Shown: positions 1-64,000 of the stretch, piece after piece
How the letters are laid out: every line of letters begins with the position of its first letter
Numbering within the stretch: the stretch's first letter is position 1
NCBI RefSeq assembly: GCF_002001175.1
Contig: NZ_MUNT01000001.1
Location: forward strand, 372,001 to 436,000
Reading direction: 5' to 3'
Length of the DNA: 64,000 nucleotides
From: Rhodanobacter sp. C03
GTDB lineage: Bacteria > Pseudomonadota > Gammaproteobacteria > Xanthomonadales > Rhodanobacteraceae
Made by a program: the position numbers and the translations under genes
Notes under the pieces: model-generated
The model's database searches: none
What the model was told of the DNA's origin: nothing
Seen by the model: the letters and a program-made list of their open reading frames with translations, nothing else

Positions 1-1
1 C

Positions 2-331
2 ACGGTGTACACCACCAACCGGCGGGTGTGGGAGCACGACGACACCTTCAAGGACTATCTGCGTCGCACCCGCTGCATGGCGGTGGACATGGAGACCGCC
101 ACCATTTTCGCCGCCGGCTTCGCCAACAAGATTCCCTGCGGCGCGCTATTGCTGGTGTCCGACCAGCCGATGATCCCGGAAGGGGTGAAAACCGAAGCCA
201 GCGACCGCAGCGTCACCTCGCAGTACGTCGAGGCGCATATCAAGATCGGCATCGAGGCACTCAAATTGGTGCGCCGCAACGGTCGCAGCGTGAAACATCT
301 GCGCTTCGAGGAAGATACTGAAACGGAATGA
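2..331 (+). CDS. amn: AMP nucleosidase, C-terminal part (cut by window start)
   Basis: The reading frame enters from the left edge and ends at TGA 329-331, leaving 109 residues. The fragment reads VDMETATIFAAGF followed by GALLLVSDQPM and PEGVKT, which are characteristic of the nucleoside-phosphorylase-like C-terminal domain of AMP nucleosidase. The enzyme hydrolyses AMP to adenine and ribose 5-phosphate in the cytoplasm and is a purine-pool control point. The ME-containing stretch is the conserved nucleoside-binding element of the fold. A MTAN or other purine phosphorylase is possible but fits the PEGVKT-SD region less well. The N-terminal domain lies outside the window. Confidence 0.85.
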   Translation, partial: TVYTTNRRVWEHDDTFKDYLRRTRCMAVDMETATIFAAGFANKIPCGALLLVSDQPMIPEGVKTEASDRSVTSQYVEAHIKIGIEALKLVRRNGRSVKHLRFEEDTETE

Positions 332-832
332 GTCGATTTGGGGTGGACCCTGAATCACGGATAAGCAGGGATGCGTCCAGGACCGGCTCGGCCGCAACAT
401 CATTCGGGGCCAGCGGAGCGCGGTTGGGGTGCTCCCACCTCTGTTCAAGGGGTGCTGGGGCATCAATCAGGCGGTTCATCGGCCTTAGTTGTGGGCTGGA
501 AATCGAACCCGTCTTCACAATATTCCGTAAGTTCTTGCTTGTACAAATTTTGTTGACAATCCGTAAAGCAGGCATGATAAAGGCCCACGGTAGCTGGCTG
601 GGTTGCGTGGGCTGATGGCCGACATGGCGCCATGACGCCGTCTTGGGTCGCAAGTTATGACCAGCCCGAGAGGTGTGTTACGTGTTCACGTAGCGTTATT
701 TGCCTGTTAGTATCGGCAAAGATCGGGAGTCGTGGGTCTGAAGTTCATCGGCCTGGGAGATCGGGCTAAGTCGCAGTTTTTGGGCAGAACGTTTTCTGAC
801 CCATGGTAATAATTAATCGGAGGGTGTCTTTT
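332..832. other. Intergenic region and long 5' leader of the TonB receptor
   Basis: This is the only stretch over 300 bases without a convincing gene. Its first half (332-552) shows no ORF with a ribosome site and no tRNA. From about 588 onward it should be transcribed as a leader of roughly 245 nt, given the promoter at 553-581 and the receptor start at 833. The leader contains a perfect 12-bp palindrome, CATGGCGCCATG at 623-634, and ends with a clear GGAGGG ribosome site at 819-824. A regulatory RNA role is possible but I recognise no riboswitch family. Confidence 0.5.
553..581 (+). promoter_or_regulatory. Sigma-70 type promoter upstream of the TonB receptor
   Basis: A perfect TTGACA -35 box (553-558) is followed by a 17-nt spacer and GATAAA (576-581) as -10 element. 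Transcription would start near 588, about 245 nt before the receptor start codon. Box quality and spacing are seen directly; that it is the promoter used is inferred. Confidence 0.6.
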
Positions 833-3772
833 ATGAAACTTGGGGTCACAAAACTTTCTTCGTCGGTTCGCCTGGCGCTTTCGCTGGGTGCCGTCATCGC
901 GGTTGGCGCATCGGGTACGGCATTTGCCCAGGACACCAGCAACCAGTCCACAACCAGTAGCAGTCAGCCTGACCAGCAGAAAGCGAAGTCGCTGCAGACC
1001 GTTGTGGTTACCGGCTCGCTGATCCGACGCGTTGATCTGGAAACGGCCAGCCCGGTCGTCACCATCGACCGCGCACAGATTCAGGCTACCGGCAAGATGA
1101 CGCTGGGCGACCTGGTTCAGCAGCTCCCGGCGATGACCGGCGGCGCCGTCAATCCGCAGGTCAACAACGGCGGCGGTACGGGTGGATCGAGCATCAACCT
1201 GCGCGGCCTGGGTTCGAAGCGCACGCTGATCCTGGTCGACGGCCAGCGTCTGCTGAGCAAGGATCCGAACGCCATTCCGGCGGACGCGGTCGAGCGTATC
1301 GAAGTGCTGCCCACCGGCGCATCGGCTACCTACGGTTCGGACGCCATCGGCGGCGTGGTGAACTTCATTCTGCGCAAGGACTACCAGGGCGCGCAGTTCA
1401 CCGCCAACGTTGGTGAATCCGATCACAATGATGGCGATCAAGCCGGCTACACCTTCACTTTCGGACAGTCGTCCGACAAGGGAAGCATCATGGCTGGCCT
1501 CTCCTACAACAAGCAGGATGGCGTCCTGGCGGGCAACCGCAGCTTCTCCAAGAATGCGCTGACCCTTGCCGGCAGCCAGGTTATCATCGGCGGTTCTTCG
1601 TCCACGCCAGTGGGCCGCATCCAGGTACCGGCAGGCAGCACTGCAGCAGCAGCGTTCGCGAATTGCCCCAGCGACTTCGTGTCGCTGAATCCGGGTGGCA
1701 ACAGCACCCAGATGACGCCGGCCAATTACCATTGCTATACGGCGGCCGACAAGTACAACTATTCGGCGGTCAACCTCGACATGACCCCGCAGGAGCGTAC
1801 CGGCGGTTTCATCAACGGTGAGTACCACCTCGGCGACCATGTATCGGCTTATGTGGATGCCATCTACGAGAAGACCTCGGCCAGCTTCCAGTTGGCACCG
1901 GCGGTATACGGCACCGATACCACAGGCGCCTCGCTCGATCCATTCAATGCGTTCAACCCGAATCAGGGCGATGCATACAACGGCAGCGCCTTGGGCTTCC
2001 GCTCGCGTCTGACCTCGGTCGGTCCGCGTTTTGCCTCGAGCAGCCGAACCGATGCCCAGATCAATACGGGCTTCCGTGGTGACTTCACGGTCTTCGACAA
2101 GAACTGGAACTGGGACGTTGGCCTCAACTATGGCCATGAGAGCATCGTCACCACGACGGGTGGCCTGGTCAACCAGACCGCCTTGTACACGGGTCCTTCC
2201 ACGCTGAATGCCGACGGTACGGCTACCTGCCCGGCCGGTGTGAGCGCGGTCGCGTGCCAGTTCAACCCGTTCGACATCAATGCTCCGGCCAGCGCCGCAG
2301 CAGCGCGCGCCGCCGTGGCGTCCGCCACCTCCAACCAGTACCTGATCGAAAAGACCTGGCACGCTGGCATCAGCGGCGAGCTGTTCAGTCTGCCGGCCGG
2401 TGCCGTGCAGCTGGCGGTCGGCGCCGAGTATCGTCAGGAAAGGGATGTGATCAATCCGGATACCGAGCTGTTGCTCGATCCGACCACCGGCAGCTGCATC
2501 CTGGGCAGCCAGTGCCTGGCCGGCCTGCAGGGTGGCTACAACACCAAGGATCTGTACGCCGAAGCGTTCATCCCGATCCTGAGCGGCCTGCCGGGCGTGC
2601 AGTCGTTGAACCTGACCATCGGCGACCGTTATTCGCGCGTCAGCACCTTCGGCAACACGAACAACTTCAAGTTCGCGTTGGAGTGGAAGCCGATCGACGA
2701 CTTGCTGCTGCGTGGCACGATGGAAGAAGTTTTCCGCGCGCCGAGCGTTTCGGAGCTGTTCTCGTCGGGCTCCGATGCGCCGAACATCCACAGCGATCCG
2801 TGTACCGGTTACACCGGTGCCCCGGCGGGTTCGCCGCTGGCACTGGCTTGTCAGTTCGTGCCCACCGATGGCAGCTTCGTAAACAGCTTCGTGCAGTCGC
2901 AGACGCAGGCTTCGGCAATCACCGAGGGCGCTTCAGTCGCAGGCTTCCCGATCAAGCCGGAGTCCGGCAAGTCGTATGACTTCGGTGCGGTATACAGCCC
3001 GTCGTGGGTGCCGGGTCTGTCCACCACGGTCGACCTGTGGCGCGTCAACCTGAACAACACCATCACCTCGATCGGCATGCAGAGCGTGCTCAATCTCTGC
3101 GCGTCTGGCCAGACGGTGTTCTGCCAGTACATCAAGCGCGTGCCGAGTGGTCAGAATGCGGGTCAGCTGCAACAGGGCTTTGTCGAGCCGACCGCCAACC
3201 TGGGTGCCTTGTCAACCGGCGGCGTCGATTTCTCGGCCAACTACAAGTTGCCGCAGTTCTCCTTCGGCCAGTTCAACATCGGCGTCAACGCGACCTACCT
3301 GAAGTACTACCAGCAGAACACGGGTTCGGACGTCTACAACAATGCCGGTCACCTCCTGCCTTACGGCTCAGCGCAGGCGGCAGCTTGCCCGGACAACGTC
3401 GGCGTCTGCCTGTTCCCGCGCTGGCGTGGTCAGGGTTTCGTGGATTGGCAGCAGGGTAACTGGAGTGCCTCGTGGCGCATGCGCTACATCGGTCGCTTCC
3501 AGAACGGTGGTCCGGCGTTTACCGAGCAGGATACGCAGCCGAACGGTGTGCCGGGTACCGTGCTCAAGTACGGCGCGACGGTCTACAACGACGTGTCGTT
3601 CGGCTACAACATCGAGCCGTACAACACGCGTGTGGATGTCGGCGTGAACAACCTGTTCGACAAGCAGCCGCCTATGCTGTACGCGAACAACACGCTCAAT
3701 GCCAATACCGATCCGAGCGATTTTGACCTGATGGGCCGCTATTTCTGGGCTCGCGTGACGGTCAAGTTCTAA
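833..3772 (+). CDS. TonB-dependent outer-membrane receptor
   Basis: This 979-residue outer-membrane beta-barrel receptor imports a ligand using energy from TonB-ExbBD. The start at ATG 833 is supported by GGAGGG eight bases upstream; a longer in-frame start at 803 lacks this. A signal peptide ends at about AFA-QD (residues 32-33). A Ser/Gln-rich linker precedes LQTVVVTGSLIRR (54-66), which opens the plug domain, and the plug carries INLRGLGSKRTLILVDGQR. The barrel closes with RYFWARVTVKF, ending in aromatic Phe as required for barrel assembly. No N-terminal STN signalling domain is seen. The type resembles the Xanthomonas/Caulobacter receptors for oligosaccharides or peptides. It is followed by an intrinsic terminator and then TPR-sulfotransferase genes. 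Substrate unknown. Confidence 0.92.
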   Translation: MKLGVTKLSSSVRLALSLGAVIAVGASGTAFAQDTSNQSTTSSSQPDQQKAKSLQTVVVTGSLIRRVDLETASPVVTIDRAQIQATGKMTLGDLVQQLPAMTGGAVNPQVNNGGGTGGSSINLRGLGSKRTLILVDGQRLLSKDPNAIPADAVERIEVLPTGASATYGSDAIGGVVNFILRKDYQGAQFTANVGESDHNDGDQAGYTFTFGQSSDKGSIMAGLSYNKQDGVLAGNRSFSKNALTLAGSQVIIGGSSSTPVGRIQVPAGSTAAAAFANCPSDFVSLNPGGNSTQMTPANYHCYTAADKYNYSAVNLDMTPQERTGGFINGEYHLGDHVSAYVDAIYEKTSASFQLAPAVYGTDTTGASLDPFNAFNPNQGDAYNGSALGFRSRLTSVGPRFASSSRTDAQINTGFRGDFTVFDKNWNWDVGLNYGHESIVTTTGGLVNQTALYTGPSTLNADGTATCPAGVSAVACQFNPFDINAPASAAAARAAVASATSNQYLIEKTWHAGISGELFSLPAGAVQLAVGAEYRQERDVINPDTELLLDPTTGSCILGSQCLAGLQGGYNTKDLYAEAFIPILSGLPGVQSLNLTIGDRYSRVSTFGNTNNFKFALEWKPIDDLLLRGTMEEVFRAPSVSELFSSGSDAPNIHSDPCTGYTGAPAGSPLALACQFVPTDGSFVNSFVQSQTQASAITEGASVAGFPIKPESGKSYDFGAVYSPSWVPGLSTTVDLWRVNLNNTITSIGMQSVLNLCASGQTVFCQYIKRVPSGQNAGQLQQGFVEPTANLGALSTGGVDFSANYKLPQFSFGQFNIGVNATYLKYYQQNTGSDVYNNAGHLLPYGSAQAAACPDNVGVCLFPRWRGQGFVDWQQGNWSASWRMRYIGRFQNGGPAFTEQDTQPNGVPGTVLKYGATVYNDVSFGYNIEPYNTRVDVGVNNLFDKQPPMLYANNTLNANTDPSDFDLMGRYFWARVTVKF

Positions 3773-3798
3773 GTCGCTTAATTAAACGTTAGTCTTGA

Positions 3799-3831
3799 TG
3801 GGCCGCGTGGATCACGCGGCCCATTTTTTTT
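3799..3831 (+). terminator. Intrinsic terminator after the TonB receptor
   Basis: TGGGCCGCGTG (3799-3809) pairs perfectly with CACGCGGCCCA (3813-3823) around a GAT loop, followed by eight T (3824-3831). It is a textbook rho-independent terminator. It lies only 7 bases before the ATG of the next gene, so it may also act as an attenuator for it. Confidence 0.9.
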
Positions 3832-3838
3832 GGACCCC

Positions 3839-5686
3839 ATGACTTCCAACGCCATTCCCCAGATCGCCGCAGCGCTGAACGCAGGCCAGCCACATCATGC
3901 GGAGCAGCTAAGTCGCACCGCACTGCTCGAGTTTCCGCAGGACGAGAGTCTCCTGTTGCTGCTGGCCATGAGCCTGCATTCGCAGGAACGACTCCAGGAA
4001 GCCTTGCCGATTTATGCTCAGTTGACGCAGCTGTTCCCAATGAGCAGTGAGCACTGGAACAATTACGGCATCGCCCTCGCAGCGGCCGGTGCGCCGGAAG
4101 ATGCCCAGCAGGCCTATTCGAAAGCAGTACAGATGGACCCAGGCAATCCGATGCCGAGGATTCACCTGGGACTGTTGATGATCCAGCGGCACGAGTATCT
4201 GGCCGCCCGCGTGGCGTTGCTGGACGCCTTTGAACTTGATCGGGAGTCGCCGCTGGCGCGTATTCATGCCGCCAGAGCCTGCAGTCTCTGCCAGGATTTC
4301 GAGGGTGCAAGGGAACTGCTTGGCCCGTGGCGGAACTGGCTGCCGTTGAATGACGACACGCTCCAGCTGGAGCTGGCCCAGGTACTGACCCTGCAGGACG
4401 ATATTCCCGCCGCCGCGGCATTGCTGGAGGACGTGCTTGCTTGGAAGCCTGGTTACACGGAAGTGAGACTCCTGCTGGCCAGTATCTACGAGCGGTTCAA
4501 TCGACTGACGGACGCGGAGGAACTGGTACTTCCGGTAGTTCGCATGGGGCCGGGCGTGCCCGATGCACAGCGGACGGAGGCATTGCATATCCTGGCCGGG
4601 CTGGCGCTTCGGAAGAAGGACCCGGTGGGTGCCAGGCAATTGCTGGAGCAATGCGGACCGCATGGTGACGATGACTTTGTTCATTATTTCGACCTCGGCG
4701 CAGCATGCGATCGGCAGGGCGATACGGATGCGGCGATGGCGGCCCTGCGAGAAGCACACCGCCGGCAGAGCCACGAATTCCAGTTCGCCTCGCCCGAATT
4801 TTTCGAGCCGGGGGCACACGCGTTGCCGACGGATGCTCCGCGCATCCCGGCGCTGCAGTATGCGCGCTGGCCGAAGCTGATCGCGCCCGAGGCGCACGAC
4901 TCGCCGGTTTTCGTGGTGGGCTTCCCGCGCTCGGGTACGACTCTGCTTGAGCAGATGCTGGACGCGCATCCCGGGCTGCAGTCCATGGACGAGAATCCTT
5001 TTTTCAGTCGTCTGGCACTGATACTGCGTCGACAAAATCCACGCATCCTGGATGACCTCGGCGTATTGCAGCAGTTCGATTGCGACGAATTGCGCAAGCG
5101 TTACCACGCCATGGTGGCCGAGCGCATTTCGCGCCGTTTGAACACGCAGCTGATCGACAAGAATCCGCTGAACATGCTGTGGCTGCCGATAATCCATCGC
5201 CTGTTTCCTGAGGCAAGGTTCATCCTGGCGTTGCGCCATCCATGCGATGTGATCCTCAGCTGCTACATGCAGAATTTCCGCTCCAGCATTCTGGCTGCCG
5301 CCTGTTCCAGCCTTGAACGGCTGGCGCAAGCCTACGTGCAGGCCATGACGACATGGCTTGAAGATGTGAGTATCTTCAAGCCATCCGTGATGGTGTCGCG
5401 CTACGAAGATCTGGTAACGGATTTTCCGTTACAGGCGACTCGCATCACGGAATTCCTGCAGCTGGCAGATGCCTCGCCGATGCTGGAGTTCGACCGGCAT
5501 GCGCGCAGCAAGGCTTACATTGGCACACCCAGCTACTCGCAGGTGATCGAGCCGGTGAACCGGAAAGGGCTTGACCGTTGGCATCGCTATCGTCGCCAGT
5601 TCGAGCCAATCCTGCCCATTCTCGAGCCCATGCTGAGGCATTGGGGCTATGACGACGGCACAGGCGGCAGCTCGTCTGCGGACTAG
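3839..5686 (+). CDS. TPR-domain sulfotransferase (first of three)
   Basis: The protein has 615 residues. The N-terminal half is a stack of tetratricopeptide repeats (about 1-320) and the C-terminal half is a PAPS-dependent sulfotransferase domain of the Sulfotransfer_3 type. The 5'-phosphosulfate loop reads VVGFPRSGTTLLEQ (near residue 362) and the 3'-phosphate-binding element is ALRHPCDVILSCY (near 466). Family members transfer sulfate from PAPS to carbohydrate, lipid or tyrosine acceptors; the acceptor here is unknown and the TPRs suggest protein binding. ATG 3839 sits 7 bases after the receptor terminator with only GGA as a weak ribosome site, so expression may depend on read-through from the receptor. 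No signal peptide is seen, which suggests cytoplasmic action. Confidence 0.85.
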   Translation: MTSNAIPQIAAALNAGQPHHAEQLSRTALLEFPQDESLLLLLAMSLHSQERLQEALPIYAQLTQLFPMSSEHWNNYGIALAAAGAPEDAQQAYSKAVQMDPGNPMPRIHLGLLMIQRHEYLAARVALLDAFELDRESPLARIHAARACSLCQDFEGARELLGPWRNWLPLNDDTLQLELAQVLTLQDDIPAAAALLEDVLAWKPGYTEVRLLLASIYERFNRLTDAEELVLPVVRMGPGVPDAQRTEALHILAGLALRKKDPVGARQLLEQCGPHGDDDFVHYFDLGAACDRQGDTDAAMAALREAHRRQSHEFQFASPEFFEPGAHALPTDAPRIPALQYARWPKLIAPEAHDSPVFVVGFPRSGTTLLEQMLDAHPGLQSMDENPFFSRLALILRRQNPRILDDLGVLQQFDCDELRKRYHAMVAERISRRLNTQLIDKNPLNMLWLPIIHRLFPEARFILALRHPCDVILSCYMQNFRSSILAAACSSLERLAQAYVQAMTTWLEDVSIFKPSVMVSRYEDLVTDFPLQATRITEFLQLADASPMLEFDRHARSKAYIGTPSYSQVIEPVNRKGLDRWHRYRRQFEPILPILEPMLRHWGYDDGTGGSSSAD

Positions 5687-5743
5687 CTGGCATGGCTGAT
5701 CGGGACACATTGCATCGTGGCGAAGTTGCCCGGCGAATGGGGC

Positions 5744-7309
5744 TTATCGCTCCGGGATCCGCAGCAGTTCCGGCAGGTAGGGTACGTAATCGCGCCAGCG
5801 TCCGATGGAGTGTGTATGCACCGGTTGGCGCACCTGCCAAGTACTGGCGGTACTGATGGCATGTGGTTCCTGCGCGGTAATGGGAGGATCCATGGCGGGC
5901 ACTCCGAGCCAGTCGTTCAGTGCGGCCATGATGTCTTCCGGCGCCGTCACCAGGTCTTCGTAAAGAACCGTGCGGAACGACGTCGGATAGCGGGCGTTCC
6001 AATGCGTGGCCAAGCGGCGGCAACCCCGTATCAGCGCGCCGATGTCGCCGAGATTGTAGGCATAGTCGTGTGCCCGATCATGAAAGGATTGCGACCACAG
6101 GGATAGCGCAGTATCGCGTGCATGGCGTTGGCAATGGATGATGCGCGCATTGGGCCATAGCGCCATGATCAGGTCGACATGCAGCAGGTTCAAAGGCTGT
6201 TTGTCGATGAACCAATGTGCATGGTGATCATCCTGGCGAAGCTGTGCCGCATAGACCGAGGCGGCCTGCTCGAACGGACCGCGCTCGTTGCGGTTCATCA
6301 GTGCAAGCCGCTGCGTCAGGATCTTGAGCCAGCCGAGTTCACCTTGATTTCGGACCTGCGGATGCCGTGCGATCAGTTCGGCCAGGAGCGTGGTACCGGA
6401 ACGCGGCACGCCGACGATGAATATCGGCACCCAGCCGACGGGTGCGGGTAGCGCGAACGGATACGGCCTGTCGGCGACGCGTGCCTCGATCGATCGGTTC
6501 CACTGCTTGCGCGACCAGGTGCTGGCAGCATGGGCCAGTGCGTTGGCCTCGTGCAGATAGCGTGCAGCCTGCGCATGGTCGGCAATATCGTCATGCGCCT
6601 TGCCGAGGGCGAACAGGGTGGTGATGCGCGCCTTGTCGCTCAGTCCGGGGCGGCTCAATACATCGTGGAACAGCGCGAAGTCGGGGTGACTGGAGTCCCG
6701 ATAGCGTTGCAGGCCGGACAGGCCTATCGGGATATTCCATTCCACCGCCTCGGGGCTATGGCCGAGCGCGAAGTTGTAGCGTTCGCGCACGCGTGGGAAT
6801 TCACCCAGCTGGATACCCAGCATGCCCGCATAGGCGTGTATGCGCGGGTCGGCCGAGCCGGTGGCAATCGCGGCCTCGCAGATGGTTGCGGCATCCTGTG
6901 GGCGGCCGTAGTCGTCGAGCGTCTCGACGGCCTGGATCACCGTGTCGGCATCTTGCCTGCCATGCTCGAACAGCTTCCGTATCGCTTCGGCGGCCGCCTG
7001 CATGCGGCCCTGCTCGCGCAGCAGACCGGCCAGCAGGAATGTGGCGCCGACGTGGTCAGGACGCTGCGCCAGCCAGTCGCGCAACAGGGCCTCGGCTTCC
7101 ACATGCTGTTGCATTTGCCAATACAGGCCGGCCAGACCCACACGCACTTCACCCGAGGCGGGATACCGCGCTGCCGCTGCCGTAAAGATGGCAAACGCGC
7201 CATCCAGATCGCCGCGCAGAATCAGGGCGCGGGCGCTCTCCAGCCACTCCTGTTCCGAGGCTTGCGCCAGCGCGGCGAGCCGTGTCGTGCTCGTGAGCGA
7301 GGCTGTCAT
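5744..7309 (-). CDS. TPR-domain sulfotransferase (second of three)
   Basis: This 521-residue protein has TPR-like helical repeats in the first ~250 residues and a Sulfotransfer_3 domain behind them. The PAPS loop is IVGVPRSGTTLLAEL near residue 300; the 3'-phosphate site is CQRHARDTALSLW near 393. The start at 7309 is chosen because its ATG overlaps the TGA of the upstream gene as ATGA (7309-7306), indicating translational coupling. The longer in-frame start at 7462 would lie deep inside the neighbour. It is convergent with the first sulfotransferase. The three proteins share architecture but differ clearly in sequence, so they are paralogues and not recent copies. Acceptor unknown. Confidence 0.85.
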   Translation of the reverse strand: MTASLTSTTRLAALAQASEQEWLESARALILRGDLDGAFAIFTAAAARYPASGEVRVGLAGLYWQMQQHVEAEALLRDWLAQRPDHVGATFLLAGLLREQGRMQAAAEAIRKLFEHGRQDADTVIQAVETLDDYGRPQDAATICEAAIATGSADPRIHAYAGMLGIQLGEFPRVRERYNFALGHSPEAVEWNIPIGLSGLQRYRDSSHPDFALFHDVLSRPGLSDKARITTLFALGKAHDDIADHAQAARYLHEANALAHAASTWSRKQWNRSIEARVADRPYPFALPAPVGWVPIFIVGVPRSGTTLLAELIARHPQVRNQGELGWLKILTQRLALMNRNERGPFEQAASVYAAQLRQDDHHAHWFIDKQPLNLLHVDLIMALWPNARIIHCQRHARDTALSLWSQSFHDRAHDYAYNLGDIGALIRGCRRLATHWNARYPTSFRTVLYEDLVTAPEDIMAALNDWLGVPAMDPPITAQEPHAISTASTWQVRQPVHTHSIGRWRDYVPYLPELLRIPER

Positions 7310-8883
7310 GGTCGCCAGGGTGGCAGCTCGAGCGCTTTCCTGAGCGGATCGAGCAAGTTGCCATAACGGGGCGCACGTGCCATGTCCTGGCGCAGTGGCT
7401 GGCGTACCTGGGTGGCGCTGGGCGAACGCACTTCGCGTTGGTTCTCGTGGAAGTGCACGCATGCGTCTTCAAACGGCAGCCCGCAGAAATCCAGCAGTTC
7501 GCGGATATGCGCCTCCGGTTCGGCAAGCAATGCCTCGTAACTGTGCTCGCGTACGGAGATGGGGTGCAGCGTGGTCCAATGCCGCACGCTGCGGTCGAAG
7601 TCGCGCCAGAAGCGGGCCAGGTCATCGAAGGTGCGCGTGTAGCCGCTGCTGCTGTCCAGGCGCTGGCGATAGCACGAGAAACATGTTTCCAGCGGGTCGC
7701 GGCGGCAGACCACGATACGTGCGCCCGGCAGCATGGCGCGGATGGCGCCGATATAGATCCAGTTGTTGGGCAGCTTGTCAGTGAAGATGGGGCGCCGTCG
7801 TCTCCAATGCGCGGTGCGCTCCAGATAACGACGGCCCAACCGTTCCCAGTCGGACGGTTGCATGTCGCCGACCCATTGTGGAAACGGCTTGCCACGGCGG
7901 CGCGATTCCTCAGCCAGCACGTAGGGCAGATCGGGCAACTCGCCGGCGCCTTCCACCGACGAATGCGAGGCAAGGATCTGTTCGACTAAAGTAGAGCCTG
8001 CACGTGGCAGGCTGGCGATGAAAATGACCTCGCGCCCAAGCGGTTCCGGCGCACCGGCAGGTGGTGGATCGAACACTGCGCCTATGGCCTCGACATTGTC
8101 GGAGAACTTTTCGCCATGCCAAGCCTGACGGTGGAGTGCAATGGCATTGGCCTGCTCCAGTGCGGCAAGCGAATCGGCATACTCGCCGCTGTCATCGAGC
8201 GCCTTGGCCAAGGCAAAGCCGATTGCAATGCGGTCGTCATCGCTTGTCGCGGGGAGCTGCAGCGCCGAGCGCATGCATTTGATGTCATCTTCGGTAAAGC
8301 GCTGTGTCTTGAGATCAGCCAGTCCCCACCAGGCGATGCCGGCCGCCGGATATTGGGCGATCAGCTGGCGGTATTCGGTGGCAGCTTCGTCAAGCTGTCC
8401 TCGCGTGCGCAGCATATCGGCGAGCAGGGCGCGCGCGGCGGCATGGTTGGGTGCGAGCGAGACAGCCCGCTGCAGCGCATCCACGGCCTCGTCATTGCGC
8501 ACGGATTTGGTCAGCATTACACCGAGGTTGTACCAGGCGATGACCAGGCCAGGCTGAAGATTGCAGGCAACGCGCAGTGCATCGATCGCCGATTCATAGT
8601 CGCCTGCCGTGCCCAGCAGCGAACCGAGGGTATTGTGATAGAGCGGATCCTGCGGGCGCTGCGCCAGTGCCCGACGGATCACTCGCAACGCATCGAGATG
8701 CTGGCCGCGCAAACTATGAATACCTGCCTGCAAACGCAACACTTCGGGATGGTTCGGGTATACCGCCAGCGCGCGAGACAGTTGGCGATCGGCATCATCA
8801 AGGCGTCCCCCATCGAGTGCCTGTCCTGCGGACATGACATATTGGATGGCGGCGGGATCCAGCCCGTGTAAACGTGGATTCAT
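7306..8883 (-). CDS. TPR-domain sulfotransferase (third of three)
   Basis: The protein has 525 residues. TPR motifs occupy about 1-265, with regular units such as LDALRVIRRALAQRPQDP. The sulfotransferase domain carries FIASLPRAGSTLVEQ near residue 290 as PAPS loop, with the RAGS variant, and VVCRRDPLETCFSCY near 391. TTG 8886 directly precedes ATG 8883; ATG is taken as start, and no strong ribosome site is visible. It is the first gene of a two-gene minus operon, overlapping the second sulfotransferase by ATGA. It is divergent from the hydroxylase-like gene at 9056, so the two may share a control region. Confidence 0.85.
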   Translation of the reverse strand: MNPRLHGLDPAAIQYVMSAGQALDGGRLDDADRQLSRALAVYPNHPEVLRLQAGIHSLRGQHLDALRVIRRALAQRPQDPLYHNTLGSLLGTAGDYESAIDALRVACNLQPGLVIAWYNLGVMLTKSVRNDEAVDALQRAVSLAPNHAAARALLADMLRTRGQLDEAATEYRQLIAQYPAAGIAWWGLADLKTQRFTEDDIKCMRSALQLPATSDDDRIAIGFALAKALDDSGEYADSLAALEQANAIALHRQAWHGEKFSDNVEAIGAVFDPPPAGAPEPLGREVIFIASLPRAGSTLVEQILASHSSVEGAGELPDLPYVLAEESRRRGKPFPQWVGDMQPSDWERLGRRYLERTAHWRRRRPIFTDKLPNNWIYIGAIRAMLPGARIVVCRRDPLETCFSCYRQRLDSSSGYTRTFDDLARFWRDFDRSVRHWTTLHPISVREHSYEALLAEPEAHIRELLDFCGLPFEDACVHFHENQREVRSPSATQVRQPLRQDMARAPRYGNLLDPLRKALELPPWRP

Positions 8884-8965
8884 CAAAGATCTCTGGTCAG
8901 AACAGGACGTGGCTTCCGTGACGCATCATCCTGCGGTTGCAAGGACGAGCCCACAGTTTTTCGAA

Positions 8966-8981
8966 CATCATTATTATGATG
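8966..8981. promoter_or_regulatory. Inverted repeat between divergent sulfotransferase and hydroxylase genes
   Basis: CATCAT (8966-8971) and ATGATG (8976-8981) form a perfect inverted repeat around TATT in the only AT-rich part of this divergent spacer. It could be an operator or overlap a promoter; function is inferred from position only. Confidence 0.3.
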
Positions 8982-8992
8982 CCTAGTACGTG

Positions 8993-9025
8993 CCGGCAGT
9001 GAGGCTGACTGCCGGGTTTCTTCTT
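8993..9025 (+). terminator. Terminator-like hairpin in the leader of the hydroxylase gene
   Basis: CCGGCAGT (8993-9000) pairs perfectly with ACTGCCGG (9008-9015) and is followed by GTTTCTTCTT. No gene on this strand ends just upstream, so the hairpin is in the 5' leader of the gene starting at 9056 and could act as an attenuator. Confidence 0.4.
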
Positions 9026-9055
9026 GGACAAAACCCGTTCGGCGGTAATCAGGCG

Positions 9056-10378
9056 ATGAACAGTGAGCTTCACGAGAGTGCCATGACGTTGCGCAAAATG
9101 GCATACGACGGGCTGCAGCACGGTGATGTCGTGCTGGCTGAACAGCACTTCGCGCGGCTGCTTGAGATAGTTCCCACTGACATGGAAGCGCTGCAATTTG
9201 TCGCCAGCCGCTATCTGGTCCGTGGGGAAGCCATGCGCGCCGTGGCCATGCTGCTTGTCGCCGACCAGGCACGCCCGAACGACCCGAATACACTGCACCA
9301 GTTGGGTACGGCGCAGATGGCGACTGGAGACCTGCATGGTGCGGTGGCCAGCCTGCAGCGAGCAATTGAGCTGGCGCCGCACATCTTCATGGCGCGCCTG
9401 CGTCTGGGCATGGCACTGGAACGGCTGGGGGAGGCGCACAATGCACTGGTGGCTTATTTCGGCGCGGTAAATACCGCACAGGTGCAAGGTCGCTGGCTGG
9501 GTGACTCGACTACGGCGCCAAGTATCCGCGACGCGGTCAAGCATGCGATCCGATTCATTGATGTCGAGCGCCCCCGGCTTTTCCACCAAGTGCTCGAACC
9601 TCTGCAGCAGCGTTACGGCCGCTCCGAACTTTCGCGTGTGGAAGATTGCCTTGCGATTTATCTCGGCGAGAAGGCACTGTCTCCGCCTGATCCACGACAG
9701 AAACCGAAGTTCCTCTATTTCCCTGGCGTGCCAAGCCAGGCGTACTACGCAAGCGAACGCTTTCCCTGGCACCGGGAGCTGGAGGCCGCCACCGGGATGA
9801 TTCGGGAGGAGTTGCGAACGGTGCTGGCGGAAAATCAACCGTTGCAGCCGTTTCTCGGCATCAACTCGCCCGCGGAACTCGATGGATACCTGCGCGCATC
9901 CGGCAACCAGACAGCGGCGTGGGATGCGTACTTCTTCTATCGCCACGGTGTGCGCTACGACGAACAATGCGCGAGCTGCCCACGCACTTCCGGCCTACTG
10001 GATGCACTGCCACTGGCGCGCATTCGTGATCACGCGCCAGAGACGCTTTATTCGGTGCTGCGCCCGGGTACGCATATCCTGCCGCATCGCGGTGTCACCA
10101 ACACGCGCCTGGTCACGCATTTGCCATTGATCGTGCCACCGGATTGCGCCATCCGGGTGGGCGGCGAGATTCACGAATGGGAGGAGGGACGCTGCGTCAC
10201 TTTCGATGACACGTTCGAACACGAGGCGTGGAACAACAGCAGCGAGACGCGTGTGGTGTTGATTCTTGACAGCTGGAATCCCGACCTGAGCGAAGCCGAG
10301 CGTGCCGCAGTGACCGATCTGGTTGAAGCGATTGGCGATTTCAATCGCAGTACCGAAGTGGCCACTCCACAAGGCTGA
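9056..10378 (+). CDS. TPR plus aspartyl/asparaginyl beta-hydroxylase-domain protein
   Basis: This 440-residue protein has TPR-like repeats (about 15-130) and a C-terminal Asp/Asn beta-hydroxylase domain (2-oxoglutarate/Fe(II) oxygenase, cupin fold). The metal ligands appear to be H344 in ILPHRGVTN and H389 in TFEHEAWNNS, 45 residues apart. H-R-G in place of H-x-D matches the AspH family, which holds iron with two His. R399 in ETRVVLILDSW would bind 2-oxoglutarate. The family hydroxylates Asp/Asn in proteins or modifies lipids (LpxO-like). The start is ATG 9056; an upstream GTG at 8990 would place the hairpin inside the gene. Context with sulfotransferases and a TonB receptor suggests joint modification of a surface or secreted substrate. 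Confidence 0.82.
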   Translation: MNSELHESAMTLRKMAYDGLQHGDVVLAEQHFARLLEIVPTDMEALQFVASRYLVRGEAMRAVAMLLVADQARPNDPNTLHQLGTAQMATGDLHGAVASLQRAIELAPHIFMARLRLGMALERLGEAHNALVAYFGAVNTAQVQGRWLGDSTTAPSIRDAVKHAIRFIDVERPRLFHQVLEPLQQRYGRSELSRVEDCLAIYLGEKALSPPDPRQKPKFLYFPGVPSQAYYASERFPWHRELEAATGMIREELRTVLAENQPLQPFLGINSPAELDGYLRASGNQTAAWDAYFFYRHGVRYDEQCASCPRTSGLLDALPLARIRDHAPETLYSVLRPGTHILPHRGVTNTRLVTHLPLIVPPDCAIRVGGEIHEWEEGRCVTFDDTFEHEAWNNSSETRVVLILDSWNPDLSEAERAAVTDLVEAIGDFNRSTEVATPQG

Positions 10379-10425
10379 AATCCACCTCGCCGGTTGGCGG
10401 TGTCATCGGTTTCTGCGACTACCGC

Positions 10426-10453
10426 AAAAAAGCAGCGCCCGCAGAGCGGGCGC
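10426..10453 (-). terminator. Intrinsic terminator of the glutaredoxin-rhodanese gene
   Basis: On the minus strand GCGCCCGC and GCGGGCGC (10435-10442 and 10446-10453) form a perfect 8-bp stem with a 3-base loop, followed by six T (A6 on plus at 10426-10431). It is placed 30 bases after the stop at 10483. Confidence 0.85.
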
Positions 10454-10482
10454 CTTCGAGATTCGCCAATGCAGGGTGCCTG

Positions 10483-11406
10483 TCAGTAAATCGGCACGGC
10501 CGAATCGACTTCTCGCGCCCACGCATCCATGCCGCCTTCCACGTTGTGCACGTTGCTGAAGCCGTGCGCGGCGAAGCGCTCGGCCATGCCGCGGCTGGAG
10601 ATGCCGTGGTGGCAGATGAAGGCCAGCGCGGTGTCTTTCGGCAGTGCGGCGAGGCTTTCGTAGCCCTCGTCCTCGAGCACGCGTGCCTGCGCCAGCGGCG
10701 CGGCGTGGGCGCGGCCGGCGGCGGGGCGCACGTCGATCAGGGTGATGTCGTGTGCGGCCAGACGCGCCTTGAGCTGCTGCACGCTGAGCGAGCCGATCTC
10801 CTGCGTGCCGGGGAACTTCAGGCTGAGGCCTTCGCCCTGCACGGTGGATACCCAGTCGATCACGATACCCTTCGCACGCTGGGCGCTGGCCGGATCGAAG
10901 TGAACTTCCAGGCCGTTGGCGTGGGCGACGATGTCGTGCTCGCCGGCCGGGGCGAGCTGGAAGCCGGCGCTGTGGTCGGGGCCGATCTCCAGATGCAGCG
11001 CCACGCCTTGCGCGTTGGCGGTGCCCTGGCGGATCGCCTCGGCGGCCGCGTCGGTGATGGTGATCTGCGGTGGGGTGCGATCCGGTGCGGCCACGCCGAA
11101 CAGCGTGTGCAGTTCACCGTTGCCGTACATCTGGCGGATGATGTCGGCGCCGCCGACCAGTTCGCCTTCCACGTACAACTGCGGGATCGTCGGCCAGTCG
11201 CCGTAGGCCTTGATGCCTTCGCGGATTTCCGGGTCCTCCAGCACGTTGACCGTGTGGTAGTCCGGCAGCAGTTCGTTGAGCGTGTTGGTGGCGGCAGAGG
11301 AGAAGCCGCACATCGGCTGCTGGCGGTCGCCCTTCATGAACAGCACCACGCGGTGGTCCTTGAGCAGGGTTTCGATACGTTCGCGGGTGGTGTTGTCGAG
11401 GGGCAT
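10483..11406 (-). CDS. Monothiol glutaredoxin / A-type-like / rhodanese fusion
   Basis: The protein has 307 residues in three domains. Residues 1-110 are a Grx4-type monothiol glutaredoxin with the CGFS active site at C33, the type that binds and passes Fe-S clusters. Residues about 113-200 resemble an A-type (HesB/IscA) carrier but lack its three cysteines. Residues about 205-307 are a single rhodanese domain with the loop CHHGISSR (C265), of GlpE type, which handles sulfane sulfur. The combination suggests a cytoplasmic Fe-S or persulfide-handling protein. GGAG lies ahead of ATG 11406, and a strong terminator follows. A grxD-like role is likely for the first domain only. Confidence 0.85.
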   Translation of the reverse strand: MPLDNTTRERIETLLKDHRVVLFMKGDRQQPMCGFSSAATNTLNELLPDYHTVNVLEDPEIREGIKAYGDWPTIPQLYVEGELVGGADIIRQMYGNGELHTLFGVAAPDRTPPQITITDAAAEAIRQGTANAQGVALHLEIGPDHSAGFQLAPAGEHDIVAHANGLEVHFDPASAQRAKGIVIDWVSTVQGEGLSLKFPGTQEIGSLSVQQLKARLAAHDITLIDVRPAAGRAHAAPLAQARVLEDEGYESLAALPKDTALAFICHHGISSRGMAERFAAHGFSNVHNVEGGMDAWAREVDSAVPIY

Positions 11407-11484
11407 GGGGAACTCCGGCTAAAGAAGACAATGATACGCCGCCCGATATGCGGTGATCCTGCTGGCCTTCAAGGCGTACGTGGT

Positions 11485-12342
11485 TCAGGCCGCCCGGTGC
11501 AGCTCGCTGAGATCGCGTGGACAGACGCCCAGCGGTGCCAGCGCCAGCGCGGCAGCCGGCGAGGGCCATACCAGTTCACGGCTGGCCCGGCCCAAGGCGG
11601 CGGGCTGTTCGCTCCAGTGGATCAGTTCCATCGCGCCGGTGTGGTCCTCGACCAGGGCGGTGCAGTGCTCGACCCAGTCGCCGTCGTTGAGGTAGAGCAC
11701 GCCATCCAGCTCGCGCACGTGGCCGAAGTGGATATGGCCGCAGATATGGCCGTCGAAGCCGCGCTCGCGGGCATCGTCAACCACGCGTTCCTCATAGGCG
11801 CGGATGTACGCCAGCGCCTTGCCGATATGCGATTTGACGATGATCGACAGAGGCAGGTAGGGCAGTTCCAGCCGCTGCCGCATCGCATGCAGGCGGCGAT
11901 TGCTCCAGCAGATCAGGCGATGCATCGCCTCGCCGAAGTGCTGCATCCAGCCGCGGCCGATCTGTTCGGGGTCGAACTCGTCGCCGTGGCTGACCCGATA
12001 GCGACGACCGTCCGCGCCGACATGCACGGCATCCAGTTCGATCTGCACGCCACCGAATGCCTGGCCGTGCAGGCCGCGCATCGGTGCATCGTGGTTGCCG
12101 GGGATGTAGATCACTTCGATCCCACGATGTGCCAGGTCGAGTATTTCGGCAATCACGGCGCTGTGTTCCGGCGGCCACCAGGGCCGACGGGCCAGCGCCT
12201 CCAGGTCGATGATGTCGCCGACCAGATAGAGCTTTTCGCAGCGCAGTTTGCGCAGGAAGTCGAGCAGGTAATCGGCCTTGCAGTCAGGTGTTCCCAGATG
12301 CACATCGGAGATGAAGGCGCTGCGGCAGCGAAGGGTCGTCAT
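11485..12342 (-). CDS. UDP-2,3-diacylglucosamine diphosphatase-like metallophosphoesterase
   Basis: This is a 285-residue calcineurin-like phosphoesterase. All metal motifs are visible in order: FISDVHLG (10-17), VGDIID, PGNHD, SHGDEFD and CGHIHFG. The SDVHLG and GNHD set with the internal HGDEFD is typical of LpxH/LpxH2 enzymes, which split UDP-2,3-diacylglucosamine to lipid X in lipid A synthesis at the inner membrane. It is longer than E. coli LpxH (about 240), so a related phosphoesterase is possible. GGGAG precedes ATG 12342. It stands in a run of minus-strand genes. Confidence 0.75.
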   Translation of the reverse strand: MTTLRCRSAFISDVHLGTPDCKADYLLDFLRKLRCEKLYLVGDIIDLEALARRPWWPPEHSAVIAEILDLAHRGIEVIYIPGNHDAPMRGLHGQAFGGVQIELDAVHVGADGRRYRVSHGDEFDPEQIGRGWMQHFGEAMHRLICWSNRRLHAMRQRLELPYLPLSIIVKSHIGKALAYIRAYEERVVDDARERGFDGHICGHIHFGHVRELDGVLYLNDGDWVEHCTALVEDHTGAMELIHWSEQPAALGRASRELVWPSPAAALALAPLGVCPRDLSELHRAA

Positions 12343-12443
12343 GGCGCGTACTCCCGGTGGATGCCGGGGCGTCAGTCTGCAGCTGCAAGGTCACCGTGCG
12401 ATGGCGAACAGGTTGCAGCCGGGTTGCGGCGGAGCGCGCTGGA

Positions 12444-13067
12444 TCAGCGTGACGGGCGCAGTGCCGCGCGCACCACGGGCAGGATCGCATCGACCCACAA
12501 CGCATACTGCGCGGCCGAGGGATGCAGACCATCGGCGGCGGCGAGTACTGGATAGCGGCGCGAGATGCCGGTGATGTCCACAAAGTGCGCGCCGGCACGC
12601 GAAGTTTCATCGCGCGCGATCGCGTTGTAGACGTCCAGTTCGCGGGCGATCTGCGCGCGGTCGCGGCCCTGTTCATGCGCGAAGTGGGTGACACCCCAAT
12701 CCGGAATCGACACCACCACCACCCGCGTGGCGCGATGGCCGGCCAGGGCGACCGCACGCGCCAGCAGGCTGGCGAACTGGTTGCGGTACTCACCTGCGGA
12801 GCGGCCGCGGTACTGGTTGTTGACGCCGATCTGCAGGCTGACCAGGTCGTACGGCGGGGACATGGGCGTCGCGTCGATGCCCTGCGCCAGCTCGTCGGTA
12901 GTCCAGCCGGTGACGGCGACGATAGTTGGGTCGTCGATCACCACCCCGGCCCGGCGCAAGCGCTGCACCAGCACGGCCGGCCAGCGCTGATCCGCGGCCA
13001 CCGCTTCGCCGATCGTGTAGGAATCACCGAGGGCGAGGTAATGCAGTGGCGGGGCGGCTGGCATCAT
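12444..13067 (-). CDS. SGNH/GDSL-family hydrolase
   Basis: This 207-residue protein has the SGNH blocks: LGDSYTIGE (catalytic Ser, near residue 15), a conserved Gly region, GVNNQY (block III Asn) and DGLHPS (Asp/His pair). Such proteins hydrolyse esters of acyl or acetyl groups on lipids or sugars. No signal peptide is apparent, which differs from TAP/TesA-like periplasmic members. Two adjacent ATG codons (13067 and 13064) could start it. It follows the aminotransferase gene at 13084 by 16 bases, so the two are probably co-transcribed. Confidence 0.8.
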   Translation of the reverse strand: MMPAAPPLHYLALGDSYTIGEAVAADQRWPAVLVQRLRRAGVVIDDPTIVAVTGWTTDELAQGIDATPMSPPYDLVSLQIGVNNQYRGRSAGEYRNQFASLLARAVALAGHRATRVVVVSIPDWGVTHFAHEQGRDRAQIARELDVYNAIARDETSRAGAHFVDITGISRRYPVLAAADGLHPSAAQYALWVDAILPVVRAALRPSR

Positions 13068-13083
13068 GGGCGGATGGTTTGGC

Positions 13084-14340
13084 TCAGGCTACTGCAGCGG
13101 CGGAGCGTGGCGACTGCTCCTGTGCCATTCGCTCCAGCACCCGTTCGATCCGCACGAAGACTTCGCGCAGTTGCGCCGGCGGCGGCAGCAGGGTCAGCCG
13201 GAAGTGCCGGCTGCGCGGCACGTTGAAGCTGGTGCCGGGCACCACCAGCACGGATTCCTCCTCCAGCAGGCGCAGAGCGAAGGCCTCGTCGTCGAAGTCG
13301 GCGAAGCGGTCGGCCCGGACCTGCGGGAACGCATACAGCGCGCCAGCAGGCGCGACCAGTTCCAGGTATTCACTGGCGGCCACGGCCTGCAGCACGATGC
13401 GCCGTGCCTCATGCAGGCGGCCGCCGGGCGCGGTCAAGGCACCGATCGTCGGCGCATCCTGCAGGGCCGGCAACACCGCCCATTGCGCCGTGACGTTGGC
13501 GCATAGCCGCAGCGCGGCAAGCAGCTGCAGCGCATCGCGGTAGGCCGCGCTGCGTGCGTGATCGCCGGACAGGCTCATCCAGCCGACCCGGTAGCCGCAG
13601 GCGCGATGCACCTTGGACAGACCGCCGAAGCTGAGGCAGGGCAGTTCGCCGGCAACCTCGGCCAGCGGCTGGAAACTCGCGCCGTCGTACAGGATCTCGT
13701 CGTAGATCTCGTCGGCGAGCAACAGCAGGCGATGTCGCGCCGCGATCGCCACCAGCCGCTGCAGCAGCGCGCGCGGATACACCACGCCGGTCGGGTTGTT
13801 CGGATTGATCAGCACCAGGGCGCGGGTGCGTGGCGTGACCAGCGCCTCGATCTCGTCCGGATCGGGCAGGTGGCTATGGCTGGCGAGGCAGTGGTAATAG
13901 CGCGGCTGGCCGCCGTTGAGGATGGTGGCCGCGCTCCACAGCGGATAATCCGGACTCGGCAGCAGCACTTCGTCGCCGGGCTGCAGCAAGGCGCGCAGGC
14001 TGAGGTCGATCAGCTCGCTGACGCCATTGCCGATGAAGATGCGTTCCGGTTCGACGCCGCGCGCACCGCGCGCACGCTGCTGCGCGGCGATCGCCTCGCG
14101 GGCGAGTTCCAGCCCTTGCTCGTGGCCGTAGGCTTCGCTCTCATGCAGATGGCCGGCGATCGCCTCGCGCAGGTGCGCCGGTGCCTCGAAGCCGTAACGG
14201 CCGGGGTTGCCGATGTTGAGTTTGATGATGTCGAGGCCGGCGGCCTCCAGCTCGCGCGCGCGCCGGGTCAGCGCGCCGCGGATTTCATAGCGCACGTCCG
14301 CCAGGTGCGCACTGGGTGTGATCGAGGTCAACGCCGGCAT
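13084..14340 (-). CDS. PLP-dependent aminotransferase, AlaA-like
   Basis: A fold-type I aminotransferase of 418 residues starting at ATG 14340 with GAAGG directly before it; a longer frame to 14547 would run into the rsgA promoter region. Key elements are NIGNPGRYGFEAP near the N-terminus, INPNNPTGVVYP, DEIYDEILYDG and the PLP-binding lysine in GGLSKVHRACGYR (K243 by my count). These match the alanine/aspartate aminotransferase group that includes E. coli AlaA (405 residues), which makes alanine from pyruvate and glutamate. It is divergent from rsgA. Confidence 0.82.
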   Translation of the reverse strand: MPALTSITPSAHLADVRYEIRGALTRRARELEAAGLDIIKLNIGNPGRYGFEAPAHLREAIAGHLHESEAYGHEQGLELAREAIAAQQRARGARGVEPERIFIGNGVSELIDLSLRALLQPGDEVLLPSPDYPLWSAATILNGGQPRYYHCLASHSHLPDPDEIEALVTPRTRALVLINPNNPTGVVYPRALLQRLVAIAARHRLLLLADEIYDEILYDGASFQPLAEVAGELPCLSFGGLSKVHRACGYRVGWMSLSGDHARSAAYRDALQLLAALRLCANVTAQWAVLPALQDAPTIGALTAPGGRLHEARRIVLQAVAASEYLELVAPAGALYAFPQVRADRFADFDDEAFALRLLEEESVLVVPGTSFNVPRSRHFRLTLLPPPAQLREVFVRIERVLERMAQEQSPRSAAAVA

Positions 14341-14509
14341 CCTTCGAAGTCTGGGAATACAGTCCACGCACCGGCGCCACCGCCGGCAGGTCGATGCTAG
14401 CAGCGTGATGCAGCGCAGCGCGAGCGCCGGCCCGGGCGGATTCCGGTTCATCGGCGGGCAATCTCCGGGCAGGGCATAATCGGCAAACCGTGCAGACCGA
14501 ACTCCCTGA

Positions 14510-15565
14510 ATGAGCGATCTCGAAACGATCGAACGCCTGCGACGCATTGGCTGGCGTGGCGATGTGCTGCCTGCCGCCGGGTTGCGGCTGGCCCGGGTGG
14601 TCGCCCAGCATCGCGCCGGCTACGAGCTGCATGACGGCGAGACCCTGTTCGGGGCGCAGCCGGACGGGCGCTTCCTCAAGCGCGGTATCGATCCGGCCGA
14701 GCGACCGGTAGTCGGCGATTTCGTCGAACTGGAAGACGGTACGCCGCCGCATATCGTTACGGTGGCGCCGCGACGCACGGTGTTGTCGCGCGCGGCGGCC
14801 GGCGAGCGTTACGAGCGGCAATTGATCGCTACCAATATCGACTACGTGCTGGTGTTGACCGGACTGGACGGCGACTTCAATCCGGCGCGGATCGAACGCT
14901 ATTTGTCGCTGACCGAGGACTCCGGCGCGCAGCCAGTGGTGCTGCTGAGCAAGCTGGACACGCGCGAGGACGCCGCGGAGCAGATCGCGGCGCTGCGTGC
15001 ACGGCTGCCGGCGGACATCCCGATCCATCCCTTGAACGGCAAGGATCCGGCCAGCGTCACCCTGCTGGCGCAGTACCTGCAGCCGGGCGACAGCGCGGTG
15101 CTGGTCGGGTCATCCGGCGCGGGCAAATCCACCCTGACCAACACCTTGCTTGGCACGGCGACGATGGCCACGGCCGAAGTACGCAGCCACGACAGCCGTG
15201 GTCGCCACACCACCACCCATCGCGCGCTGCTGCAACTGCCCAGCGGTGGCTGCCTGATCGACACACCCGGCATGCGCGAGCTGAAACTGACCGGCGAGGA
15301 AAACCTCGACCTGTTCGCCGACATCGAGGCGCTGGCCGAGCGTTGCCGCTTCGCCGACTGTGGCCATGGCAGCGAGCCGGGTTGTGCGGTGCAGGTGGCG
15401 CTGGATACCGGCGAACTGACACCTGGCCGCTGGCGCAACTATCTCAAGCTGCACGATGAGCGCGAGGAGCAGGCGGCGACGCTGGAAGCGCGCCTGCGCC
15501 GGCAGCGTGGTGGCCGTCCGATCGAGCGGCCGCACGGGCATCGCGGGCAGCGCGAGCGGGACTGA
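14510..15565 (+). CDS. rsgA: Ribosome small-subunit-dependent GTPase A
   Basis: This 351-residue circularly permuted GTPase assists late 30S subunit maturation. Visible in order are an OB-fold N-terminus with PVVGDFVELED, G4-like LLSKLD, the P-loop GSSGAGKST (G1), a threonine-rich switch (HTTTH), DTPGM (G3) and a C-terminal zinc site CRFADCGHGSEPGC. The G4-G1-G3 order is diagnostic of the YjeQ/RsgA family. Length is normal. It is transcribed alone on the plus strand, divergent from the aminotransferase. Confidence 0.93.
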   Translation: MSDLETIERLRRIGWRGDVLPAAGLRLARVVAQHRAGYELHDGETLFGAQPDGRFLKRGIDPAERPVVGDFVELEDGTPPHIVTVAPRRTVLSRAAAGERYERQLIATNIDYVLVLTGLDGDFNPARIERYLSLTEDSGAQPVVLLSKLDTREDAAEQIAALRARLPADIPIHPLNGKDPASVTLLAQYLQPGDSAVLVGSSGAGKSTLTNTLLGTATMATAEVRSHDSRGRHTTTHRALLQLPSGGCLIDTPGMRELKLTGEENLDLFADIEALAERCRFADCGHGSEPGCAVQVALDTGELTPGRWRNYLKLHDEREEQAATLEARLRRQRGGRPIERPHGHRGQRERD

Positions 15566-15643
15566 TGTCCATGCCTTCCGTTCCTGCGCACGACATGCCT
15601 CAAAGCATCTAGTATCGCGGCATCGTTGCTGCGGAGTGCAGGC

Positions 15644-16132
15644 ATGCGTCGGTTGTCATCGTCGCTCACGTTCTTCTACAAGCGGGTCTTTCCGGTGCTG
15701 TGGATCGGCTTTGTGCTGATCATCTTCGGCGTGCAGGTCTGGGAGATGCAGCATGCCCGTGCGGACCCGCCATCGCAGCCGTTTTTCCCGCTGGTGTTGA
15801 TGCCGTTGTTCATGCTTGGCGTGATGTTGCTGCTCTACCGCAAGCTGCTGCATGACCTGCTGGACGAGGTCGGGCTGGACGGCGATTATCTGGTGGTGAA
15901 GAACCATGGCGAGAAGATCCGCGTGGCGCTGCGCGACGTGATGAACGTCAACGCCACCACGATGACCAACCCGCGGCGCGTCACGTTGATGCTGCGGACG
16001 GATTCCCGCTTCGGGCGCAATCTCACCTTCATGCCGGCCAGCCCGCGCGGCTTCATGAGCGCGTTCAAGCCCGACCCGATCGCCACTGAACTGATCGAAC
16101 GCGTCGATGCCTTGCGTGGAGTCCAGCGATGA
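15644..16132 (+). CDS. Two-helix inner-membrane protein
   Basis: The protein has 162 residues from ATG 15644, supported by GGAG seven bases upstream; a TTG at 15626 would add six residues. Two hydrophobic segments, VLWIGFVLIIFGVQVW and FPLVLMPLFMLGVMLLL, are followed by a soluble, PH-like tail with the repeated pattern VKNHGEKIRVALRDV. I do not recognise a named family. Its stop overlaps the start of the QEGLA metallohydrolase gene as ATGA, so the two are translationally coupled and may act together. Confidence 0.75.
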   Translation: MRRLSSSLTFFYKRVFPVLWIGFVLIIFGVQVWEMQHARADPPSQPFFPLVLMPLFMLGVMLLLYRKLLHDLLDEVGLDGDYLVVKNHGEKIRVALRDVMNVNATTMTNPRRVTLMLRTDSRFGRNLTFMPASPRGFMSAFKPDPIATELIERVDALRGVQR

Positions 16133-17403
16133 ATACGCCGGCGAGTGCCATTGCGCCCGAGCTGCAACGTTATGCCGCGCTCGACCAGCGCCTGCTGGCG
16201 GCTGTGCGTGGCATCCATATCCTGCCGACAGTGGCGTGGCCGGCTTCGCTGGAGGACCGCATGATCGCGGCCTATGGCAACGGCCAGTTCACGCTGCCGG
16301 AAGTGACTTACACGCGACCGGATCTTGGCGCCGCACGCGCCGAACTGGCCGTGATCGAGCACGAAGCCGGCGACAACGATCCGTTGGGTGACTACCTGCG
16401 TCGCACCGCCGAATCGTGGCGCATCGCGGCGGAAATGCTGGAGGCGGTGGGCACGGCGTGCGTTACCGCGCCTTCGATCGCGCTGTACGGCAAGCCGGGC
16501 GATCTGATTCCCGGCAGCCAGCGCAGCAACCTCGATGCAGCGCATTACTTCGTCGAACTGTCCGACGAGCTGGGCGCGGACCTGCTGGCCGACGACAGCA
16601 GCGTGGACATGTCGGCAAGTCAGCTGCGCGATGAGCTGACGAAGACGCTGGATGATTTCTTCGGTGCCGGCATGATCAAGGTGGAGGTGGATCCTGAGCT
16701 GACCGCCAAGGCAGCGGCCGGCGCCACCCGCATCCGACTGCGCGACGGCACCAGTTTCAGCGAGTACGACCGGCACCAGCTGCTCGCGCACGAGGCGTTT
16801 GTGCACTCGCTGACCGCACTGAACGGACGCCAGCAGCCGCTGCTGGCCTCACTGGCGCGCACCTCGCCACGGGTCACTGCGACCCAGGAGGGCCTGGCGG
16901 TATTCGCCGAGCTGATGTCCGGCGCGATCGACATTGCCCGGCTCAAGCGGATCAGCTTGCGCATCCTGGCGATCGACATGGCGCTGAACGGCGCCGATTT
17001 CGTCGAGGTCTACAAGTACTTCAGCGCCTGCGGGCAGAGCGTGTCTGACAGCTTCCACTCGGCCCAGCGGGTGTTCCGCGGCGTGCCACTGACCGGCGGC
17101 GCGGCGTTCGCCAAGGACAATGTGTATCTGTCCGGCCTGCTCACCGTGCACACCTTCTTCCGCTGGGCGTTCAAGCAGCAGCGGATGGATCTGTTGCGCC
17201 ACCTGTTTGCCGGCAAAATGACCCTGCACGACGTGATCGCGCTGCAGCCGCACTTCGCGTCCGGCGCGATCCTGCCGCCGCGCTGGCTGCCGCCGTGGAT
17301 GCAGCATGTCCACGGGCTGGCCGGCAAGCTGGCGTTTTCGGTGTTCATCAACGGCATCCACATGAACCGGGTGCATGGCGACGAGCTGCTGCAAAGCGTC
17401 TAG
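16129..17403 (+). CDS. QEGLA-family (DUF1704) putative metallohydrolase
   Basis: This 424-residue protein carries the zinc motif HEAFVH (H221-E222-H226, HExxxH type) and the family signature TQEGLA (252-257), whose Glu is the likely third ligand. The family was long called flavohemoglobin expression-modulating QEGLA protein; its eukaryotic relatives (MATCAP/KIAA0895) are tubulin tyrosine carboxypeptidases. A peptidase role in bacteria is therefore plausible but the substrate is unknown. The start overlaps the preceding membrane-protein gene by ATGA. The C-terminus has hydrophobic patches (WLPPWMQ) but no clear membrane helix. Confidence 0.85.
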   Translation: MNTPASAIAPELQRYAALDQRLLAAVRGIHILPTVAWPASLEDRMIAAYGNGQFTLPEVTYTRPDLGAARAELAVIEHEAGDNDPLGDYLRRTAESWRIAAEMLEAVGTACVTAPSIALYGKPGDLIPGSQRSNLDAAHYFVELSDELGADLLADDSSVDMSASQLRDELTKTLDDFFGAGMIKVEVDPELTAKAAAGATRIRLRDGTSFSEYDRHQLLAHEAFVHSLTALNGRQQPLLASLARTSPRVTATQEGLAVFAELMSGAIDIARLKRISLRILAIDMALNGADFVEVYKYFSACGQSVSDSFHSAQRVFRGVPLTGGAAFAKDNVYLSGLLTVHTFFRWAFKQQRMDLLRHLFAGKMTLHDVIALQPHFASGAILPPRWLPPWMQHVHGLAGKLAFSVFINGIHMNRVHGDELLQSV

Positions 17404-17516
17404 CGGCGCCCACGGCAACGCGGAAACGGGTCGGTTCGGGCCGCCCCGGTGCTAACATCACAGATGGTCAACCGCCTGTGGCGGGTACCGCCCCCTCCCT
17501 CAACAAATACACATCC

Positions 17517-19808
<2,292 letters not shown>

Positions 19809-19817
19809 CGTGACTTG

Positions 19818-19844
19818 ACCGCGCCCCGGCCGGCGGGGCGCGGT
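19818..19844 (+). terminator. GC-rich hairpin after maeB, probable terminator
   Basis: ACCGCGCCCC (19818-19827) pairs perfectly with GGGGCGCGGT (19835-19844) around a 7-base loop, 10 bases after the maeB stop. The T tract is poor (GTTCGATCC), so termination strength is uncertain. Confidence 0.55.
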
Positions 19845-19985
19845 GTTCGATCCATGCGCCGGCGAATGGGCGTCCGTTTGGTGCTGGTGCGCCGCGGCGG
19901 CTAAACTCTGCTGTTGACCCGCCGCTGCCCCGACGGCGGGAGTCCCCTCAAGTCTGGCGCTGCAACGGTGCCGCGGAGAATCTTC

Positions 19986-22679
19986 ATGGATCAGCTCGAC
20001 GATATCCTCAACCAGGACATCGACCCCACCGAAACCCGCGAGTGGATGGACTCGCTCGATGCGGTGATCCAGCACGACGGCACCGAACGCGCCCACTTCC
20101 TGCTCGAACGGATGGTCGATTCGACCCGGCGTTCGGGCGGCTACCTGCCGTTCAATCCGACCACCGAATACGTCAACACCATCGCGCCCAGCCAGGAGGC
20201 CAAGAGCCCCGGCGACGCCGCGATGGAATGGCGCATCCGCACCCTGATCCGCTGGAACGCAATGGCGATGGTGGTGCGTGCGAACCGCAAGCCGGGCGAA
20301 CTGGGCGGGCATATCGCCAGCTTCGCTTCGAGCGCGACGCTGTACGACGTTGGTTTCAATCACTTCTGGCGTGCGCCGAGCGCCGACCACCCTGGCGATC
20401 TGGTATTCCACCAAGGCCATTCCAGTCCGGGTATCTATGCGCGCTCGTTCCTCGAAGGCCGTCTGGCCGAGGACCAGATGGATCTGTTCCGCATGGAAGT
20501 GGTCGGCAAGGGCCGCGCGCTGTCGTCGTATCCGCATCCGTGGCTGATGCCGGACTACTGGCAGGTGCCGACAGTGTCGATGGGACTGGGTCCGATCCAG
20601 GCGATCTACCAGGCGCAGTTCTTCAAGTATCTGGAGCACCGCGGCCTGGTGCCGAAGAGCGACCGCAAGATCTGGTGCTTCCTCGGTGACGGCGAAACGG
20701 ACGAGCCGGAGTCGCTCGGTGCGATCTCGCTGGCCGGTCGCGAAGGCCTGGACAACCTGATCTTCGTGATCAACTGCAACCTGCAGCGCCTCGACGGTCC
20801 GGTGCGCGGCAACGGCAAGATCATCCAGGAGCTGGAAGGCGTATTCCGCGGCGCCGGCTGGAACGCGATCAAGCTGGCCTGGGGCAGCTACTGGGATCCG
20901 CTCCTCGCGCGTGACACCAAGGGCGTGCTGCGCAAGCTGATGATGGAAACCGTCGACGGCGAATACCAGGCATGCAAGGCGTTCGGCGGCGCGTATACGC
21001 GCGAGCATTTCTTCGGCAAGTATCCGGAGACGCGCGAGATGGTCGCCAACCTGAGCGACGACGACATCTGGCGGCTGAATCGCGGCGGCCACGATCCGCA
21101 CAAGGTCTACGCCGCGTATCACGCGGCGTCGAACACCCAGGGCATGCCCACGGTGATCCTGGCCAAGACCGTGAAGGGTTACGGCATGGGCGCGGCCGGC
21201 GAGTCGCAGAACCCGACCCACCAGCAGAAGAAGCTCGACGAGGAGGCGGTGCGGCATTTCCGCGACCGTTTCCAGATTCCGATCAGCGACGACCAGCTGA
21301 AGGATGTGCCGTACTTCCACCCGGGCAAGGACTCGCCGGAAGTGCAGTACATGCTGGAGCGTCGCAAGGCGCTCGGCGGCTTCCTGCCGCAGCGCCGGCG
21401 CAAGGCCGAGGCGAAGTTGAAGACGCCGGAGCTGGCCGCGTTCGAGCAGATCACCAAGGGCACCGGCGAGCGCGAGATCTCGACCACGATGGCGCTGGTA
21501 CGTGGCATCAACCTGCTGCTGCGCGACAAGCAGCTCGGTGAGCGCGTGGTGCCGATCGTCGCCGACGAGGCCCGCACGTTCGGCATGGAAGGCATGTTCC
21601 GCCAGATCGGCATCTATGCGCCGTTCGGCCAGAAGTACAAGCCGCAGGACTCCGACCAGCTGCTGTACTACCGCGAGGACCAGAAGGGCCAGGTGCTGCA
21701 GCAGGGCATCAGCGAGGCCGGCGGCATGGCTTCGTGGATGGCCGCGGCGACCAGTTATTCGATCAGCAACCAGGCGATGCTGCCGTTCTTCATCTACTAC
21801 TCGATGTTCGGTTTCCAGCGCATCGGCGACCTGTGCTGGGCGGCCGGTGACATGCGCTCGCGCGGCTTCCTGATCGGCGGCACTGCCGGTCGCACCACGC
21901 TCAATGGCGAGGGTCTGCAGCACGAGGACGGCCATTCGCACCTGATGTCCGGCACGATCCCGAACGTGAAGTCGTACGATCCGACGTTCTCGTATGAGGT
22001 CGCGGTAGTTCTGCAGGACGGCACGCGCCGGATGATGCAGGAGCAGGAGGACATCTACTACTACATCACCGTGATGAACGAGAACTACAGCCATCCCGAC
22101 CTGCCGCAAGGCGTCGAGGACGGCATCATCAAGGGCATGTATTTGTTCAAGGATGGCGGCAAGCCGAAGAAGGGCGAGCCGCGCGTGCAACTGCTCGGCT
22201 CGGGCACGATCCTGCGCGAGGTGATTGCGGCGGCCGAACTGCTGGAGAAGGACTTCGGCGTGAAGTCCGACATCTGGTCGTGCCCCAGCTTCATCGAGCT
22301 GCGTCGCGACGGTTTCGATGCCGAGCGCTGGAACCGTCTGCACCCGGAAGCGGAGCAGCGCGTGCCGTACATCACCGGGCTGCTCGATGGTCGTCAGGGT
22401 CCGGCGATCGCCGCCACCGACTACGTGCGCGAATTCGCCGACCAGGTCCGCGCGTTCATGCCCGACGGCATGCGTTACACCGTGCTCGGCACGGATGGCT
22501 ACGGCCGTTCGGACACGCGTGCGCACTTGCGCGAGTTCTTCGAGGTCGATCGTTACTGGATCGCGCATGCCGCGCTGGCCGCACTGGCGAAGGACGGCAA
22601 GGTCAACGCCAAGGACGTCAGCCGCGCGATCAAGGAATACAAGCTCGATCCGGACAAGCCGAATCCGCAGACGGTCTGA
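19986..22679 (+). CDS. aceE: Pyruvate dehydrogenase E1 component (homodimeric type)
   Basis: This 897-residue thiamine-diphosphate enzyme decarboxylates pyruvate and transfers the acetyl group to lipoyl-E2. The TPP motif is FLGDGETDEPESLG through NLIFVINCNLQRLDG. The N-terminus has the E2-binding region and the C-terminal third the transketolase-like domains. GGAG lies seven bases before ATG 19986. Length fits the E. coli enzyme (887). It stands 23 kb from aceF-lpdA (46207-49361) rather than in one operon. A bidirectional terminator follows. Confidence 0.96.
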   Translation: MDQLDDILNQDIDPTETREWMDSLDAVIQHDGTERAHFLLERMVDSTRRSGGYLPFNPTTEYVNTIAPSQEAKSPGDAAMEWRIRTLIRWNAMAMVVRANRKPGELGGHIASFASSATLYDVGFNHFWRAPSADHPGDLVFHQGHSSPGIYARSFLEGRLAEDQMDLFRMEVVGKGRALSSYPHPWLMPDYWQVPTVSMGLGPIQAIYQAQFFKYLEHRGLVPKSDRKIWCFLGDGETDEPESLGAISLAGREGLDNLIFVINCNLQRLDGPVRGNGKIIQELEGVFRGAGWNAIKLAWGSYWDPLLARDTKGVLRKLMMETVDGEYQACKAFGGAYTREHFFGKYPETREMVANLSDDDIWRLNRGGHDPHKVYAAYHAASNTQGMPTVILAKTVKGYGMGAAGESQNPTHQQKKLDEEAVRHFRDRFQIPISDDQLKDVPYFHPGKDSPEVQYMLERRKALGGFLPQRRRKAEAKLKTPELAAFEQITKGTGEREISTTMALVRGINLLLRDKQLGERVVPIVADEARTFGMEGMFRQIGIYAPFGQKYKPQDSDQLLYYREDQKGQVLQQGISEAGGMASWMAAATSYSISNQAMLPFFIYYSMFGFQRIGDLCWAAGDMRSRGFLIGGTAGRTTLNGEGLQHEDGHSHLMSGTIPNVKSYDPTFSYEVAVVLQDGTRRMMQEQEDIYYYITVMNENYSHPDLPQGVEDGIIKGMYLFKDGGKPKKGEPRVQLLGSGTILREVIAAAELLEKDFGVKSDIWSCPSFIELRRDGFDAERWNRLHPEAEQRVPYITGLLDGRQGPAIAATDYVREFADQVRAFMPDGMRYTVLGTDGYGRSDTRAHLREFFEVDRYWIAHAALAALAKDGKVNAKDVSRAIKEYKLDPDKPNPQTV

Positions 22680-22721
22680 AGTCGGCGAGCCCGTCGCTCG
22701 GATGCAAGGTGAGTCGATTCG

Positions 22722-22745
22722 AAAAGCCGCCGATTGGCGGCTTTT
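22722..22745. terminator. Bidirectional intrinsic terminator between aceE and an MFS gene
   Basis: AAAAGCCGCC (22722-22731) and GGCGGCTTTT (22736-22745) form a perfect 10-bp stem with a GATT loop and T tracts readable on both strands. It serves aceE (plus) and the convergent MFS gene (minus). Confidence 0.85.
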
Positions 22746-22754
22746 CGATATGCG

Positions 22755-24365
22755 CTATTCGGCCAGTGCGTCCTGGATCGCTTCCAGCCCGTGGCCGCGC
22801 GTTTCGATGCCACGTCGCGCGAGCATCCAGGCTGCCGCCGTCATCGGCAGTGCGATCAGCAGGGCCGACAGCATGAAATGGTTGAACAGACCGAGCACAC
22901 CCAGCACCGCGCCCAGGATGCCGCCGAATTTCGAGCTGCCGGCAATCAGGCCGGCACCGCTGCTGCGCAGGTGCACCGGATAGATTTCGGCGGCGTAGGG
23001 AATCAGGGTGGCAATCACCCCGCTGATGCTCAACAGCAACGCCACGGTACCCACGGTGGTGATCGAGGCGACGCGCACATCGGTCAGATCGATCGCGAAA
23101 AAGAACAGCAACGCAAGCGCGGTCAATCCGATGAAAAGCACCAGGGTACGGATGCTGCTCCAGCGCTGGTAGAACCACACCACGATGCCGATGCCGGGCA
23201 GCGCGAGGATCGCGGAACGCGCCAGCAGCGCGCTGCTGGCGTGCGCATCGATACCCAGCTTGACCAGGTTCGCCGGCAGCCACAGCAGGAAGCCGAAGTT
23301 CACCAGTCCCCAGGCGATCGCGCACACCATCAAGCCCCAGGTGATCGGTGCGTGCCGACCGCGCAGCAGGCGGCGCATGCCGATCCGCGGCGGCTCATGT
23401 TGCTGCGACTGGGCGGTTTCCAGCGCGTGATTTACATCTGGAATCAGCGGCACGGCACCACCGGAAAATTTCTGCAGCACCGCGCGCGCCTGATCCTCCA
23501 GTCCGGCGAGCGCAAGAAAGCGTGGCGATTCGGGAATGTAGCGGTTGAGGAAGACGATCAGCGCGCCGGTGGGCAGGTTGAGCAGCCACAGCGCGCGCCA
23601 GCTGTAGCTTGGCTCGAACAGCGTGGCCGCACCTGATGCCAGCAGATAGCCCGCCGAGGTGCCGATGCCGCCCAGTGCCACCAGCAGCCAGCCGCGATGC
23701 GCGGTCGGAATGGTCTCGGCCATCAGGGTGAAGGTGATCGGCAGCATGCCGCCGGCAGCGGCGCCCATCATGAAACACATCAGCAGGTTCCAGCCGAACG
23801 CGGGCATCGCGCCGCAGATCGAGGTGCCCATGAACATCAGTGCCGACAGCAGGATGGTCGCGCGGCGGCCGAACAGGTCGCCCAGCCGGCCCCACACGAT
23901 CGAGCCGACCGTCGTACCGATCAGTGCCGACAGCGCAAGCAGGCCGCCGGTCGAGGTGCTGATGCCGTATTCGGCCGACATGCCCGGCATCACGAAGCCG
24001 ATCGTCGCCGGTTTCATCACGTCCACCGCCAGTGCGATGGTCAGCACGGTCACCAGCTTCCAGTGCTCGCGATTGAGCGGCACGCCATCGGCAATATGAA
24101 ACGGCAGCGGGCTGCGGTCGGCGCGCAGCGTACGTCGCATCTGTTCCATCCGCGGCATCAGGCCATAGCCAGCCAGCAGCACGCCGAGCGGTACCAGCAG
24201 CATGCCGATACGCATCGTGTTGTCCATCGGCATGCCGGCGAGGTGATAGTGCATCGGTGCGGCCATGACCAGCATCGGCAGATGTGCCAGCACCCCCGCG
24301 ATCACGGTGGCACAGCCCAGCCAGAACGCCACGGGGTGATGAAAGGCGATGTCTTTCGAGGACAT
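22755..24365 (-). CDS. MFS transporter (sugar/aromatic-acid porter-like)
   Basis: A 536-residue inner-membrane protein with about 12-14 hydrophobic helices. The MFS motif is seen as WGRLGDLFGRRATIL after helix 2, and YIPESPRFLALAG at the central loop is the PESPRxL element of sugar-porter and aromatic-acid/H+ symporter groups. An unusual N-terminal extension with two hydrophobic segments precedes the canonical core. ATG 24365 (MSSKDIAFHH) is chosen; the frame runs to 24509 without support. Substrate unknown. It ends 10 bases from the shared terminator with aceE. Confidence 0.8.
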   Translation of the reverse strand: MSSKDIAFHHPVAFWLGCATVIAGVLAHLPMLVMAAPMHYHLAGMPMDNTMRIGMLLVPLGVLLAGYGLMPRMEQMRRTLRADRSPLPFHIADGVPLNREHWKLVTVLTIALAVDVMKPATIGFVMPGMSAEYGISTSTGGLLALSALIGTTVGSIVWGRLGDLFGRRATILLSALMFMGTSICGAMPAFGWNLLMCFMMGAAAGGMLPITFTLMAETIPTAHRGWLLVALGGIGTSAGYLLASGAATLFEPSYSWRALWLLNLPTGALIVFLNRYIPESPRFLALAGLEDQARAVLQKFSGGAVPLIPDVNHALETAQSQQHEPPRIGMRRLLRGRHAPITWGLMVCAIAWGLVNFGFLLWLPANLVKLGIDAHASSALLARSAILALPGIGIVVWFYQRWSSIRTLVLFIGLTALALLFFFAIDLTDVRVASITTVGTVALLLSISGVIATLIPYAAEIYPVHLRSSGAGLIAGSSKFGGILGAVLGVLGLFNHFMLSALLIALPMTAAAWMLARRGIETRGHGLEAIQDALAE

Positions 24366-24465
24366 GGGTCGGCTGCTTGGTGCGCAAAAATTCAGCATAG
24401 CAGTCGCATTCTGTGGAGTGTCATCACCGCCAGCGATACGCGCGGATAAGTTTTGCGCCATGACA

Positions 24466-24571
24466 GCCATGGGCGTCGCCATGGACCGGTGGCGTCGGCG
24501 CAGCAGCAACGTCCGTACGGCAGAGCAACAGCGGTCATGTCATTGCGAGGAGTAGCGACTGCGCCCATGGC
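24466..24571. repeat. Imperfect inverted repeat in spacer (possible degenerate small element)
   Basis: GCCATGGGCG at 24466-24475 recurs inverted at 24562-24571 (CGCCCATGGC), both next to GTCGC-like bases. The right arm adjoins CATTGCGAGGAGTAGCGAC, which recalls small dispersed repeats seen in many proteobacteria. The spacer separates divergent genes, so this may instead be part of control DNA. Confidence 0.25.
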
Positions 24572-24621
24572 GGTCGCTGGTGTTTTCATCAGCTCATCTG
24601 ACCGCACGAAGGATGGAGACT

Positions 24622-25158
24622 ATGAACAAGACCATACACATGAGCATGATCGCGTCGGCGGGTGCCGCCGTGCTGCTGGCTGGCTGCTGTCCGTGTCCGG
24701 TCTACCGGGCCAGACCGATGGTGATGATGCCGGCACCGATGCAGCGGGAAATGCCGGCACCGGCACCAGCGGTCGAAAACCGGCATGAGACGCTGGGGGC
24801 GGACGCGTTGTTCGCCTTTGGCAAGTCCGACATCAACAGCCTGACCCGACGCGGCCGCGGTCAACTGGATCGGCTGGTGGCGGAGTTGCACGAATCCAGG
24901 AGCATCCATGCGGTGAATCTCGTCGGCTATACCGACCGGATCGGCGACCGCGCACAGAACGACGACCTATCACTCCGGCGTGCCGACGCAGTGCGCGATT
25001 ACCTGGTCGAGCATGGCGTGGATGGTGGCGTGATCACCACCGAAGGCCGAGGTGATGCCGATCCGGTGGCTGCCTGCCCGAATATCACTGGCCAGCGGCT
25101 GCGTGACTGCCTGGCGCCGAACCGGCGCGTGGAAGTGAATATCACGGCAGTCCGGTAA
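24622..25158 (+). CDS. OmpA-family outer-membrane lipoprotein
   Basis: The protein has 178 residues from ATG 24622, with GAAGGA eight bases upstream. A lipoprotein signal peptide ends in LLAGC, so the Cys is lipidated after cleavage. A Pro/Met-rich linker leads to an OmpA-like peptidoglycan-binding domain (about 65-178) with the strand ALFAFGKSDI, VGYTDRIGD and the closing NRRVEVNI. Such proteins tie the outer membrane to peptidoglycan (Pal-like). The insertion CPNITGQRLRDCLAPNRR supplies a likely disulfide pair, common in this group. It is a single gene followed by a long inverted repeat. Confidence 0.87.
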   Translation: MNKTIHMSMIASAGAAVLLAGCCPCPVYRARPMVMMPAPMQREMPAPAPAVENRHETLGADALFAFGKSDINSLTRRGRGQLDRLVAELHESRSIHAVNLVGYTDRIGDRAQNDDLSLRRADAVRDYLVEHGVDGGVITTEGRGDADPVAACPNITGQRLRDCLAPNRRVEVNITAVR

Positions 25159-25180
25159 GTCGGCGTTGCAGAGTTCCCGC

Positions 25181-25216
25181 ACTCCATGACCGGCTGCGTG
25201 CAGCCGGTCATGGAGT
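25181..25216. terminator. Long inverted repeat between convergent genes
   Basis: ACTCCATGACCGGCTGC (25181-25197) is repeated inverted at 25200-25216 with a 2-base gap, a 17-bp perfect dyad. It lies between the convergent OmpA-lipoprotein and DUF883-like genes. There is no T run, so it may terminate weakly in both directions or be a protein site. Confidence 0.5.
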
Positions 25217-25238
25217 CAGTTAACGGTAATCCGGCGAT

Positions 25239-25571
25239 TCATTCGTCGTCGCGGTTGCGAAACACGTGGCGCAGCAAGAGGAACGCGCCGATGGTGCCGG
25301 CGACAATCGCCACGCTGGCCGTCGGATGGCGATTCACCTGGCGGCGCAGACGGCGATAGTGATAATTCGCCTCATCGGCGAAATCTTCGGCCGCATTTGT
25401 CAGTCGCTGGCTGTAATGGTTGCCGCGCTTGCCAAAGCGCTCGCCGAGACTACGGCCACGATCGAACAGGTTTTGCGCACTGCTGGCGGCGCCATCAGCG
25501 TAATGACGCACGCGCTCGCCAGCCTGTTCGCCCGCGTCGCGGATCTGTCGCTCGATATCACGATTACGCAT
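25239..25571 (-). CDS. Small DUF883/ElaB-like membrane-anchored protein
   Basis: This 110-residue protein has a charged, helical N-terminal two-thirds rich in Arg, Glu and Ala, then one transmembrane helix SVAIVAGTIGAFLLLRHVF followed by RNRDDE. This layout matches the ElaB/YqjD/DUF883 group, inner-membrane proteins of stationary phase that can bind ribosomes. Assignment is by architecture. GAGGAG precedes ATG 25571. Transcribed alone, convergent with the OmpA-family gene. Confidence 0.65.
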   Translation of the reverse strand: MRNRDIERQIRDAGEQAGERVRHYADGAASSAQNLFDRGRSLGERFGKRGNHYSQRLTNAAEDFADEANYHYRRLRRQVNRHPTASVAIVAGTIGAFLLLRHVFRNRDDE

Positions 25572-25677
25572 CAGTCTTCTCCTCGCTATCTGAAGTGGCA
25601 GGTTGCCAGCGAGGTCGTGAGCAGTGCGTAGACGGCAGCAGTCGATGCCGTTGTCCGTTCAGCTATGGAGCGCGGAA

Positions 25678-26349
25678 TCAGCCGCCAAGATGGTATTCGC
25701 CACCGTTCTGCAACGCGCGCTGATACGCCGGCCGCGCATGGATGCGTTGCAGGAACGCCGTCAGTCGCGGGTAACGGGCATCCAGCCCGCCACGCGCCGC
25801 GAAGGCTTCCAGCGGAAAACTCAGCTGGATATCGGCTGCGCTGAGGGCGTTGCCGGCAAACCACTCGTTCTTGCCCAGCTCGCCTTCCAGATAATCCAGA
25901 TGCAACTTCAGCTGCGGATCGACAAAGCTGTTCATCACCTTGTGCGCGATGCCTTTCGCGATCGGCTTCACGAAGAATGGTGCGGGCGCGCTCTCGACTT
26001 TGCGGAACACCAGCTTCAGCAGCAGCGGCGGCATCGCCGAACCTTCGGCGTAATGCAGCCAGTAGTTGCAGCGCAGCCGTGCGGGCGTGCCATGCGCGGG
26101 AATCAGCGAGCCGGCACCGTAGCGGTCGGCGAGGTATTCGATGATCGCGCCGGATTCGGCCAGGGTGAGTTCGCCATCGGTAATCACCGGCGACTTGCCC
26201 AGCGGGTGCACCGCGCGCAGCTCCGGCGGCGCCAGCATGGTTTTTGGATCGCGCTGGTAGCGCTTGATCTCGTACGGCACACCGAGTTCTTCCAGCAGCC
26301 ACAGGATGCGCTGCGAGCGCGAGTTGTTCAGATGGTGAACGGTGATCAT
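25678..26349 (-). CDS. Glutathione S-transferase
   Basis: A cytosolic-type GST of 223 residues. The thioredoxin-like N-terminal domain (1-80) has ITVHHLNNSRSQRILWLLEEL, HPLGKSPVI with the cis-Pro, and ESGAIIEYL, which binds the glutathione gamma-glutamyl part. The C-terminal helical domain has ALSAADIQLSFPLE, the N-capping box region. Ser/Asn near residue 9-10 is the likely thiol activator. ATG 26349 overlaps the stop of the upstream membrane-protein gene as ATGA, so the apparent longer frame to 27045 is discarded. Substrate unknown. Confidence 0.87.
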   Translation of the reverse strand: MITVHHLNNSRSQRILWLLEELGVPYEIKRYQRDPKTMLAPPELRAVHPLGKSPVITDGELTLAESGAIIEYLADRYGAGSLIPAHGTPARLRCNYWLHYAEGSAMPPLLLKLVFRKVESAPAPFFVKPIAKGIAHKVMNSFVDPQLKLHLDYLEGELGKNEWFAGNALSAADIQLSFPLEAFAARGGLDARYPRLTAFLQRIHARPAYQRALQNGGEYHLGG

Positions 26350-26939
26350 GGTGGACTGCCGAGAAAGGTGGGTGAGGCGTTTACCCTGCCGAATTCGCGC
26401 TGTACCGCTGCACTGCATAGGCGCTTGATGATCCAGCCGAACAACACGCTGAAGCCAATAGCCATGATCGCACTGAAAACCTGCATCGCCAGCATGAAGC
26501 CATGCATGCCGTCGGTAAAGTGCGCAGGCGCGTTGGGCGGAAGTTGCATCATCTGCTGCATCGAGCCCATGAACCACCATTGAAATATCAAGCCAAGCAT
26601 TTGATAGGCGATGGCGAAACCCATCAGTCCGATGAAGAGCAAACGGCCCCAGTTGCGTCTCATCAGAAGGCTGATGGCGGCGATCAATGTAGTGATCGAT
26701 AACAGCAGGAAGGCGCGGAAAAACCAGATCATGTGACCGAACATCCAGCCCATCGATACCGGCATATTCGGCGGCATTGGCTGAGTGACCATCTGCTGCT
26801 GCATGGTCGGCAGGAATACCAGCTGCAGCATCAGGTTCTGCAGCAGGCCAATCAGCGTGGCGAAACCCGCCAGGCAGACAAAGATCCAGCCCAAGACAGT
26901 GACGAAGCTGGAACGGATCGGTGGTGGCAACATGGACAT
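26346..26939 (-). CDS. Polytopic membrane protein, unknown function
   Basis: The protein has 197 residues with four hydrophobic segments, beginning VTVLGWIFVCLAGFATLIGLL and ending MQVFSAIMAIGFSVLFGWII. Met-rich loops (LPTMQQQMVTQPMPPNMPV; MGSMQQMMQ) lie between helices 1-2 and 3-4. AAGGAG nine bases before ATG 26939 supports the start. It is coupled by ATGA to the GST gene downstream. No family recognised. Confidence 0.75.
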   Translation of the reverse strand: MSMLPPPIRSSFVTVLGWIFVCLAGFATLIGLLQNLMLQLVFLPTMQQQMVTQPMPPNMPVSMGWMFGHMIWFFRAFLLLSITTLIAAISLLMRRNWGRLLFIGLMGFAIAYQMLGLIFQWWFMGSMQQMMQLPPNAPAHFTDGMHGFMLAMQVFSAIMAIGFSVLFGWIIKRLCSAAVQREFGRVNASPTFLGSPP

Positions 26940-27007
26940 CGGTACGCTCCTTCAACAAGATCCGGCTTTGCAGATCGGCCCATGTTCTGTCTTGCTCGAA
27001 CGGCTGG

Positions 27008-27925
27008 TCAGTAAATCTCGCCCACACAGCAACGCAGGCTGCCACCGGCTTTCTCGATCTCGCTCAGATCCATCGCGCCGACGGCAAAGCCGTAATCGGC
27101 CAGGGTTTCACGCTGCTCATCGGTCAGCGCATGGGCGGCGCAGGCGCTCATCCATACGCGTTGGTCGGACAAGGTGATCGCGTTGCCGGCGAACGCCTGT
27201 TTTTGCGCCGGAGTCAGCCAGATTGCGCGCTGGCCGTAGGCCTTGGCGATTGCCTGCGGCGTAGCGGGGTCGCGGAAACCGTCGGCGGCGATGATCGCGG
27301 CGCGGCTGGCCAGCAGGGCCAACACCACATTGGTGTGGTATTCGGATTCGGCCAGCTCGAAGCAGAACGTCAGGCGCAGGTCGAATGCCTTGTGCATCGC
27401 GTGCGCGCCGGCCAGATCGCAGCGTTCGCTGAGGCCGCAGTAGCCTACACCACGCGCGCGGTCGATGATCAACGAGCCGGTGAGTTCGGCGACCAGGTCA
27501 TCGCAGCCGGACAGGTCGATCTCGTCGTAACCCAGCACGTCGCCGAAGAAGTCGCGGATGTCGTAACGCTCGGCCTCGCGCTGACGCACCGGATGACGCA
27601 TGCGGCCGATGATCAACCGGCCAGGTGCGGTGGCGAACACGTTGTTGGGAAATACCGCGTCGGGCGTGGCCGGGTTGCCGGGAAAGGTGATCACCGGAAG
27701 ATCCGCGCGCAGCGCCTGCGCCAGCGCGCTGTGCTGGGCAAGTGCCTTCAGCGGATCGACCGTGAGGTTCATGTCCATGTAGCGGTTGTCGCGCGCCGAT
27801 TCCGCCGCCAGCGTGAACTCGGCCGGCGCGACCAGGTATGCCGCGCGCGCGGTGGCCGCCGCATCAGGCAACGGCGACAGCGTGGCGTAGGACTCGAGGA
27901 ATTCGTTCGGCGATGTGGTGATCAC
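27008..27925 (-). CDS. Amidinotransferase/dimethylargininase-like hydrolase (CtlX-like)
   Basis: This 305-residue pentein-fold protein has the substrate and catalytic elements FPNNVFATAP, DLVAELTGSLII, a histidine in ESEYHTNVVLAL and the C-terminal nucleophile Cys in SLRCCVGEIY. Relatives hydrolyse guanidino compounds (arginine, dimethylarginine, citrulline-linked substrates) or transfer amidino groups. The SLRCC-GE ending is typical of the branch named citrulline-utilisation hydrolase CtlX. GTG 27925 is the only start giving family length; its ribosome site is poor and the frame continues upstream to 28978 without support. A GTAG palindrome lies 27 bases upstream. Confidence 0.78.
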   Translation of the reverse strand: MITTSPNEFLESYATLSPLPDAAATARAAYLVAPAEFTLAAESARDNRYMDMNLTVDPLKALAQHSALAQALRADLPVITFPGNPATPDAVFPNNVFATAPGRLIIGRMRHPVRQREAERYDIRDFFGDVLGYDEIDLSGCDDLVAELTGSLIIDRARGVGYCGLSERCDLAGAHAMHKAFDLRLTFCFELAESEYHTNVVLALLASRAAIIAADGFRDPATPQAIAKAYGQRAIWLTPAQKQAFAGNAITLSDQRVWMSACAAHALTDEQRETLADYGFAVGAMDLSEIEKAGGSLRCCVGEIY

Positions 27926-27951
27926 GTTACGGGCCCCGGATTTGCTGGATG

Positions 27952-27979
27952 GGTAGGAGCGCACCTGTGCGCTCCTACC
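27952..27979. repeat. GTAG-type REP-like palindrome
   Basis: GGTAGGAGCGCAC (27952-27964) pairs perfectly with GTGCGCTCCTACC (27967-27979) around CT. The GTAGGAGCGC end is shared with the element at 52997-53074. It sits just past the MFS stop codon (27985) in the minus direction, so it could also terminate that transcript. Confidence 0.8.
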
Positions 27980-27984
27980 AGGAA

Positions 27985-29250
27985 TCAAAGAATATCTGCT
28001 ACCGGCGTGTCCGGCGCGGGAGTTTCGACATGCAGCCGCTGCCGCCGGCGCAGGCTCGGGAACATCGCCATCCACAGCCCGACCACCAGCAGGGTGCCGA
28101 CACCGCCAAGCACGGTGGCGTGTACCGCCCCCATCCACGCGGCCAGCATGCCGGACTCGAACTCGCCGAGCTGGTTGGAGGTGTTGATGAAGATTGCATT
28201 CACCGCGCTGACGCGGCCGCGCATGTCGTCCGGGGTATCGAGCTGCACCAGCGAGCTGCGGATCACCATGCTGACCATGTCGAACGCGCCCAGCGCGAAC
28301 AGCGCGAGCAGCGACAGCCAGAGCGTGGAAGAGAGCGCGAATACTAGGGTGGTCACACCGAAGCCGGCCACCGAGGCAAACATGATCGAGCCGACCCGTC
28401 GCTGCAGGCTGTGCTGCGCCAGCCACAGCGACATCAGCAATGCACCCACCGCCGGCGCGGCGCGCAGCAGTCCCAGGCCCCACGGGCCGGTATGCAGGAT
28501 GTCTTTCGCAAAGATCGGCAACAGCGCGGTGGCGCCGCCGAGCAGCACGGCGAACAGATCCAGCGAGATCACGCCGAGCACATCCTTGCGTTCGCGAATG
28601 AAATGCACGCCGGCGAACAGCGTCTTCAGCGTGGCCGGCTCGCGCCTGGGCGGCGCCTGCTCGTAACGCAGCCGGCTCATCAGCGTGGCGGCGATCAGGT
28701 AGAGCGCGGCAGCCACCACGTAGACCACGCCCGGCCCGGCGACATACAGCAGACCGCCCAGCGCCGGGCCCATGATCATCGCCGCCTGGCCGGCCGAAGC
28801 ATTCACCGCCATCGCGCGCGGCAGGATCGATGCCGGCACCAGCGCCGGCAGCATCGACTGCAGCGCGGGAAACTCGAACGCCTTGGCCACGCCGATCACG
28901 AATACCAGCGCGAGAATGCCGATCTCGTGGATATGCCCGGTCAGGGTCAACCCGGCGAGCACCACGATCGCGATCCATTCGATGATCTGTCCGATCAGCA
29001 CGATCCGCCGGCGCTCGAACTGGTCCGCCACATGTCCGGCCGGCAGCGCCAGCAGCACCGACGGCACGAACTGCACCAGCCCGATCAGGCCCAGGTCGAA
29101 CGCGCGGCCGGTGGTCGCGTAGATCTGCCAGCCGACCGCCACCGACAGCATCTGGAAGCCGAAGCTGGAAGCGATCCGGGCGAACCAGAATGCGACAAAG
29201 GCGCGATGCTGCAGCAGCGAATCCGCCGCCGGCGTGGTGTGGGATGACAT
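27985..29250 (-). CDS. MFS exporter, EntS-like
   Basis: A 421-residue transporter with 12 predicted helices and both MFS halves. FQMLSVAVGWQIYATTG near the N-terminus, LPAGHVADQFERRRIVL (motif A position), MGPALGGLL and DDMRGRVSAVN are characteristic of the MFS_3 group, which includes the enterobactin exporter EntS and other drug or siderophore exporters. AAGGA lies about nine bases before ATG 29250. It is followed by a REP-like palindrome and the amidinotransferase gene. The substrate cannot be read from sequence. Confidence 0.82.
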   Translation of the reverse strand: MSSHTTPAADSLLQHRAFVAFWFARIASSFGFQMLSVAVGWQIYATTGRAFDLGLIGLVQFVPSVLLALPAGHVADQFERRRIVLIGQIIEWIAIVVLAGLTLTGHIHEIGILALVFVIGVAKAFEFPALQSMLPALVPASILPRAMAVNASAGQAAMIMGPALGGLLYVAGPGVVYVVAAALYLIAATLMSRLRYEQAPPRREPATLKTLFAGVHFIRERKDVLGVISLDLFAVLLGGATALLPIFAKDILHTGPWGLGLLRAAPAVGALLMSLWLAQHSLQRRVGSIMFASVAGFGVTTLVFALSSTLWLSLLALFALGAFDMVSMVIRSSLVQLDTPDDMRGRVSAVNAIFINTSNQLGEFESGMLAAWMGAVHATVLGGVGTLLVVGLWMAMFPSLRRRQRLHVETPAPDTPVADIL

Positions 29251-29407
29251 CGGGTGTCCTTGGGGTCGCCCATTATCGGGGCATCACCGACGTCGGCAAA
29301 GTACCGGAGATCGCGCTGATCATTCAGCTTGGAGAGGGTCAAATTGACACGCCCTTGCCATTGTGACGACTAGCGTCGTAGCCCATTGGGTCGTTTGAGG
29401 CGAGTCC

Positions 29408-29710
29408 ATGGACAGACAGGCAGAACGTGTCTATACCGACCAGGCCAGCGTCCGGCAGCTTGAATCACTGATTGACCAACTGCCGAAGCATGGCCATGTG
29501 GTGCTGGTCATGAAGGACGGCAGCAGCTGCGATGGCGTGGTCAGCAAGCGGCCGAACGTGCAGGTGTTCCGCGATGCCCACGAGCACGAGGGCGTCAACG
29601 CCCGGGTGCAGTTGCGGCGACCCGATGTGCCGGATTGGAGCCGGCACGTATGGCTCGATCAAGTTGTACGCGTCGAACATCTGGATTTGAGCATGGTGGG
29701 CAAAAGCTGA
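29408..29710 (+). CDS. DUF3247-like small protein, probable Sm-like fold
   Basis: This 100-residue protein has the core HGHVVLVMKDGSSCDGVVSKRPNVQVF, which looks like an Sm1-type five-stranded barrel element with a Gly turn. From memory this matches DUF3247, a small Xanthomonas family whose crystal structure (XC5848) is Sm-like. Function is unknown; RNA binding is a guess from the fold. It lies between two minus-strand genes and ends 2 bases before the convergent acyltransferase stop. Confidence 0.7.
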   Translation: MDRQAERVYTDQASVRQLESLIDQLPKHGHVVLVMKDGSSCDGVVSKRPNVQVFRDAHEHEGVNARVQLRRPDVPDWSRHVWLDQVVRVEHLDLSMVGKS

Positions 29711-29712
29711 GC

Positions 29713-30906
29713 TCAGGCCAGATCGTCGGCCAGTCGCGGAGCGGCGCTCACCTTGGGCCCTGAGTGCGGTGCGTCCAGTCCGAACAGCGGTCGCAGCCAG
29801 CGCGTGCGGCGGATCACGAACTCGTGCAGCACCGCACAGCCGCCGATCGTGCCCAGCAGGATCAATACTGGCTCGGACACCGGCCCCAAACCCAGCGGTA
29901 GCAACTGCCAGGCGAAGAACAGCAACAGGCTCTGATGCAGTACGTACCACGGGTACACCGCCTCGCGCGCATACGGCAGCCAACGGAACGGACGATTGAG
30001 CAGCGCGTGTCCCCAGCCGAGGATGGCGGTAATCGCGATCCAGGTGTAGCTGTAGTGCAGCCAGACCGTGAGCAGCTTGACCACGATCACGGCCGCCCGC
30101 GCGTGGGCGAACTGGCCGGCGAACCGGTCAAGGCACAGGTACGCCGCGAAGCAGGCCAGCGCCAGCGCCAGCGTGACGCGCCGCAGGCGCGACAATTCCG
30201 CCCACAGGCCGTTGTCTGTGCCCAGCAGGTAGCCGTAGAAAAACATCGTGGCGTAGAGCGCCAGCGCGTACCAGTCGCCGACCAGCGCATGCGTTTCCGG
30301 ATAACGCCAAGACAGCAGCACGCCATACGCGAACAGCGGCAGCACCGGATGCACCAACAGGCTCGCGCCGCGCAGCCGCAGGCAACCCGCGCGAAGGCGC
30401 TGGCCGAGGCGCGATTCCAGTAGCGGCAGCAACGGCAACAGCAGCATCGTGAAGAGCCAAAGGTAGGGCAGGTACCATAGGTGTGCCCAGGTCAGTCCGT
30501 AATCCTCGTAGCCGTGTGTCCAGTAGTGCAGCAGGAACGCCCCGAAGCACGGCGCGATCATATGGTCGGTCAGCCCACCCACGTAAGACTGGATCGGGAT
30601 CACCACCAGCATGCCGAACACCAGCGGCAGCAGCAGGCGCAGCGTGCGCTTCCACGCCAGTCCGGCCAGCCCGGTCCTGCCGCGCATGAAATGCACCGCC
30701 AGCCCCGAGATCAGGAACAGCAGTTCCATCCGCCAGCGATTCACGAACAGCATCGGGTATTGCAGCCACGTAGCGAGATAGTGACTGTGCAGCGGCATGC
30801 CTTGCCAGTCAGCCACCGGCGCCACGTACAGCATGCCGGCGTGATAGAGGATCAGCAGGCCGAACGCGAGTACGCGTAGCGCGTCGATATCATGGCGGCG
30901 AGTCAT
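29713..30906 (-). CDS. Acyltransferase family 3 membrane protein
   Basis: A 397-residue polytopic protein of the acyltransferase 3 (OafA/OpgC) superfamily. The family opening RRHDIDALRVLAFGLLILYHAGML contains the key R and H, and RMELLFLISGLAVHFM is the second signature. About ten helices follow, with WYLPYLWLF and YPWYVLHQSLLL near the end. Members transfer acetyl or succinyl groups to surface glycans such as periplasmic glucans. The start at ATG 30906 is preferred for its GGAG; 30936 lacks one. Acceptor unknown. Confidence 0.85.
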   Translation of the reverse strand: MTRRHDIDALRVLAFGLLILYHAGMLYVAPVADWQGMPLHSHYLATWLQYPMLFVNRWRMELLFLISGLAVHFMRGRTGLAGLAWKRTLRLLLPLVFGMLVVIPIQSYVGGLTDHMIAPCFGAFLLHYWTHGYEDYGLTWAHLWYLPYLWLFTMLLLPLLPLLESRLGQRLRAGCLRLRGASLLVHPVLPLFAYGVLLSWRYPETHALVGDWYALALYATMFFYGYLLGTDNGLWAELSRLRRVTLALALACFAAYLCLDRFAGQFAHARAAVIVVKLLTVWLHYSYTWIAITAILGWGHALLNRPFRWLPYAREAVYPWYVLHQSLLLFFAWQLLPLGLGPVSEPVLILLGTIGGCAVLHEFVIRRTRWLRPLFGLDAPHSGPKVSAAPRLADDLA

Positions 30907-31059
30907 GCTGGAAACTCCGGTGGAAAGTGTCGTCATGCTGGTGCGCTTTCATCTCGTCCTCATGCGCCAAGTGACTGATGGACGGGTGATAGTGACGAAC
31001 GGTAGGTAACTGGGGACGAAGCCCGGGGCAATCGGCAGCGTTGCCCGTAGAATCGCCGC

Positions 31060-31947
31060 ATGACGAATCACGCGGTTTTCGATTACCGGGACTTCCAGCG
31101 CTGGCGGCGACCGTTCGAGATCGGTTTCTGGCTTGCGTCGTATGTGTTGAACGCGACGTTCAACAGCGTGACATCGGCGATCGATCATGCCGCGCTGCCG
31201 GCATGGGAGCCGTGGTCGTGGGAGTGGAGCAGCGCGCTGGTACTCCTGGCGCTGGTGCCAGCGGTGATTGCCGTCGAACGACGCTGGCCATTCCGTTTCG
31301 ATACCTGGCGACGCAGCCTGCCGCTGCATCTGCTGGCCAGTGTGCCGTTCAGCCTGATCCACGTCGGCGGCATGATCGCGCTACGCAAGCTGGCCTATGC
31401 GATGGCAGGGCAGCATTACGATTTTGGCTTGTGGTGGCCCAATTTCGGCTACGAATACCTCAAGGATGTGCGCACCTATTTCTCGATCATCGCCATGCTG
31501 GCGTTGTATCGACTATGGCTGCTGCGCCTGCAGGGCGAGGCGCGGTTGCTGGTCGCGCCGGAGGAAGGCCCGCCGGTGGAGCCGGTCGAGCGGCCCGAGC
31601 GCTTTCTGGTGCGCAAGCTGGGCCGGGAGTTTCTGGTCAATGCCAGCGAGATCGAATGGCTGCAGGCGTCCGGCAATTACGTGAACCTGCATGTGCGCGG
31701 TCGCGACTATCCGTTGCGCGCGACCATGGCCGGGATCGAGGAGCGGCTGGATCCGGCCCGTTTCGTGCGGGTGCATCGCAGCTATTTCGTCAATCTCGAT
31801 TACCTCACCGAGATCGAGCCGCTGGAGACCGGCGACGCCCGTCTGCAGCTGCGCGACAGTGTGAAGATTCCCTGCAGTCGGCGTTATCGGGCGGCATTGC
31901 GCGAGCGATTTGGCCAGCCGGACTGCGCGAAGCCGGTTGCGTCTTAG
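31060..31947 (+). CDS. Membrane-bound LytTR-type DNA-binding regulator
   Basis: The protein has 295 residues. The first ~150 contain four hydrophobic helices (SALVLLALVPAVIAV, LPLHLLASVPFSLIHVGGMIA and others). The C-terminal ~100 form a LytTR DNA-binding domain: FLVRKLGREFLVNASEIEWLQASGNYVNLHV and RVHRSYFVNLDYL. This layout is a one-piece membrane-anchored transcription factor with no receiver domain. Targets may be the exported proteins that follow. No good Shine-Dalgarno is visible ahead of ATG 31060. Confidence 0.88.
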   Translation: MTNHAVFDYRDFQRWRRPFEIGFWLASYVLNATFNSVTSAIDHAALPAWEPWSWEWSSALVLLALVPAVIAVERRWPFRFDTWRRSLPLHLLASVPFSLIHVGGMIALRKLAYAMAGQHYDFGLWWPNFGYEYLKDVRTYFSIIAMLALYRLWLLRLQGEARLLVAPEEGPPVEPVERPERFLVRKLGREFLVNASEIEWLQASGNYVNLHVRGRDYPLRATMAGIEERLDPARFVRVHRSYFVNLDYLTEIEPLETGDARLQLRDSVKIPCSRRYRAALRERFGQPDCAKPVAS

Positions 31948-31996
31948 CCGTGGATCGTTCCAAGCTAGACACCTGTCTCCCGAGCGACGACCGTCG

Positions 31997-32737
31997 ATGA
32001 TGAATTCACCTTGCCGCTATCGATTCGCTGGCGCCGTCCTGAGTGTGGCCTTGATGCTCGCGGCCTGTTCGCCGCAGGGCGGCGCACCCGCGCCGGATGC
32101 GTCGCAACAGCAGGCACAGGTTCAGGCCGCCGCGGCGGCGCGCAATCTGGATACCTATCGACAGCTGCTGCGCATCGGCAACGACGGGATGGCGGTGTCG
32201 ATGGGTCATGACATCGTCAACCACTATCCGGACAGCGCTGCAGCGAAGGAAGTGCAGCAGAGCCTGCCGGCGATCGAGAAGCGCTATACCGAAGCCAGCG
32301 AGAAGAACCGGCTGGCCGCGCTGTGGGTGTATCAGGTGTCGCCGATGGCCGGCGGCACGCAGTCCACCGCCACCATCGTCAGCAGCCAGCCGTCGGGTAA
32401 CGACCGGGTGCAGCTGGTGTTGCGCCGGCATACCAGCTGGGGCCAGAGCGTGTTCCTGTACGGCAGCAAGCCTGGCTTCATCTGCCACGGCAATTGCACG
32501 CTGACCGCCACGGTGGATGGCAAGCCGGCGCATATCAAGGTGTTCGCGCCACCAACCGGCGAGCCGGCGCTGATGATGGTCGATGACAAGGGTTTCATCA
32601 CGATGTTGCACAAGGCGAAGAAGATCAGTCTGGATGTGACTTTCGCCGAAGGTGAGAAGAAGCAGACCCTGGTCTATGAAGTAGGCGGCTTTGATCCGGC
32701 CAAGTGGGTCAGCCTCGGCAAGGGCAAAAAGAAGTAA
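31997..32737 (+). CDS. Exported lipoprotein, unknown function
   Basis: From ATG 31997 the protein has 246 residues (an adjacent ATG at 32000 is equally possible). The signal peptide ends at LMLAAC, a lipobox. A Gln/Ala-rich stretch is followed by a TPR-like helical pair (YRQLLRIGNDGMAVSMGHDIVNHYPDS) and a beta-rich C-terminal half with FICHGNCTLTATVDGKPAHIKVF. The two Cys near the middle may form a disulfide. No family recognised. It may share a transcript with the LytTR gene 49 bases upstream. Confidence 0.75.
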   Translation: MMNSPCRYRFAGAVLSVALMLAACSPQGGAPAPDASQQQAQVQAAAAARNLDTYRQLLRIGNDGMAVSMGHDIVNHYPDSAAAKEVQQSLPAIEKRYTEASEKNRLAALWVYQVSPMAGGTQSTATIVSSQPSGNDRVQLVLRRHTSWGQSVFLYGSKPGFICHGNCTLTATVDGKPAHIKVFAPPTGEPALMMVDDKGFITMLHKAKKISLDVTFAEGEKKQTLVYEVGGFDPAKWVSLGKGKKK

Positions 32738-32800
32738 GCCGGTGTATGCCTGTGGCCGGGTGATGCGTTATCAAACCTGTTCCCGATGGAGATGGTCGCC

Positions 32801-33250
32801 ATGAAATTCATGCATCTGTTCTCCGGGTTGCTCGTAGCCGGGCTGCTCGCAAGCTGTTCCAGCGTGCCCTATGCGCAACGACAGAGTCAGCGCCAGGCGC
32901 AGTATCTGGCGGCAGCCGGCGCGCCCGTGCGCAGTTTCCGCTTCTTCAGCCCGCTGTATTCATGGGAGGCGTTGAACGACCAGCAGCTGGTGGTCTATGC
33001 CCGGCCCAACCAGGCATGGCTGCTTGATGTGGATGGCTGCCCGAATCTGACGTTTGCGAATGCGATCGGACTGACCTCCAGCTTCAATGAGGTATCGGTG
33101 CGTTTCGACCGCGTACTGACCGGGCGGAACAACTATCCCTGCACCATCACGCAGATCCGTCCGGTCGATGTGAGCCATCTGCGGGCTGCGCAACAGGCCC
33201 AGCGCAAGATCGACGAAAAGCCGCGCGAGGTGCCTGCCGGCGGACAGTGA
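32801..33250 (+). CDS. DUF6491-like lipoprotein (tandem copy 1)
   Basis: This 149-residue lipoprotein has the lipobox LLASC and the core AAAGAPVRSFRF, then LNDQQLVVYARPNQAWLLDV, a Cys, and NYPCTITQIRPVD. GGAG lies nine bases before ATG 32801, so this start is preferred to 32786. The next gene encodes a clear paralogue sharing APVRSFR, WE-LND-QLVVY-RP and IRP-D. The family resembles DUF6491 of Xanthomonadales; function unknown, probably periplasmic face of a membrane. Confidence 0.75.
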   Translation: MKFMHLFSGLLVAGLLASCSSVPYAQRQSQRQAQYLAAAGAPVRSFRFFSPLYSWEALNDQQLVVYARPNQAWLLDVDGCPNLTFANAIGLTSSFNEVSVRFDRVLTGRNNYPCTITQIRPVDVSHLRAAQQAQRKIDEKPREVPAGGQ

Positions 33251-33322
33251 TGCAGGTGTCCGTGCGGGCTGCATATCGGCAATCGCTGCATCATCAGACA
33301 TCGTTCCATGGAGGTCGCGGTC

Positions 33323-33799
33323 ATGTCCAAGTCATCCCTGTCATGGATCGGTTGCGCGTTGACGGTGCTGCTCGGCGCCTGCGCCAGCGGGCCGTCTGTG
33401 CAACAGATGCAGCTACGACAGGCTGCTTATGTGGCGGCAGCCGGCGCACCGGTACGCAGTTTCCGGTTGGTGGCGGGAGCTTCGGTTGACTCGTGGGAGC
33501 CGCTCAACGATACCCAGCTGGTGGTCTATACGCGCCCCACGCGTGCGTTCCTGCTGGATACCTGGCCCTGCAGCGGTCTGACAGTCACCAACAGTATCGG
33601 GTTTACGTCTTTTGCCGGGGAAGTGTCGGTCGGCTTCGATAAAATCCTCACGGCACGCGGCAATCTGCCTTGCGCGATCAAGCAGATTCGACCGCTGGAT
33701 CTGGCGCGTTTCAAGCTTGAGAAGGAAGCCCAGCGTCACGTCGACGTGATGGCACGTGACAACGCCGGCGCCACACCGCCACCGGTCAGCGGCAACTAG
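33323..33799 (+). CDS. DUF6491-like lipoprotein (tandem copy 2)
   Basis: This 158-residue paralogue of the preceding gene has the lipobox VLLGAC and the shared core AAAGAPVRSFRL, WEPLNDTQLVVYTRP and PCAIKQIRPLDLA. GGAGG eight bases before ATG 33323 decides the start against ATG 33308. The two Cys (WPCSGL and LPCAI) are conserved in both copies and may pair. A bidirectional hairpin terminator follows at 33831. Confidence 0.75.
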   Translation: MSKSSLSWIGCALTVLLGACASGPSVQQMQLRQAAYVAAAGAPVRSFRLVAGASVDSWEPLNDTQLVVYTRPTRAFLLDTWPCSGLTVTNSIGFTSFAGEVSVGFDKILTARGNLPCAIKQIRPLDLARFKLEKEAQRHVDVMARDNAGATPPPVSGN

Positions 33800-33830
33800 G
33801 CAGCGATCAAACGGCTCCGATCGATGGTCT

Positions 33831-33855
33831 GCTCTGCCGAGCCTATCGGCAGAGC
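33831..33855. terminator. Bidirectional hairpin between convergent genes
   Basis: GCTCTGCCGA (33831-33840) pairs perfectly with TCGGCAGAGC (33846-33855) around GCCTA, with GTTT following on the plus strand. It lies between the lipoprotein stop and the convergent ferritin-like gene. Confidence 0.65.
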
Positions 33856-33858
33856 GTT

Positions 33859-34728
33859 TCAGTGCAGAAACAGCTTGCCGCTGATCCGCGCCAGCGGTTT
33901 TTCCAGCATGTTCTGAAGCCGCGGCGGCAGATCCAGCGGTTTGAGCAGCATCTTCACCGTCATCGTGGCCGGAATGTGCCGGCGTAGCAGACCCTGCGCG
34001 CGATCGCTGATCCGGCGAAACTCCGTCTCACTGCCTTGGTGTTGCGGATAGCACTGGTTGAACACATGGCGCAGCGCGATGTCGCTGTCCTCGCCCTTGA
34101 TCTCGTTGACACGACGCAGGATCGCGCGAAATACCTTGTAGCGCCCGAAGCCCTCGCGCTCCCGGTATAGCCGGTAATGCTCGTAAAAATGCTTGTAGTG
34201 CCGCACCTCATCGCTCTTGATGTGGTTGGTCAGTTGCTTCAGCACCGGCTCGTCGGTGAGCTCGTGCAATGCGCGGTACAGACTGGCGGTGCCGGTTTCC
34301 ACCACGCAGCGAGCGGCCAGTTCCAGCCCGCGGCAGGGTTCGAGTTGTGTGGCCGTGCACACGGTGCCGTACTCGTCCCAGAACGCCTTGAAACCCTTCT
34401 CCCAGTCGAACTCCGGCCACACACAGCGCACATACGCGCTCAGGGCGCGGCCATGTTGCAGTTCTTCATGCTCCCAGTGCTGGTGGAGCCAGGTCTGCAG
34501 CTCCTGGTCGCCGTCGAAATGGTCGATCAGGTTCTGCGTGTAAAGATCCGAGCCGCTCTCGACGAACGACGAACTGCACAGCAGAAAGAACAGATCTTCA
34601 TCGTGGCGCACACGCGCGACATCGATACGACTGAGATCAAGACTCTCCAGAGTCCAGGGCAGGGCGGGGGAATAGCTCAAGCGAACGTCCTGTTTGGTAT
34701 CAGCGATGGCAGACCGGTGGCCTGTCAT
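33859..34728 (-). CDS. Ferritin-like di-iron protein, unknown substrate
   Basis: A helical protein of 289 residues with a full set of carboxylate-bridged di-iron ligands: a Glu in SFVESGSDLY, EELQH (ExxH), a Glu in CVVETGTASLY and DEVRH (ExxH). This E-ExxH-E-ExxH pattern is that of ferritin-like oxygenases and acyl-ACP desaturase relatives. It probably oxidises an organic substrate, but length and flanks fit no named enzyme I can recall. ATG 34728 is used; the frame continues to 34827 without support. Confidence 0.75.
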   Translation of the reverse strand: MTGHRSAIADTKQDVRLSYSPALPWTLESLDLSRIDVARVRHDEDLFFLLCSSSFVESGSDLYTQNLIDHFDGDQELQTWLHQHWEHEELQHGRALSAYVRCVWPEFDWEKGFKAFWDEYGTVCTATQLEPCRGLELAARCVVETGTASLYRALHELTDEPVLKQLTNHIKSDEVRHYKHFYEHYRLYREREGFGRYKVFRAILRRVNEIKGEDSDIALRHVFNQCYPQHQGSETEFRRISDRAQGLLRRHIPATMTVKMLLKPLDLPPRLQNMLEKPLARISGKLFLH

Positions 34729-34834
34729 TGCATGACGAGGGATGAAACAGGATACGGCCTTGCGCCGCTGCTGGATTAACGCGCGCCGACTTGCAGTCGC
34801 GCAGTTCGGTGTCGTGTCTCGGCGCAAGCGTGCC

Positions 34835-35251
34835 TCAGCGCACCACCGTCACCGGCACGTGGGCACGCGCCAATACATTGTTGGATACCGAGCCGAGCAG
34901 CCAGCGTGCGAGGGCGCCGCGCTCGGTGTGGCCGATCACGATGTGATCGACACCATGCTGTTCGATCTGGCTCAGCAACACGTCGCCGGGACTGCCGTAG
35001 GTCAACTCGACATCAACCAGGCTGGCGGCATCGGGCACGATCGTGGTCAGTTCCTCCAGCAGTTCCTTGACGCGCTGGGTGCCGGAGTCGGCCATCATCA
35101 GGGCGGAGGCGTCGGCGCCACCTTCGGTGACCTGCAGCACCGACACCACGCGCACCCGGCTGCTGCCGCAGCGAGCCAGATCGATCGCGAATTGAAAGGC
35201 GCGCCGGGAGGCATCGGAGCCGTCGTAACCCACCAGTGAATACTTGACCAT
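34835..35251 (-). CDS. Universal stress protein (UspA family)
   Basis: This 138-residue single-domain Usp starts MVKYSLVGYDGSDASRRAF, the usual strand-1 and Ser motif, and carries the ATP-binding signature GHTERG followed by GSVSNNVL and ends in PVTVV. The glycine pattern indicates the ATP-binding subclass. AAGGA precedes ATG 35251. Expression is typically induced by growth arrest; no specific operator is evident. Confidence 0.9.
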   Translation of the reverse strand: MVKYSLVGYDGSDASRRAFQFAIDLARCGSSRVRVVSVLQVTEGGADASALMMADSGTQRVKELLEELTTIVPDAASLVDVELTYGSPGDVLLSQIEQHGVDHIVIGHTERGALARWLLGSVSNNVLARAHVPVTVVR

Positions 35252-35523
35252 GGATATCCTTCGCTGCGTTATGGCGCCTTGAGTCTATGCAGTGTTTCAG
35301 CCGCGCCACAACCGGCGACACGGCATTGTCGGCTCGCACCTGCCAGTCTGCACGGCAAGCTGTTAGTTAAGCATCAAAGACTGGAAATCTGAACGGGGCG
35401 GCAGCTTCTGCACGCCACAATCACGCGGCGGTACACAATCTTGATCCACCACGCAGTGGCGTGCCGCCCCTCTGGGACGCACGTTCGACCCTGTGTCGGG
35501 AAAATCTATTCAAGGAGATGACG

Positions 35524-35982
35524 ATGATCAAGCGTACTTTTGGTATGGCCGCCGTGGTGCTGGCTTGCGCGACGGCAATGACAGCACTGCCGACTTCCAG
35601 CGCCCACGCCGATGAGGCCATGGTGAAGTGCCATCTCAGGTTCAATCTTGCTGGATGGTCGTTGATCTACAAGCATGCCGAGGGCAACGGTACCATTCGC
35701 TGTGACAACGGACAGACTGCCAACGTCAAGATCAGTGTGGTCGGCGGTGGCATCACCGCAGGCAAATACCGCATCAACGATGGCAAGGGCGAGATCAGCA
35801 ACGTGCACGGTATCCACGAAGTCTTCGGCGACTATGCACAGGCCGGCGCCGAGGCTGGCGTGGTCAGGAGTTCCCAGGCGCAGGTATTGACCAAGGGCAC
35901 CACCTCGTTGGCGTTGGCCGGTACTGGTGAGGGCGTCAACCTGGGTGTCTCGGTAGGCAAATTCACTATCGAGCCGCGTTGA
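35524..35982 (+). CDS. Exported protein of unknown function
   Basis: From ATG 35524 (AAGGAG six bases upstream) the protein has 152 residues with a Sec signal peptide ending near AHA-DEA. The mature part is small and beta-rich with two Cys (VKCHLRF, IRCDNG) that probably form a disulfide, a Gly-rich region VVGGGITAGKYRINDGKGEIS, and an ending VSVGKFTIEPR. No family recognised; it is likely periplasmic. A strong hairpin follows at 36018. The spacer from 35252 holds no other gene. Confidence 0.7.
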   Translation: MIKRTFGMAAVVLACATAMTALPTSSAHADEAMVKCHLRFNLAGWSLIYKHAEGNGTIRCDNGQTANVKISVVGGGITAGKYRINDGKGEISNVHGIHEVFGDYAQAGAEAGVVRSSQAQVLTKGTTSLALAGTGEGVNLGVSVGKFTIEPR

Positions 35983-36017
35983 TACCTGAGGGCTGTCAGG
36001 CAGACATGCTGTAATAA

Positions 36018-36043
36018 CGAAGGGCGCCGCATGGCGCCCTTCG
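36018..36043 (+). terminator. Hairpin after exported-protein gene
   Basis: CGAAGGGCGCC (36018-36028) pairs perfectly with GGCGCCCTTCG (36033-36043) around GCAT, 35 bases after the stop codon. The T tract is weak. Confidence 0.6.
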
Positions 36044-36106
36044 CTTGGGTGCGCGTAAACTGCGAAGGCTGAACTTCTTCCCCGTTTCCCTGCTGGAGAT
36101 TCCGTC

Positions 36107-36184
36107 TTGCGCTGCCTTTCCCGTCTGCTCGCGTCGAGCCTCCAGGTGATGAGCGACCTGGCCACGCTGAAGGCGGCGCCCTGA
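36107..36184 (+). CDS. Possible 25-codon leader ORF coupled to next gene
   Basis: TTG 36107 has GGAG eight bases upstream and opens 25 codons ending in TGA that overlaps the next start as TGATG. The peptide is basic then amphipathic. Only the ribosome site and the overlap support it, so it may simply be upstream DNA. Confidence 0.3.
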   Translation: MRCLSRLLASSLQVMSDLATLKAAP

Positions 36185-36726
36185 TGGTTCTGGTGTTGCA
36201 CGACCAATCCGCGCGGCCGCGCGGGCTGACCATCTGGCGCGTGCTGGTGTGGGCGCTGTTGCTGTTTTCAGCGCTCGGCTGTCTGCAGTATGTGCGCCAC
36301 GCGCAGCTGGTGTGGGAACAACTGCAGGGTCTGGCACCGGCGCAGCCTGATGCGGTCGCGGCGCTGCGCGGCATGCTTGGCTGGGACGCGGCCTACCTGT
36401 TGGCAGCACTTGTACTGATCGTGGTCTGCGCTGGCTGCATCCTGCGTCAGGCCTGGGCGCGGCCCTGCATGCGGGTCGCGGCGTTGGCGCTCGCGGTATG
36501 GCTGTTATTCAGCGGCATCCTGTTGTTGCGCGAGTGGCAGTCGATTTCCGCCAGTGCCAGTGGCACCCAGTTGAGTGCCGCGATGCAACAACAGTTGCCG
36601 CAGGTGTATCGCACCATGCAGCTGGCGCTGGTGTTCAATGCAGTTGCCGTGCCCCTACTGCTATGGCTGAGCTGGCGTCTGGGTCGGCCGACGGTGCGTG
36701 CACAGTTCCGCTCGCGTCGCCGCTGA
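36184..36726 (+). CDS. Four-helix membrane protein, unknown function
   Basis: This 180-residue protein has four hydrophobic helices: VLVWALLLFSALGCL, AAYLLAALVLIVVCAGCIL, VAALALAVWLLFSGILLL and LALVFNAVAVPLLLWLSW. A short loop with QMQQQLPQVY-type residues separates helices 3 and 4, and the C-terminus is Arg-rich. No family recognised. AAGG lies about ten bases before ATG 36184, which overlaps the stop of a possible leader ORF. Confidence 0.7.
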   Translation: MVLVLHDQSARPRGLTIWRVLVWALLLFSALGCLQYVRHAQLVWEQLQGLAPAQPDAVAALRGMLGWDAAYLLAALVLIVVCAGCILRQAWARPCMRVAALALAVWLLFSGILLLREWQSISASASGTQLSAAMQQQLPQVYRTMQLALVFNAVAVPLLLWLSWRLGRPTVRAQFRSRRR

Positions 36727-36793
36727 GCAGTTCAGCGCTGGTTGCGATGATGTCGGCTATCGCTGAGTGGATCTTCTTTCAACGGACTAACCC

Positions 36794-37549
36794 ATGCGCT
36801 TGCTGCAGTCAGTAACCTTTCTCGTATTGTCGTTCGCCGGTATGGCCCTGCATGCGCAAGACATAGCCACGACCTGCCGCGCCAGCAGCAGCTACGACGT
36901 CACGCTGAAGCCGGACAGCCTGCTGTTCGATCGCCCATCGCCGGCACCCTTCCACGTCGAGTTGCAGCAGGGTGCCTTGCGTACCGATGGCGTCGTCGTA
37001 ACATTGAATGCGGAGGATCAGGATCGCCTGGCGCTGTTCGAACGTGAATTGCGCGCACTGGCGCCGCGGGTGCGTACGGTGGCGCAGAACGGAGTGGATA
37101 TAGCAGTTCAGGCGATGCGTGCCGAGGTCGACGGTCTGGGTCTGAGCGCAGATACCCGTGCCGAACTCGATCGCCGTTTGAGCGCACGTGCAAGTGAGCT
37201 CAAGCAGCGCATCGCCGCCAGCCGCAGTACCCATGACTGGCAGGGTGATGCGGCCGATCAAACCATGAACCAGATCGCGGCCGATCTGGTGCCGCTGCTG
37301 GGGGCCGATCTCGGCCAGCAGGCGATCAACGCGGCCCTGAGTGGTGACCTGCAGGCCGCGGCGGATCTGCGTGACCGCGCCGCGGCACTTGCCACCGACC
37401 TGCAGCCGCGTCTGCAGCAGCGGATACAGGCAGCCATACGCCCGCAGGTTGCGGCACTGTGCCCGTCGATCCAGCGGCTGGCCGAGCTGCAGCAAGGCGT
37501 GCGCGGCAGCAACGGCCGGCCATTGAACCTGCTGCAGATCGGCCAGTGA
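36794..37549 (+). CDS. DUF2884 (YggN-like) exported protein
   Basis: This 251-residue protein has a signal peptide ending near LHAQD. The mature sequence has the family features YDVTLKPDSLLF, VELQQGALRTDGVVVTLNAEDQDRL and a helical region with RTVAQNGVDIAVQAM, ending in a Cys (VAALCPSIQRLAEL). This matches the periplasmic YggN/DUF2884 family, whose function is unknown. The long Ala/Gln/Arg-rich helical tail suggests oligomerisation. Confidence 0.8.
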   Translation: MRLLQSVTFLVLSFAGMALHAQDIATTCRASSSYDVTLKPDSLLFDRPSPAPFHVELQQGALRTDGVVVTLNAEDQDRLALFERELRALAPRVRTVAQNGVDIAVQAMRAEVDGLGLSADTRAELDRRLSARASELKQRIAASRSTHDWQGDAADQTMNQIAADLVPLLGADLGQQAINAALSGDLQAAADLRDRAAALATDLQPRLQQRIQAAIRPQVAALCPSIQRLAELQQGVRGSNGRPLNLLQIGQ

Positions 37550-37679
37550 GCAGTGAACCCCGTGGAGCCGACTGTGGGCTGACCGCGATTCGGCAAACTG
37601 CCGCAGGTTAATCTCCCGCTAAGTCGCCAAGGACGACGATGGCACCGTGATTGACCCATCTTCCAGCCAGGAGGCGGCC

Positions 37680-38120
37680 GTGCCGTCGCGCCCCCCGCAA
37701 GCCATCTGCAATGCCTTGATCCGGCGCAGCATCGACCTGCAGCGGCTGTATCGGCATGCCGCCGCAAGTTGCGAGCCGGGGCTGCGGATGGTGCTGAGTG
37801 AGAACGTGCAGACGCTGGACCTGTTGATCGCGGACCTGCAGGCGCAGTTGCGCGCCAGCGGTGACAAGCCGCGCGAACACGGCAGCTGGCACGCTATCGT
37901 GCACCGTCATCTGGCTGGCAGGCTGGTGCATACGATCGTGCGTCGCGACAGCGCCTGGATCGGTGTGCTGGCGCATCACGAGAGTGCGCTATTGCACGCG
38001 TTCGAGAAGGCGATTGCCGCCGTACCGGCAGAGTCGGCACTGATTCTGCGCCGGCAGTTGCCGCGCCTGCGCGGCATCCATCTGGACATGCACAACCTGG
38101 TGGGCAGCGCCCGCTACTGA
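37680..38120 (+). CDS. DUF2383-like four-helix (ferritin-like) protein
   Basis: A helical protein of 146 residues from GTG 37680, chosen because AGGAGG lies five bases upstream; an in-frame GTG at 37647 is less well served. The sequence ICNALIRRSIDLQRLYRHAAA, then SWHAIVHRHLAGRLVHTIVRRD and HHESALLHAFEKAIAAVP, resembles DUF2383/PA2169-type four-helix bundles. Metal-ligand positions are incomplete, so iron binding is uncertain. It is followed by the remains of a DUF924 gene. Confidence 0.65.
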   Translation: MPSRPPQAICNALIRRSIDLQRLYRHAAASCEPGLRMVLSENVQTLDLLIADLQAQLRASGDKPREHGSWHAIVHRHLAGRLVHTIVRRDSAWIGVLAHHESALLHAFEKAIAAVPAESALILRRQLPRLRGIHLDMHNLVGSARY

Positions 38121-38154
38121 TGCAGTGGCGATTCCGATAGCTGCGGTGTCCGTG

Positions 38155-38522
38155 TGTAACCTGTATCGCAGCGAGCCGCGTGCTTGGGCGCAGGACGTTA
38201 AGGCTCAGCGCGTGGCGTTGTCAGCCATCGCCCGTGGCGACGAGCGGCGATTGTCGCCGCTGCAGCGCGTATTCGCCTACGTGCCGCTGGAACACGCTGA
38301 AAACATGGATTTTCAGCAGATCCCGGTGGAACAGTTCGGCGTGCTGCGCGCGGAGATCCCGCGGAACAACGTGAGCGTTGCGCAGAATTTTTCGATTATG
38401 CTCGGTGACATCGCGAGGTGATCGCGTGCTTCGGCCGCTTTCCACATCGCAATGTCGTCCTGGGTCGTCGCAGTACGCCGGAAGAGCTGCTTTATCTCGT
38501 CCATCCGGGCGCCGGTTTTTGA
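38155..38522 (+). pseudogene. Decayed DUF924-family gene
   Basis: Three lesions are visible. Homology begins abruptly at CNLYRSEPRAWAQD with no N-terminal third, continues through FAYVPLEHAENMDFQQ in one frame, then shifts near 38341 into the frame reading ARGDPAEQRER and FFDYAR. An in-frame TGA at 38406-38408 then interrupts before HREVIACFGRFPHRN, and the gene ends at 38522. The PLEHAE and FGRFPHRN blocks are DUF924 hallmarks. The intact family has about 180-200 residues and unknown function. Confidence 0.8.
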
Positions 38523-38552
38523 AACGCATCCCATCATACGAAGGAGAGTGCC

Positions 38553-38837
38553 ATGCGTCGTCTGCTGCTGATACCGCTGCTGGCTTTGAGTCTGGGTGTC
38601 TATGCCAGCTCGACCCTGCGGGTCGGCCAGCAGGTGCTGTCGGTCGGTGACACAGCCGCGCACGCGCTCGATCTGCTGGGTACGCCGGTCTACAAGGAGC
38701 CGGTAGAGAACGCGTTCGGGGCGTTTCGCGGTGAACGCTGGCAATTCCTCCGCGAGGACGGCCATGTGATCACCGTGACCATCATCGCCGGCAAGGTTTC
38801 CTCGATCGAGGACAAGCTTGACGAACGTCGCGGCTGA
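38553..38837 (+). CDS. DUF2845-like exported protein (tandem copy 1)
   Basis: This 94-residue protein has a signal peptide (LLALSLGVYA-SST) and a mature part STLRVGQQVLSVGDTAAHALDLLGTPVYKEP, WQFLREDGHVITVTIIAGKVSSIED. The layout resembles DUF2845/SmpA-like small envelope proteins with a GDs-LlG-P motif. AAGGAG precedes ATG 38553. The next gene is a paralogue. Confidence 0.7.
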   Translation: MRRLLLIPLLALSLGVYASSTLRVGQQVLSVGDTAAHALDLLGTPVYKEPVENAFGAFRGERWQFLREDGHVITVTIIAGKVSSIEDKLDERRG

Positions 38838-38919
38838 GGCGGGTCCACCGCAGCGGTAAGCACTAGCGGATTTCATCAGCCAGATTTCAACAGGATTTCA
38901 TCGGACCAGGGAGCAGGTC

Positions 38920-39240
38920 ATGCGCATGTGTCTCATCATCGCCTTGTTCGTGTTCAGCGCCGCCGTGCAGGCGTCCACTACCTTGCGGGTGGGCAATCAG
39001 GTGCTCACCGCCGGCGACAGTCCCGAGCGCGTCACTGAGCTGCTGGGCAAGCCGTCGTCAAAGTCGCACAAGCACAGTTCGAAAAGTCGCGGCAGCAGTC
39101 GTGGCAGCCGCCGCGGCGGTGTTCGCGTGGTGAGCAAGGATCAGGGTGGAGAGCAGTGGCGTTACCGCCGCGACGGCCGTGTCACCGTGGTGACCTTCGT
39201 CGACAGTCGGGTCAGCGATATAGAGGATCACCGGCTCTGA
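38920..39240 (+). CDS. DUF2845-like exported protein (tandem copy 2) with basic insert
   Basis: A paralogue of the preceding gene with 106 residues. The shared core is STTLRVGNQVLTAGDSPERVTELLGKP, then WRYRRDGRVTVVTFVDSRVSDIEDHRL. Between the halves is an insert of about 20 residues made almost only of Ser, Lys, Arg, Gly and His, absent from copy 1. GGGAG precedes ATG 38920. Function unknown; the basic insert could bind polyanions. Confidence 0.7.
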   Translation: MRMCLIIALFVFSAAVQASTTLRVGNQVLTAGDSPERVTELLGKPSSKSHKHSSKSRGSSRGSRRGGVRVVSKDQGGEQWRYRRDGRVTVVTFVDSRVSDIEDHRL

Positions 39241-39305
39241 CCCGGTCGCGTGGCGGTATCCGGGCCGTCATGCGATAAAGATGAAAATCTGCCGGAGGTC
39301 GTCGC

Positions 39306-40520
39306 ATGAGTATTCCCTCGTCAGCCGACCGCGCCCGTCCGGCGCGGCGCAGCTTGCTTCGCGAGCGTCATGCGAGTGCTCACAGCAAGGTCACCAATAT
39401 CGAGCTGTTCTTCGACCTGGTGTTCGTCTACGCGGTGACCCAGCTGTCGCACACACTGCTGCATGGCCTGAACATGATCGGCGCGCTACAGGTGCTGCTG
39501 CTGTTCCTTGCGGTGTGGTGGGTGTGGGTGTTCACCAGCTGGGTCACCAACTGGCTGGATCCGGAACGCCCGCTGGTGCGGCTGTTGTTGCTGGCACTGA
39601 TGCTGGCCGGGTTGCTGCTGTCGATCGCGTTGCCCGAGGCGTTCGGTGAACGCGGGCTGCTGTTTGCCGGCGCCTACGTGTTCATGCAGGTGGGGCGCAC
39701 GCTTTTCATGTTGTGGGCGCTGGGCAATACCGCGCCGGCGAACACGCGCAACTTCCAGCGCATCACGGTCTGGCTGGTCATCTCCGGTGCGCTTTGGCTG
39801 GCTGGCGGCTGGCTGGACGGCCAATCGCGCTGGACATTGTGGATTGCCGCGTTGGTGCTGGAATACCTCGGGCCGGCGCTGGCCTTTCCGGTGCCGGGTC
39901 TGGGTCGATCGAGTACCGCTGACTGGGACATCGACGGTGGCCATCTTGCCGAACGCTGCAGCCAGTTCGTGATCATCGCGCTGGGCGAGTCGGTGCTGGT
40001 GACCGGGTCGAGTTTTGCCGACACCCTGGCGCAACCGCAGGCGCTGCTCGCCTTCGTCAGCGCCTTCGTCGGCAGCGTGGCGATGTGGTGGATCTATTTC
40101 GATCTGGCAGCCGAGCGCGGCAGCCGCGCGATTCGCCAATCAGCCGATCCCGGCCGCACGGCGCGGGTTGCTTATACCTATCTGCATCTGCTGATCGTCG
40201 CCGGCATCATCGTCAGTGCGGTGGCGGACGAATTGACCTTGCGCGACGCAGCGCAGCACGTCGACACGATCAGCGGCGCCGTGCTGCTGGGCGGTCCCGC
40301 GCTGTATCTGTTCGGCAATGCGTGGTTCAAGAAGACGGTGAACAGCACCAACCTGCCGCTGTCGCATCTGATCGGGCTCGGCTTGCTGGTGGTCTTGGCG
40401 CTGACGCTCACGTACTGGTCGGTGGCTCCGTTGGGCATGGCGACGACGGCCGTGCTGGTACTGGTGGCGCTGTGGGAGGTGTGCTCGTTGCGTACCGTGC
40501 GACAGGCATTGCGCGAGTAG
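39306..40520 (+). CDS. LtrA-family (low temperature requirement A) membrane protein
   Basis: This is a 404-residue polytopic protein with about ten to twelve helices. The family signature KVTNIELFFDLVFVYAVTQLSH is near the N-terminus, and AERCSQFVIIALGESVLVTG is the second conserved block. LtrA was named from Listeria growth at low temperature; the molecular role is unknown. GGAGG lies seven bases before ATG 39306. Confidence 0.9.
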   Translation: MSIPSSADRARPARRSLLRERHASAHSKVTNIELFFDLVFVYAVTQLSHTLLHGLNMIGALQVLLLFLAVWWVWVFTSWVTNWLDPERPLVRLLLLALMLAGLLLSIALPEAFGERGLLFAGAYVFMQVGRTLFMLWALGNTAPANTRNFQRITVWLVISGALWLAGGWLDGQSRWTLWIAALVLEYLGPALAFPVPGLGRSSTADWDIDGGHLAERCSQFVIIALGESVLVTGSSFADTLAQPQALLAFVSAFVGSVAMWWIYFDLAAERGSRAIRQSADPGRTARVAYTYLHLLIVAGIIVSAVADELTLRDAAQHVDTISGAVLLGGPALYLFGNAWFKKTVNSTNLPLSHLIGLGLLVVLALTLTYWSVAPLGMATTAVLVLVALWEVCSLRTVRQALRE

Positions 40521-40611
40521 GCTGTGAACCGAGTCATGCGCTTGTCGCCGTCGGCGAATTTTCATGGCGGGTTTGCTAGTCTGGCGCCGGTTTTTCCATG
40601 AGCCGTCAGCC

Positions 40612-41460
40612 ATGCATGATTTTCTGGAACGCCTGCTCGGGCACGATCTTGCCGAAGCCGTCATCACGAACGGACTGCATCTGCTGGAAGCCCTGATGAT
40701 TCTCTTGCTGGGCATCTGGCTGGCCGCACGGCTGGCCAATGTCACGCAGCGGGCGCTGCAGCGCGCGCGAGTGGACACCACGCTGAGCGGTTTTCTGCGC
40801 AACCTGTTCTACGGCGTGCTGGTGGCGGTGTTGATCGTGATGGCGTTGACCCAGGCCGGCATACCTTCAGCGCCCCTGGTCGCCGCACTGGGCACGGCCG
40901 GACTGGCGGTCGGGCTGGCGCTGCAAGGCTCACTGAGCAACCTGGCCTGGGGTGTGCTGCTTGTCGTGTTCCAGCCCTTCCGTGTCGGTGACTACGTGAC
41001 CGCCGGCGGCATCGAGGGCACGGTGGAAACCATCAACCTGATGCATACGCTGCTGATCCTGCCGGACAACCGCGAGGCGATCGTGCCGAACGCGAAAATT
41101 GGTGGCGACGCCATCCTCAATTTCAATCGCCGAGGTACGCGCCGCTTTGAATTGAAATTCGGCGTCAGCCATCGCGATGACATCGACAAGGTGATGGCCG
41201 CCATCACGCAACTGTTCGAAGCCGACGCACGGATATTGAAAGATCCAACGCCAGGCGTATCGATCGATAGCCTGGCTGGCGAGAAGGTGAACTTGGTCTT
41301 GCGCGGCTGGACCCGAGTCAGCGACAACTCGGCAGTCCAGGCCCAGTTGCTGCGCGCGATCAAGCAACGGATCGACGCGCAGGAGATTGGCATACCGACA
41401 CCGCCGCTGGATATCCGGCTGGTCCAGGGCGTGATACCACCCGTGGCGAAACCGGACTGA
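40612..41460 (+). CDS. Small-conductance mechanosensitive channel, MscS family
   Basis: The protein has 282 residues, close to E. coli MscS (286). Three N-terminal helices include the pore-lining TM3 VAALGTAGLAVGLALQGSLSNLAWGVLLV, with the Gly/Ala packing repeat. The beta domain reads FRVGDYVTAGGIEGTVETINLMHTLL and LPDNREAIVPNAKIGGDAILN, and an alpha-beta domain follows. It releases solutes on osmotic downshock. ATG 40612 is chosen for family length; 40564 is the alternative. The stop is 7 bases from the convergent neighbour. Confidence 0.9.
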   Translation: MHDFLERLLGHDLAEAVITNGLHLLEALMILLLGIWLAARLANVTQRALQRARVDTTLSGFLRNLFYGVLVAVLIVMALTQAGIPSAPLVAALGTAGLAVGLALQGSLSNLAWGVLLVVFQPFRVGDYVTAGGIEGTVETINLMHTLLILPDNREAIVPNAKIGGDAILNFNRRGTRRFELKFGVSHRDDIDKVMAAITQLFEADARILKDPTPGVSIDSLAGEKVNLVLRGWTRVSDNSAVQAQLLRAIKQRIDAQEIGIPTPPLDIRLVQGVIPPVAKPD

Positions 41461-41467
41461 GCCGCCG

Positions 41468-44400
41468 CTACTGCAGCGTCACCGGCCGCCGGTTGTCGCT
41501 GGAAACGCGGTCGATCAGTTCGTTGTACGGATCGATGCCGGCATCGAACGGCTTGCTGTCGACGGTCACGGTGATCGTGCTGTCGCCGTTCGCCACCATC
41601 TGCTTCTTCAGGTACAGCGGCTTGCCATCCTTGCCGTCGACGGGCGCAGCGAACACGCCGATGTCGATCGGGATATCCGGCATGGCGTCGGTTTCCTTGC
41701 CGGTGCCGTCGACGTAGACCTTGCCGGCGTGCACCTTCATGGTCACTTCGTACTTGCCGTCCGGCAGCTTTTTCGCGGTGGCCTCGGTCACGCGATTGTC
41801 GAACAGGGTGATCTTCCAGAAGAAGTCATCTAGCAGCGGCTGCCACTTCGGCCCGGCTGCCTTGGCCAGTGCGTCCATGAATTCCTGCGAGGTGGTGTAC
41901 GGTGGTTGCTGGAAACCCTTGTCGATGAGGAACTGCTTGAGCATCGCATCGAGATTTTTCTCGCCGATGTAATCCTGCAGCGCATAGAACACCAGCGAAC
42001 CCTTGCGGTAATGGATGTACTGCTGGTTCTCCACCTTCGCCAACGGTTCTTCGGCCAGCTTCTCGGTGGCACGACCCACCAGATAATTGTCCAGTTCGTA
42101 CTTCAGGAACTTGTGCATCTGGTCGGCGCCGTACTTCTGCTTCATCACCATCAGCGCGGAGTACTGCGCCAGCGATTCGCTGAGCATGGTCGAACCCTGC
42201 ATGTTGGCGCCGATCACCCGGTGCGCCCACCACTGGTGGGCCACTTCATGAGCGGTGACGTAATAGACATAGTCGATCTTCGACTTGTCACGCAGGTCGG
42301 CAATGAAGCCGATCGACTCGGAGAACGGAATCGTGTTGGCGAACGACTGCGCGAAAGCGGCGTAGTTCGGGAATTCCAGGATGCGCAGCTGGTGGAACTG
42401 GTATGGCGTGTAGTTCGCGTCGTAGTAGTCCAGCGCGTCCTTCGCACCCTGGATCATCCGGTCCACGTTCCATGCATGTGCCGGGTTGTAGTACACCGAA
42501 ACATCCACACCCTTCCACATCTCGTGTTTCACGGCATAGCGTGCCGAGAGGTAGGAGAAGAACGGCAACATCGGCTGGTCCATGACGTAATGGAAATAGT
42601 GCCGCCCGTTCGCGGTCCATTCCTTCTGCAGGTAACCCGGTGCCACCGCGATCTGGTCGGCGGCGGTGGATACCGTGGTATCGAAGCTGATCCAGTCGGC
42701 GTCGTTGCTGAGGTACGTGTTCGCGCGCGCCTTCTCGTCGCCGAGTTTTGGCATCCGCGGCACCTCACCCTTCAGGTCGTATTTGCGGCGGTCGTTGCGA
42801 TCGGTGATCTGCGCTTCCGTCTGGTAGCCGAACTGCGGCAGCACACCGCTGTTGAAGAAGGTTCCGTTATAGGCGAGGAAGCTGCCTTCCGGACTGTTGG
42901 TGAAGCCCTTCGGCGCATATTCCAGGTCGAAGTCGAAGTTCATCGACGCGCCCGGTGCCAGCGGCGTTTTCAGCTTGTAGATGGTGTAGCCGAGATCCTT
43001 GTCCACGCTGACCGTGTCGTGCGGCGCGAAATCCAGCGACTTCAGCGTGAAGCCGTCGGTGTAATTCACATGCAGTTCGCTGATCGGCGTGTCGTGCTTG
43101 TTGACCAGCGTGTAGTGGCCGCGGATCTCCAGCTTGCGCTGGTAGGGATGGATGTCGACATCGGCCTTTACTGCGGTGATGCGCGGCTGCGGCAGATCCT
43201 TGTACTTCGCGTATTTCTTCTCGTAGTCGGCGCGTTGTTTCAACTTGTCGCTGCTGCTCAGGTAATGGTTGAGCACGTTGGTGTTGTAGTAGATCCACGC
43301 GCCGCTGCCGACGAAGGCAAGCAGGCCGAGCGCCAGTGCAATCTTCGTCGGTGCGTGCAGCCGTGCGCGCGCTTCGCGCATCCGCTCGCGCCACACCTGC
43401 CCGGTGCCACGCACCCAGAACAGTGCGGCCAGCACCAGCAATACCACTGCGCAACTCGCCCAGTAGAAGTCGAACCACAGCGCGGCCTTGAGGAAATGCC
43501 CGAAGCCGTTCATGTCCGAATACGGCGTGGATGACACGTTGCCGTAGTTGTACAGGTTCTGTTCCCAATGCAGCAGGCCGAAGCCGATCTGGCAGACGAA
43601 CCACAGGATGGTCAGCAGGTAACCGAGGAACTTGTTGTTCGACAGCACCTGCAGGAACAGCGCCAGTGCCGCCAGCAACGCGAACGGGACCGTATCCAGC
43701 GTCAGTGTCTCCAGATACAGGCCCAGCTCCAGATGCGTGTAGCCGTGTGCCAGCTGCCAGCCGATACCGACCAGCGAGCCGACCAGCTGGAACACCACGA
43801 TCACCGCCAGCAGCGCACCGAGCTTGGCGGTCAGCGGGATCCAGTCCGGCAGTGGGAACGCGTCGGTGACCTCGGCCGAGCGTTGGCTGCGCTCGCGCCA
43901 CACCAGTTCGCCGGCGTAGAAAGTGATGATGATGAACAGCAGCCACTGGAAGCTGCCACGCACGCCGTCCAGTACCTGATGGGTGACCGGCCACGTCGCG
44001 GTGCCATAGATCTGTCCGGACAGCGTCAACACACCAAACAGATTGGCCAGGCCCAGCGCCAGCATGATCAGGAACGGCACGCCACGCAGCACGCCGAACG
44101 TGTCGAATGCGAACTGCGTGCGTAGTTGCAGCAGGTGCGCACCAAGGTTGTCGGCCAGACGCACCTTGGGCAGCGCCAGCGTGGCGTGACCGGCCTGCGG
44201 GCGCAGCATCGGCGGCTCCGCACGCTTCTTGCGCCGCGGCAACTGCAGGCCTTCGCGGTTCGGCCGGAACAGTGCAAACGTGGCGCCGAACATGGCAAGG
44301 CTGACGCCGATCCACAGCAACCGGTTGAACAACAGCACGCCAGTCAGTGCGGGCAGCTCGTGATTGGACTGATACGCCGACCAGTAGCGGGTGGCCAGCG

Positions 44401-45049
44401 CGACCGTGCGCCCGCCGAACGGATCGAGCATGGCGGCAACGTAGTGATTGTTGACGTCCTTGGTCAACTGACCAACGATGCTCTGCAGCACGATGTAGAC
44501 GATTATTCCGATATAGGTGGCCAGCAGCGAGCGCGTGGTAGTGGCCAGCAGAAACAGCAGCGCGGCGATGAACAGCATGTCCGGCACCACCATCACGCCG
44601 AACGCCCACGCATAGCCGTGCCAGCTGGCCGGGCCCAGCCGCAGCGCATCGATCCACGGCATCATGCCGCCGAGCGCGATGCCCAGCGCGCAGGCCAGCA
44701 TGATCGCCAGCGAGGCCAGATAACCGGCGGCAAAGCGGCCACCGAGATAGGCCCCGCGGCTCATCGGCGTGGTGAAGAACAGTTCCGCGGTGCGCTGGTC
44801 GAAATCGCGCAGCGCCGCTCCGGCGACGAATACCGTCACCAGGAACATGCTGAGTAGCGTCAGCACGCTGAGCAGCCGCACGATCACCAGCGGCGCATTG
44901 CGCAGCACATTGCCGCTGGAACCGCCGATGATCACCGCATCGGTGCTGACCAGGGTGAAGGCGAGTGCGCCAAACACCGCGGCGATGATCCAGAACAGCG
45001 GCGCCTTCAGCTGCTGGCGCAATTCAAATCGGAGTATCTCGAAAAACAT
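41468..45049 (-). CDS. ABC-2 type permease fused to M1-family aminopeptidase
   Basis: This 1193-residue protein joins two ABC-2 permease modules (about 1-600, a dozen or more helices, with FELRQQLKAPLFWIIA and FFTTPMSRGAYLGGRFAAGY) to a periplasmic M1 metallopeptidase (about 680-1190). The zinc motif is HEVAHQWW (H934, E935, H938); the next Glu in LSESLAQY is 19 residues on by my count, where classic M1 enzymes have 18. AGGGA precedes ATG 45049; the frame runs on to 46183 by chance. The ATPase gene lies 44 bases upstream in the same operon. It may export and trim peptides, but the substrate is unknown. Confidence 0.9.
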   Translation of the reverse strand: MFFEILRFELRQQLKAPLFWIIAAVFGALAFTLVSTDAVIIGGSSGNVLRNAPLVIVRLLSVLTLLSMFLVTVFVAGAALRDFDQRTAELFFTTPMSRGAYLGGRFAAGYLASLAIMLACALGIALGGMMPWIDALRLGPASWHGYAWAFGVMVVPDMLFIAALLFLLATTTRSLLATYIGIIVYIVLQSIVGQLTKDVNNHYVAAMLDPFGGRTVALATRYWSAYQSNHELPALTGVLLFNRLLWIGVSLAMFGATFALFRPNREGLQLPRRKKRAEPPMLRPQAGHATLALPKVRLADNLGAHLLQLRTQFAFDTFGVLRGVPFLIMLALGLANLFGVLTLSGQIYGTATWPVTHQVLDGVRGSFQWLLFIIITFYAGELVWRERSQRSAEVTDAFPLPDWIPLTAKLGALLAVIVVFQLVGSLVGIGWQLAHGYTHLELGLYLETLTLDTVPFALLAALALFLQVLSNNKFLGYLLTILWFVCQIGFGLLHWEQNLYNYGNVSSTPYSDMNGFGHFLKAALWFDFYWASCAVVLLVLAALFWVRGTGQVWRERMREARARLHAPTKIALALGLLAFVGSGAWIYYNTNVLNHYLSSSDKLKQRADYEKKYAKYKDLPQPRITAVKADVDIHPYQRKLEIRGHYTLVNKHDTPISELHVNYTDGFTLKSLDFAPHDTVSVDKDLGYTIYKLKTPLAPGASMNFDFDLEYAPKGFTNSPEGSFLAYNGTFFNSGVLPQFGYQTEAQITDRNDRRKYDLKGEVPRMPKLGDEKARANTYLSNDADWISFDTTVSTAADQIAVAPGYLQKEWTANGRHYFHYVMDQPMLPFFSYLSARYAVKHEMWKGVDVSVYYNPAHAWNVDRMIQGAKDALDYYDANYTPYQFHQLRILEFPNYAAFAQSFANTIPFSESIGFIADLRDKSKIDYVYYVTAHEVAHQWWAHRVIGANMQGSTMLSESLAQYSALMVMKQKYGADQMHKFLKYELDNYLVGRATEKLAEEPLAKVENQQYIHYRKGSLVFYALQDYIGEKNLDAMLKQFLIDKGFQQPPYTTSQEFMDALAKAAGPKWQPLLDDFFWKITLFDNRVTEATAKKLPDGKYEVTMKVHAGKVYVDGTGKETDAMPDIPIDIGVFAAPVDGKDGKPLYLKKQMVANGDSTITVTVDSKPFDAGIDPYNELIDRVSSDNRRPVTLQ

Positions 45050-45093
45050 ATTCCCGTCCCTGTAATGGAAGACTGCCGAAACAGCGGCTGGCG

Positions 45094-45978
45094 TCAGGCG
45101 GCCTTGGCGGTGGCCTGCGCGCGCAGGCGGCCGAAGTAGACGTCTTCCAGATCGGGCGCGACGGCCTCGAAGCCTTCTTCCGGCCGGGTATCGGCCAGCA
45201 CATGCAGCAGGGTGCGGCCGCCGGCGAGGCGGGTGGACAGGATGTTCATGCGGGCGCGATAGCCGTCCAGCTCGGCCTTGTCGATCGTGCGTCGCCACAC
45301 GCGGCCGTCGAGCGAGCGGATCGCCTCGACAGGCTCGCCACTCAGCAGCACCTGGCCCTGGCCGATGATCGCCATCCGCGAGCACAGGTCGGTGACGTCT
45401 TCGACGATATGCGTGGACAGGATCACCACCACCCGCTCGCCGATCTCGGCGAGCAGGTTGAGGAAGCGGTTGCGCTCCTCCGGATCGAGTCCAGCGGTGG
45501 GTTCGTCCACGATCACCAGTCGCGGATCGCCGATCAGCGCCTGGGCTATGCCGAAGCGCTGGCGCATGCCGCCGGAGTAGGTGCCGAGCTTGCGCTTGCG
45601 CACATCCCACAGGTTCACCTGGCGCAGCAACGCCTCGACCAGCTCGCGCCGCTCGCTCTTTACGGTGACGCCCTTGAGCACGGCGAAATGTTCCAGCATC
45701 GCCTCGGCCGAGACCTTCGGGTACACCCCGAACTCCTGCGGCAGGTAGCCGAGCAGGCGGCGGGTGGCCTGCTTGTCGGCGAGCAGATCCATCTCGTCGA
45801 GCTTGATCGTGCCTTCGTCCGGATCCTGCAGCGTGGCGATCGTGCGCATCAGTGACGATTTGCCTGCGCCGTTCGGGCCGAGCAGGCCGAACATGCCGTT
45901 GGGTATATCCAGCGACACGCCGCGCAGTGCCCGCACTCCGTTGGCGTAGGTTTTCGACAGGTCGCGAATCGTCAGCAT
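45094..45978 (-). CDS. ABC transporter ATP-binding protein (partner of permease-peptidase)
   Basis: A 294-residue ATPase with Walker A LLGPNGAGKSS, Q-loop LGYLPQEFGVYP, signature YSGGMRQRFG, Walker B LVIVDEPTAGLD and the His switch STHIVED. A C-terminal extension of about 80 residues is typical of ABC-2 (drug/Na+ export) ATPases. AAGGAAG precedes ATG 45978. It is the first gene of the operon with the permease-peptidase. Confidence 0.93.
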   Translation of the reverse strand: MLTIRDLSKTYANGVRALRGVSLDIPNGMFGLLGPNGAGKSSLMRTIATLQDPDEGTIKLDEMDLLADKQATRRLLGYLPQEFGVYPKVSAEAMLEHFAVLKGVTVKSERRELVEALLRQVNLWDVRKRKLGTYSGGMRQRFGIAQALIGDPRLVIVDEPTAGLDPEERNRFLNLLAEIGERVVVILSTHIVEDVTDLCSRMAIIGQGQVLLSGEPVEAIRSLDGRVWRRTIDKAELDGYRARMNILSTRLAGGRTLLHVLADTRPEEGFEAVAPDLEDVYFGRLRAQATAKAA

Positions 45979-46206
45979 GGCTTGCTTCCTTGTACCGCCT
46001 GGCGCGGTGTTGGCTGAGTTCCAGATTAGGGCATGGGTTGGGCGTGTGCGTGCGCTCAAGGTCATGCATACGCGTGCGCATGGTTGGCGTTGGCGCGGGC
46101 TTGCGCTGCTTTTGTGCAATACGAATCGGGCACGGCTTCGCTATGATTGAGGTTTCTACGCGTCCGCCATCCCCGAGCGGCACGCCTCGCCATCGCAGGA
46201 GTCATC

Positions 46207-47565
46207 ATGGCCGACCTTAAAGAAGCCCTTGTCCCCGATATCGGCCATGCCGACGTCCCCGTCATCGAGGTGCTGGTCAAGGTTGGCGACCACGTGGAGA
46301 AGGAGCAGAGCCTGATCACGCTGGAGTCGGACAAGGCCACCATGGAAGTTCCCGCGCCGTTCGCGGGCACGGTGAAGGAAATGAAGCTGAAGGTGGGCGA
46401 CGAAGTGTCCGAGGGCGCGGTGATCGCGATCATCGAGGTGGATGGCGCAGCCGCGGCACCCGCCACCGAAGCACCGAAAGCGGCAGCTCCGGCGCCGGCC
46501 TCCGCGCCCGCCAAAGCTGCCGTGCCGCCGCCGGTCGCGGAAAAGCCCGCACCGATCGCCGGCCAGGGCGTGCAGCCGGGCAATGCACCAGAAGGCGACG
46601 TGCCGCCCACCGCGCGACCGCCGCTCGACGCCAGCATCGTGATGCCGGGCGATGCGCCCTACGCCAGCCCGGCGATCCGCGCGTTCGCGCGCGAGCTGGG
46701 CGTGGACATCCAGCAGGTGAAGGGCAGTGGCCGTGGCGGCCGCATCCAGCGCGAGGACGTCAGTGCCTATGTGAAGCATGCGCTTGCTTCCGGCGCACGA
46801 CCCAGCGGCGGCGCCGCGGCATCGCTCGGTGGCCTCAACCTGCTGCCGTGGCCGAAGATCGACTTCGCCAAGTTCGGTGAGATCGAGGAGAAGGCACTCT
46901 CGCGCATCCAGAAGATTTCCGGTGCCAACCTCGCGCGCAACTGGGCGATGATCCCGCACGTCACCCAGCACGACGATGCCGACATCACCGAGCTGGAGGC
47001 GTTCCGCAAGAAGCTCGGCGAGGAGAACAGGGAGCTCAAGGTCACCCCGCTGGTGTTCCAGATGAAGGCGGTGGTGGCGGCGCTGAAAGCGTTCCCGCAG
47101 TTCAACGCCTCTCTCGACGAGAGCGGCGAGAAGCTGATTCTCAAGAAGTACTTCCACATCGGCATCGCGGTGGACACGCCCGACGGTCTGGTGGTGCCGG
47201 TGATTCGCGATGTCGACAAGAAGGGTCTGCTCGACCTGGCCCGCGAGCTGGGCGAGATTTCGAAGAAGGCGCGCGACAAGAAGCTCGGTCCGGCCGAGAT
47301 GTCGGGCGGCTGCTTCTCGATCAGCTCGCTCGGCGGTATCGGTGGCACCGGCTTCACGCCGATCGTCAATGCGCCGGAAGTGGCGATCCTCGGCGTCTCC
47401 AAGGCTGCGATGAAGCCCGTGTGGAACGGCAAGGAGTTCGCGCCGCGGCTGATCATGCCGTTGTCGCTGTCCTACGACCACCGCGTGATCGACGGCGCGC
47501 TCGCCGCGCGCTTCGCAGCGTTCCTCGCCACCCAGCTCGGCGACATCCGTCGCCTGCTGCTCTGA
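46207..47565 (+). CDS. aceF: Dihydrolipoyllysine acetyltransferase, pyruvate dehydrogenase E2
   Basis: The protein has 452 residues with one lipoyl domain (lipoyl-Lys in [11 protein letters not shown], near residue 45), an Ala/Pro linker, a peripheral-subunit-binding domain ([32 protein letters not shown] broken over about 155-195) and the catalytic domain ending in [10 protein letters not shown], where His and Asp act. It passes acetyl groups from AceE to CoA. AGGAG lies five bases before ATG 46207. E. coli E2 has three lipoyl domains; one here is normal for many relatives. lpdA follows 14 bases later. Confidence 0.95.
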
Positions 47566-47579
47566 CCGAGGGAATGACC

Positions 47580-49361
47580 ATGGCCAACACGATCGAAATC
47601 AAGGTTCCCGACATCGGCGGTCACGGCAGCGTGCCGGTGATCGAAGTGCTGGTGAAAGCCGGCGACACCGTGGCGAAAGAGCAGAGCCTGATCACGCTGG
47701 AGTCGGACAAGGCGACGATGGAGATACCCTCCAGCGCTGCCGGCGTGATCAAGGAGCTGAAGCTCAAGGTGGGCGACGAGGTTTCCGAAGGCGCGGTGAT
47801 TGCCGTGCTGGAAGTCGCTGGCGATGCTGCTGCGCCCGAAGTCGAGGCACCACAAGTCGAGACGCCCAAGGCTGCTGCGCCGGCACCTGCTGCGAGCGCA
47901 CCCGCCGCGGCTCCGGCTCCACAAGCCGCTGGTGCTTCCGGCCGCAAGGCCGACATCGAATGCAAGCTGGTCGTGCTCGGCTCCGGCCCGGGCGGCTACT
48001 CGGCGGCGTTCCGCGCCGCGGATCTGGGTGTCGATACCGTGCTGGTGGAACGCTATGCCACGCTCGGCGGCGTCTGCCTCAACGTGGGCTGCATCCCGTC
48101 CAAAGCGCTGCTGCATGCTGCCGCAGTGATCGACGAAGCCGCCTCGATGGCCGCGCACGGCGTCAGCTTCGGCGCGCCGAAGATCGACATCGACAAGCTG
48201 CGTGGCTTCAAGACCAAGGTGGTCGGTCAGCTCACCGGCGGCCTGACTTCGATGGCGAAGCAGCGCAAGGTGCGTACGCTCGAAGGCAACGGCAGCTTCG
48301 TTTCGCCGAACGAAATGGAAGTCCAGACCAAGGACGGCGTGAAACTGATCCGTTTCGAGTACGCGATCATCGCCGCCGGTTCGCAGTCGGTGAAGCTGCC
48401 CTCGTTCCCGTGGGACGACGAGCGCATCGTCGACTCCACCGGCGCGCTGGAGCTGAAGGACGTGCCGAACAAGATGCTGGTCGTGGGTGGCGGCATCATC
48501 GGTCTGGAAATGGCGACCGTGTATTCCGCGCTGGGCAGCGAAGTGACCGTGGTCGAGTTCATGGACCAGCTGATCCCCGGCGCCGATGCCGACCTGATCA
48601 AGCCACTGGCCAAGCGCATCGGTGGCAAGCTCAAGGGCGTGCACCTGAAGACCAAGGTAGTCGAGGCGAAGGCGACCAAGAAGGGCATCGAGGTCAGCTA
48701 CGAAGGTGACAGCATTCCCGCGACCACCTTGTTCGACCGCGTGCTGGTGTCGGTGGGTCGCTCGCCGAACGGTGGCAAGATCGGTGCGGACAAGGCTGGC
48801 GTCGCTGTCACCGAGCGAGGCTTCATCAACGTCGACAGCCAGATGCGCACCAATGTGTCGCACATCTTCGCGATCGGCGACCTGGTCGGCCAGCCGATGC
48901 TGGCGCACAAGGCCACGCACGAGGCGAAGGTCGCTGCGGAAGTCGTTGCCGGACAGAAGAGCCATTTCGACGCTCGGGTGATTCCGTCGGTGGCCTACAC
49001 CGATCCGGAAATCGCCTGGGTCGGCGTGACCGAGCGCGAGGCGAAGGAAAAAAGCCTGAAGATCGGCGTGGGCAAGTTCCCGTGGGCGGCCAGCGGCCGC
49101 GCGATTGGCATCGACCGCACGGAAGGCTTCACCAAGCTGATCTTCGACGAAGCCACCCATCGCATCGTCGGCGGCGGCATCGTTGGCGTGCACGCCGGCG
49201 AGTTGATCTCCGAAGTCGCGCTGGCGATCGAGATGGGCAGCGAGGCTGCCGACATCGGCCTCACCATCCACCCGCATCCCACGCTGAGCGAGTCGATCGG
49301 CATGGCGGCCGAGGTGTACGAAGGCACGATCACTGATCTGTACATGCCGAAAAAGAAGTGA
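47580..49361 (+). CDS. lpdA: Dihydrolipoyl dehydrogenase (E3) with N-terminal lipoyl domain
   Basis: A 593-residue E3 about 120 residues longer than usual because of an N-terminal lipoyl domain ([11 protein letters not shown]) and Ala/Pro linker. The flavoenzyme follows: FAD motif LGSGPGGYSAAFRA, redox-active disulfide GGVCLNVGCIPSK, NAD motif VGGGIIGLEMATVYSALG and the C-terminal HPHPTLSE with the active-site His and Glu. It reoxidises lipoyl groups and makes NADH. GAGGGA is six bases before ATG 47580. The lipoyl domain is very like that of AceF, so it probably arose by duplication. Confidence 0.95.
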   Translation: MANTIEIKVPDIGGHGSVPVIEVLVKAGDTVAKEQSLITLESDKATMEIPSSAAGVIKELKLKVGDEVSEGAVIAVLEVAGDAAAPEVEAPQVETPKAAAPAPAASAPAAAPAPQAAGASGRKADIECKLVVLGSGPGGYSAAFRAADLGVDTVLVERYATLGGVCLNVGCIPSKALLHAAAVIDEAASMAAHGVSFGAPKIDIDKLRGFKTKVVGQLTGGLTSMAKQRKVRTLEGNGSFVSPNEMEVQTKDGVKLIRFEYAIIAAGSQSVKLPSFPWDDERIVDSTGALELKDVPNKMLVVGGGIIGLEMATVYSALGSEVTVVEFMDQLIPGADADLIKPLAKRIGGKLKGVHLKTKVVEAKATKKGIEVSYEGDSIPATTLFDRVLVSVGRSPNGGKIGADKAGVAVTERGFINVDSQMRTNVSHIFAIGDLVGQPMLAHKATHEAKVAAEVVAGQKSHFDARVIPSVAYTDPEIAWVGVTEREAKEKSLKIGVGKFPWAASGRAIGIDRTEGFTKLIFDEATHRIVGGGIVGVHAGELISEVALAIEMGSEAADIGLTIHPHPTLSESIGMAAEVYEGTITDLYMPKKK

Positions 49362-49424
49362 GCAGCACTGCATTGGTGAAGTGAAGAACCTGCGTTGCAC
49401 CGAACATCCATCAAGGGAACCGTG

Positions 49425-51206
49425 ATGAATCTTTCGCAGGTCAGAATCGGTGCTGCTATCGCACTATTCATGGGGTTCACCGCCGCGACGAATGCCAGTG
49501 CCGACATCAGTCGCGGCGATCGCTACTCCGGCCAGCCATGGGCTTCGCGCTCACCGGTGCTGGCCCAGCACGGCATGGCGGCAACCGAACAGCCACTGGC
49601 CTCGCAGATCGCGATCGACATCCTCAAGAAGGGCGGCAGCGCGGTGGATGCCGCGATCGCGGCAAATGCTGCGCTCGGCCTGATGGAGCCGGTGTTGAAC
49701 GGCATCGGCGGCGACTGCTTCGTGATCGTGTGGGATCCGAAGACGCACAAGCTCTACGGCTACAACGGTTCCGGCCCATCGGCGAAGGGTCGCGATCTGG
49801 CGAAGATGCAGGCCGAGGTAAAGGCCGCGTATCTCAAGGCCGGCCTGTCGGCGAAGGATCACATTCCCGCCGTCGGCTCGCTGCCGATCACCGTGCCGGG
49901 CACGGTCGATACCTGGGGCGCGCTGCACGACAAGTTCGGCAAGCTCTCGCTGGCCGACGATCTGGCGCCGGCGATCGGCTATGCCCAGAACGGTTTCCCG
50001 GTCACCCAGCTGGTTGCCCAGTACTGGAAGGGCAACATGGCCGCGTTCGAGCGGATGCACGGGCTGATCGAGGAAAGCGCGAATGCGCGCCACACCTACC
50101 TCATCGACGGCCACACACCGGCCGAGGGCGAGGTGTTCCGCAATCCCGATCTGGCCCGCACACTCACGCTGATCGCGCAGGGCGGCCGCGATGCGTTCTA
50201 CAAGGGCGCGATCGCGCACACCATGGATGCCTATTTCAAGCGCATCGGCGGCGACCTGCGCTATGAGGATTTTGCCGGTTACCACGGCGAGTGGGTGACG
50301 CCGCAGTCGGTGAACTACCACGGCTACGATGTCTACGAACTGCCGCCGAACGGGCAGGGCTTCGCCGCGCTGGAGATGCTGCAGCTGCTCAAGGGCTTCG
50401 ACCTGAAGAAGATGGGCGTGGGCAGCGCCGATGCGATCACTGTGATGCTGGAAGCCAAGCGCCTCGCCTATGAGGATCTGGCCAAGTATTACGCCGACCC
50501 GCGTTTCGTCGATGTGCCGATGAAGGGCCTGCTGTCCGAGGGCTATGCCGACCAGCGGCGCAAGCTGATTCATCTCGACCACGCCAACGCGGACATCGGT
50601 CCCGGCGATCCGAAGCTGTTCAACGGTGACACCACCTATTTCACCACTGCCGACAAGGACGGCATGATGGTCTCGATCATCCAGTCCAACTACCGTGGCA
50701 TGGGTTCGGGTCTGGTCGCCGACGGTCTCGGCTTCATGTTCCAGGATCGCGGCGAGCTGTATTCGCTCAAGCCTGGCGCGGCGAACGTCTACGCCGCCGG
50801 CAAGCGTCCGTTCCACACCATCATCCCCGGCTTCGTGATGAAGGACGGCGCGCCGTACATGTCGTTCGGCCTGATGGGCGGCGACATGCAGCCGCAGGGT
50901 CACATCCAGGTGCTGACCAACATGATCGACTACGGCATGAACGTGCAGGACGCCGGCGATGCCGCACGCTGGCGCCACTACGGCAACGCCGAACCCACCG
51001 GCGAATCATCGCAGGGCATCGGCACGGTGGAAATGGAGTCGGGCTTCGATCCCGCAGTGAAGGCCGAGCTGGTCAAACGCGGCTACAAGGTCGTGGCTGG
51101 CACCGGCAATTTCGGCGGCTACGAGGCGATCATGTTCGACGCCAAGCAGCACGTGTACTGGGGCGCCACCGAGATGCGCAAGGATGGCGAGGTGATCGGG
51201 TATTGA
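49425..51206 (+). CDS. ggt: Gamma-glutamyltransferase
   Basis: A 593-residue proenzyme with a Sec signal peptide (ATNASA-DIS), so periplasmic. The large-subunit part has GGSAVDAAIAANAALGLMEPVLNGIGGDCF. Autocleavage should occur before the second Thr of DTTYFTTAD, freeing the catalytic N-terminal Thr of the small subunit, which then contains SYRGMGSGL-like and FGLMGGDMQPQGH motifs. It hydrolyses glutathione and other gamma-glutamyl compounds or transfers the group. AAGGGA lies six bases before ATG 49425. Some members act as acylases, but the motifs fit Ggt best. Confidence 0.9.
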   Translation: MNLSQVRIGAAIALFMGFTAATNASADISRGDRYSGQPWASRSPVLAQHGMAATEQPLASQIAIDILKKGGSAVDAAIAANAALGLMEPVLNGIGGDCFVIVWDPKTHKLYGYNGSGPSAKGRDLAKMQAEVKAAYLKAGLSAKDHIPAVGSLPITVPGTVDTWGALHDKFGKLSLADDLAPAIGYAQNGFPVTQLVAQYWKGNMAAFERMHGLIEESANARHTYLIDGHTPAEGEVFRNPDLARTLTLIAQGGRDAFYKGAIAHTMDAYFKRIGGDLRYEDFAGYHGEWVTPQSVNYHGYDVYELPPNGQGFAALEMLQLLKGFDLKKMGVGSADAITVMLEAKRLAYEDLAKYYADPRFVDVPMKGLLSEGYADQRRKLIHLDHANADIGPGDPKLFNGDTTYFTTADKDGMMVSIIQSNYRGMGSGLVADGLGFMFQDRGELYSLKPGAANVYAAGKRPFHTIIPGFVMKDGAPYMSFGLMGGDMQPQGHIQVLTNMIDYGMNVQDAGDAARWRHYGNAEPTGESSQGIGTVEMESGFDPAVKAELVKRGYKVVAGTGNFGGYEAIMFDAKQHVYWGATEMRKDGEVIGY

Positions 51207-51241
51207 TGTGGCGCGTGCAGGGTGTTGCACACGTCACATCA
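51204..51241. terminator. Nested hairpin between convergent ggt and GIY-YIG genes
   Basis: TGATGTG (51204-51210, including the ggt stop) pairs with CACATCA (51235-51241), with an inner GTGCA/TGCAC pair. There is no T tract, so any terminator role is tentative. Confidence 0.35.
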
Positions 51242-51242
51242 C

Positions 51243-51521
51243 TCAATCAGTCTGCAGAAACGCCAGCTTTCGCTCCCGCGGCAACTGCTTGATCGCCCAC
51301 TCCGCGCGCGATGCGCTGGCGCGGTCGGGATAACTGCGAAAGCCCAGCAGCCGCAGCGGCGGATTGGCGCGGGTGTAACGCGCGCCGCGGCCCGCCACAT
51401 GTGCGGCGTAGCGTGCGTCGAGGCGGTTGGTGATGCCGGCGTAGTAGCTGCCGTTGCGGCATTCGATCAGGTACAGACACCAGCTGCCGTTCGCTTCCAG
51501 GGGTTGTGTCTGAGCGTTCAA
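51243..51521 (-). CDS. Small GIY-YIG nuclease-domain protein (UPF0213-like)
   Basis: A 92-residue protein made of one GIY-YIG domain: [18 protein letters not shown], then the Arg in [10 protein letters not shown] and the Glu in [16 protein letters not shown]. Such small proteins are DNA-structure nucleases or YhbQ/UPF0213 relatives. The start is TTG 51521, whose TTGA overlaps the stop of the upstream reductase gene; no ATG gives the right length. It is the distal gene of a two-gene operon. Confidence 0.8.
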
Positions 51522-52111
51522 TACGGCGTACCGTCCAGCCGTTCGCGCTTCAGGGCGCGGGCATACCAGAGGAATTCGTCGAGAAATCGATCGAGCGTAT
51601 GCGTGACATGCTCGTTCTGTGCATGGCCGTTTTCGTCGAGCGATGAAGCGATACGCGGAATCGCGCACTCGCTGGGAACGCTCGGCATGCCCAGTTCGGC
51701 CAGCGTGGCGCGCAAGGCGACAGCCGCGCGCACGCCACCGAACTGGCCGGCGGAATAGCAGACGATGCCGGACGGCCGCCAGAAATACTCTTCGAGGAAA
51801 TGATCGAGTAGATTCTTCATCGCCGGCGGGATGCCGTGGTTGTATTCGCCGCTGACGATCAGGAAGCCGTCGACGCTTCGATACAGCGTGGCCAGGTTCT
51901 CCAGTCTTTCGGGCGCTGTACCCGGCGCATATTCCTTGTACATGCGGTCGAGCAGCGGCAACTGCACTTCCATCGGATCGACCAGGACGGCCTCATGGCC
52001 GCGCGTTGCGAGCGCCTGCATCACCAGCTTCGCTGCGCGTATACCCATCCTTGCATGACGTACCGAGCCGAGCAGGACGGCAATCGACATCGGTTGGTTC
52101 TTGACGGTCAT
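51518..52111 (-). CDS. NADPH-dependent FMN reductase family protein
   Basis: This 197-residue flavodoxin-like protein has [19 protein letters not shown] for the FMN phosphate loop and [19 protein letters not shown], the YNHG(S/I)xPxxLKNxxD element of the FMN_red family (ChrR, azoreductase and ArsH relatives). It reduces quinones, chromate or azo dyes in relatives; the true substrate is unknown. ATG 52111 or 52090 could start it. Its stop overlaps the TTG of the GIY-YIG gene. Confidence 0.85.
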
Positions 52112-52199
52112 GCTCGATCCGCTGGTTTGTCTTGCAGGACAATTCCTCACCACCAGATTACTCTGCCGTGGTCACGCCATGAAGAACAATGAGGTCACT

Positions 52200-53000
52200 A
52201 TGTCACTGAAGGTGTGTGTTGCCGGTGCCACCGGCTGGGCCGGCTCCGAGCTGGCACGCGGCATCGCCGCCGCCGATGACCTCGCGCTGGTCGCGGCGGT
52301 AGCCCGCAAGCACGCGGGACAGAAACTGGGCGAGGTATTGGGTGAGCCACGGTTGGCGACACCGATCTTTGCCAGCGCTACCGAAGCACTGACGCAGCCC
52401 TGCGATGTCTTCGTCGAGTACACCAAGCCGGACAGCGCGAAGGCGAACATCCTTGCTGCGCTGGAGCATGGCGCGCATGTGGTGGTCGGCACCTCGGGCC
52501 TCACCGATGAGGATTACGCGCAGATCGACGCGCTGGCGCGCGAGCGGCAGCGCGGTGTGCTGGCTTGCGGCAACTTTGCGCTGACCGCGGTGCTGCTGAT
52601 CAAGTTTGCCGAGATGGCGGCTAAGCTCATTCCGCAATGGGAGATCATCGACTATGCCTCGGCCGGCAAGCCGGATGCGCCCAGCGGCACCGTGCGCGAG
52701 CTGGCTGGGCGGTTGGGCAAGGTGCGCCAGCCGACACTGGAGGTGCCGTTGGAGCAGATCATCGGCATGCGCGAAACACGCGGCGGCACGCTGGCCGGCA
52801 GCCAGGTGCATGCGCTGCGCCTTCCGGGTTTCGTGATCGGGGTCGAGACGATCTTCGGCATGCCGGATCAGACGCTGAGTCTGCGTCACAACGCCGGCAG
52901 CAGTGCGAAACCTTACGTCGGCGGCGCGCTGCTGGCGATCCGCAAGGTGTCCGGCCTGACTGGCCTGCATCGTGGACTGGATGCGGTGCTGGATCTGTAG
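52200..53000 (+). CDS. dapB: Divergent 4-hydroxy-tetrahydrodipicolinate reductase (DapB-like)
   Basis: The protein has 266 residues (E. coli DapB has 273). The nucleotide-binding loop is VCVAGATGWAGSELARGI, with VVVGTSGLTDEDY and the substrate loop GKPDAPSGTVRELAG. Where classic DapB has the catalytic pair HH before K-x-DAPSGT, this protein reads IDYASAGKPDAPSGT: the Lys is kept but both His are replaced. It may still reduce HTPA in lysine and diaminopimelate synthesis, or be a related reductase. GAGG lies five bases before ATG 52200. Its TAG stop is part of a REP-like hairpin. Confidence 0.78.
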   Translation: MSLKVCVAGATGWAGSELARGIAAADDLALVAAVARKHAGQKLGEVLGEPRLATPIFASATEALTQPCDVFVEYTKPDSAKANILAALEHGAHVVVGTSGLTDEDYAQIDALARERQRGVLACGNFALTAVLLIKFAEMAAKLIPQWEIIDYASAGKPDAPSGTVRELAGRLGKVRQPTLEVPLEQIIGMRETRGGTLAGSQVHALRLPGFVIGVETIFGMPDQTLSLRHNAGSSAKPYVGGALLAIRKVSGLTGLHRGLDAVLDL

Positions 53001-53074
53001 GAGCGCACTCTGTGTGCGATGTTCTTGCTCCGTGCAAAAGAGCAAACAGCATCGCGCACAGGGTGCGCTCCTAC
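52997..53074. repeat. REP-like long hairpin with GTAG ends spanning two stop codons
   Basis: GTAGGAGCGCAC at the left end is mirrored by GTGCGCTCCTAC-like bases at the right end, with further pairing inside (TGTGTGCGATG against CATCGCGCACA; TTGCTC against GAGCAA). The left GTAG holds the TAG stop of the dapB-like gene (52998-53000). The right CTAC holds, on the minus strand, the TAG stop of the gene ending at 53071. The end sequence matches the palindrome at 27952. Confidence 0.85.
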
Positions 53075-53553
53075 CGGCGCGTGGTGGTTCGGGATGCCTG
53101 TTGCCATCGCCCCAATAGCCAGGACGCGCCCAGGCAACCGACCAGTGCCAGCACCCAGCGGTTGGCTGATGTGTGCGGGGCGGGCAGGATCGCGACGAAC
53201 GACGGCAGCCACGTGTCGCCGTACATCGCCACCACCGCACCTGCGGCCACGGCCATGACGGTCGCCAACGCCAGCAGCAGCGTGAATTCGAAACGCGTGT
53301 CGGAGGCAACCTTTCGGGCCGGACTGGCCGCGACCTGTGCGGCCAGCTTCTGCGCGAAATCCGCAGGCAGCGCATGCGGCAGTGGCTCGCGCAGGGCGCG
53401 CGCGAGCAGGCGGTAACGCCGCGTGCGCGCATCGTCGCCGATGGGGTCGAGGTGCAGACGTTCGCGCCGCATGGCGCGTTCCTGCAGCAGCCATTCGCGT
53501 TCGTGGGCCGCGTCGTCGAAGGGAGGGATGGTGTCGTCGATGTCATGGTTCAT
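53071..53553 (-). CDS. Putative anti-sigma factor, single-pass membrane protein
   Basis: This 160-residue protein has a charged cytoplasmic N-terminus (EREWLLQERAMRRERLHL), two hydrophobic segments (FTLLLALATVMAVAAGAVVAMY and WVLALVGCLGASWLLG) and a basic tail. Its start overlaps the stop of the ECF sigma gene as ATGA, the usual place for the cognate anti-sigma factor. No zinc-binding HxxxCxxC motif is present. Its TAG stop is formed by the REP-like hairpin. Role inferred from context. Confidence 0.6.
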   Translation of the reverse strand: MNHDIDDTIPPFDDAAHEREWLLQERAMRRERLHLDPIGDDARTRRYRLLARALREPLPHALPADFAQKLAAQVAASPARKVASDTRFEFTLLLALATVMAVAAGAVVAMYGDTWLPSFVAILPAPHTSANRWVLALVGCLGASWLLGRWQQASRTTTRR

Positions 53554-54131
53554 GCTGCAACTCCGGTCCGGGCTTCGAGCGCGCCGCGCAGGCGCAATCG
53601 CGACCGGAACAAGTGGCTCTTGATGGTGCCGCTGGCCAGCCCGGTAATCCGGGCAATTTCGGGTATCGTGATTTCTTCAAGGTAATACAGGGTCAGCACG
53701 GTGCGCTGCAATGGCGGCAGCGCCTCGATCGCGGCGTGCAGGTGCTGCGCCGTTTCCGCGTCGGCACAGGCGGTTTCGAGATCGAAGCCGTCACCGATGT
53801 TTTCCACCAGCGCATAGTCATCGCCGTCGTCGGTGTTTTCGAGCAGCGGAATGCGCTTGTGCTGCAGGTGACGTAACGCAATGGTGTAGGCCACGCGCCC
53901 GATCCATGATTTCAGCGCGCTCTCGTAACGATACTGGTGCAGGCACTGATGCACGCGCAGAAAGGTGTCCTGGCACAGCTCGCGGGTATCCTCGGGGTGA
54001 CGCACCATCCGCTGGATGATGTGCCAGCACAGCCCCTGATACTCGCGGACCAGGCGCTCGAACGCGCCCGGCCGGTTGGCCAGCACGGCGTCGACCAGTT
54101 CGCGGTCCGGGCTGCTGCGGATGTCTTCCAT
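53550..54131 (-). CDS. ECF-type RNA polymerase sigma factor (RpoE-like)
   Basis: A 193-residue sigma factor with region 2 (AFERLVREYQGLCWHIIQRMV, then TRELCQDTFLRVHQCLHQYR and SWIGRVAYTIALRHLQ) and region 4 (LPPLQRTVLTLYYLEEITIPEIARITGLASGTIKSHL split over about 135-175). It directs polymerase to stress-response promoters. ATG 54131 is chosen at family length; a TTG 51 bases upstream is possible. It is coupled by ATGA to a membrane protein that is probably its anti-sigma factor. Confidence 0.88.
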   Translation of the reverse strand: MEDIRSSPDRELVDAVLANRPGAFERLVREYQGLCWHIIQRMVRHPEDTRELCQDTFLRVHQCLHQYRYESALKSWIGRVAYTIALRHLQHKRIPLLENTDDGDDYALVENIGDGFDLETACADAETAQHLHAAIEALPPLQRTVLTLYYLEEITIPEIARITGLASGTIKSHLFRSRLRLRGALEARTGVAA

Positions 54132-54171
54132 GCCGCAAGGGATACGCGCATTGCCACAATGGTTGCAAGCG

Positions 54172-54184
54172 GGTTGCTGCAACC
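54172..54184. promoter_or_regulatory. Palindrome upstream of the ECF sigma gene
   Basis: GGTTGCTGCAACC is a perfect 6-bp dyad around one base, with another GGTTGC 11 bases to its left. GCAACC followed about 16 bases later by GTATCT resembles an ECF promoter pointing to the plus strand. Either an operator or an autoregulated promoter would fit the divergent arrangement. Confidence 0.3.
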
Positions 54185-54252
54185 GGCATGAGGGCGGGCG
54201 TATCTATGGTCCCGACAGTCAGTCATTCCGCCATCAACCCAAGGAGAGCTCC

Positions 54253-54579
54253 ATGAATTTCGGCGACTTTATCCCGATCAGCCTGTTCATCTGCATTGCC
54301 TACTCGATCAAGGTCTGTGTCGACGCCATGGTGCGCCGGCACATGGTCAACGCCGGCGGTTCCGAGGATCTGGTCAATTCGATCCTGCGCGACGAGGCGC
54401 TGCGTCGGCGCAACTCCTCGCTGCGCTGGGGCATCGTGCTGGTGTCGGTCGCGGTCGGCTTCGGCCTGATCCAGTGGTTCAACTGGCGGGACGTCACCCC
54501 CGGTCTGGTTGCGGTGCTGGCCGGCGCCACCGGTCTGGGCAACCTGGCGTTCTTCGCGATCTCGCGCAAGCTGAGCTAG
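54253..54579 (+). CDS. Small two-helix membrane protein
   Basis: A 108-residue protein with an N-terminal hydrophobic segment (FIPISLFICIAYSIKV), a charged middle (DLVNSILRDEALRRRNSSLRWG) and a second hydrophobic hairpin (GIVLVSVAVGFGLIQWF; LVAVLAGATGLGNLAFFAI). AAGGAG lies seven bases before ATG 54253. It is divergent from the ECF sigma gene and could belong to its regulon. No family recognised. Confidence 0.75.
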   Translation: MNFGDFIPISLFICIAYSIKVCVDAMVRRHMVNAGGSEDLVNSILRDEALRRRNSSLRWGIVLVSVAVGFGLIQWFNWRDVTPGLVAVLAGATGLGNLAFFAISRKLS

Positions 54580-54629
54580 GCGATCCGTTTGGTGCGACCA
54601 TAACGCTCCGAACGCGGAGAGCCATCCCC

Positions 54630-55028
54630 ATGCACGCCAGCGGTACGTTCGAAGTGAAGATGTTTTCGCAGCCGGCGGAAGACGGTGTCGGTGACGCCAG
54701 CATTGGCCGGATGGCGCTGGACAAGCAGTATCACGGCGACCTCGCCGCGACCGGCAGGGGTCAGATGCTGGCCACACGCACCGCGGTCGAAGGTTCAGCT
54801 GGCTACGTCGCGCTGGAGCGGGTCAACGGTACGCTGCATGGACGCAGCGGCTCGTTCGCACTGCAGCACAGCGGCATCATGACGCGCGGTACGCCGCAGT
54901 TGACCATCACGGTGGTGCCCGATTCCGGTAGCGATGAGTTGCAGGGACTGGCCGGCACGCTGGCGATCACGATTACAGATGGCCAGCATTTCTACGATTT
55001 CGAGTACACGCTGCCCGAGGCGGGCTGA
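54630..55028 (+). CDS. DUF3224-family protein
   Basis: This 132-residue protein reads HASGTFEVKM at the N-terminus, MALDKQYHGDLAATGRGQML and GSFALQHSGIM in the middle, and ends YDFEYTLPE. These are the marks of DUF3224, a beta-barrel family related to allene oxide cyclase-like folds; function is unknown. GGAG lies ten bases before ATG 54630. No signal peptide. Confidence 0.85.
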   Translation: MHASGTFEVKMFSQPAEDGVGDASIGRMALDKQYHGDLAATGRGQMLATRTAVEGSAGYVALERVNGTLHGRSGSFALQHSGIMTRGTPQLTITVVPDSGSDELQGLAGTLAITITDGQHFYDFEYTLPEAG

Positions 55029-55127
55029 GCGCGAGCCTCTGCCATAGGTCATCTGCGCGCCTCCCCGCCCGCATGCTATTTTCGCGAAAGGGGGCCGCGT
55101 GCCCGACATGCCAGGGACAGGGGGACC

Positions 55128-56078
55128 ATGCCATTGCCGAGCGTCAGCGTCGAATCCGTCACCAAGCGGTTTTCAGGACATACCGCCGTCAACCGTCTAT
55201 CGCTGGAGGTTTCCGCCGGTGGCATCTTCGGGCTGCTCGGGCCGAACGGCGCGGGCAAGTCCACCATGATCCGCCTGATCATGGGCATCCTTGAACCGGA
55301 CGAGGGCCGCGTGTCGCTGTTCGGTTCCGCGCATGGCAGCCGCAAGCTGTCGGCGCGCATCGGCTACCTGCCGGAAGAGCGCGGGCTGTACAAGAAGATG
55401 AAGGTGCTCGATCACCTGATCTTCCTGGGCGAGACCAAGGGCATCTCGCGTGCCGACGCACGCCGGCGCGCGCAGGCGTGGCTGGAGCGGCTGGGCATCA
55501 GCGAGTGGGCGCTGAAGAAGGTCGAGGATCTGTCCAAGGGCATGCAGCAGAAGGTGCAGTTTGCCGGCGCACTGCTGCACGAACCGGAGTTGGTGATCCT
55601 CGACGAACCGTTCTCGGGACTCGATCCGGTCAATGCCCAGGTGATGAAGGACATCGTGGTGGAGATCGCCGCCAGCGGTCGCACCGTGTTGTTCTCGACC
55701 CACGTGATGGAGCAGGCCGAGCGCATGTGCGATCACATCGCGATCATCGCGCGCGGCGAGACCGTGGTCAGCGGCACGGTGGCGCAGGTCAAGGCGGACT
55801 TCGGCGGCCGGCATGTCGCACTGGGCTTCAGCCACGACAAGTCACGCGCCGAGACGATCCTCGCCGACCGTTCGCTGATTGCCCGCGTCGACGATTACGG
55901 TGCCTCGGCCGAGCTGCAGATGGCCGATGGTGCCGATCCGGAGCAACTGCTGGCGGCGCTGGTGCACGCAGGGGTCGGTCTGCGCCGGTTCGAGGTGGTC
56001 GAGCCGTCGCTGCATGCCATTTTCATTGCCAAGGTCGGCGCCGATGCCGCCGTCGCGCACGCCGGAGCAGCCGCATGA
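55128..56078 (+). CDS. ABC transporter ATP-binding protein, NatA-like
   Basis: A 316-residue ATPase with Walker A LLGPNGAGKST, Q-loop IGYLPEERGLYKK, signature LSKGMQQKVQFAGA, Walker B LVILDEPFSGLD and STHVMEQAE. PEERGLY after the Q-loop and the ~100-residue C-terminal extension are typical of NatA/YhaQ sodium or drug efflux ATPases. GGGGGA precedes ATG 55128. Its stop overlaps the permease start as ATGA. Confidence 0.92.
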   Translation: MPLPSVSVESVTKRFSGHTAVNRLSLEVSAGGIFGLLGPNGAGKSTMIRLIMGILEPDEGRVSLFGSAHGSRKLSARIGYLPEERGLYKKMKVLDHLIFLGETKGISRADARRRAQAWLERLGISEWALKKVEDLSKGMQQKVQFAGALLHEPELVILDEPFSGLDPVNAQVMKDIVVEIAASGRTVLFSTHVMEQAERMCDHIAIIARGETVVSGTVAQVKADFGGRHVALGFSHDKSRAETILADRSLIARVDDYGASAELQMADGADPEQLLAALVHAGVGLRRFEVVEPSLHAIFIAKVGADAAVAHAGAAA

Positions 56079-57391
56079 AGAAGATCATCGCCGTGATCCG
56101 CCGGGAGTTCGTCGAGCGCGTGCGAACCCGGGCGTTCCTGATTTCCACGATCCTGCTGCCGGTGTTCATCGTGCTGATGGCGGTGCTGCCGGGGCTGATG
56201 ATGAGCGGCTCGGACCGCGCCAGCCGGGTCGCCGTGGTGGACGCGTCCTCGGTGGGGCTGGGCCAGTCGGTCAGCCAGGCAATGCTGACGGAAAGGCTGG
56301 GCGACGGGCCCGATACCGAGGCCCGTTACAGCGTGCAGGTGTTTCCCGCTACGGCGGCGAACCTGGCTGCGGTGCGCGACGATCTGATCGCCAGCACCGG
56401 CTTTTCCAGCAAGAAGCAGAAAGACGGCTGGGACGGCGTGCTGGTGCTTACGGACGACACCTTGGCCAGTGGCAAGCTGGCCTACTACGGCAGCAACGTC
56501 GGCGCGATGCAGTCGATGTCGAAGCTGCAGCGCAGCGTGTCCAATGCACTTGCCGGTGTGCGGCTCGGCAAGTCGGGCGTGGATGCGGCGCTGGTGAAGC
56601 GCGCGATGGCACCGGCCGACATGGATACCACCAAGGTGTCCGACGGCAAGCTGACCGGGCAGAGCGGCGAGGACTCGTTCCTGATTGCCTATTTCATGGG
56701 CTTCGTCCTGTACATCTCGATCCTGCTCTACGGCCAGCAGACGATGACCTCGGTGATCGAGGAGAAGACCTCGCGCATCATGGAGGTGCTGACCTCGTCG
56801 CTGACGCCGTTCCAGATGCTGCTCGGCAAGGTGCTTGGCGTGGGCATGGCCGGCCTCGCACAGATGGCAATCTGGGGCGGCTCGGTGTTCCTGGTCAGCA
56901 GCCAGCGTGCGCACCTGGCCGGCCTGTTCGGCATGAGCGCGGACGCGGTGCACAGCTTTCCGATTCCGAGCATGGCGCCGGGCCTGCTGGTGGTGTTCCT
57001 GCTCTACTTCACGCTGGGCTTCCTGCTTTACGGCGCGCTGTACGCGGCGATCGGCGCGATGTGCAACACGATCCAGGAGACCCAGCAATACGCGGTGTTC
57101 GTCACCATGTCGATCCTGGTGGGTTTCTTCTCCGTGTTCAGCCTGATCAAGGATCCGACCGGCAGCCTGGGCGTGACGATGTCGTACATCCCGCTGTTCG
57201 CGCCTTTCACGATGCCGGTGCGCTGGTCACTGAGTTCGGTGCCGCCGCTGCAACTGGCGCTGTCGCTGGGCCTGATGGTGCTCGCACTGCTCGCCTGCGT
57301 CTGGCTGGCCGCGCGGATCTACCGCACCGGCATCCTGATGTACGGCAAGAAGCCGTCGTGGCGCGAGCTGCTGCGCTGGATCAGGGCCTGA
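56075..57391 (+). CDS. ABC-2 permease, NatB-like
   Basis: A 438-residue permease with one N-terminal helix (FLISTILLPVFIVLMAVLPGL), a large extracytoplasmic domain (about 45-200) and five to six C-terminal helices. The signature EEKTSRIMEVLTSSLTPFQMLLGKVLG is that of ABC2_membrane_3 (NatB/YhaP) proteins. It forms an exporter with the coupled upstream ATPase, possibly for Na+ or an antimicrobial compound. The gene overlaps the convergent dinB by 11 bases at the 3' ends. Confidence 0.9.
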   Translation: MKKIIAVIRREFVERVRTRAFLISTILLPVFIVLMAVLPGLMMSGSDRASRVAVVDASSVGLGQSVSQAMLTERLGDGPDTEARYSVQVFPATAANLAAVRDDLIASTGFSSKKQKDGWDGVLVLTDDTLASGKLAYYGSNVGAMQSMSKLQRSVSNALAGVRLGKSGVDAALVKRAMAPADMDTTKVSDGKLTGQSGEDSFLIAYFMGFVLYISILLYGQQTMTSVIEEKTSRIMEVLTSSLTPFQMLLGKVLGVGMAGLAQMAIWGGSVFLVSSQRAHLAGLFGMSADAVHSFPIPSMAPGLLVVFLLYFTLGFLLYGALYAAIGAMCNTIQETQQYAVFVTMSILVGFFSVFSLIKDPTGSLGVTMSYIPLFAPFTMPVRWSLSSVPPLQLALSLGLMVLALLACVWLAARIYRTGILMYGKKPSWRELLRWIRA

Positions 57392-58484
57392 CGGTCGCCT
57401 TCGCCGGAGTGTCGAACAGGTCACTTTGCGCCTGGTAGCTGTCCTGCTCGACGAAGCCGGCCAGGCCGACACCGACGAGCCGGTAGCGGCTGTCGGCAGG
57501 ACGTTCCACGCGCTCACGCAGTGCACAGGCGATATCAGCCAGTTCGGCTGCCGACTGCGGGCGTGTGGCCGGCGTGAGACTGCGCGTGAGCGTGTGGAAG
57601 TCCGACGTCTTCAGCTTCAGCACGACGGTGCGCGCGACGCGGCTTTCTTCGCGTTGATGGCCGGCCCATGCCTTTTCAGCGAGCTGGCGGATGTGTGGTT
57701 CGAGTTCGTCGAGCAGCAGGTCGTGCTCGAACGTATCCTCGGCGGAGACCTGCAGCGTCGGGCGCTCGGGCTGCACCGCGTGTTCGTCGATGCCGCGTGC
57801 CAGTTCATATAGCCGTCTGCCCCAGCGGCCGAAGCGCTGCTCCAGTTCCGCCAGCACAAAGCCACGCAGTTCGCCGACGCTGGCAATGCCGAGCACGGCG
57901 AGCTTCGCCTCCATCACCTTGCCCACGCCTGGCAGGCGGCCGACCGGCAGTGGCGCGAGAAACGCATCCACCTGGTGCGGGCGGATCACGCACAGGCCGT
58001 CGGGCTTGTTCCAGTCCGAAGCGATCTTGGCGAGGAACTTGTTCGGCGCCACGCCGGCGGAAGCGGTGAGCTGGGTCTCCTCGCGGATCGCCGCACGGAT
58101 CGCTTCGGCGGTGGCGGTGGCCGAAGGCAGCCCGGTCTTCGTCATGGTGACGTCGAGATAGGCTTCGTCCAGCGACAATGGCTCGATCAAGTCGGTATGT
58201 CGAGCGAAGATCTCGCGCACTAACCGCGACACCGCCTTGTAGCGCACGAAATCCGGCGGCACGAAGATCAGCTGCGGGCACAGCCGCTCGGCGCGGATCG
58301 CCGGCATCGCCGAGCGCACACCGAACACGCGCGCCTCGTAACTCGCGGCACATACCACCGAGCGCGCGCCGCGCCATGCCACCGCTACCGGCTTGCCGCG
58401 CAACGACGGATCGTCGCGCTGCTCCACCGACGCGTAGAACGCGTCCATGTCGATATGCAGGATTTTTCGTGGTGGTGCGGACAC
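57381..58484 (-). CDS. dinB: DNA polymerase IV (Y-family translesion polymerase)
   Basis: The protein has 367 residues from GTG 58484, the start giving the family N-terminus PPRKILHIDMDAFYASVEQRD. The catalytic carboxylates lie in HIDMDAF and SLDEAYLDVT, with the fingers KPVAVAW and the HhH GVGKVMEAKLAVLGI, then the little-finger domain. The C-terminal SDLFDTP may be a clamp-binding element (QxxLF-like in QAQSDLFD). It copies damaged DNA and is usually SOS-induced, but I see no clear LexA box upstream. It overlaps natB at the 3' end. Confidence 0.92.
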   Translation of the reverse strand: MSAPPRKILHIDMDAFYASVEQRDDPSLRGKPVAVAWRGARSVVCAASYEARVFGVRSAMPAIRAERLCPQLIFVPPDFVRYKAVSRLVREIFARHTDLIEPLSLDEAYLDVTMTKTGLPSATATAEAIRAAIREETQLTASAGVAPNKFLAKIASDWNKPDGLCVIRPHQVDAFLAPLPVGRLPGVGKVMEAKLAVLGIASVGELRGFVLAELEQRFGRWGRRLYELARGIDEHAVQPERPTLQVSAEDTFEHDLLLDELEPHIRQLAEKAWAGHQREESRVARTVVLKLKTSDFHTLTRSLTPATRPQSAAELADIACALRERVERPADSRYRLVGVGLAGFVEQDSYQAQSDLFDTPAKATVRP

Positions 58485-58596
58485 GAGGGCAACCGGGAAA
58501 AGCGGTAGTGCGGATTCTAGATGCAGCCACTGTCGCGGTGTGTCAGCAGTGATTGGCGACGTGCGCGGCGCTGCGGTCCGCGCGGAGGTTTCGTGC

Positions 58597-59895
58597 TCAA
58601 CGCCAGAACGCAATCACGTCGGCGTGGTTACCTTCGCTCGCGTCATCATTTCCGGGTGCGTGCTCGACACGCAGCACGTGGCGACCGCTGGCCAGCGAAC
58701 GCACATCGATCATCGCCTGCAGCGCGGGGCGACGGGTACGCGAATCGCTGCCGACGTCGTAGTGCAGCGTGGCGAGTGGCGTTCCGTCGAGCGACACCGC
58801 GCGCAGGCGCGCCATGCATTCCAGCAAGGCGTCGCCGCGCGCATCGCCATGAGGCAGCATCAGCGCGCGGGCGCAATGGCTCTGCATGGCTGGCGCGTCG
58901 CGCTGGGGTTGGTACGGCACGGTCAGTCGCAGGTAGGATCCCTCGATCACCGCACTTTGTACGAACGGGGTCATCGGATCGTGCAGCGGATCGCGCTGGT
59001 CGTCGTAGTAATTGCTGCGCAACGTGCGGGAGTCGTCGACGCTGCGCGGGAACAGCCCGTAGCTGCCGGCCTGAAGCGGCTTCTTCATCGAGTTCAGGCC
59101 GAACGTCACGGCACCGAACAACACCGCGAACACGACGAGAATCAGGCGATTGATGCGACGCTCGTTGCTGTGGCTGGCGAGCAACGACATGACCTCGGAG
59201 CGGTAACTGATGCCGAACAGCCCGGAGTACCTGAAGATCGCGGCCAGTCCGCGTTGCACGGCACCGCCTTCGCGCAACCTGGCGCCGAACCTGCGGTCGA
59301 TCTCATGGGCGCCGAACAACAGCACTATCAGGGTCACGACGCACAGGCTGAATACCAGGAACATGTCGGCGTGGAGGCCGGTCAGGCTCAGGCCGGTCAT
59401 GATCACCGCGAACACCACGGCAACCATCAGGCTGATGATCAGCAGCCGCGTGGCCAGCATCACGCCGATGGCGAATACCACGGTGGCGCGATTGTCGGCG
59501 CGTTCGATCGAGTCGCCGGTGGAACCGTGCCGGTGCCGGTCGATTTCGCGCTGTACCGGCCCCATGCGCAGATTTTCCCAGAGCACCCCGTCCGGGTAGA
59601 CCGAGTGCATGCCGACCAGGGCGATCCAGTTCGCGCGCAGCAACAGGTGCAGGGCGAACGTCACCGCCAGGATCACCGCGGCGGTTTTCAGGTAGATGTA
59701 AAGCGGCAACACCACCCCGGCAAAGTCGGTGCTCAGCCGCGGCAGCAGCGCGAACAGCTGGTCATCCAGCCAGCCGGGCAGTTGCAGCATGGCGAACACC
59801 GCCACGCCGGAGATCAGCAGCTCGACCTCCCAGGTGGGCGTGGTGTGCTTCGGCAACTGGTCGGGATCGTGGCCCGGCGCGGCGGTATCGCTCAT
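58597..59895 (-). CDS. Polytopic membrane protein with soluble C-terminus
   Basis: This 432-residue protein has about six helices (LLISGVAVFAMLQLPGW, VVLPLYIYLKTAAVILAVTFALHLLL, VVFAIGVMLATRLLIISLMVAVVFAVIM, MFLVFSLCVVTLIVLL, LILVVFAVLFGAVTFGL), then a ~150-residue, probably periplasmic C-terminal domain. No family recognised. ATG 59895 is taken because the frame upstream (to 60147) overlaps the neighbouring gene. It lies 43 bases after the ATP-grasp gene and 112 before dinB on the same strand. Confidence 0.7.
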   Translation of the reverse strand: MSDTAAPGHDPDQLPKHTTPTWEVELLISGVAVFAMLQLPGWLDDQLFALLPRLSTDFAGVVLPLYIYLKTAAVILAVTFALHLLLRANWIALVGMHSVYPDGVLWENLRMGPVQREIDRHRHGSTGDSIERADNRATVVFAIGVMLATRLLIISLMVAVVFAVIMTGLSLTGLHADMFLVFSLCVVTLIVLLFGAHEIDRRFGARLREGGAVQRGLAAIFRYSGLFGISYRSEVMSLLASHSNERRINRLILVVFAVLFGAVTFGLNSMKKPLQAGSYGLFPRSVDDSRTLRSNYYDDQRDPLHDPMTPFVQSAVIEGSYLRLTVPYQPQRDAPAMQSHCARALMLPHGDARGDALLECMARLRAVSLDGTPLATLHYDVGSDSRTRRPALQAMIDVRSLASGRHVLRVEHAPGNDDASEGNHADVIAFWR

Positions 59896-59938
59896 GCCCG
59901 TGTGCTCTGGTGGCTCGGGTCGATGGTAGCGGTAGCGA

Positions 59939-61201
59939 TCATGCTTCGGTGAAGAATTCCGGCGCGGCGCCGACGTAGATCCACGCGCGGGTGCCGGAGG
60001 CGAGCGTGACGGCGACGCGGCGGTAGTCGTCCACCTCGTAGGCATCCGCACGAGCCAGCTCGGCGGTGCTGAGGCGGAACACGGTGCCGCTGACCGAGTC
60101 CTCCGGGTTGCCGCTGTCGTGCACGATCGGATGGTGGCTGGCGCCACTGGTGGCGACGACTTGCGGATCGTCGATGCGGATCAGCTCGCGACGATAACCG
60201 TCCAGACGATCGGGTTGACCGGCGAGTTGCCGGCCGAATGTGGCCAGCTGCACCGCGGCGGTCTGCAAGGTGCCATAGGAGAACAGGTATTCGGTGGCAG
60301 CAGCTGTGCCCGGATGCAGCCGATCCAGTCGCGCGGACAGCTGCCGTGCGAAGCGCTCGGCTGCCTGCGGCTGCCCGGCCAGGAACAGCGATGGCTCGAG
60401 CAGCTCCAGCTCCATGACCAGGAAACGGCCGTTGCAGACGACCCCATCGATGCGCGCATACGCCAGGTCGCCGTATCCCATCGTGGCGAGGGCGGCCAGC
60501 GCCCGTTCGGCGGCAGCAAACGTCGCGGCATCCGGCTCGATCGGGTCGACACTGCCACCATGTTCGCTCTGCACGCGGTAGTCGCCGCTGGCTGGGCGCT
60601 TGAGCACCGCGTGGCTGAACTCGCCCTCGAAGTACAGCAGCGACCATTCGCCGGCGCTGACGACCTCTGGCACGAACGGCTGTACCAGGTAGTCGAGCTC
60701 GCGCGGCAACCTGTCTACCGCCTGCAGGAACGCTGCATCGTCGGTGTTGCCGCGCAGCGTGTGCCAGGCGCCGCCGCTGATCGTCGGCTTGATCACCACC
60801 GGCTGTGCCGGCATTGTTGCCAACACGTCTTGCAACTCGCCCGCGCCGGCGAGCCGGGTGGGGATGATGTCGACGCCGCGTTCGACGAGTTCGAGCAGGT
60901 AGCGCTTGTCGCTGTTCCAGCGCAGCAGGGCGCTGTCGTTGATGGTAGGCACACCCAGCCGGTCGAGTCGGTCCAGCCAGGCCAGGAATGCTGCGTGGTG
61001 TTTGAAGTAATCCCAGATGGTGCGAATCAGCACCGCGTCGAATGTCGACCAGTCGACGTCCGGGTCATTCCAGACGCAGACGATCGGCTGGATGCCGAGG
61101 TGTTCCAGCGAGGTCGCCAGGTGCGCATCGTCCGGCTGGATGCACGGATAGTCCGCGGAAGTGGCGAGGGCAAGCCGGCGAGCGGCAGCGTGAACAGACA
61201 T
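59939..61201 (-). CDS. ATP-grasp ligase fused to gamma-glutamylcyclotransferase-like domain
   Basis: The protein has 420 residues. Residues 1 to about 300 are an ATP-grasp domain of the RimK/DcsG-like type, with VVIKPTISGGAWHT as the lysine/glycine loop, EWSLLYFEGEFSHAVLKRP and the metal site VMELELLEPSLFL. Residues 305-420 form a GGCT/AIG2-like domain opening YLFSYGTLQ, with the catalytic Glu in DAYEVDDYRRV (E389). One half would form a peptide-like bond and the other cleave gamma-glutamyl or similar amides. Substrates unknown. First gene of a minus run that continues toward dinB. Confidence 0.82.
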   Translation of the reverse strand: MSVHAAARRLALATSADYPCIQPDDAHLATSLEHLGIQPIVCVWNDPDVDWSTFDAVLIRTIWDYFKHHAAFLAWLDRLDRLGVPTINDSALLRWNSDKRYLLELVERGVDIIPTRLAGAGELQDVLATMPAQPVVIKPTISGGAWHTLRGNTDDAAFLQAVDRLPRELDYLVQPFVPEVVSAGEWSLLYFEGEFSHAVLKRPASGDYRVQSEHGGSVDPIEPDAATFAAAERALAALATMGYGDLAYARIDGVVCNGRFLVMELELLEPSLFLAGQPQAAERFARQLSARLDRLHPGTAAATEYLFSYGTLQTAAVQLATFGRQLAGQPDRLDGYRRELIRIDDPQVVATSGASHHPIVHDSGNPEDSVSGTVFRLSTAELARADAYEVDDYRRVAVTLASGTRAWIYVGAAPEFFTEA

Positions 61202-61325
61202 GGCGACATCTCCAGTGATGGAAAGGGCGCCCTTGCGAGGAATCGCCTACCAAGCGTGGCGGACCGGGATCCGCTGCAGCACCCCTCGGTAGCGATGGCC
61301 CAGCGGGATCACCGCTGCGCACAAA

Positions 61326-61350
61326 CCGGCAGCGCATGTTGCGTTGCCGG
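61326..61350 (-). terminator. Hairpin downstream of the second sigma operon
   Basis: CCGGCAGCGCA (61326-61336) pairs with TGCGTTGCCGG (61340-61350) around TGT with one G-U pair. Read on the minus strand it is followed by TTT and lies 85 bases after the operon's last stop. Confidence 0.45.
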
Positions 61351-61434
61351 CGACAGTGTTCCGAGGCGGATGGTGCTTGTCAATTTGCGGGTGGCGGCGC
61401 GGCGGCTACCTTGTCGATGGCCGAGCGGTGTCGT

Positions 61435-61791
61435 TCAATGCCGTAGGGTGCGTGCTGCCGGGCTGGCCGATTGCACCAGATAAAGACGCACGCCAGCCTG
61501 CCCGCTGGGCAGTTCGATCGCGGCGCCGTCGACGACCTGGATGCCATCGGTGGGCGGAGTCACGGCCGCATGCAAGGCCGACATCAGTTCCGTGGTTTCG
61601 CGGTGTCGCGCGATGACGCCCGGCAGCAGCCATGCCAGTGCCAGCAGGAACATCGCGAACGCGCCGGCGCCGGCGAGGCGCAGGCTGTGTCGGCGCGTGC
61701 CATCGGATCGGTTCGCGATGGTGCGCTGCAGGCGCTGCAGTCCATCCGGCGGCGGTTGCAGGTCGATGAACAGACGGTCGGATTCATGCAT
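61435..61791 (-). CDS. Small single-pass membrane protein, probable sigma partner
   Basis: This 118-residue protein has a cytoplasmic N-terminus of about 40 residues, one helix LAGAGAFAMFLLALAWLLPGVI, and a short periplasmic tail with VDGAAIELPSGQAGVRLYLVQSA. Its start overlaps the end of the ECF sigma gene by 8 bases, and GGGAG supports ATG 61791. The position fits an anti-sigma factor, though no such motif is visible. Confidence 0.6.
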   Translation of the reverse strand: MHESDRLFIDLQPPPDGLQRLQRTIANRSDGTRRHSLRLAGAGAFAMFLLALAWLLPGVIARHRETTELMSALHAAVTPPTDGIQVVDGAAIELPSGQAGVRLYLVQSASPAARTLRH

Positions 61792-62281
61792 CGAGGGACG
61801 CTCCCAGCAAGGTTTTCAATCGCTCCATCGCCTGGTGCTTGCGCGAGGCCACCGTGCCGGCCGGAATGCCCAGCACCGTCGCGATCTCGTTGCCGCGCAG
61901 GCCGCTGAATTCCGACAGCAACAGGATCTGTTGCGCGGCCCGCGGCAGTTGCCGCAATGCCTGATGCAGCCGGCGCGTGGCGAGGAAGTCCTGCGGCTGT
62001 CCATCAGCGGTCAACGGTAGTGATTCCTCGTCCAGCTCCTCGTGTCGCCGCAGCAGGCGCCAGCGCAGGCGGTTCTTCGCCAGGTTGAGCGCGGTAGTCC
62101 ACACCAGGGCATCCAGCGTGCCCTCATCGACCTTGCTGCGCCGCTCCCACACGCGCACGTAGGCGTCGTGGATGACGTCCTGGCAATCCTCGGCCTGCCA
62201 TAGCTGGCGGTAGAGCACGTTGTAGAGCGGCCGTTCCAGTCGACGATAGCTGGCGTAGAGCGCTTCCTGGCGCAGTGTCAT
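61784..62281 (-). CDS. ECF-type RNA polymerase sigma factor
   Basis: A 165-residue sigma factor. Region 2 reads YNVLYRQLWQAEDCQDVIHDAYVRVWER and region 4 LPRAAQQILLLSEFSGLRGNEIATVLGIPAGTVASRKHQAMERL in parts (about 108-155). It resembles FecI-like and other small ECF factors. It starts 9 bases after the stop of an exported lipoprotein gene and overlaps a small membrane protein, so the three form one operon that may sense an envelope signal. Confidence 0.85.
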   Translation of the reverse strand: MTLRQEALYASYRRLERPLYNVLYRQLWQAEDCQDVIHDAYVRVWERRSKVDEGTLDALVWTTALNLAKNRLRWRLLRRHEELDEESLPLTADGQPQDFLATRRLHQALRQLPRAAQQILLLSEFSGLRGNEIATVLGIPAGTVASRKHQAMERLKTLLGASLDA

Positions 62282-62290
62282 GTTGCTGGT

Positions 62291-63058
62291 TCAGGCGTGT
62301 GGCGGCAGGCGGTCCGCGCGGACGATGAACAGGCGCAAGGCCGGCTTTTCAGGACAGGGCGGTGAGATCCCGCCAAGCGGCGCGGGGGCACAGGCGCCGG
62401 GGGCCTGTGCCAGTACCACGTAGTGGCCGGGCTCGGCATCGATCTGGGTCCTGAACTTGGCGAGGCCGCCCCGGCCTTGATCGTCGTAGCCAACATCCAG
62501 GTCGATGCTGTTGCCGTTGATGGTATTGACTGTGAAGTCGATGGCGCGTGGATAGCCACCGCTCGTTGTGGCAACGATCGAGCCGCCGTGGCCAGCCGAC
62601 GCCATCGCGGAAAGCGTCTGGTCAAGCCGGAAATGCAACGTCCCCATCGTTTGGCGCACCGTGTCGAGCGTGGCCGACAGCGGCTGCAAGGCCGCGTCGT
62701 CGCTACCGGGGCCGGTTGCACCGTCGACAATCCAGAAGTGCAAGTTCACTTGTGCGGACTTCTGGTCTGCGGGCGACGCGTTGCCAAGGCTGGTGATCGC
62801 CGCGCTGATCGAGGCCTGCGCATCGCGAGGAGCGTAGACCAGCAACTTGCCGGGCGCGGGCATGGTGACATTGCCCACTTTCCCCAACGCATTGCCCAGC
62901 GCTTCGGTCAGATTGGGCGTTTGCTCCGGCGGCACGGCATAGATTTTCAGTTCCATCGGAGCGATGGCCTGGCCGACGCGACCATCGTTTGGTGCCTGGC
63001 AAGCCGTCAGCGCCAGCAACAGGGTCGAGCCGAGGATGAGTCGGTGTGTGTGCTTCAT
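62291..63058 (-). CDS. Exported lipoprotein in sigma-factor operon
   Basis: From ATG 63058 (GAGGGA upstream) the protein has 255 residues with a lipobox LLALTAC. The mature part begins with a small alpha-beta unit, MELKIYAVPPEQTPNLTEAL through GKLLVYAPRDAQASISAAI, that recalls secretin N-domain-like folds, and continues as a beta-rich region with VNLHFWIVDG. Four Cys lie near the end of the protein or in the lipobox. No family recognised. It is the first gene of the ECF sigma operon. Confidence 0.7.
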   Translation of the reverse strand: MKHTHRLILGSTLLLALTACQAPNDGRVGQAIAPMELKIYAVPPEQTPNLTEALGNALGKVGNVTMPAPGKLLVYAPRDAQASISAAITSLGNASPADQKSAQVNLHFWIVDGATGPGSDDAALQPLSATLDTVRQTMGTLHFRLDQTLSAMASAGHGGSIVATTSGGYPRAIDFTVNTINGNSIDLDVGYDDQGRGGLAKFRTQIDAEPGHYVVLAQAPGACAPAPLGGISPPCPEKPALRLFIVRADRLPPHA

Positions 63059-63203
63059 GCGGTTCCCTCGCGGCGACCGGATGGCCGCCTTCCCGAATAT
63101 ATACACGCCAGCGCGAATTTCTTTCATTCGCCAGTTCCGCCAAATAAGCCGCCTGTCATCCGGGACTGGCTGAAACACCATCCACAATGGCAAGGTAGCG
63201 TCC

Positions 63204-64000
63204 ATGCTGACCGAACCCGCCAATGCCTATGCCCGTCGCCTGAACACCTGGGACGCCGCGATGATCGTCATCGGCGGCGTGATCGGGGCGGGCATCTTCA
63301 TCACGCCGGCCACGGTGGCGCAGAACACGTCGTCCGGCATGCAGGTGCTGATCCTGTGGGCGATCGGCGGCCTGCTGACCCTGGCCGGCGTACTGTGTTA
63401 TGCCGAACTCGGCGCACGGCGGCCGCAGGCGGGCGGCATCTATGTGTACCTGCGCGAGGCGTTCGGTCTGCTGCCGGCGTTCCTGTTCGGCTGGACCATG
63501 GCGCTGATCAACTATCCCGGCAGCGTAGCGGCGGTGGTGACCAAGTTCGCCGTCTATTTCTGCCGGGCGCTGGGCCTGGGCCGGCTCTACGAAATGCCGG
63601 TCGCGGTCGGCGCGATCGTGTTCATCGTCAGCATCAACCTGTTCGGTATCCGCGCCGGCGCATGGATGCAGAACATCTTCACCGTGCTGAAGGTGATGGC
63701 GATCGCCTTGCTGGTGGTGGCTGGCCTGGTGCTGGCGCATGGCCAGCTCGGACTGGCTCTGGAAGTGGATACCACGCGGCCGGTGTCGTCATGGGCGTTT
63801 GCCGGCGCCTTGTTGCCGGTGCTGTTCGCGTATGGCGGTTTTCATTACCTCAACGATCTGGCCGGCGAAGTGCGCAACCCGCAACGCACCCTGCCGCGCG
63901 CGCTGGGCATGGGCATGGCCGGCGTGGTGCTGTGCTACGTGCTGGTCAACTTCGCCTACCTGGCCGGGCTCGGCCATGCCGGCCTCGCGACCAGCGCGGC
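63204..64000 (+). CDS. APC-family amino-acid permease (cut by window end)
   Basis: The frame opens at ATG 63204, with AAGG nine bases upstream, and runs off the right edge after 265 complete codons. The translated start is MLTEPANAYARRLNTWDAAM, then IVIGGVIGAGIFITP, the conserved helix-1 Gly motif of the amino acid/polyamine/organocation superfamily, and YAELGARRPQAGGIYVYLREAFG. At least seven helices are present. Substrate unknown. Confidence 0.85.
   Translation, partial: MLTEPANAYARRLNTWDAAMIVIGGVIGAGIFITPATVAQNTSSGMQVLILWAIGGLLTLAGVLCYAELGARRPQAGGIYVYLREAFGLLPAFLFGWTMALINYPGSVAAVVTKFAVYFCRALGLGRLYEMPVAVGAIVFIVSINLFGIRAGAWMQNIFTVLKVMAIALLVVAGLVLAHGQLGLALEVDTTRPVSSWAFAGALLPVLFAYGGFHYLNDLAGEVRNPQRTLPRALGMGMAGVVLCYVLVNFAYLAGLGHAGLATSA

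Follow-up and report, generated by a model that had tools for sequence, protein, structure and literature searches.

Which molecules are modified by the enzymes encoded beside a TonB-dependent receptor (TBDR) in Rhodanobacter sp. C03? The window analysed here is a stretch of 64,000 nucleotides (contig NZ_MUNT01000001.1, positions 372,001 to 436,000), numbered below from its first letter. Pfam searches showed that positions 833-10378 encode a TBDR, three TPR-Sulfotransfer_3 proteins (ST-A, ST-B and ST-C) and a TPR-AspH. A first-pass annotation had placed these five genes in one block of about 10 kb, and all were recovered under the same Pfam names. The PAPS loops that it listed (FPRSGTT, VPRSGTT and LPRAGST) were all found in the sulfotransferases, and its numbering of the two-His site of AspH is right if the protein starts at Met 9056.

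Organization of the block

The features are as follows.

553..581, plus strand: sigma-70-like promoter upstream of the receptor, TTGACA-N16/17-TGATAA(A) (aligned upstream regions)
833..3772, plus strand: TBDR, 979 aa (Pfam Plug and barrel, AF2, Foldseek)
3839..5686, plus strand: ST-A, TPR-Sulfotransfer_3, 615 aa (Pfam, AF2, TPST by sequence and fold)
5744..7309, minus strand: ST-B, TPR-Sulfotransfer_3, 521 aa counted from Met 7309, the open frame reaching 7462 (Pfam)
7306..8883, minus strand: ST-C, TPR-Sulfotransfer_3, 525 aa (Pfam)
9056..10378, plus strand: TPR-AspH, Asp/Asn beta-hydroxylase-type 2OG oxygenase, 440 aa (Pfam, human AspH match)

The likely starts are 833 (TBDR), 3839 (ST-A), 7309 (ST-B), 8883 (ST-C) and 9056 (AspH), and an alignment of the window with 14 loci, upstream of the receptor, shows the promoter to be largely conserved. 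ST-A lies 66 bases downstream of the receptor on the same strand, while the ST-B start and the ST-C stop share an ATGA overlap on the minus strand. Because ST-B and ST-C are on the minus strand, the block is not a single operon: it consists of three transcription-direction groups, TBDR-STA (plus), STC-STB (minus) and AspH (plus), with spacings of 57 to 172 bases between block genes. It is bounded on the left by a phosphorylase-superfamily gene, which we read as an AMP nucleosidase, and on the right by a glutaredoxin-rhodanese gene. The receptor is the sole non-enzyme gene of the five, and the genome also encodes an APS kinase.

The receptor displays a hydrophobic N-terminus, a Ser/Thr/Gln-rich linker, a plug, a beta-barrel and long Cys-containing outer loops. 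Plug and TBDR barrel were identified by Pfam (Plug and TonB_dep_Rec) and by the AF2 model (pLDDT 81.4), for which Foldseek returned PfeA, Cir and BtuB.

Relatives of the enzymes

ST-A matched PF13469 (Sulfotransfer_3) at 8.7e-34. When its catalytic domain was compared to the PDB with phmmer, tyrosylprotein sulfotransferases (TPSTs) were retrieved at 4.4e-16 to 2.2e-12, and the matches at E up to 0.01 comprised 7 TPST sequences and 2 polyketide-pathway sulfotransferases. The fold agreed with TPSTs as well (Foldseek, TMt 0.63-0.71; AF2 model pLDDT 93.5), which makes the human TPST1/2 and tick TPST enzymes, themselves of Sulfotransfer_3 type, the nearest solved relatives by sequence and fold. R363, E384, K440 and S564 fall in invariant columns of 39 aligned sulfotransferases and align with TPST; we take the Arg, Glu, Lys and Ser of these columns to be the TPST catalytic residues, whose positions are thus kept. 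The predicted architecture of ST-A is therefore a TPR superhelix like that of OGT, followed by a tyrosylprotein-sulfotransferase domain, and the ST-A model resembles O-GlcNAc transferase and SPINDLY in that a TPR superhelix would feed a protein-modifying catalytic domain. These latter enzymes use a glycosyl donor and a catalytic fold other than that of sulfotransferases. Unlike TPSTs, the block sulfotransferases are bacterial, have a long N-terminal TPR superhelix and no signal anchor by hydropathy, and occur as several paralogues per receptor. The top PDB match of ST-B was TPST1 (1.1e-7). PDB matches of ST-C were weak, with the CurM sulfotransferase first (5e-8) and TPST1 next (5.7e-5), so that by sequence ST-C is ambiguous between the CurM and TPST types.

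TPR-AspH carries Asp_Arg_Hydrox (PF05118) behind its TPR front end, with two His, H344 and H389, and an Arg that we assume to serve as iron ligands and in 2OG binding. Human AspH, matched at 1.6e-31, similarly has helical repeats in front of a two-His 2OG oxygenase domain; unlike it, TPR-AspH has no ER anchor, and hydropathy revealed no signal-peptide-like N-terminus in any of the block enzymes. With protein-tyrosine sulfotransferases and human AspH as nearest solved relatives, protein-type chemistry is supported for ST-A, ST-B and AspH. The TPR is a repeat that usually binds proteins.

Glycans are also among the substrates of Sulfotransfer_3 enzymes, which would fit a modification of the envelope in which LPS, capsule or ornithine lipid would be the substrate and the receptor would import related material. 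TPR-AspH scored 113 bits against the lipid hydroxylase OlsC, as it did against human AspH, and 61 bits against LpxO, the OlsC and LpxO scores both being far under the cut-offs; receptor-less long-frame sulfotransferases, described below, point the same way. However, neither a glycosyltransferase nor a lipid gene is found among the five block genes, protein-tyrosine sulfotransferases head the PDB relatives of ST-A and ST-B, and OlsC and LpxO are not known to carry TPR arms. We consider a glycan or lipid substrate unlikely.

The shared TPR front ends had been thought to dock on a common partner. In this narrow sense the idea was unsupported: in a ranking that covered AspH and Oxy_5 arms only, AspH arms were closer to the arms of other AspH proteins than to those of their cluster mates. 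They thus track enzyme type and not cluster, which lends no support to TPR arms as cluster-specific docking tags.

Recurrence of the receptor-enzyme linkage

A TBDR was found directly upstream of ST-A in 24/24 related Rhodanobacteraceae loci. The 21 of these that hold the same block contain ST-B in 18 cases, ST-C in 20 and AspH in 15, and additional sulfotransferases have been gained or lost inside the block (L047, L048, L058). Within the Rhodanobacter genome itself, long-frame sulfotransferases form nine clusters by our own grouping, five of them near a TBDR (binomial 5e-4).

At the level of the class, with TPR arms assigned by Pfam, full-length TPR-AspH was present in 6/184 genomes searched. 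All six, from six families, lie less than 7 kb from a TBDR and are clustered with a TPR-sulfotransferase; the chance of a receptor within 10 kb for all six, taking receptor distance alone, is a product of 1.2e-6. The linkage of TBDR, TPR-sulfotransferase and TPR-AspH, which the first-pass annotation had proposed as a check, hence holds beyond close relatives, and the earlier proposal of a modification system tied to an outer-membrane receptor stands as gene context. A TBDR adjoins a TPR-sulfotransferase at 6/6 long-frame places examined in G015, where the cluster includes a third enzyme type with a TPR arm, 2OG-FeII_Oxy_5, and at both places examined in G010. Along the TBDR tree the receptor-linked label switches 3 times or more and therefore does not reflect one inherited neighbourhood.

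The linkage is not general for TPR-sulfotransferases. Our own plug profile detected no plug domain in 17/20 phylum-wide TPR-sulfotransferase regions, the 3/20 positives being possibly an undercount since this profile missed the L073 barrel found by Pfam. No plug was found within 78 kb of C33, the third long-frame sulfotransferase of G010, nor in the G008, G013 and 2/3 G009 regions. TPR-sulfotransferases therefore also work elsewhere.

Could surface and enzyme genes of fast turnover simply share insertion hot spots, with no joint function? The gain and loss of sulfotransferases inside the block and the dependence of the TPR-sulfotransferase link on lineage are consistent with this. On the other hand, the six-of-six association of TPR-AspH and the fixed TBDR-STA order argue against it, as does the finding that 0/5 regions with TPR-less AspH are receptor-linked, a weak contrast given that four of these latter genomes have only 2 to 5 TBDRs. 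Such passenger linkage appears very unlikely to us. In mirror-tree comparisons, receptor and sulfotransferase genes intercorrelated at 0.61-0.87; correlations with the left flank were 0.21-0.38 for the sulfotransferase genes, 0.47-0.64 for the receptor and 0.66-0.73 for AspH, which tracks flanking genes as well as it tracks the block (0.62-0.74). Co-transfer alone could be the source of the remaining correlation, and these distances cannot separate co-function from co-transfer.

The cassette was not described in the portions of the open-licence PMC literature covered. The available text of PMC10932419 mentions sulfotransferase genes of a gut bacterium, annotated asst, one of which has a TonB gene nearby.

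Ligand or receptor as the substrate

The enzymes may instead tailor a secreted metallophore, such as a ribosomal peptide, which the receptor then takes up again. The precedent is the methanobactin operon, for which the available text of PMC3621798 describes a TonB-dependent transporter (MbnT), a sulfotransferase (MbnS) and threonine sulfonation, while that of PMC10040529 gives consecutively numbered clusters in which two sulfotransferases and an aspartyl beta-hydroxylase accompany a lasso-peptide B2 protein. Several oxygenases of the G152 cluster also resemble tailoring enzymes. Yet MbnS belongs to PF00685 and no AspH is named in that text of PMC3621798; unlike methanobactin operons, the block genes include neither a precursor MbnA nor MbnB/MbnC, nor, more generally, any gene for a precursor, leader processing, export or core biosynthesis, and the gaps between them span 57 to 172 bases. 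No conserved small ORF was found in the region before the receptor, where candidate peptide precursors were rejected as the shared small ORFs read as the end of the nucleosidase gene or its antisense. We regard ligand tailoring as a doubtful but serious alternative.

Tentatively, and at somewhat less than even chances, we favour the receptor chain over a peptide ligand, glycan or lipid as substrate. The TPR-armed sulfotransferases and AspH would hydroxylate and sulfate the neighbouring receptor chain before export, in the cytoplasm, the compartment that produces PAPS and 2-oxoglutarate. The TPR superhelices would grip the unfolded polypeptide in the manner of OGT, AspH would put a beta-hydroxyl on Asp or Asn, and the sulfotransferases would sulfate Tyr, Ser or Thr, or the hydroxyl freshly made by the oxygenase. 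This last step is suggested by natural AspH-like/sulfotransferase fusions in three proteins (own genome, L048 and G152), whose AspH domain belongs to a different subgroup with an HxD motif. The modified outer loops would gain negative charge, which may tune ligand capture or hide the receptor from phages and bacteriocins. We take the RaxST-RaxX pair of Xanthomonas to differ from the block in being a peptide signal exported by separate machinery of its own, and in having no receptor, TPR arm or AspH. In the accessible text of PMC4216712 and PMC6637879 it nevertheless offers a bacterial case of tyrosine sulfation of an exported polypeptide.

Both motif checks made on the receptor came out negative. 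Its outer loops contained no acidic-tyrosine cluster, the context in which TPSTs sulfate tyrosine, the only Tyr with at least 3 acids within five residues being located in a barrel strand, and C-x-[DN]-x4-[FY]-x-C, presumably the EGF-type target motif of AspH, occurred in 0/37 TBDRs. Outer loops differ among 25 close receptors, except for the last loop. A DKYNY stretch, which block receptors and L022 retain with minor variation, was rejected as a sulfotransferase-specific mark since it is absent from the linked receptors of L023. For a receptor substrate, which we hold possible and provisional, we count the recurrent linkage, the protein-type chemistry, the receptor as sole non-enzyme gene, the lack of a conserved small ORF upstream of it, the AspH-sulfotransferase fusions, the TPR-armed 2OG-FeII_Oxy_5 of G015, the signal-less enzymes and the APS kinase; against it, the negative loop motifs, variable loops, non-matching arms, receptor-less TPR-sulfotransferases, OlsC score, HxD fusions and mirror-tree results. 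A more specific version, itself unlikely, is a two-step mark on the outer loops of dedicated TBDRs: before export, TPR-AspH would hydroxylate the chain, and TPR-armed TPST-like enzymes would then sulfate either the hydroxyl so formed or a tyrosine. It would amount to a receptor coding system of Gammaproteobacteria with swappable enzyme sets.

Should the ligand be the substrate, the cassette would flag receptors that probably import a sulfated, hydroxylated peptide, and the ligand hunt would become directly testable. If the receptor is the substrate, the block would give bacteria a system devoted to sulfating and hydroxylating outer-membrane proteins, run by enzymes related to those maturing secreted proteins in animals. 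This would be a new route of bacterial surface remodelling, with a bearing on ligand choice by uptake receptors and on escape from phages and bacteriocins.

Organisation of the block and type of its enzymes

In the first-pass annotation, a TonB-dependent receptor (TBDR), three TPR-sulfotransferases (ST-A, ST-B and ST-C) and a TPR protein of the Asp/Asn beta-hydroxylase type (TPR-AspH) had been placed in one stretch. Pfam domains agree with this reading, and each of the four enzymes has TPR matches.

Features of the block and of the window
833-10378: block, TBDR with three TPR-sulfotransferases and TPR-AspH
TBDR, plus strand, 979 aa: Pfam Plug and barrel
ST-A, same strand as the receptor, 66 bases behind it: Pfam Sulfotransfer_3 and TPR
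ST-C and ST-B, opposite strand to the receptor, ATGA stop-start overlap: Pfam Sulfotransfer_3 and TPR
TPR-AspH, plus strand: Pfam Asp_Arg_Hydrox and TPR
61218-61293, minus strand: SAH riboswitch (RF01057, Rfam)

The left neighbour of the block is a phosphorylase-superfamily gene, read as AMP nucleosidase, and a glutaredoxin-rhodanese gene follows AspH on the right. The SAH riboswitch, far from the block, was the sole Rfam match in the window at the gathering threshold, and ARAGORN detected no tRNA there. Two very long open frames also lie on the minus strand (17400-22568, 1722 aa; 41468-46183, 1571 aa).

The confident AlphaFold2 model of ST-A (pLDDT 93.5, pTM 0.88) places the sulfotransferase domain behind a TPR superhelix, and the top Foldseek ranks were shared by O-GlcNAc transferase, SPINDLY, consensus TPRs and the tick and human tyrosylprotein sulfotransferases (TPSTs). 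By sequence, the ST-A domain matched TPSTs best, followed by two polyketide-pathway sulfotransferases; the best match of ST-B was TPST1 (1.1e-7), while ST-C gave weak matches with CurM first. R363, E384, K440 and S564 occupy positions that do not vary in a 39-row alignment and align with TPST residues that we take to be catalytic. The match of AspH to human AspH (1.6e-31) spans both histidines and the two arginines that serve as 2OG ligands; AspH scored equally high against OlsC, a lipid hydroxylase. The genome encodes an APS kinase, which indicates that the host can likely make PAPS.

Conservation of the receptor-sulfotransferase pair

Scanning genome contigs of relatives with ST-A yielded 24 loci from Dyella, Rhodanobacter, Dokdonella and metagenome bins labelled Lysobacteraceae or Proteobacteria. 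A TBDR immediately precedes ST-A in 24/24, including one (L053) where only the receptor's 3' end is visible at a contig edge. Three loci (L051, L052, L064), whose strains each also yielded one block locus, look like a paralogous module of our own genome (C11:195 kb). In the 21 others, at thresholds of 47% identity and 70% coverage, ST-B was present in 18, ST-C in 20 and AspH in 15, two of the six AspH-less loci (L042, L056) stopping at a contig edge. None of three left-flank genes tested was found in L053, L056, L057, L062 and L063 (the contigs of L053 and L056 are short); the TBDR-ST core therefore seems to occupy other chromosomal places too.

Additional sulfotransferases lie between ST-A and ST-B in L047, L048 and L058, one of this set being an AspH-ST fusion (Pfam for L048), and another follows AspH in seven loci (L041, L045, L046, L049, L055, L059, L061). 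In L045 (16511-17455, minus strand) a TPR-less Sulfotransfer_3 protein (Pfam) stands directly after AspH, the position that the glutaredoxin gene takes in the window; six further Dyella loci carry a gene of this sort. L060 carries a tandem pair of block-type receptors (3031-6060 and 6970-9930) ahead of a single enzyme set.

Our own genome gave 17 Sulfotransfer_3, 26 Plug and 3 Asp_Arg_Hydrox matches. The 15 sulfotransferases with frames of at least 500 aa (a 615-aa AspH-ST fusion and a 423-aa frame were left out) form nine clusters, and a TBDR lies near five. Given 26 receptors over 3.86 Mb, the binomial probability of this is 5e-4, for a grouping and a 5 kb distance chosen after the list had been seen. 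Pfam confirmed TPR arms for the three block STs and for one ST each of L023, L025 and L026. The AspH-ST fusion, of the HxD subgroup, lies at C15:315884-317371 (L031:4684-6522), and homologues occur within the block in L047, L048 and L058 and in the G152 cluster described below.

A tree of 28 TBDRs held 19 labelled as linked and nine unlinked (eight from our own genome, one from G015; receptors of L065, L073 and L141 were left out). The linked label requires 4 changes, at least 3 forced by well-supported branches, compared with 7.8 for shuffled labels, and 1/500 shuffles was as low. The association is therefore clustered on the tree but is not one single inheritance.

Receptor, TPR-sulfotransferase and TPR-AspH clusters across the class

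Searched from the AspH side, 11 of 184 class genomes (our own included) matched the block AspH at 1e-15. Full-length TPR-AspH occurs in six genomes of six families (our own, G010, G015, G152, G214, G243), its TPR front seen by Pfam in 6/6 (weakest in G015, TPR_19 2.8e-7). In each of the six clusters a TBDR is accompanied by one or more TPR-STs, so that the gene-neighbourhood linkage proposed earlier is borne out in six families.

Gene order in the other clusters (some intervening genes omitted, e.g. Hsp33 and a methyltransferase in L074)
G010 (L074): AspH-ST-TBDR
G015 (L066): TBDR-AspH-TPR-2OG oxygenase-AspH domain-Sulfotransfer_2-ST
G243 (L142): AspH-TBDR-ST-ST
G214 (L143, L149): three STs-TBDR-2OG oxygenase-AspH
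G152 (L141, L150): three STs-TBDR-2OG oxygenases-ST-AspH/ST fusion-AspH-2OG oxygenases

AspH lies 0.1 to 6.7 kb from the receptor. From the receptor counts of the genomes, the product of the chances for a receptor within 10 kb in all six is 1.2e-6, this distance having been picked after the fact. TPR-less AspH genes (G192, G208, G182, G013 and our own genome) had a receptor in 0/5 fetched stretches, a weak contrast because the four genomes apart from our own encode just 2 to 5 receptors each; G285 was left out, its contig being too short. Two of these five genes have weak ST matches nearby. In G152, four TPR-sulfotransferases, an AspH-ST fusion and TPR-AspH surround one TBDR, together with four 2OG-Fe(II) oxygenases that represent three different Pfam types. 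In L066 (6140-7966, minus strand) a third TPR-armed enzyme type, TPR with 2OG-FeII_Oxy_5, adjoins the TBDR-AspH pair.

Sulfotransfer_3 was found in 12/27 genomes of a class sample, from which 14 regions, mostly with long-frame STs, were fetched. A TBDR adjoins the TPR-ST in 6/6 regions of G015 and stands at both fetched places of G010 (one recognised by the Pfam barrel and plug search and missed by our own plug profile); around a third long-frame ST of G010 (C33), outside the fetched set, the plug search gave no match within 78 kb. G009 had a TBDR in 1/3 regions, and our plug profile found a receptor in 0/3 regions of G013 and G008, one G013 plug lying about 9.5 kb from an ST region, just beyond the fetched stretch. 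In a phylum sample, 36/120 genomes matched ST-A at 1e-20, and 3/20 regions taken from the matching genomes, some on short contigs, held a plug domain (G114, G111, G099). TPR-sulfotransferases are thus more widespread than the cassette, and their link to the receptor depends on lineage.

Candidate substrate of the enzymes

Several observations argue against the receptor as substrate. Only one receptor tyrosine has at least three nearby acids, and it lies in a barrel strand; the EGF-type AspH motif is absent from the 37 receptors searched; the outer loops are variable, the last one excepted; and the TPR arms of AspH show no match by cluster. The strongest rival is a peptide ligand modified by the enzymes, because of the methanobactin precedent (PMC3621798) and because a published list of lasso-type genes includes ST and AspH (PMC10040529). 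Precedents exist for bacterial polypeptide sulfation and for receptor-linked tailoring, and the component families are all known already; the open-access literature searched yielded neither an account of the whole set as one system nor a precedent for joining these features to TPR arms and AspH.

Every gene of the block other than the receptor encodes an enzyme. Among the block genes Pfam identified none for a precursor, an exporter or core biosynthesis, no conserved small ORF was found ahead of the receptor, and by hydropathy the receptor has a signal-peptide-like start and the enzymes do not. From this we infer that the enzymes would modify the receptor chain in the cytoplasm, ahead of its export. 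The AspH-ST fusion proteins of our own genome, L048 and G152 suggest, with the caveat that their oxygenase domain belongs to a different subgroup (HxD motif), that hydroxylation and sulfation may act on one substrate.
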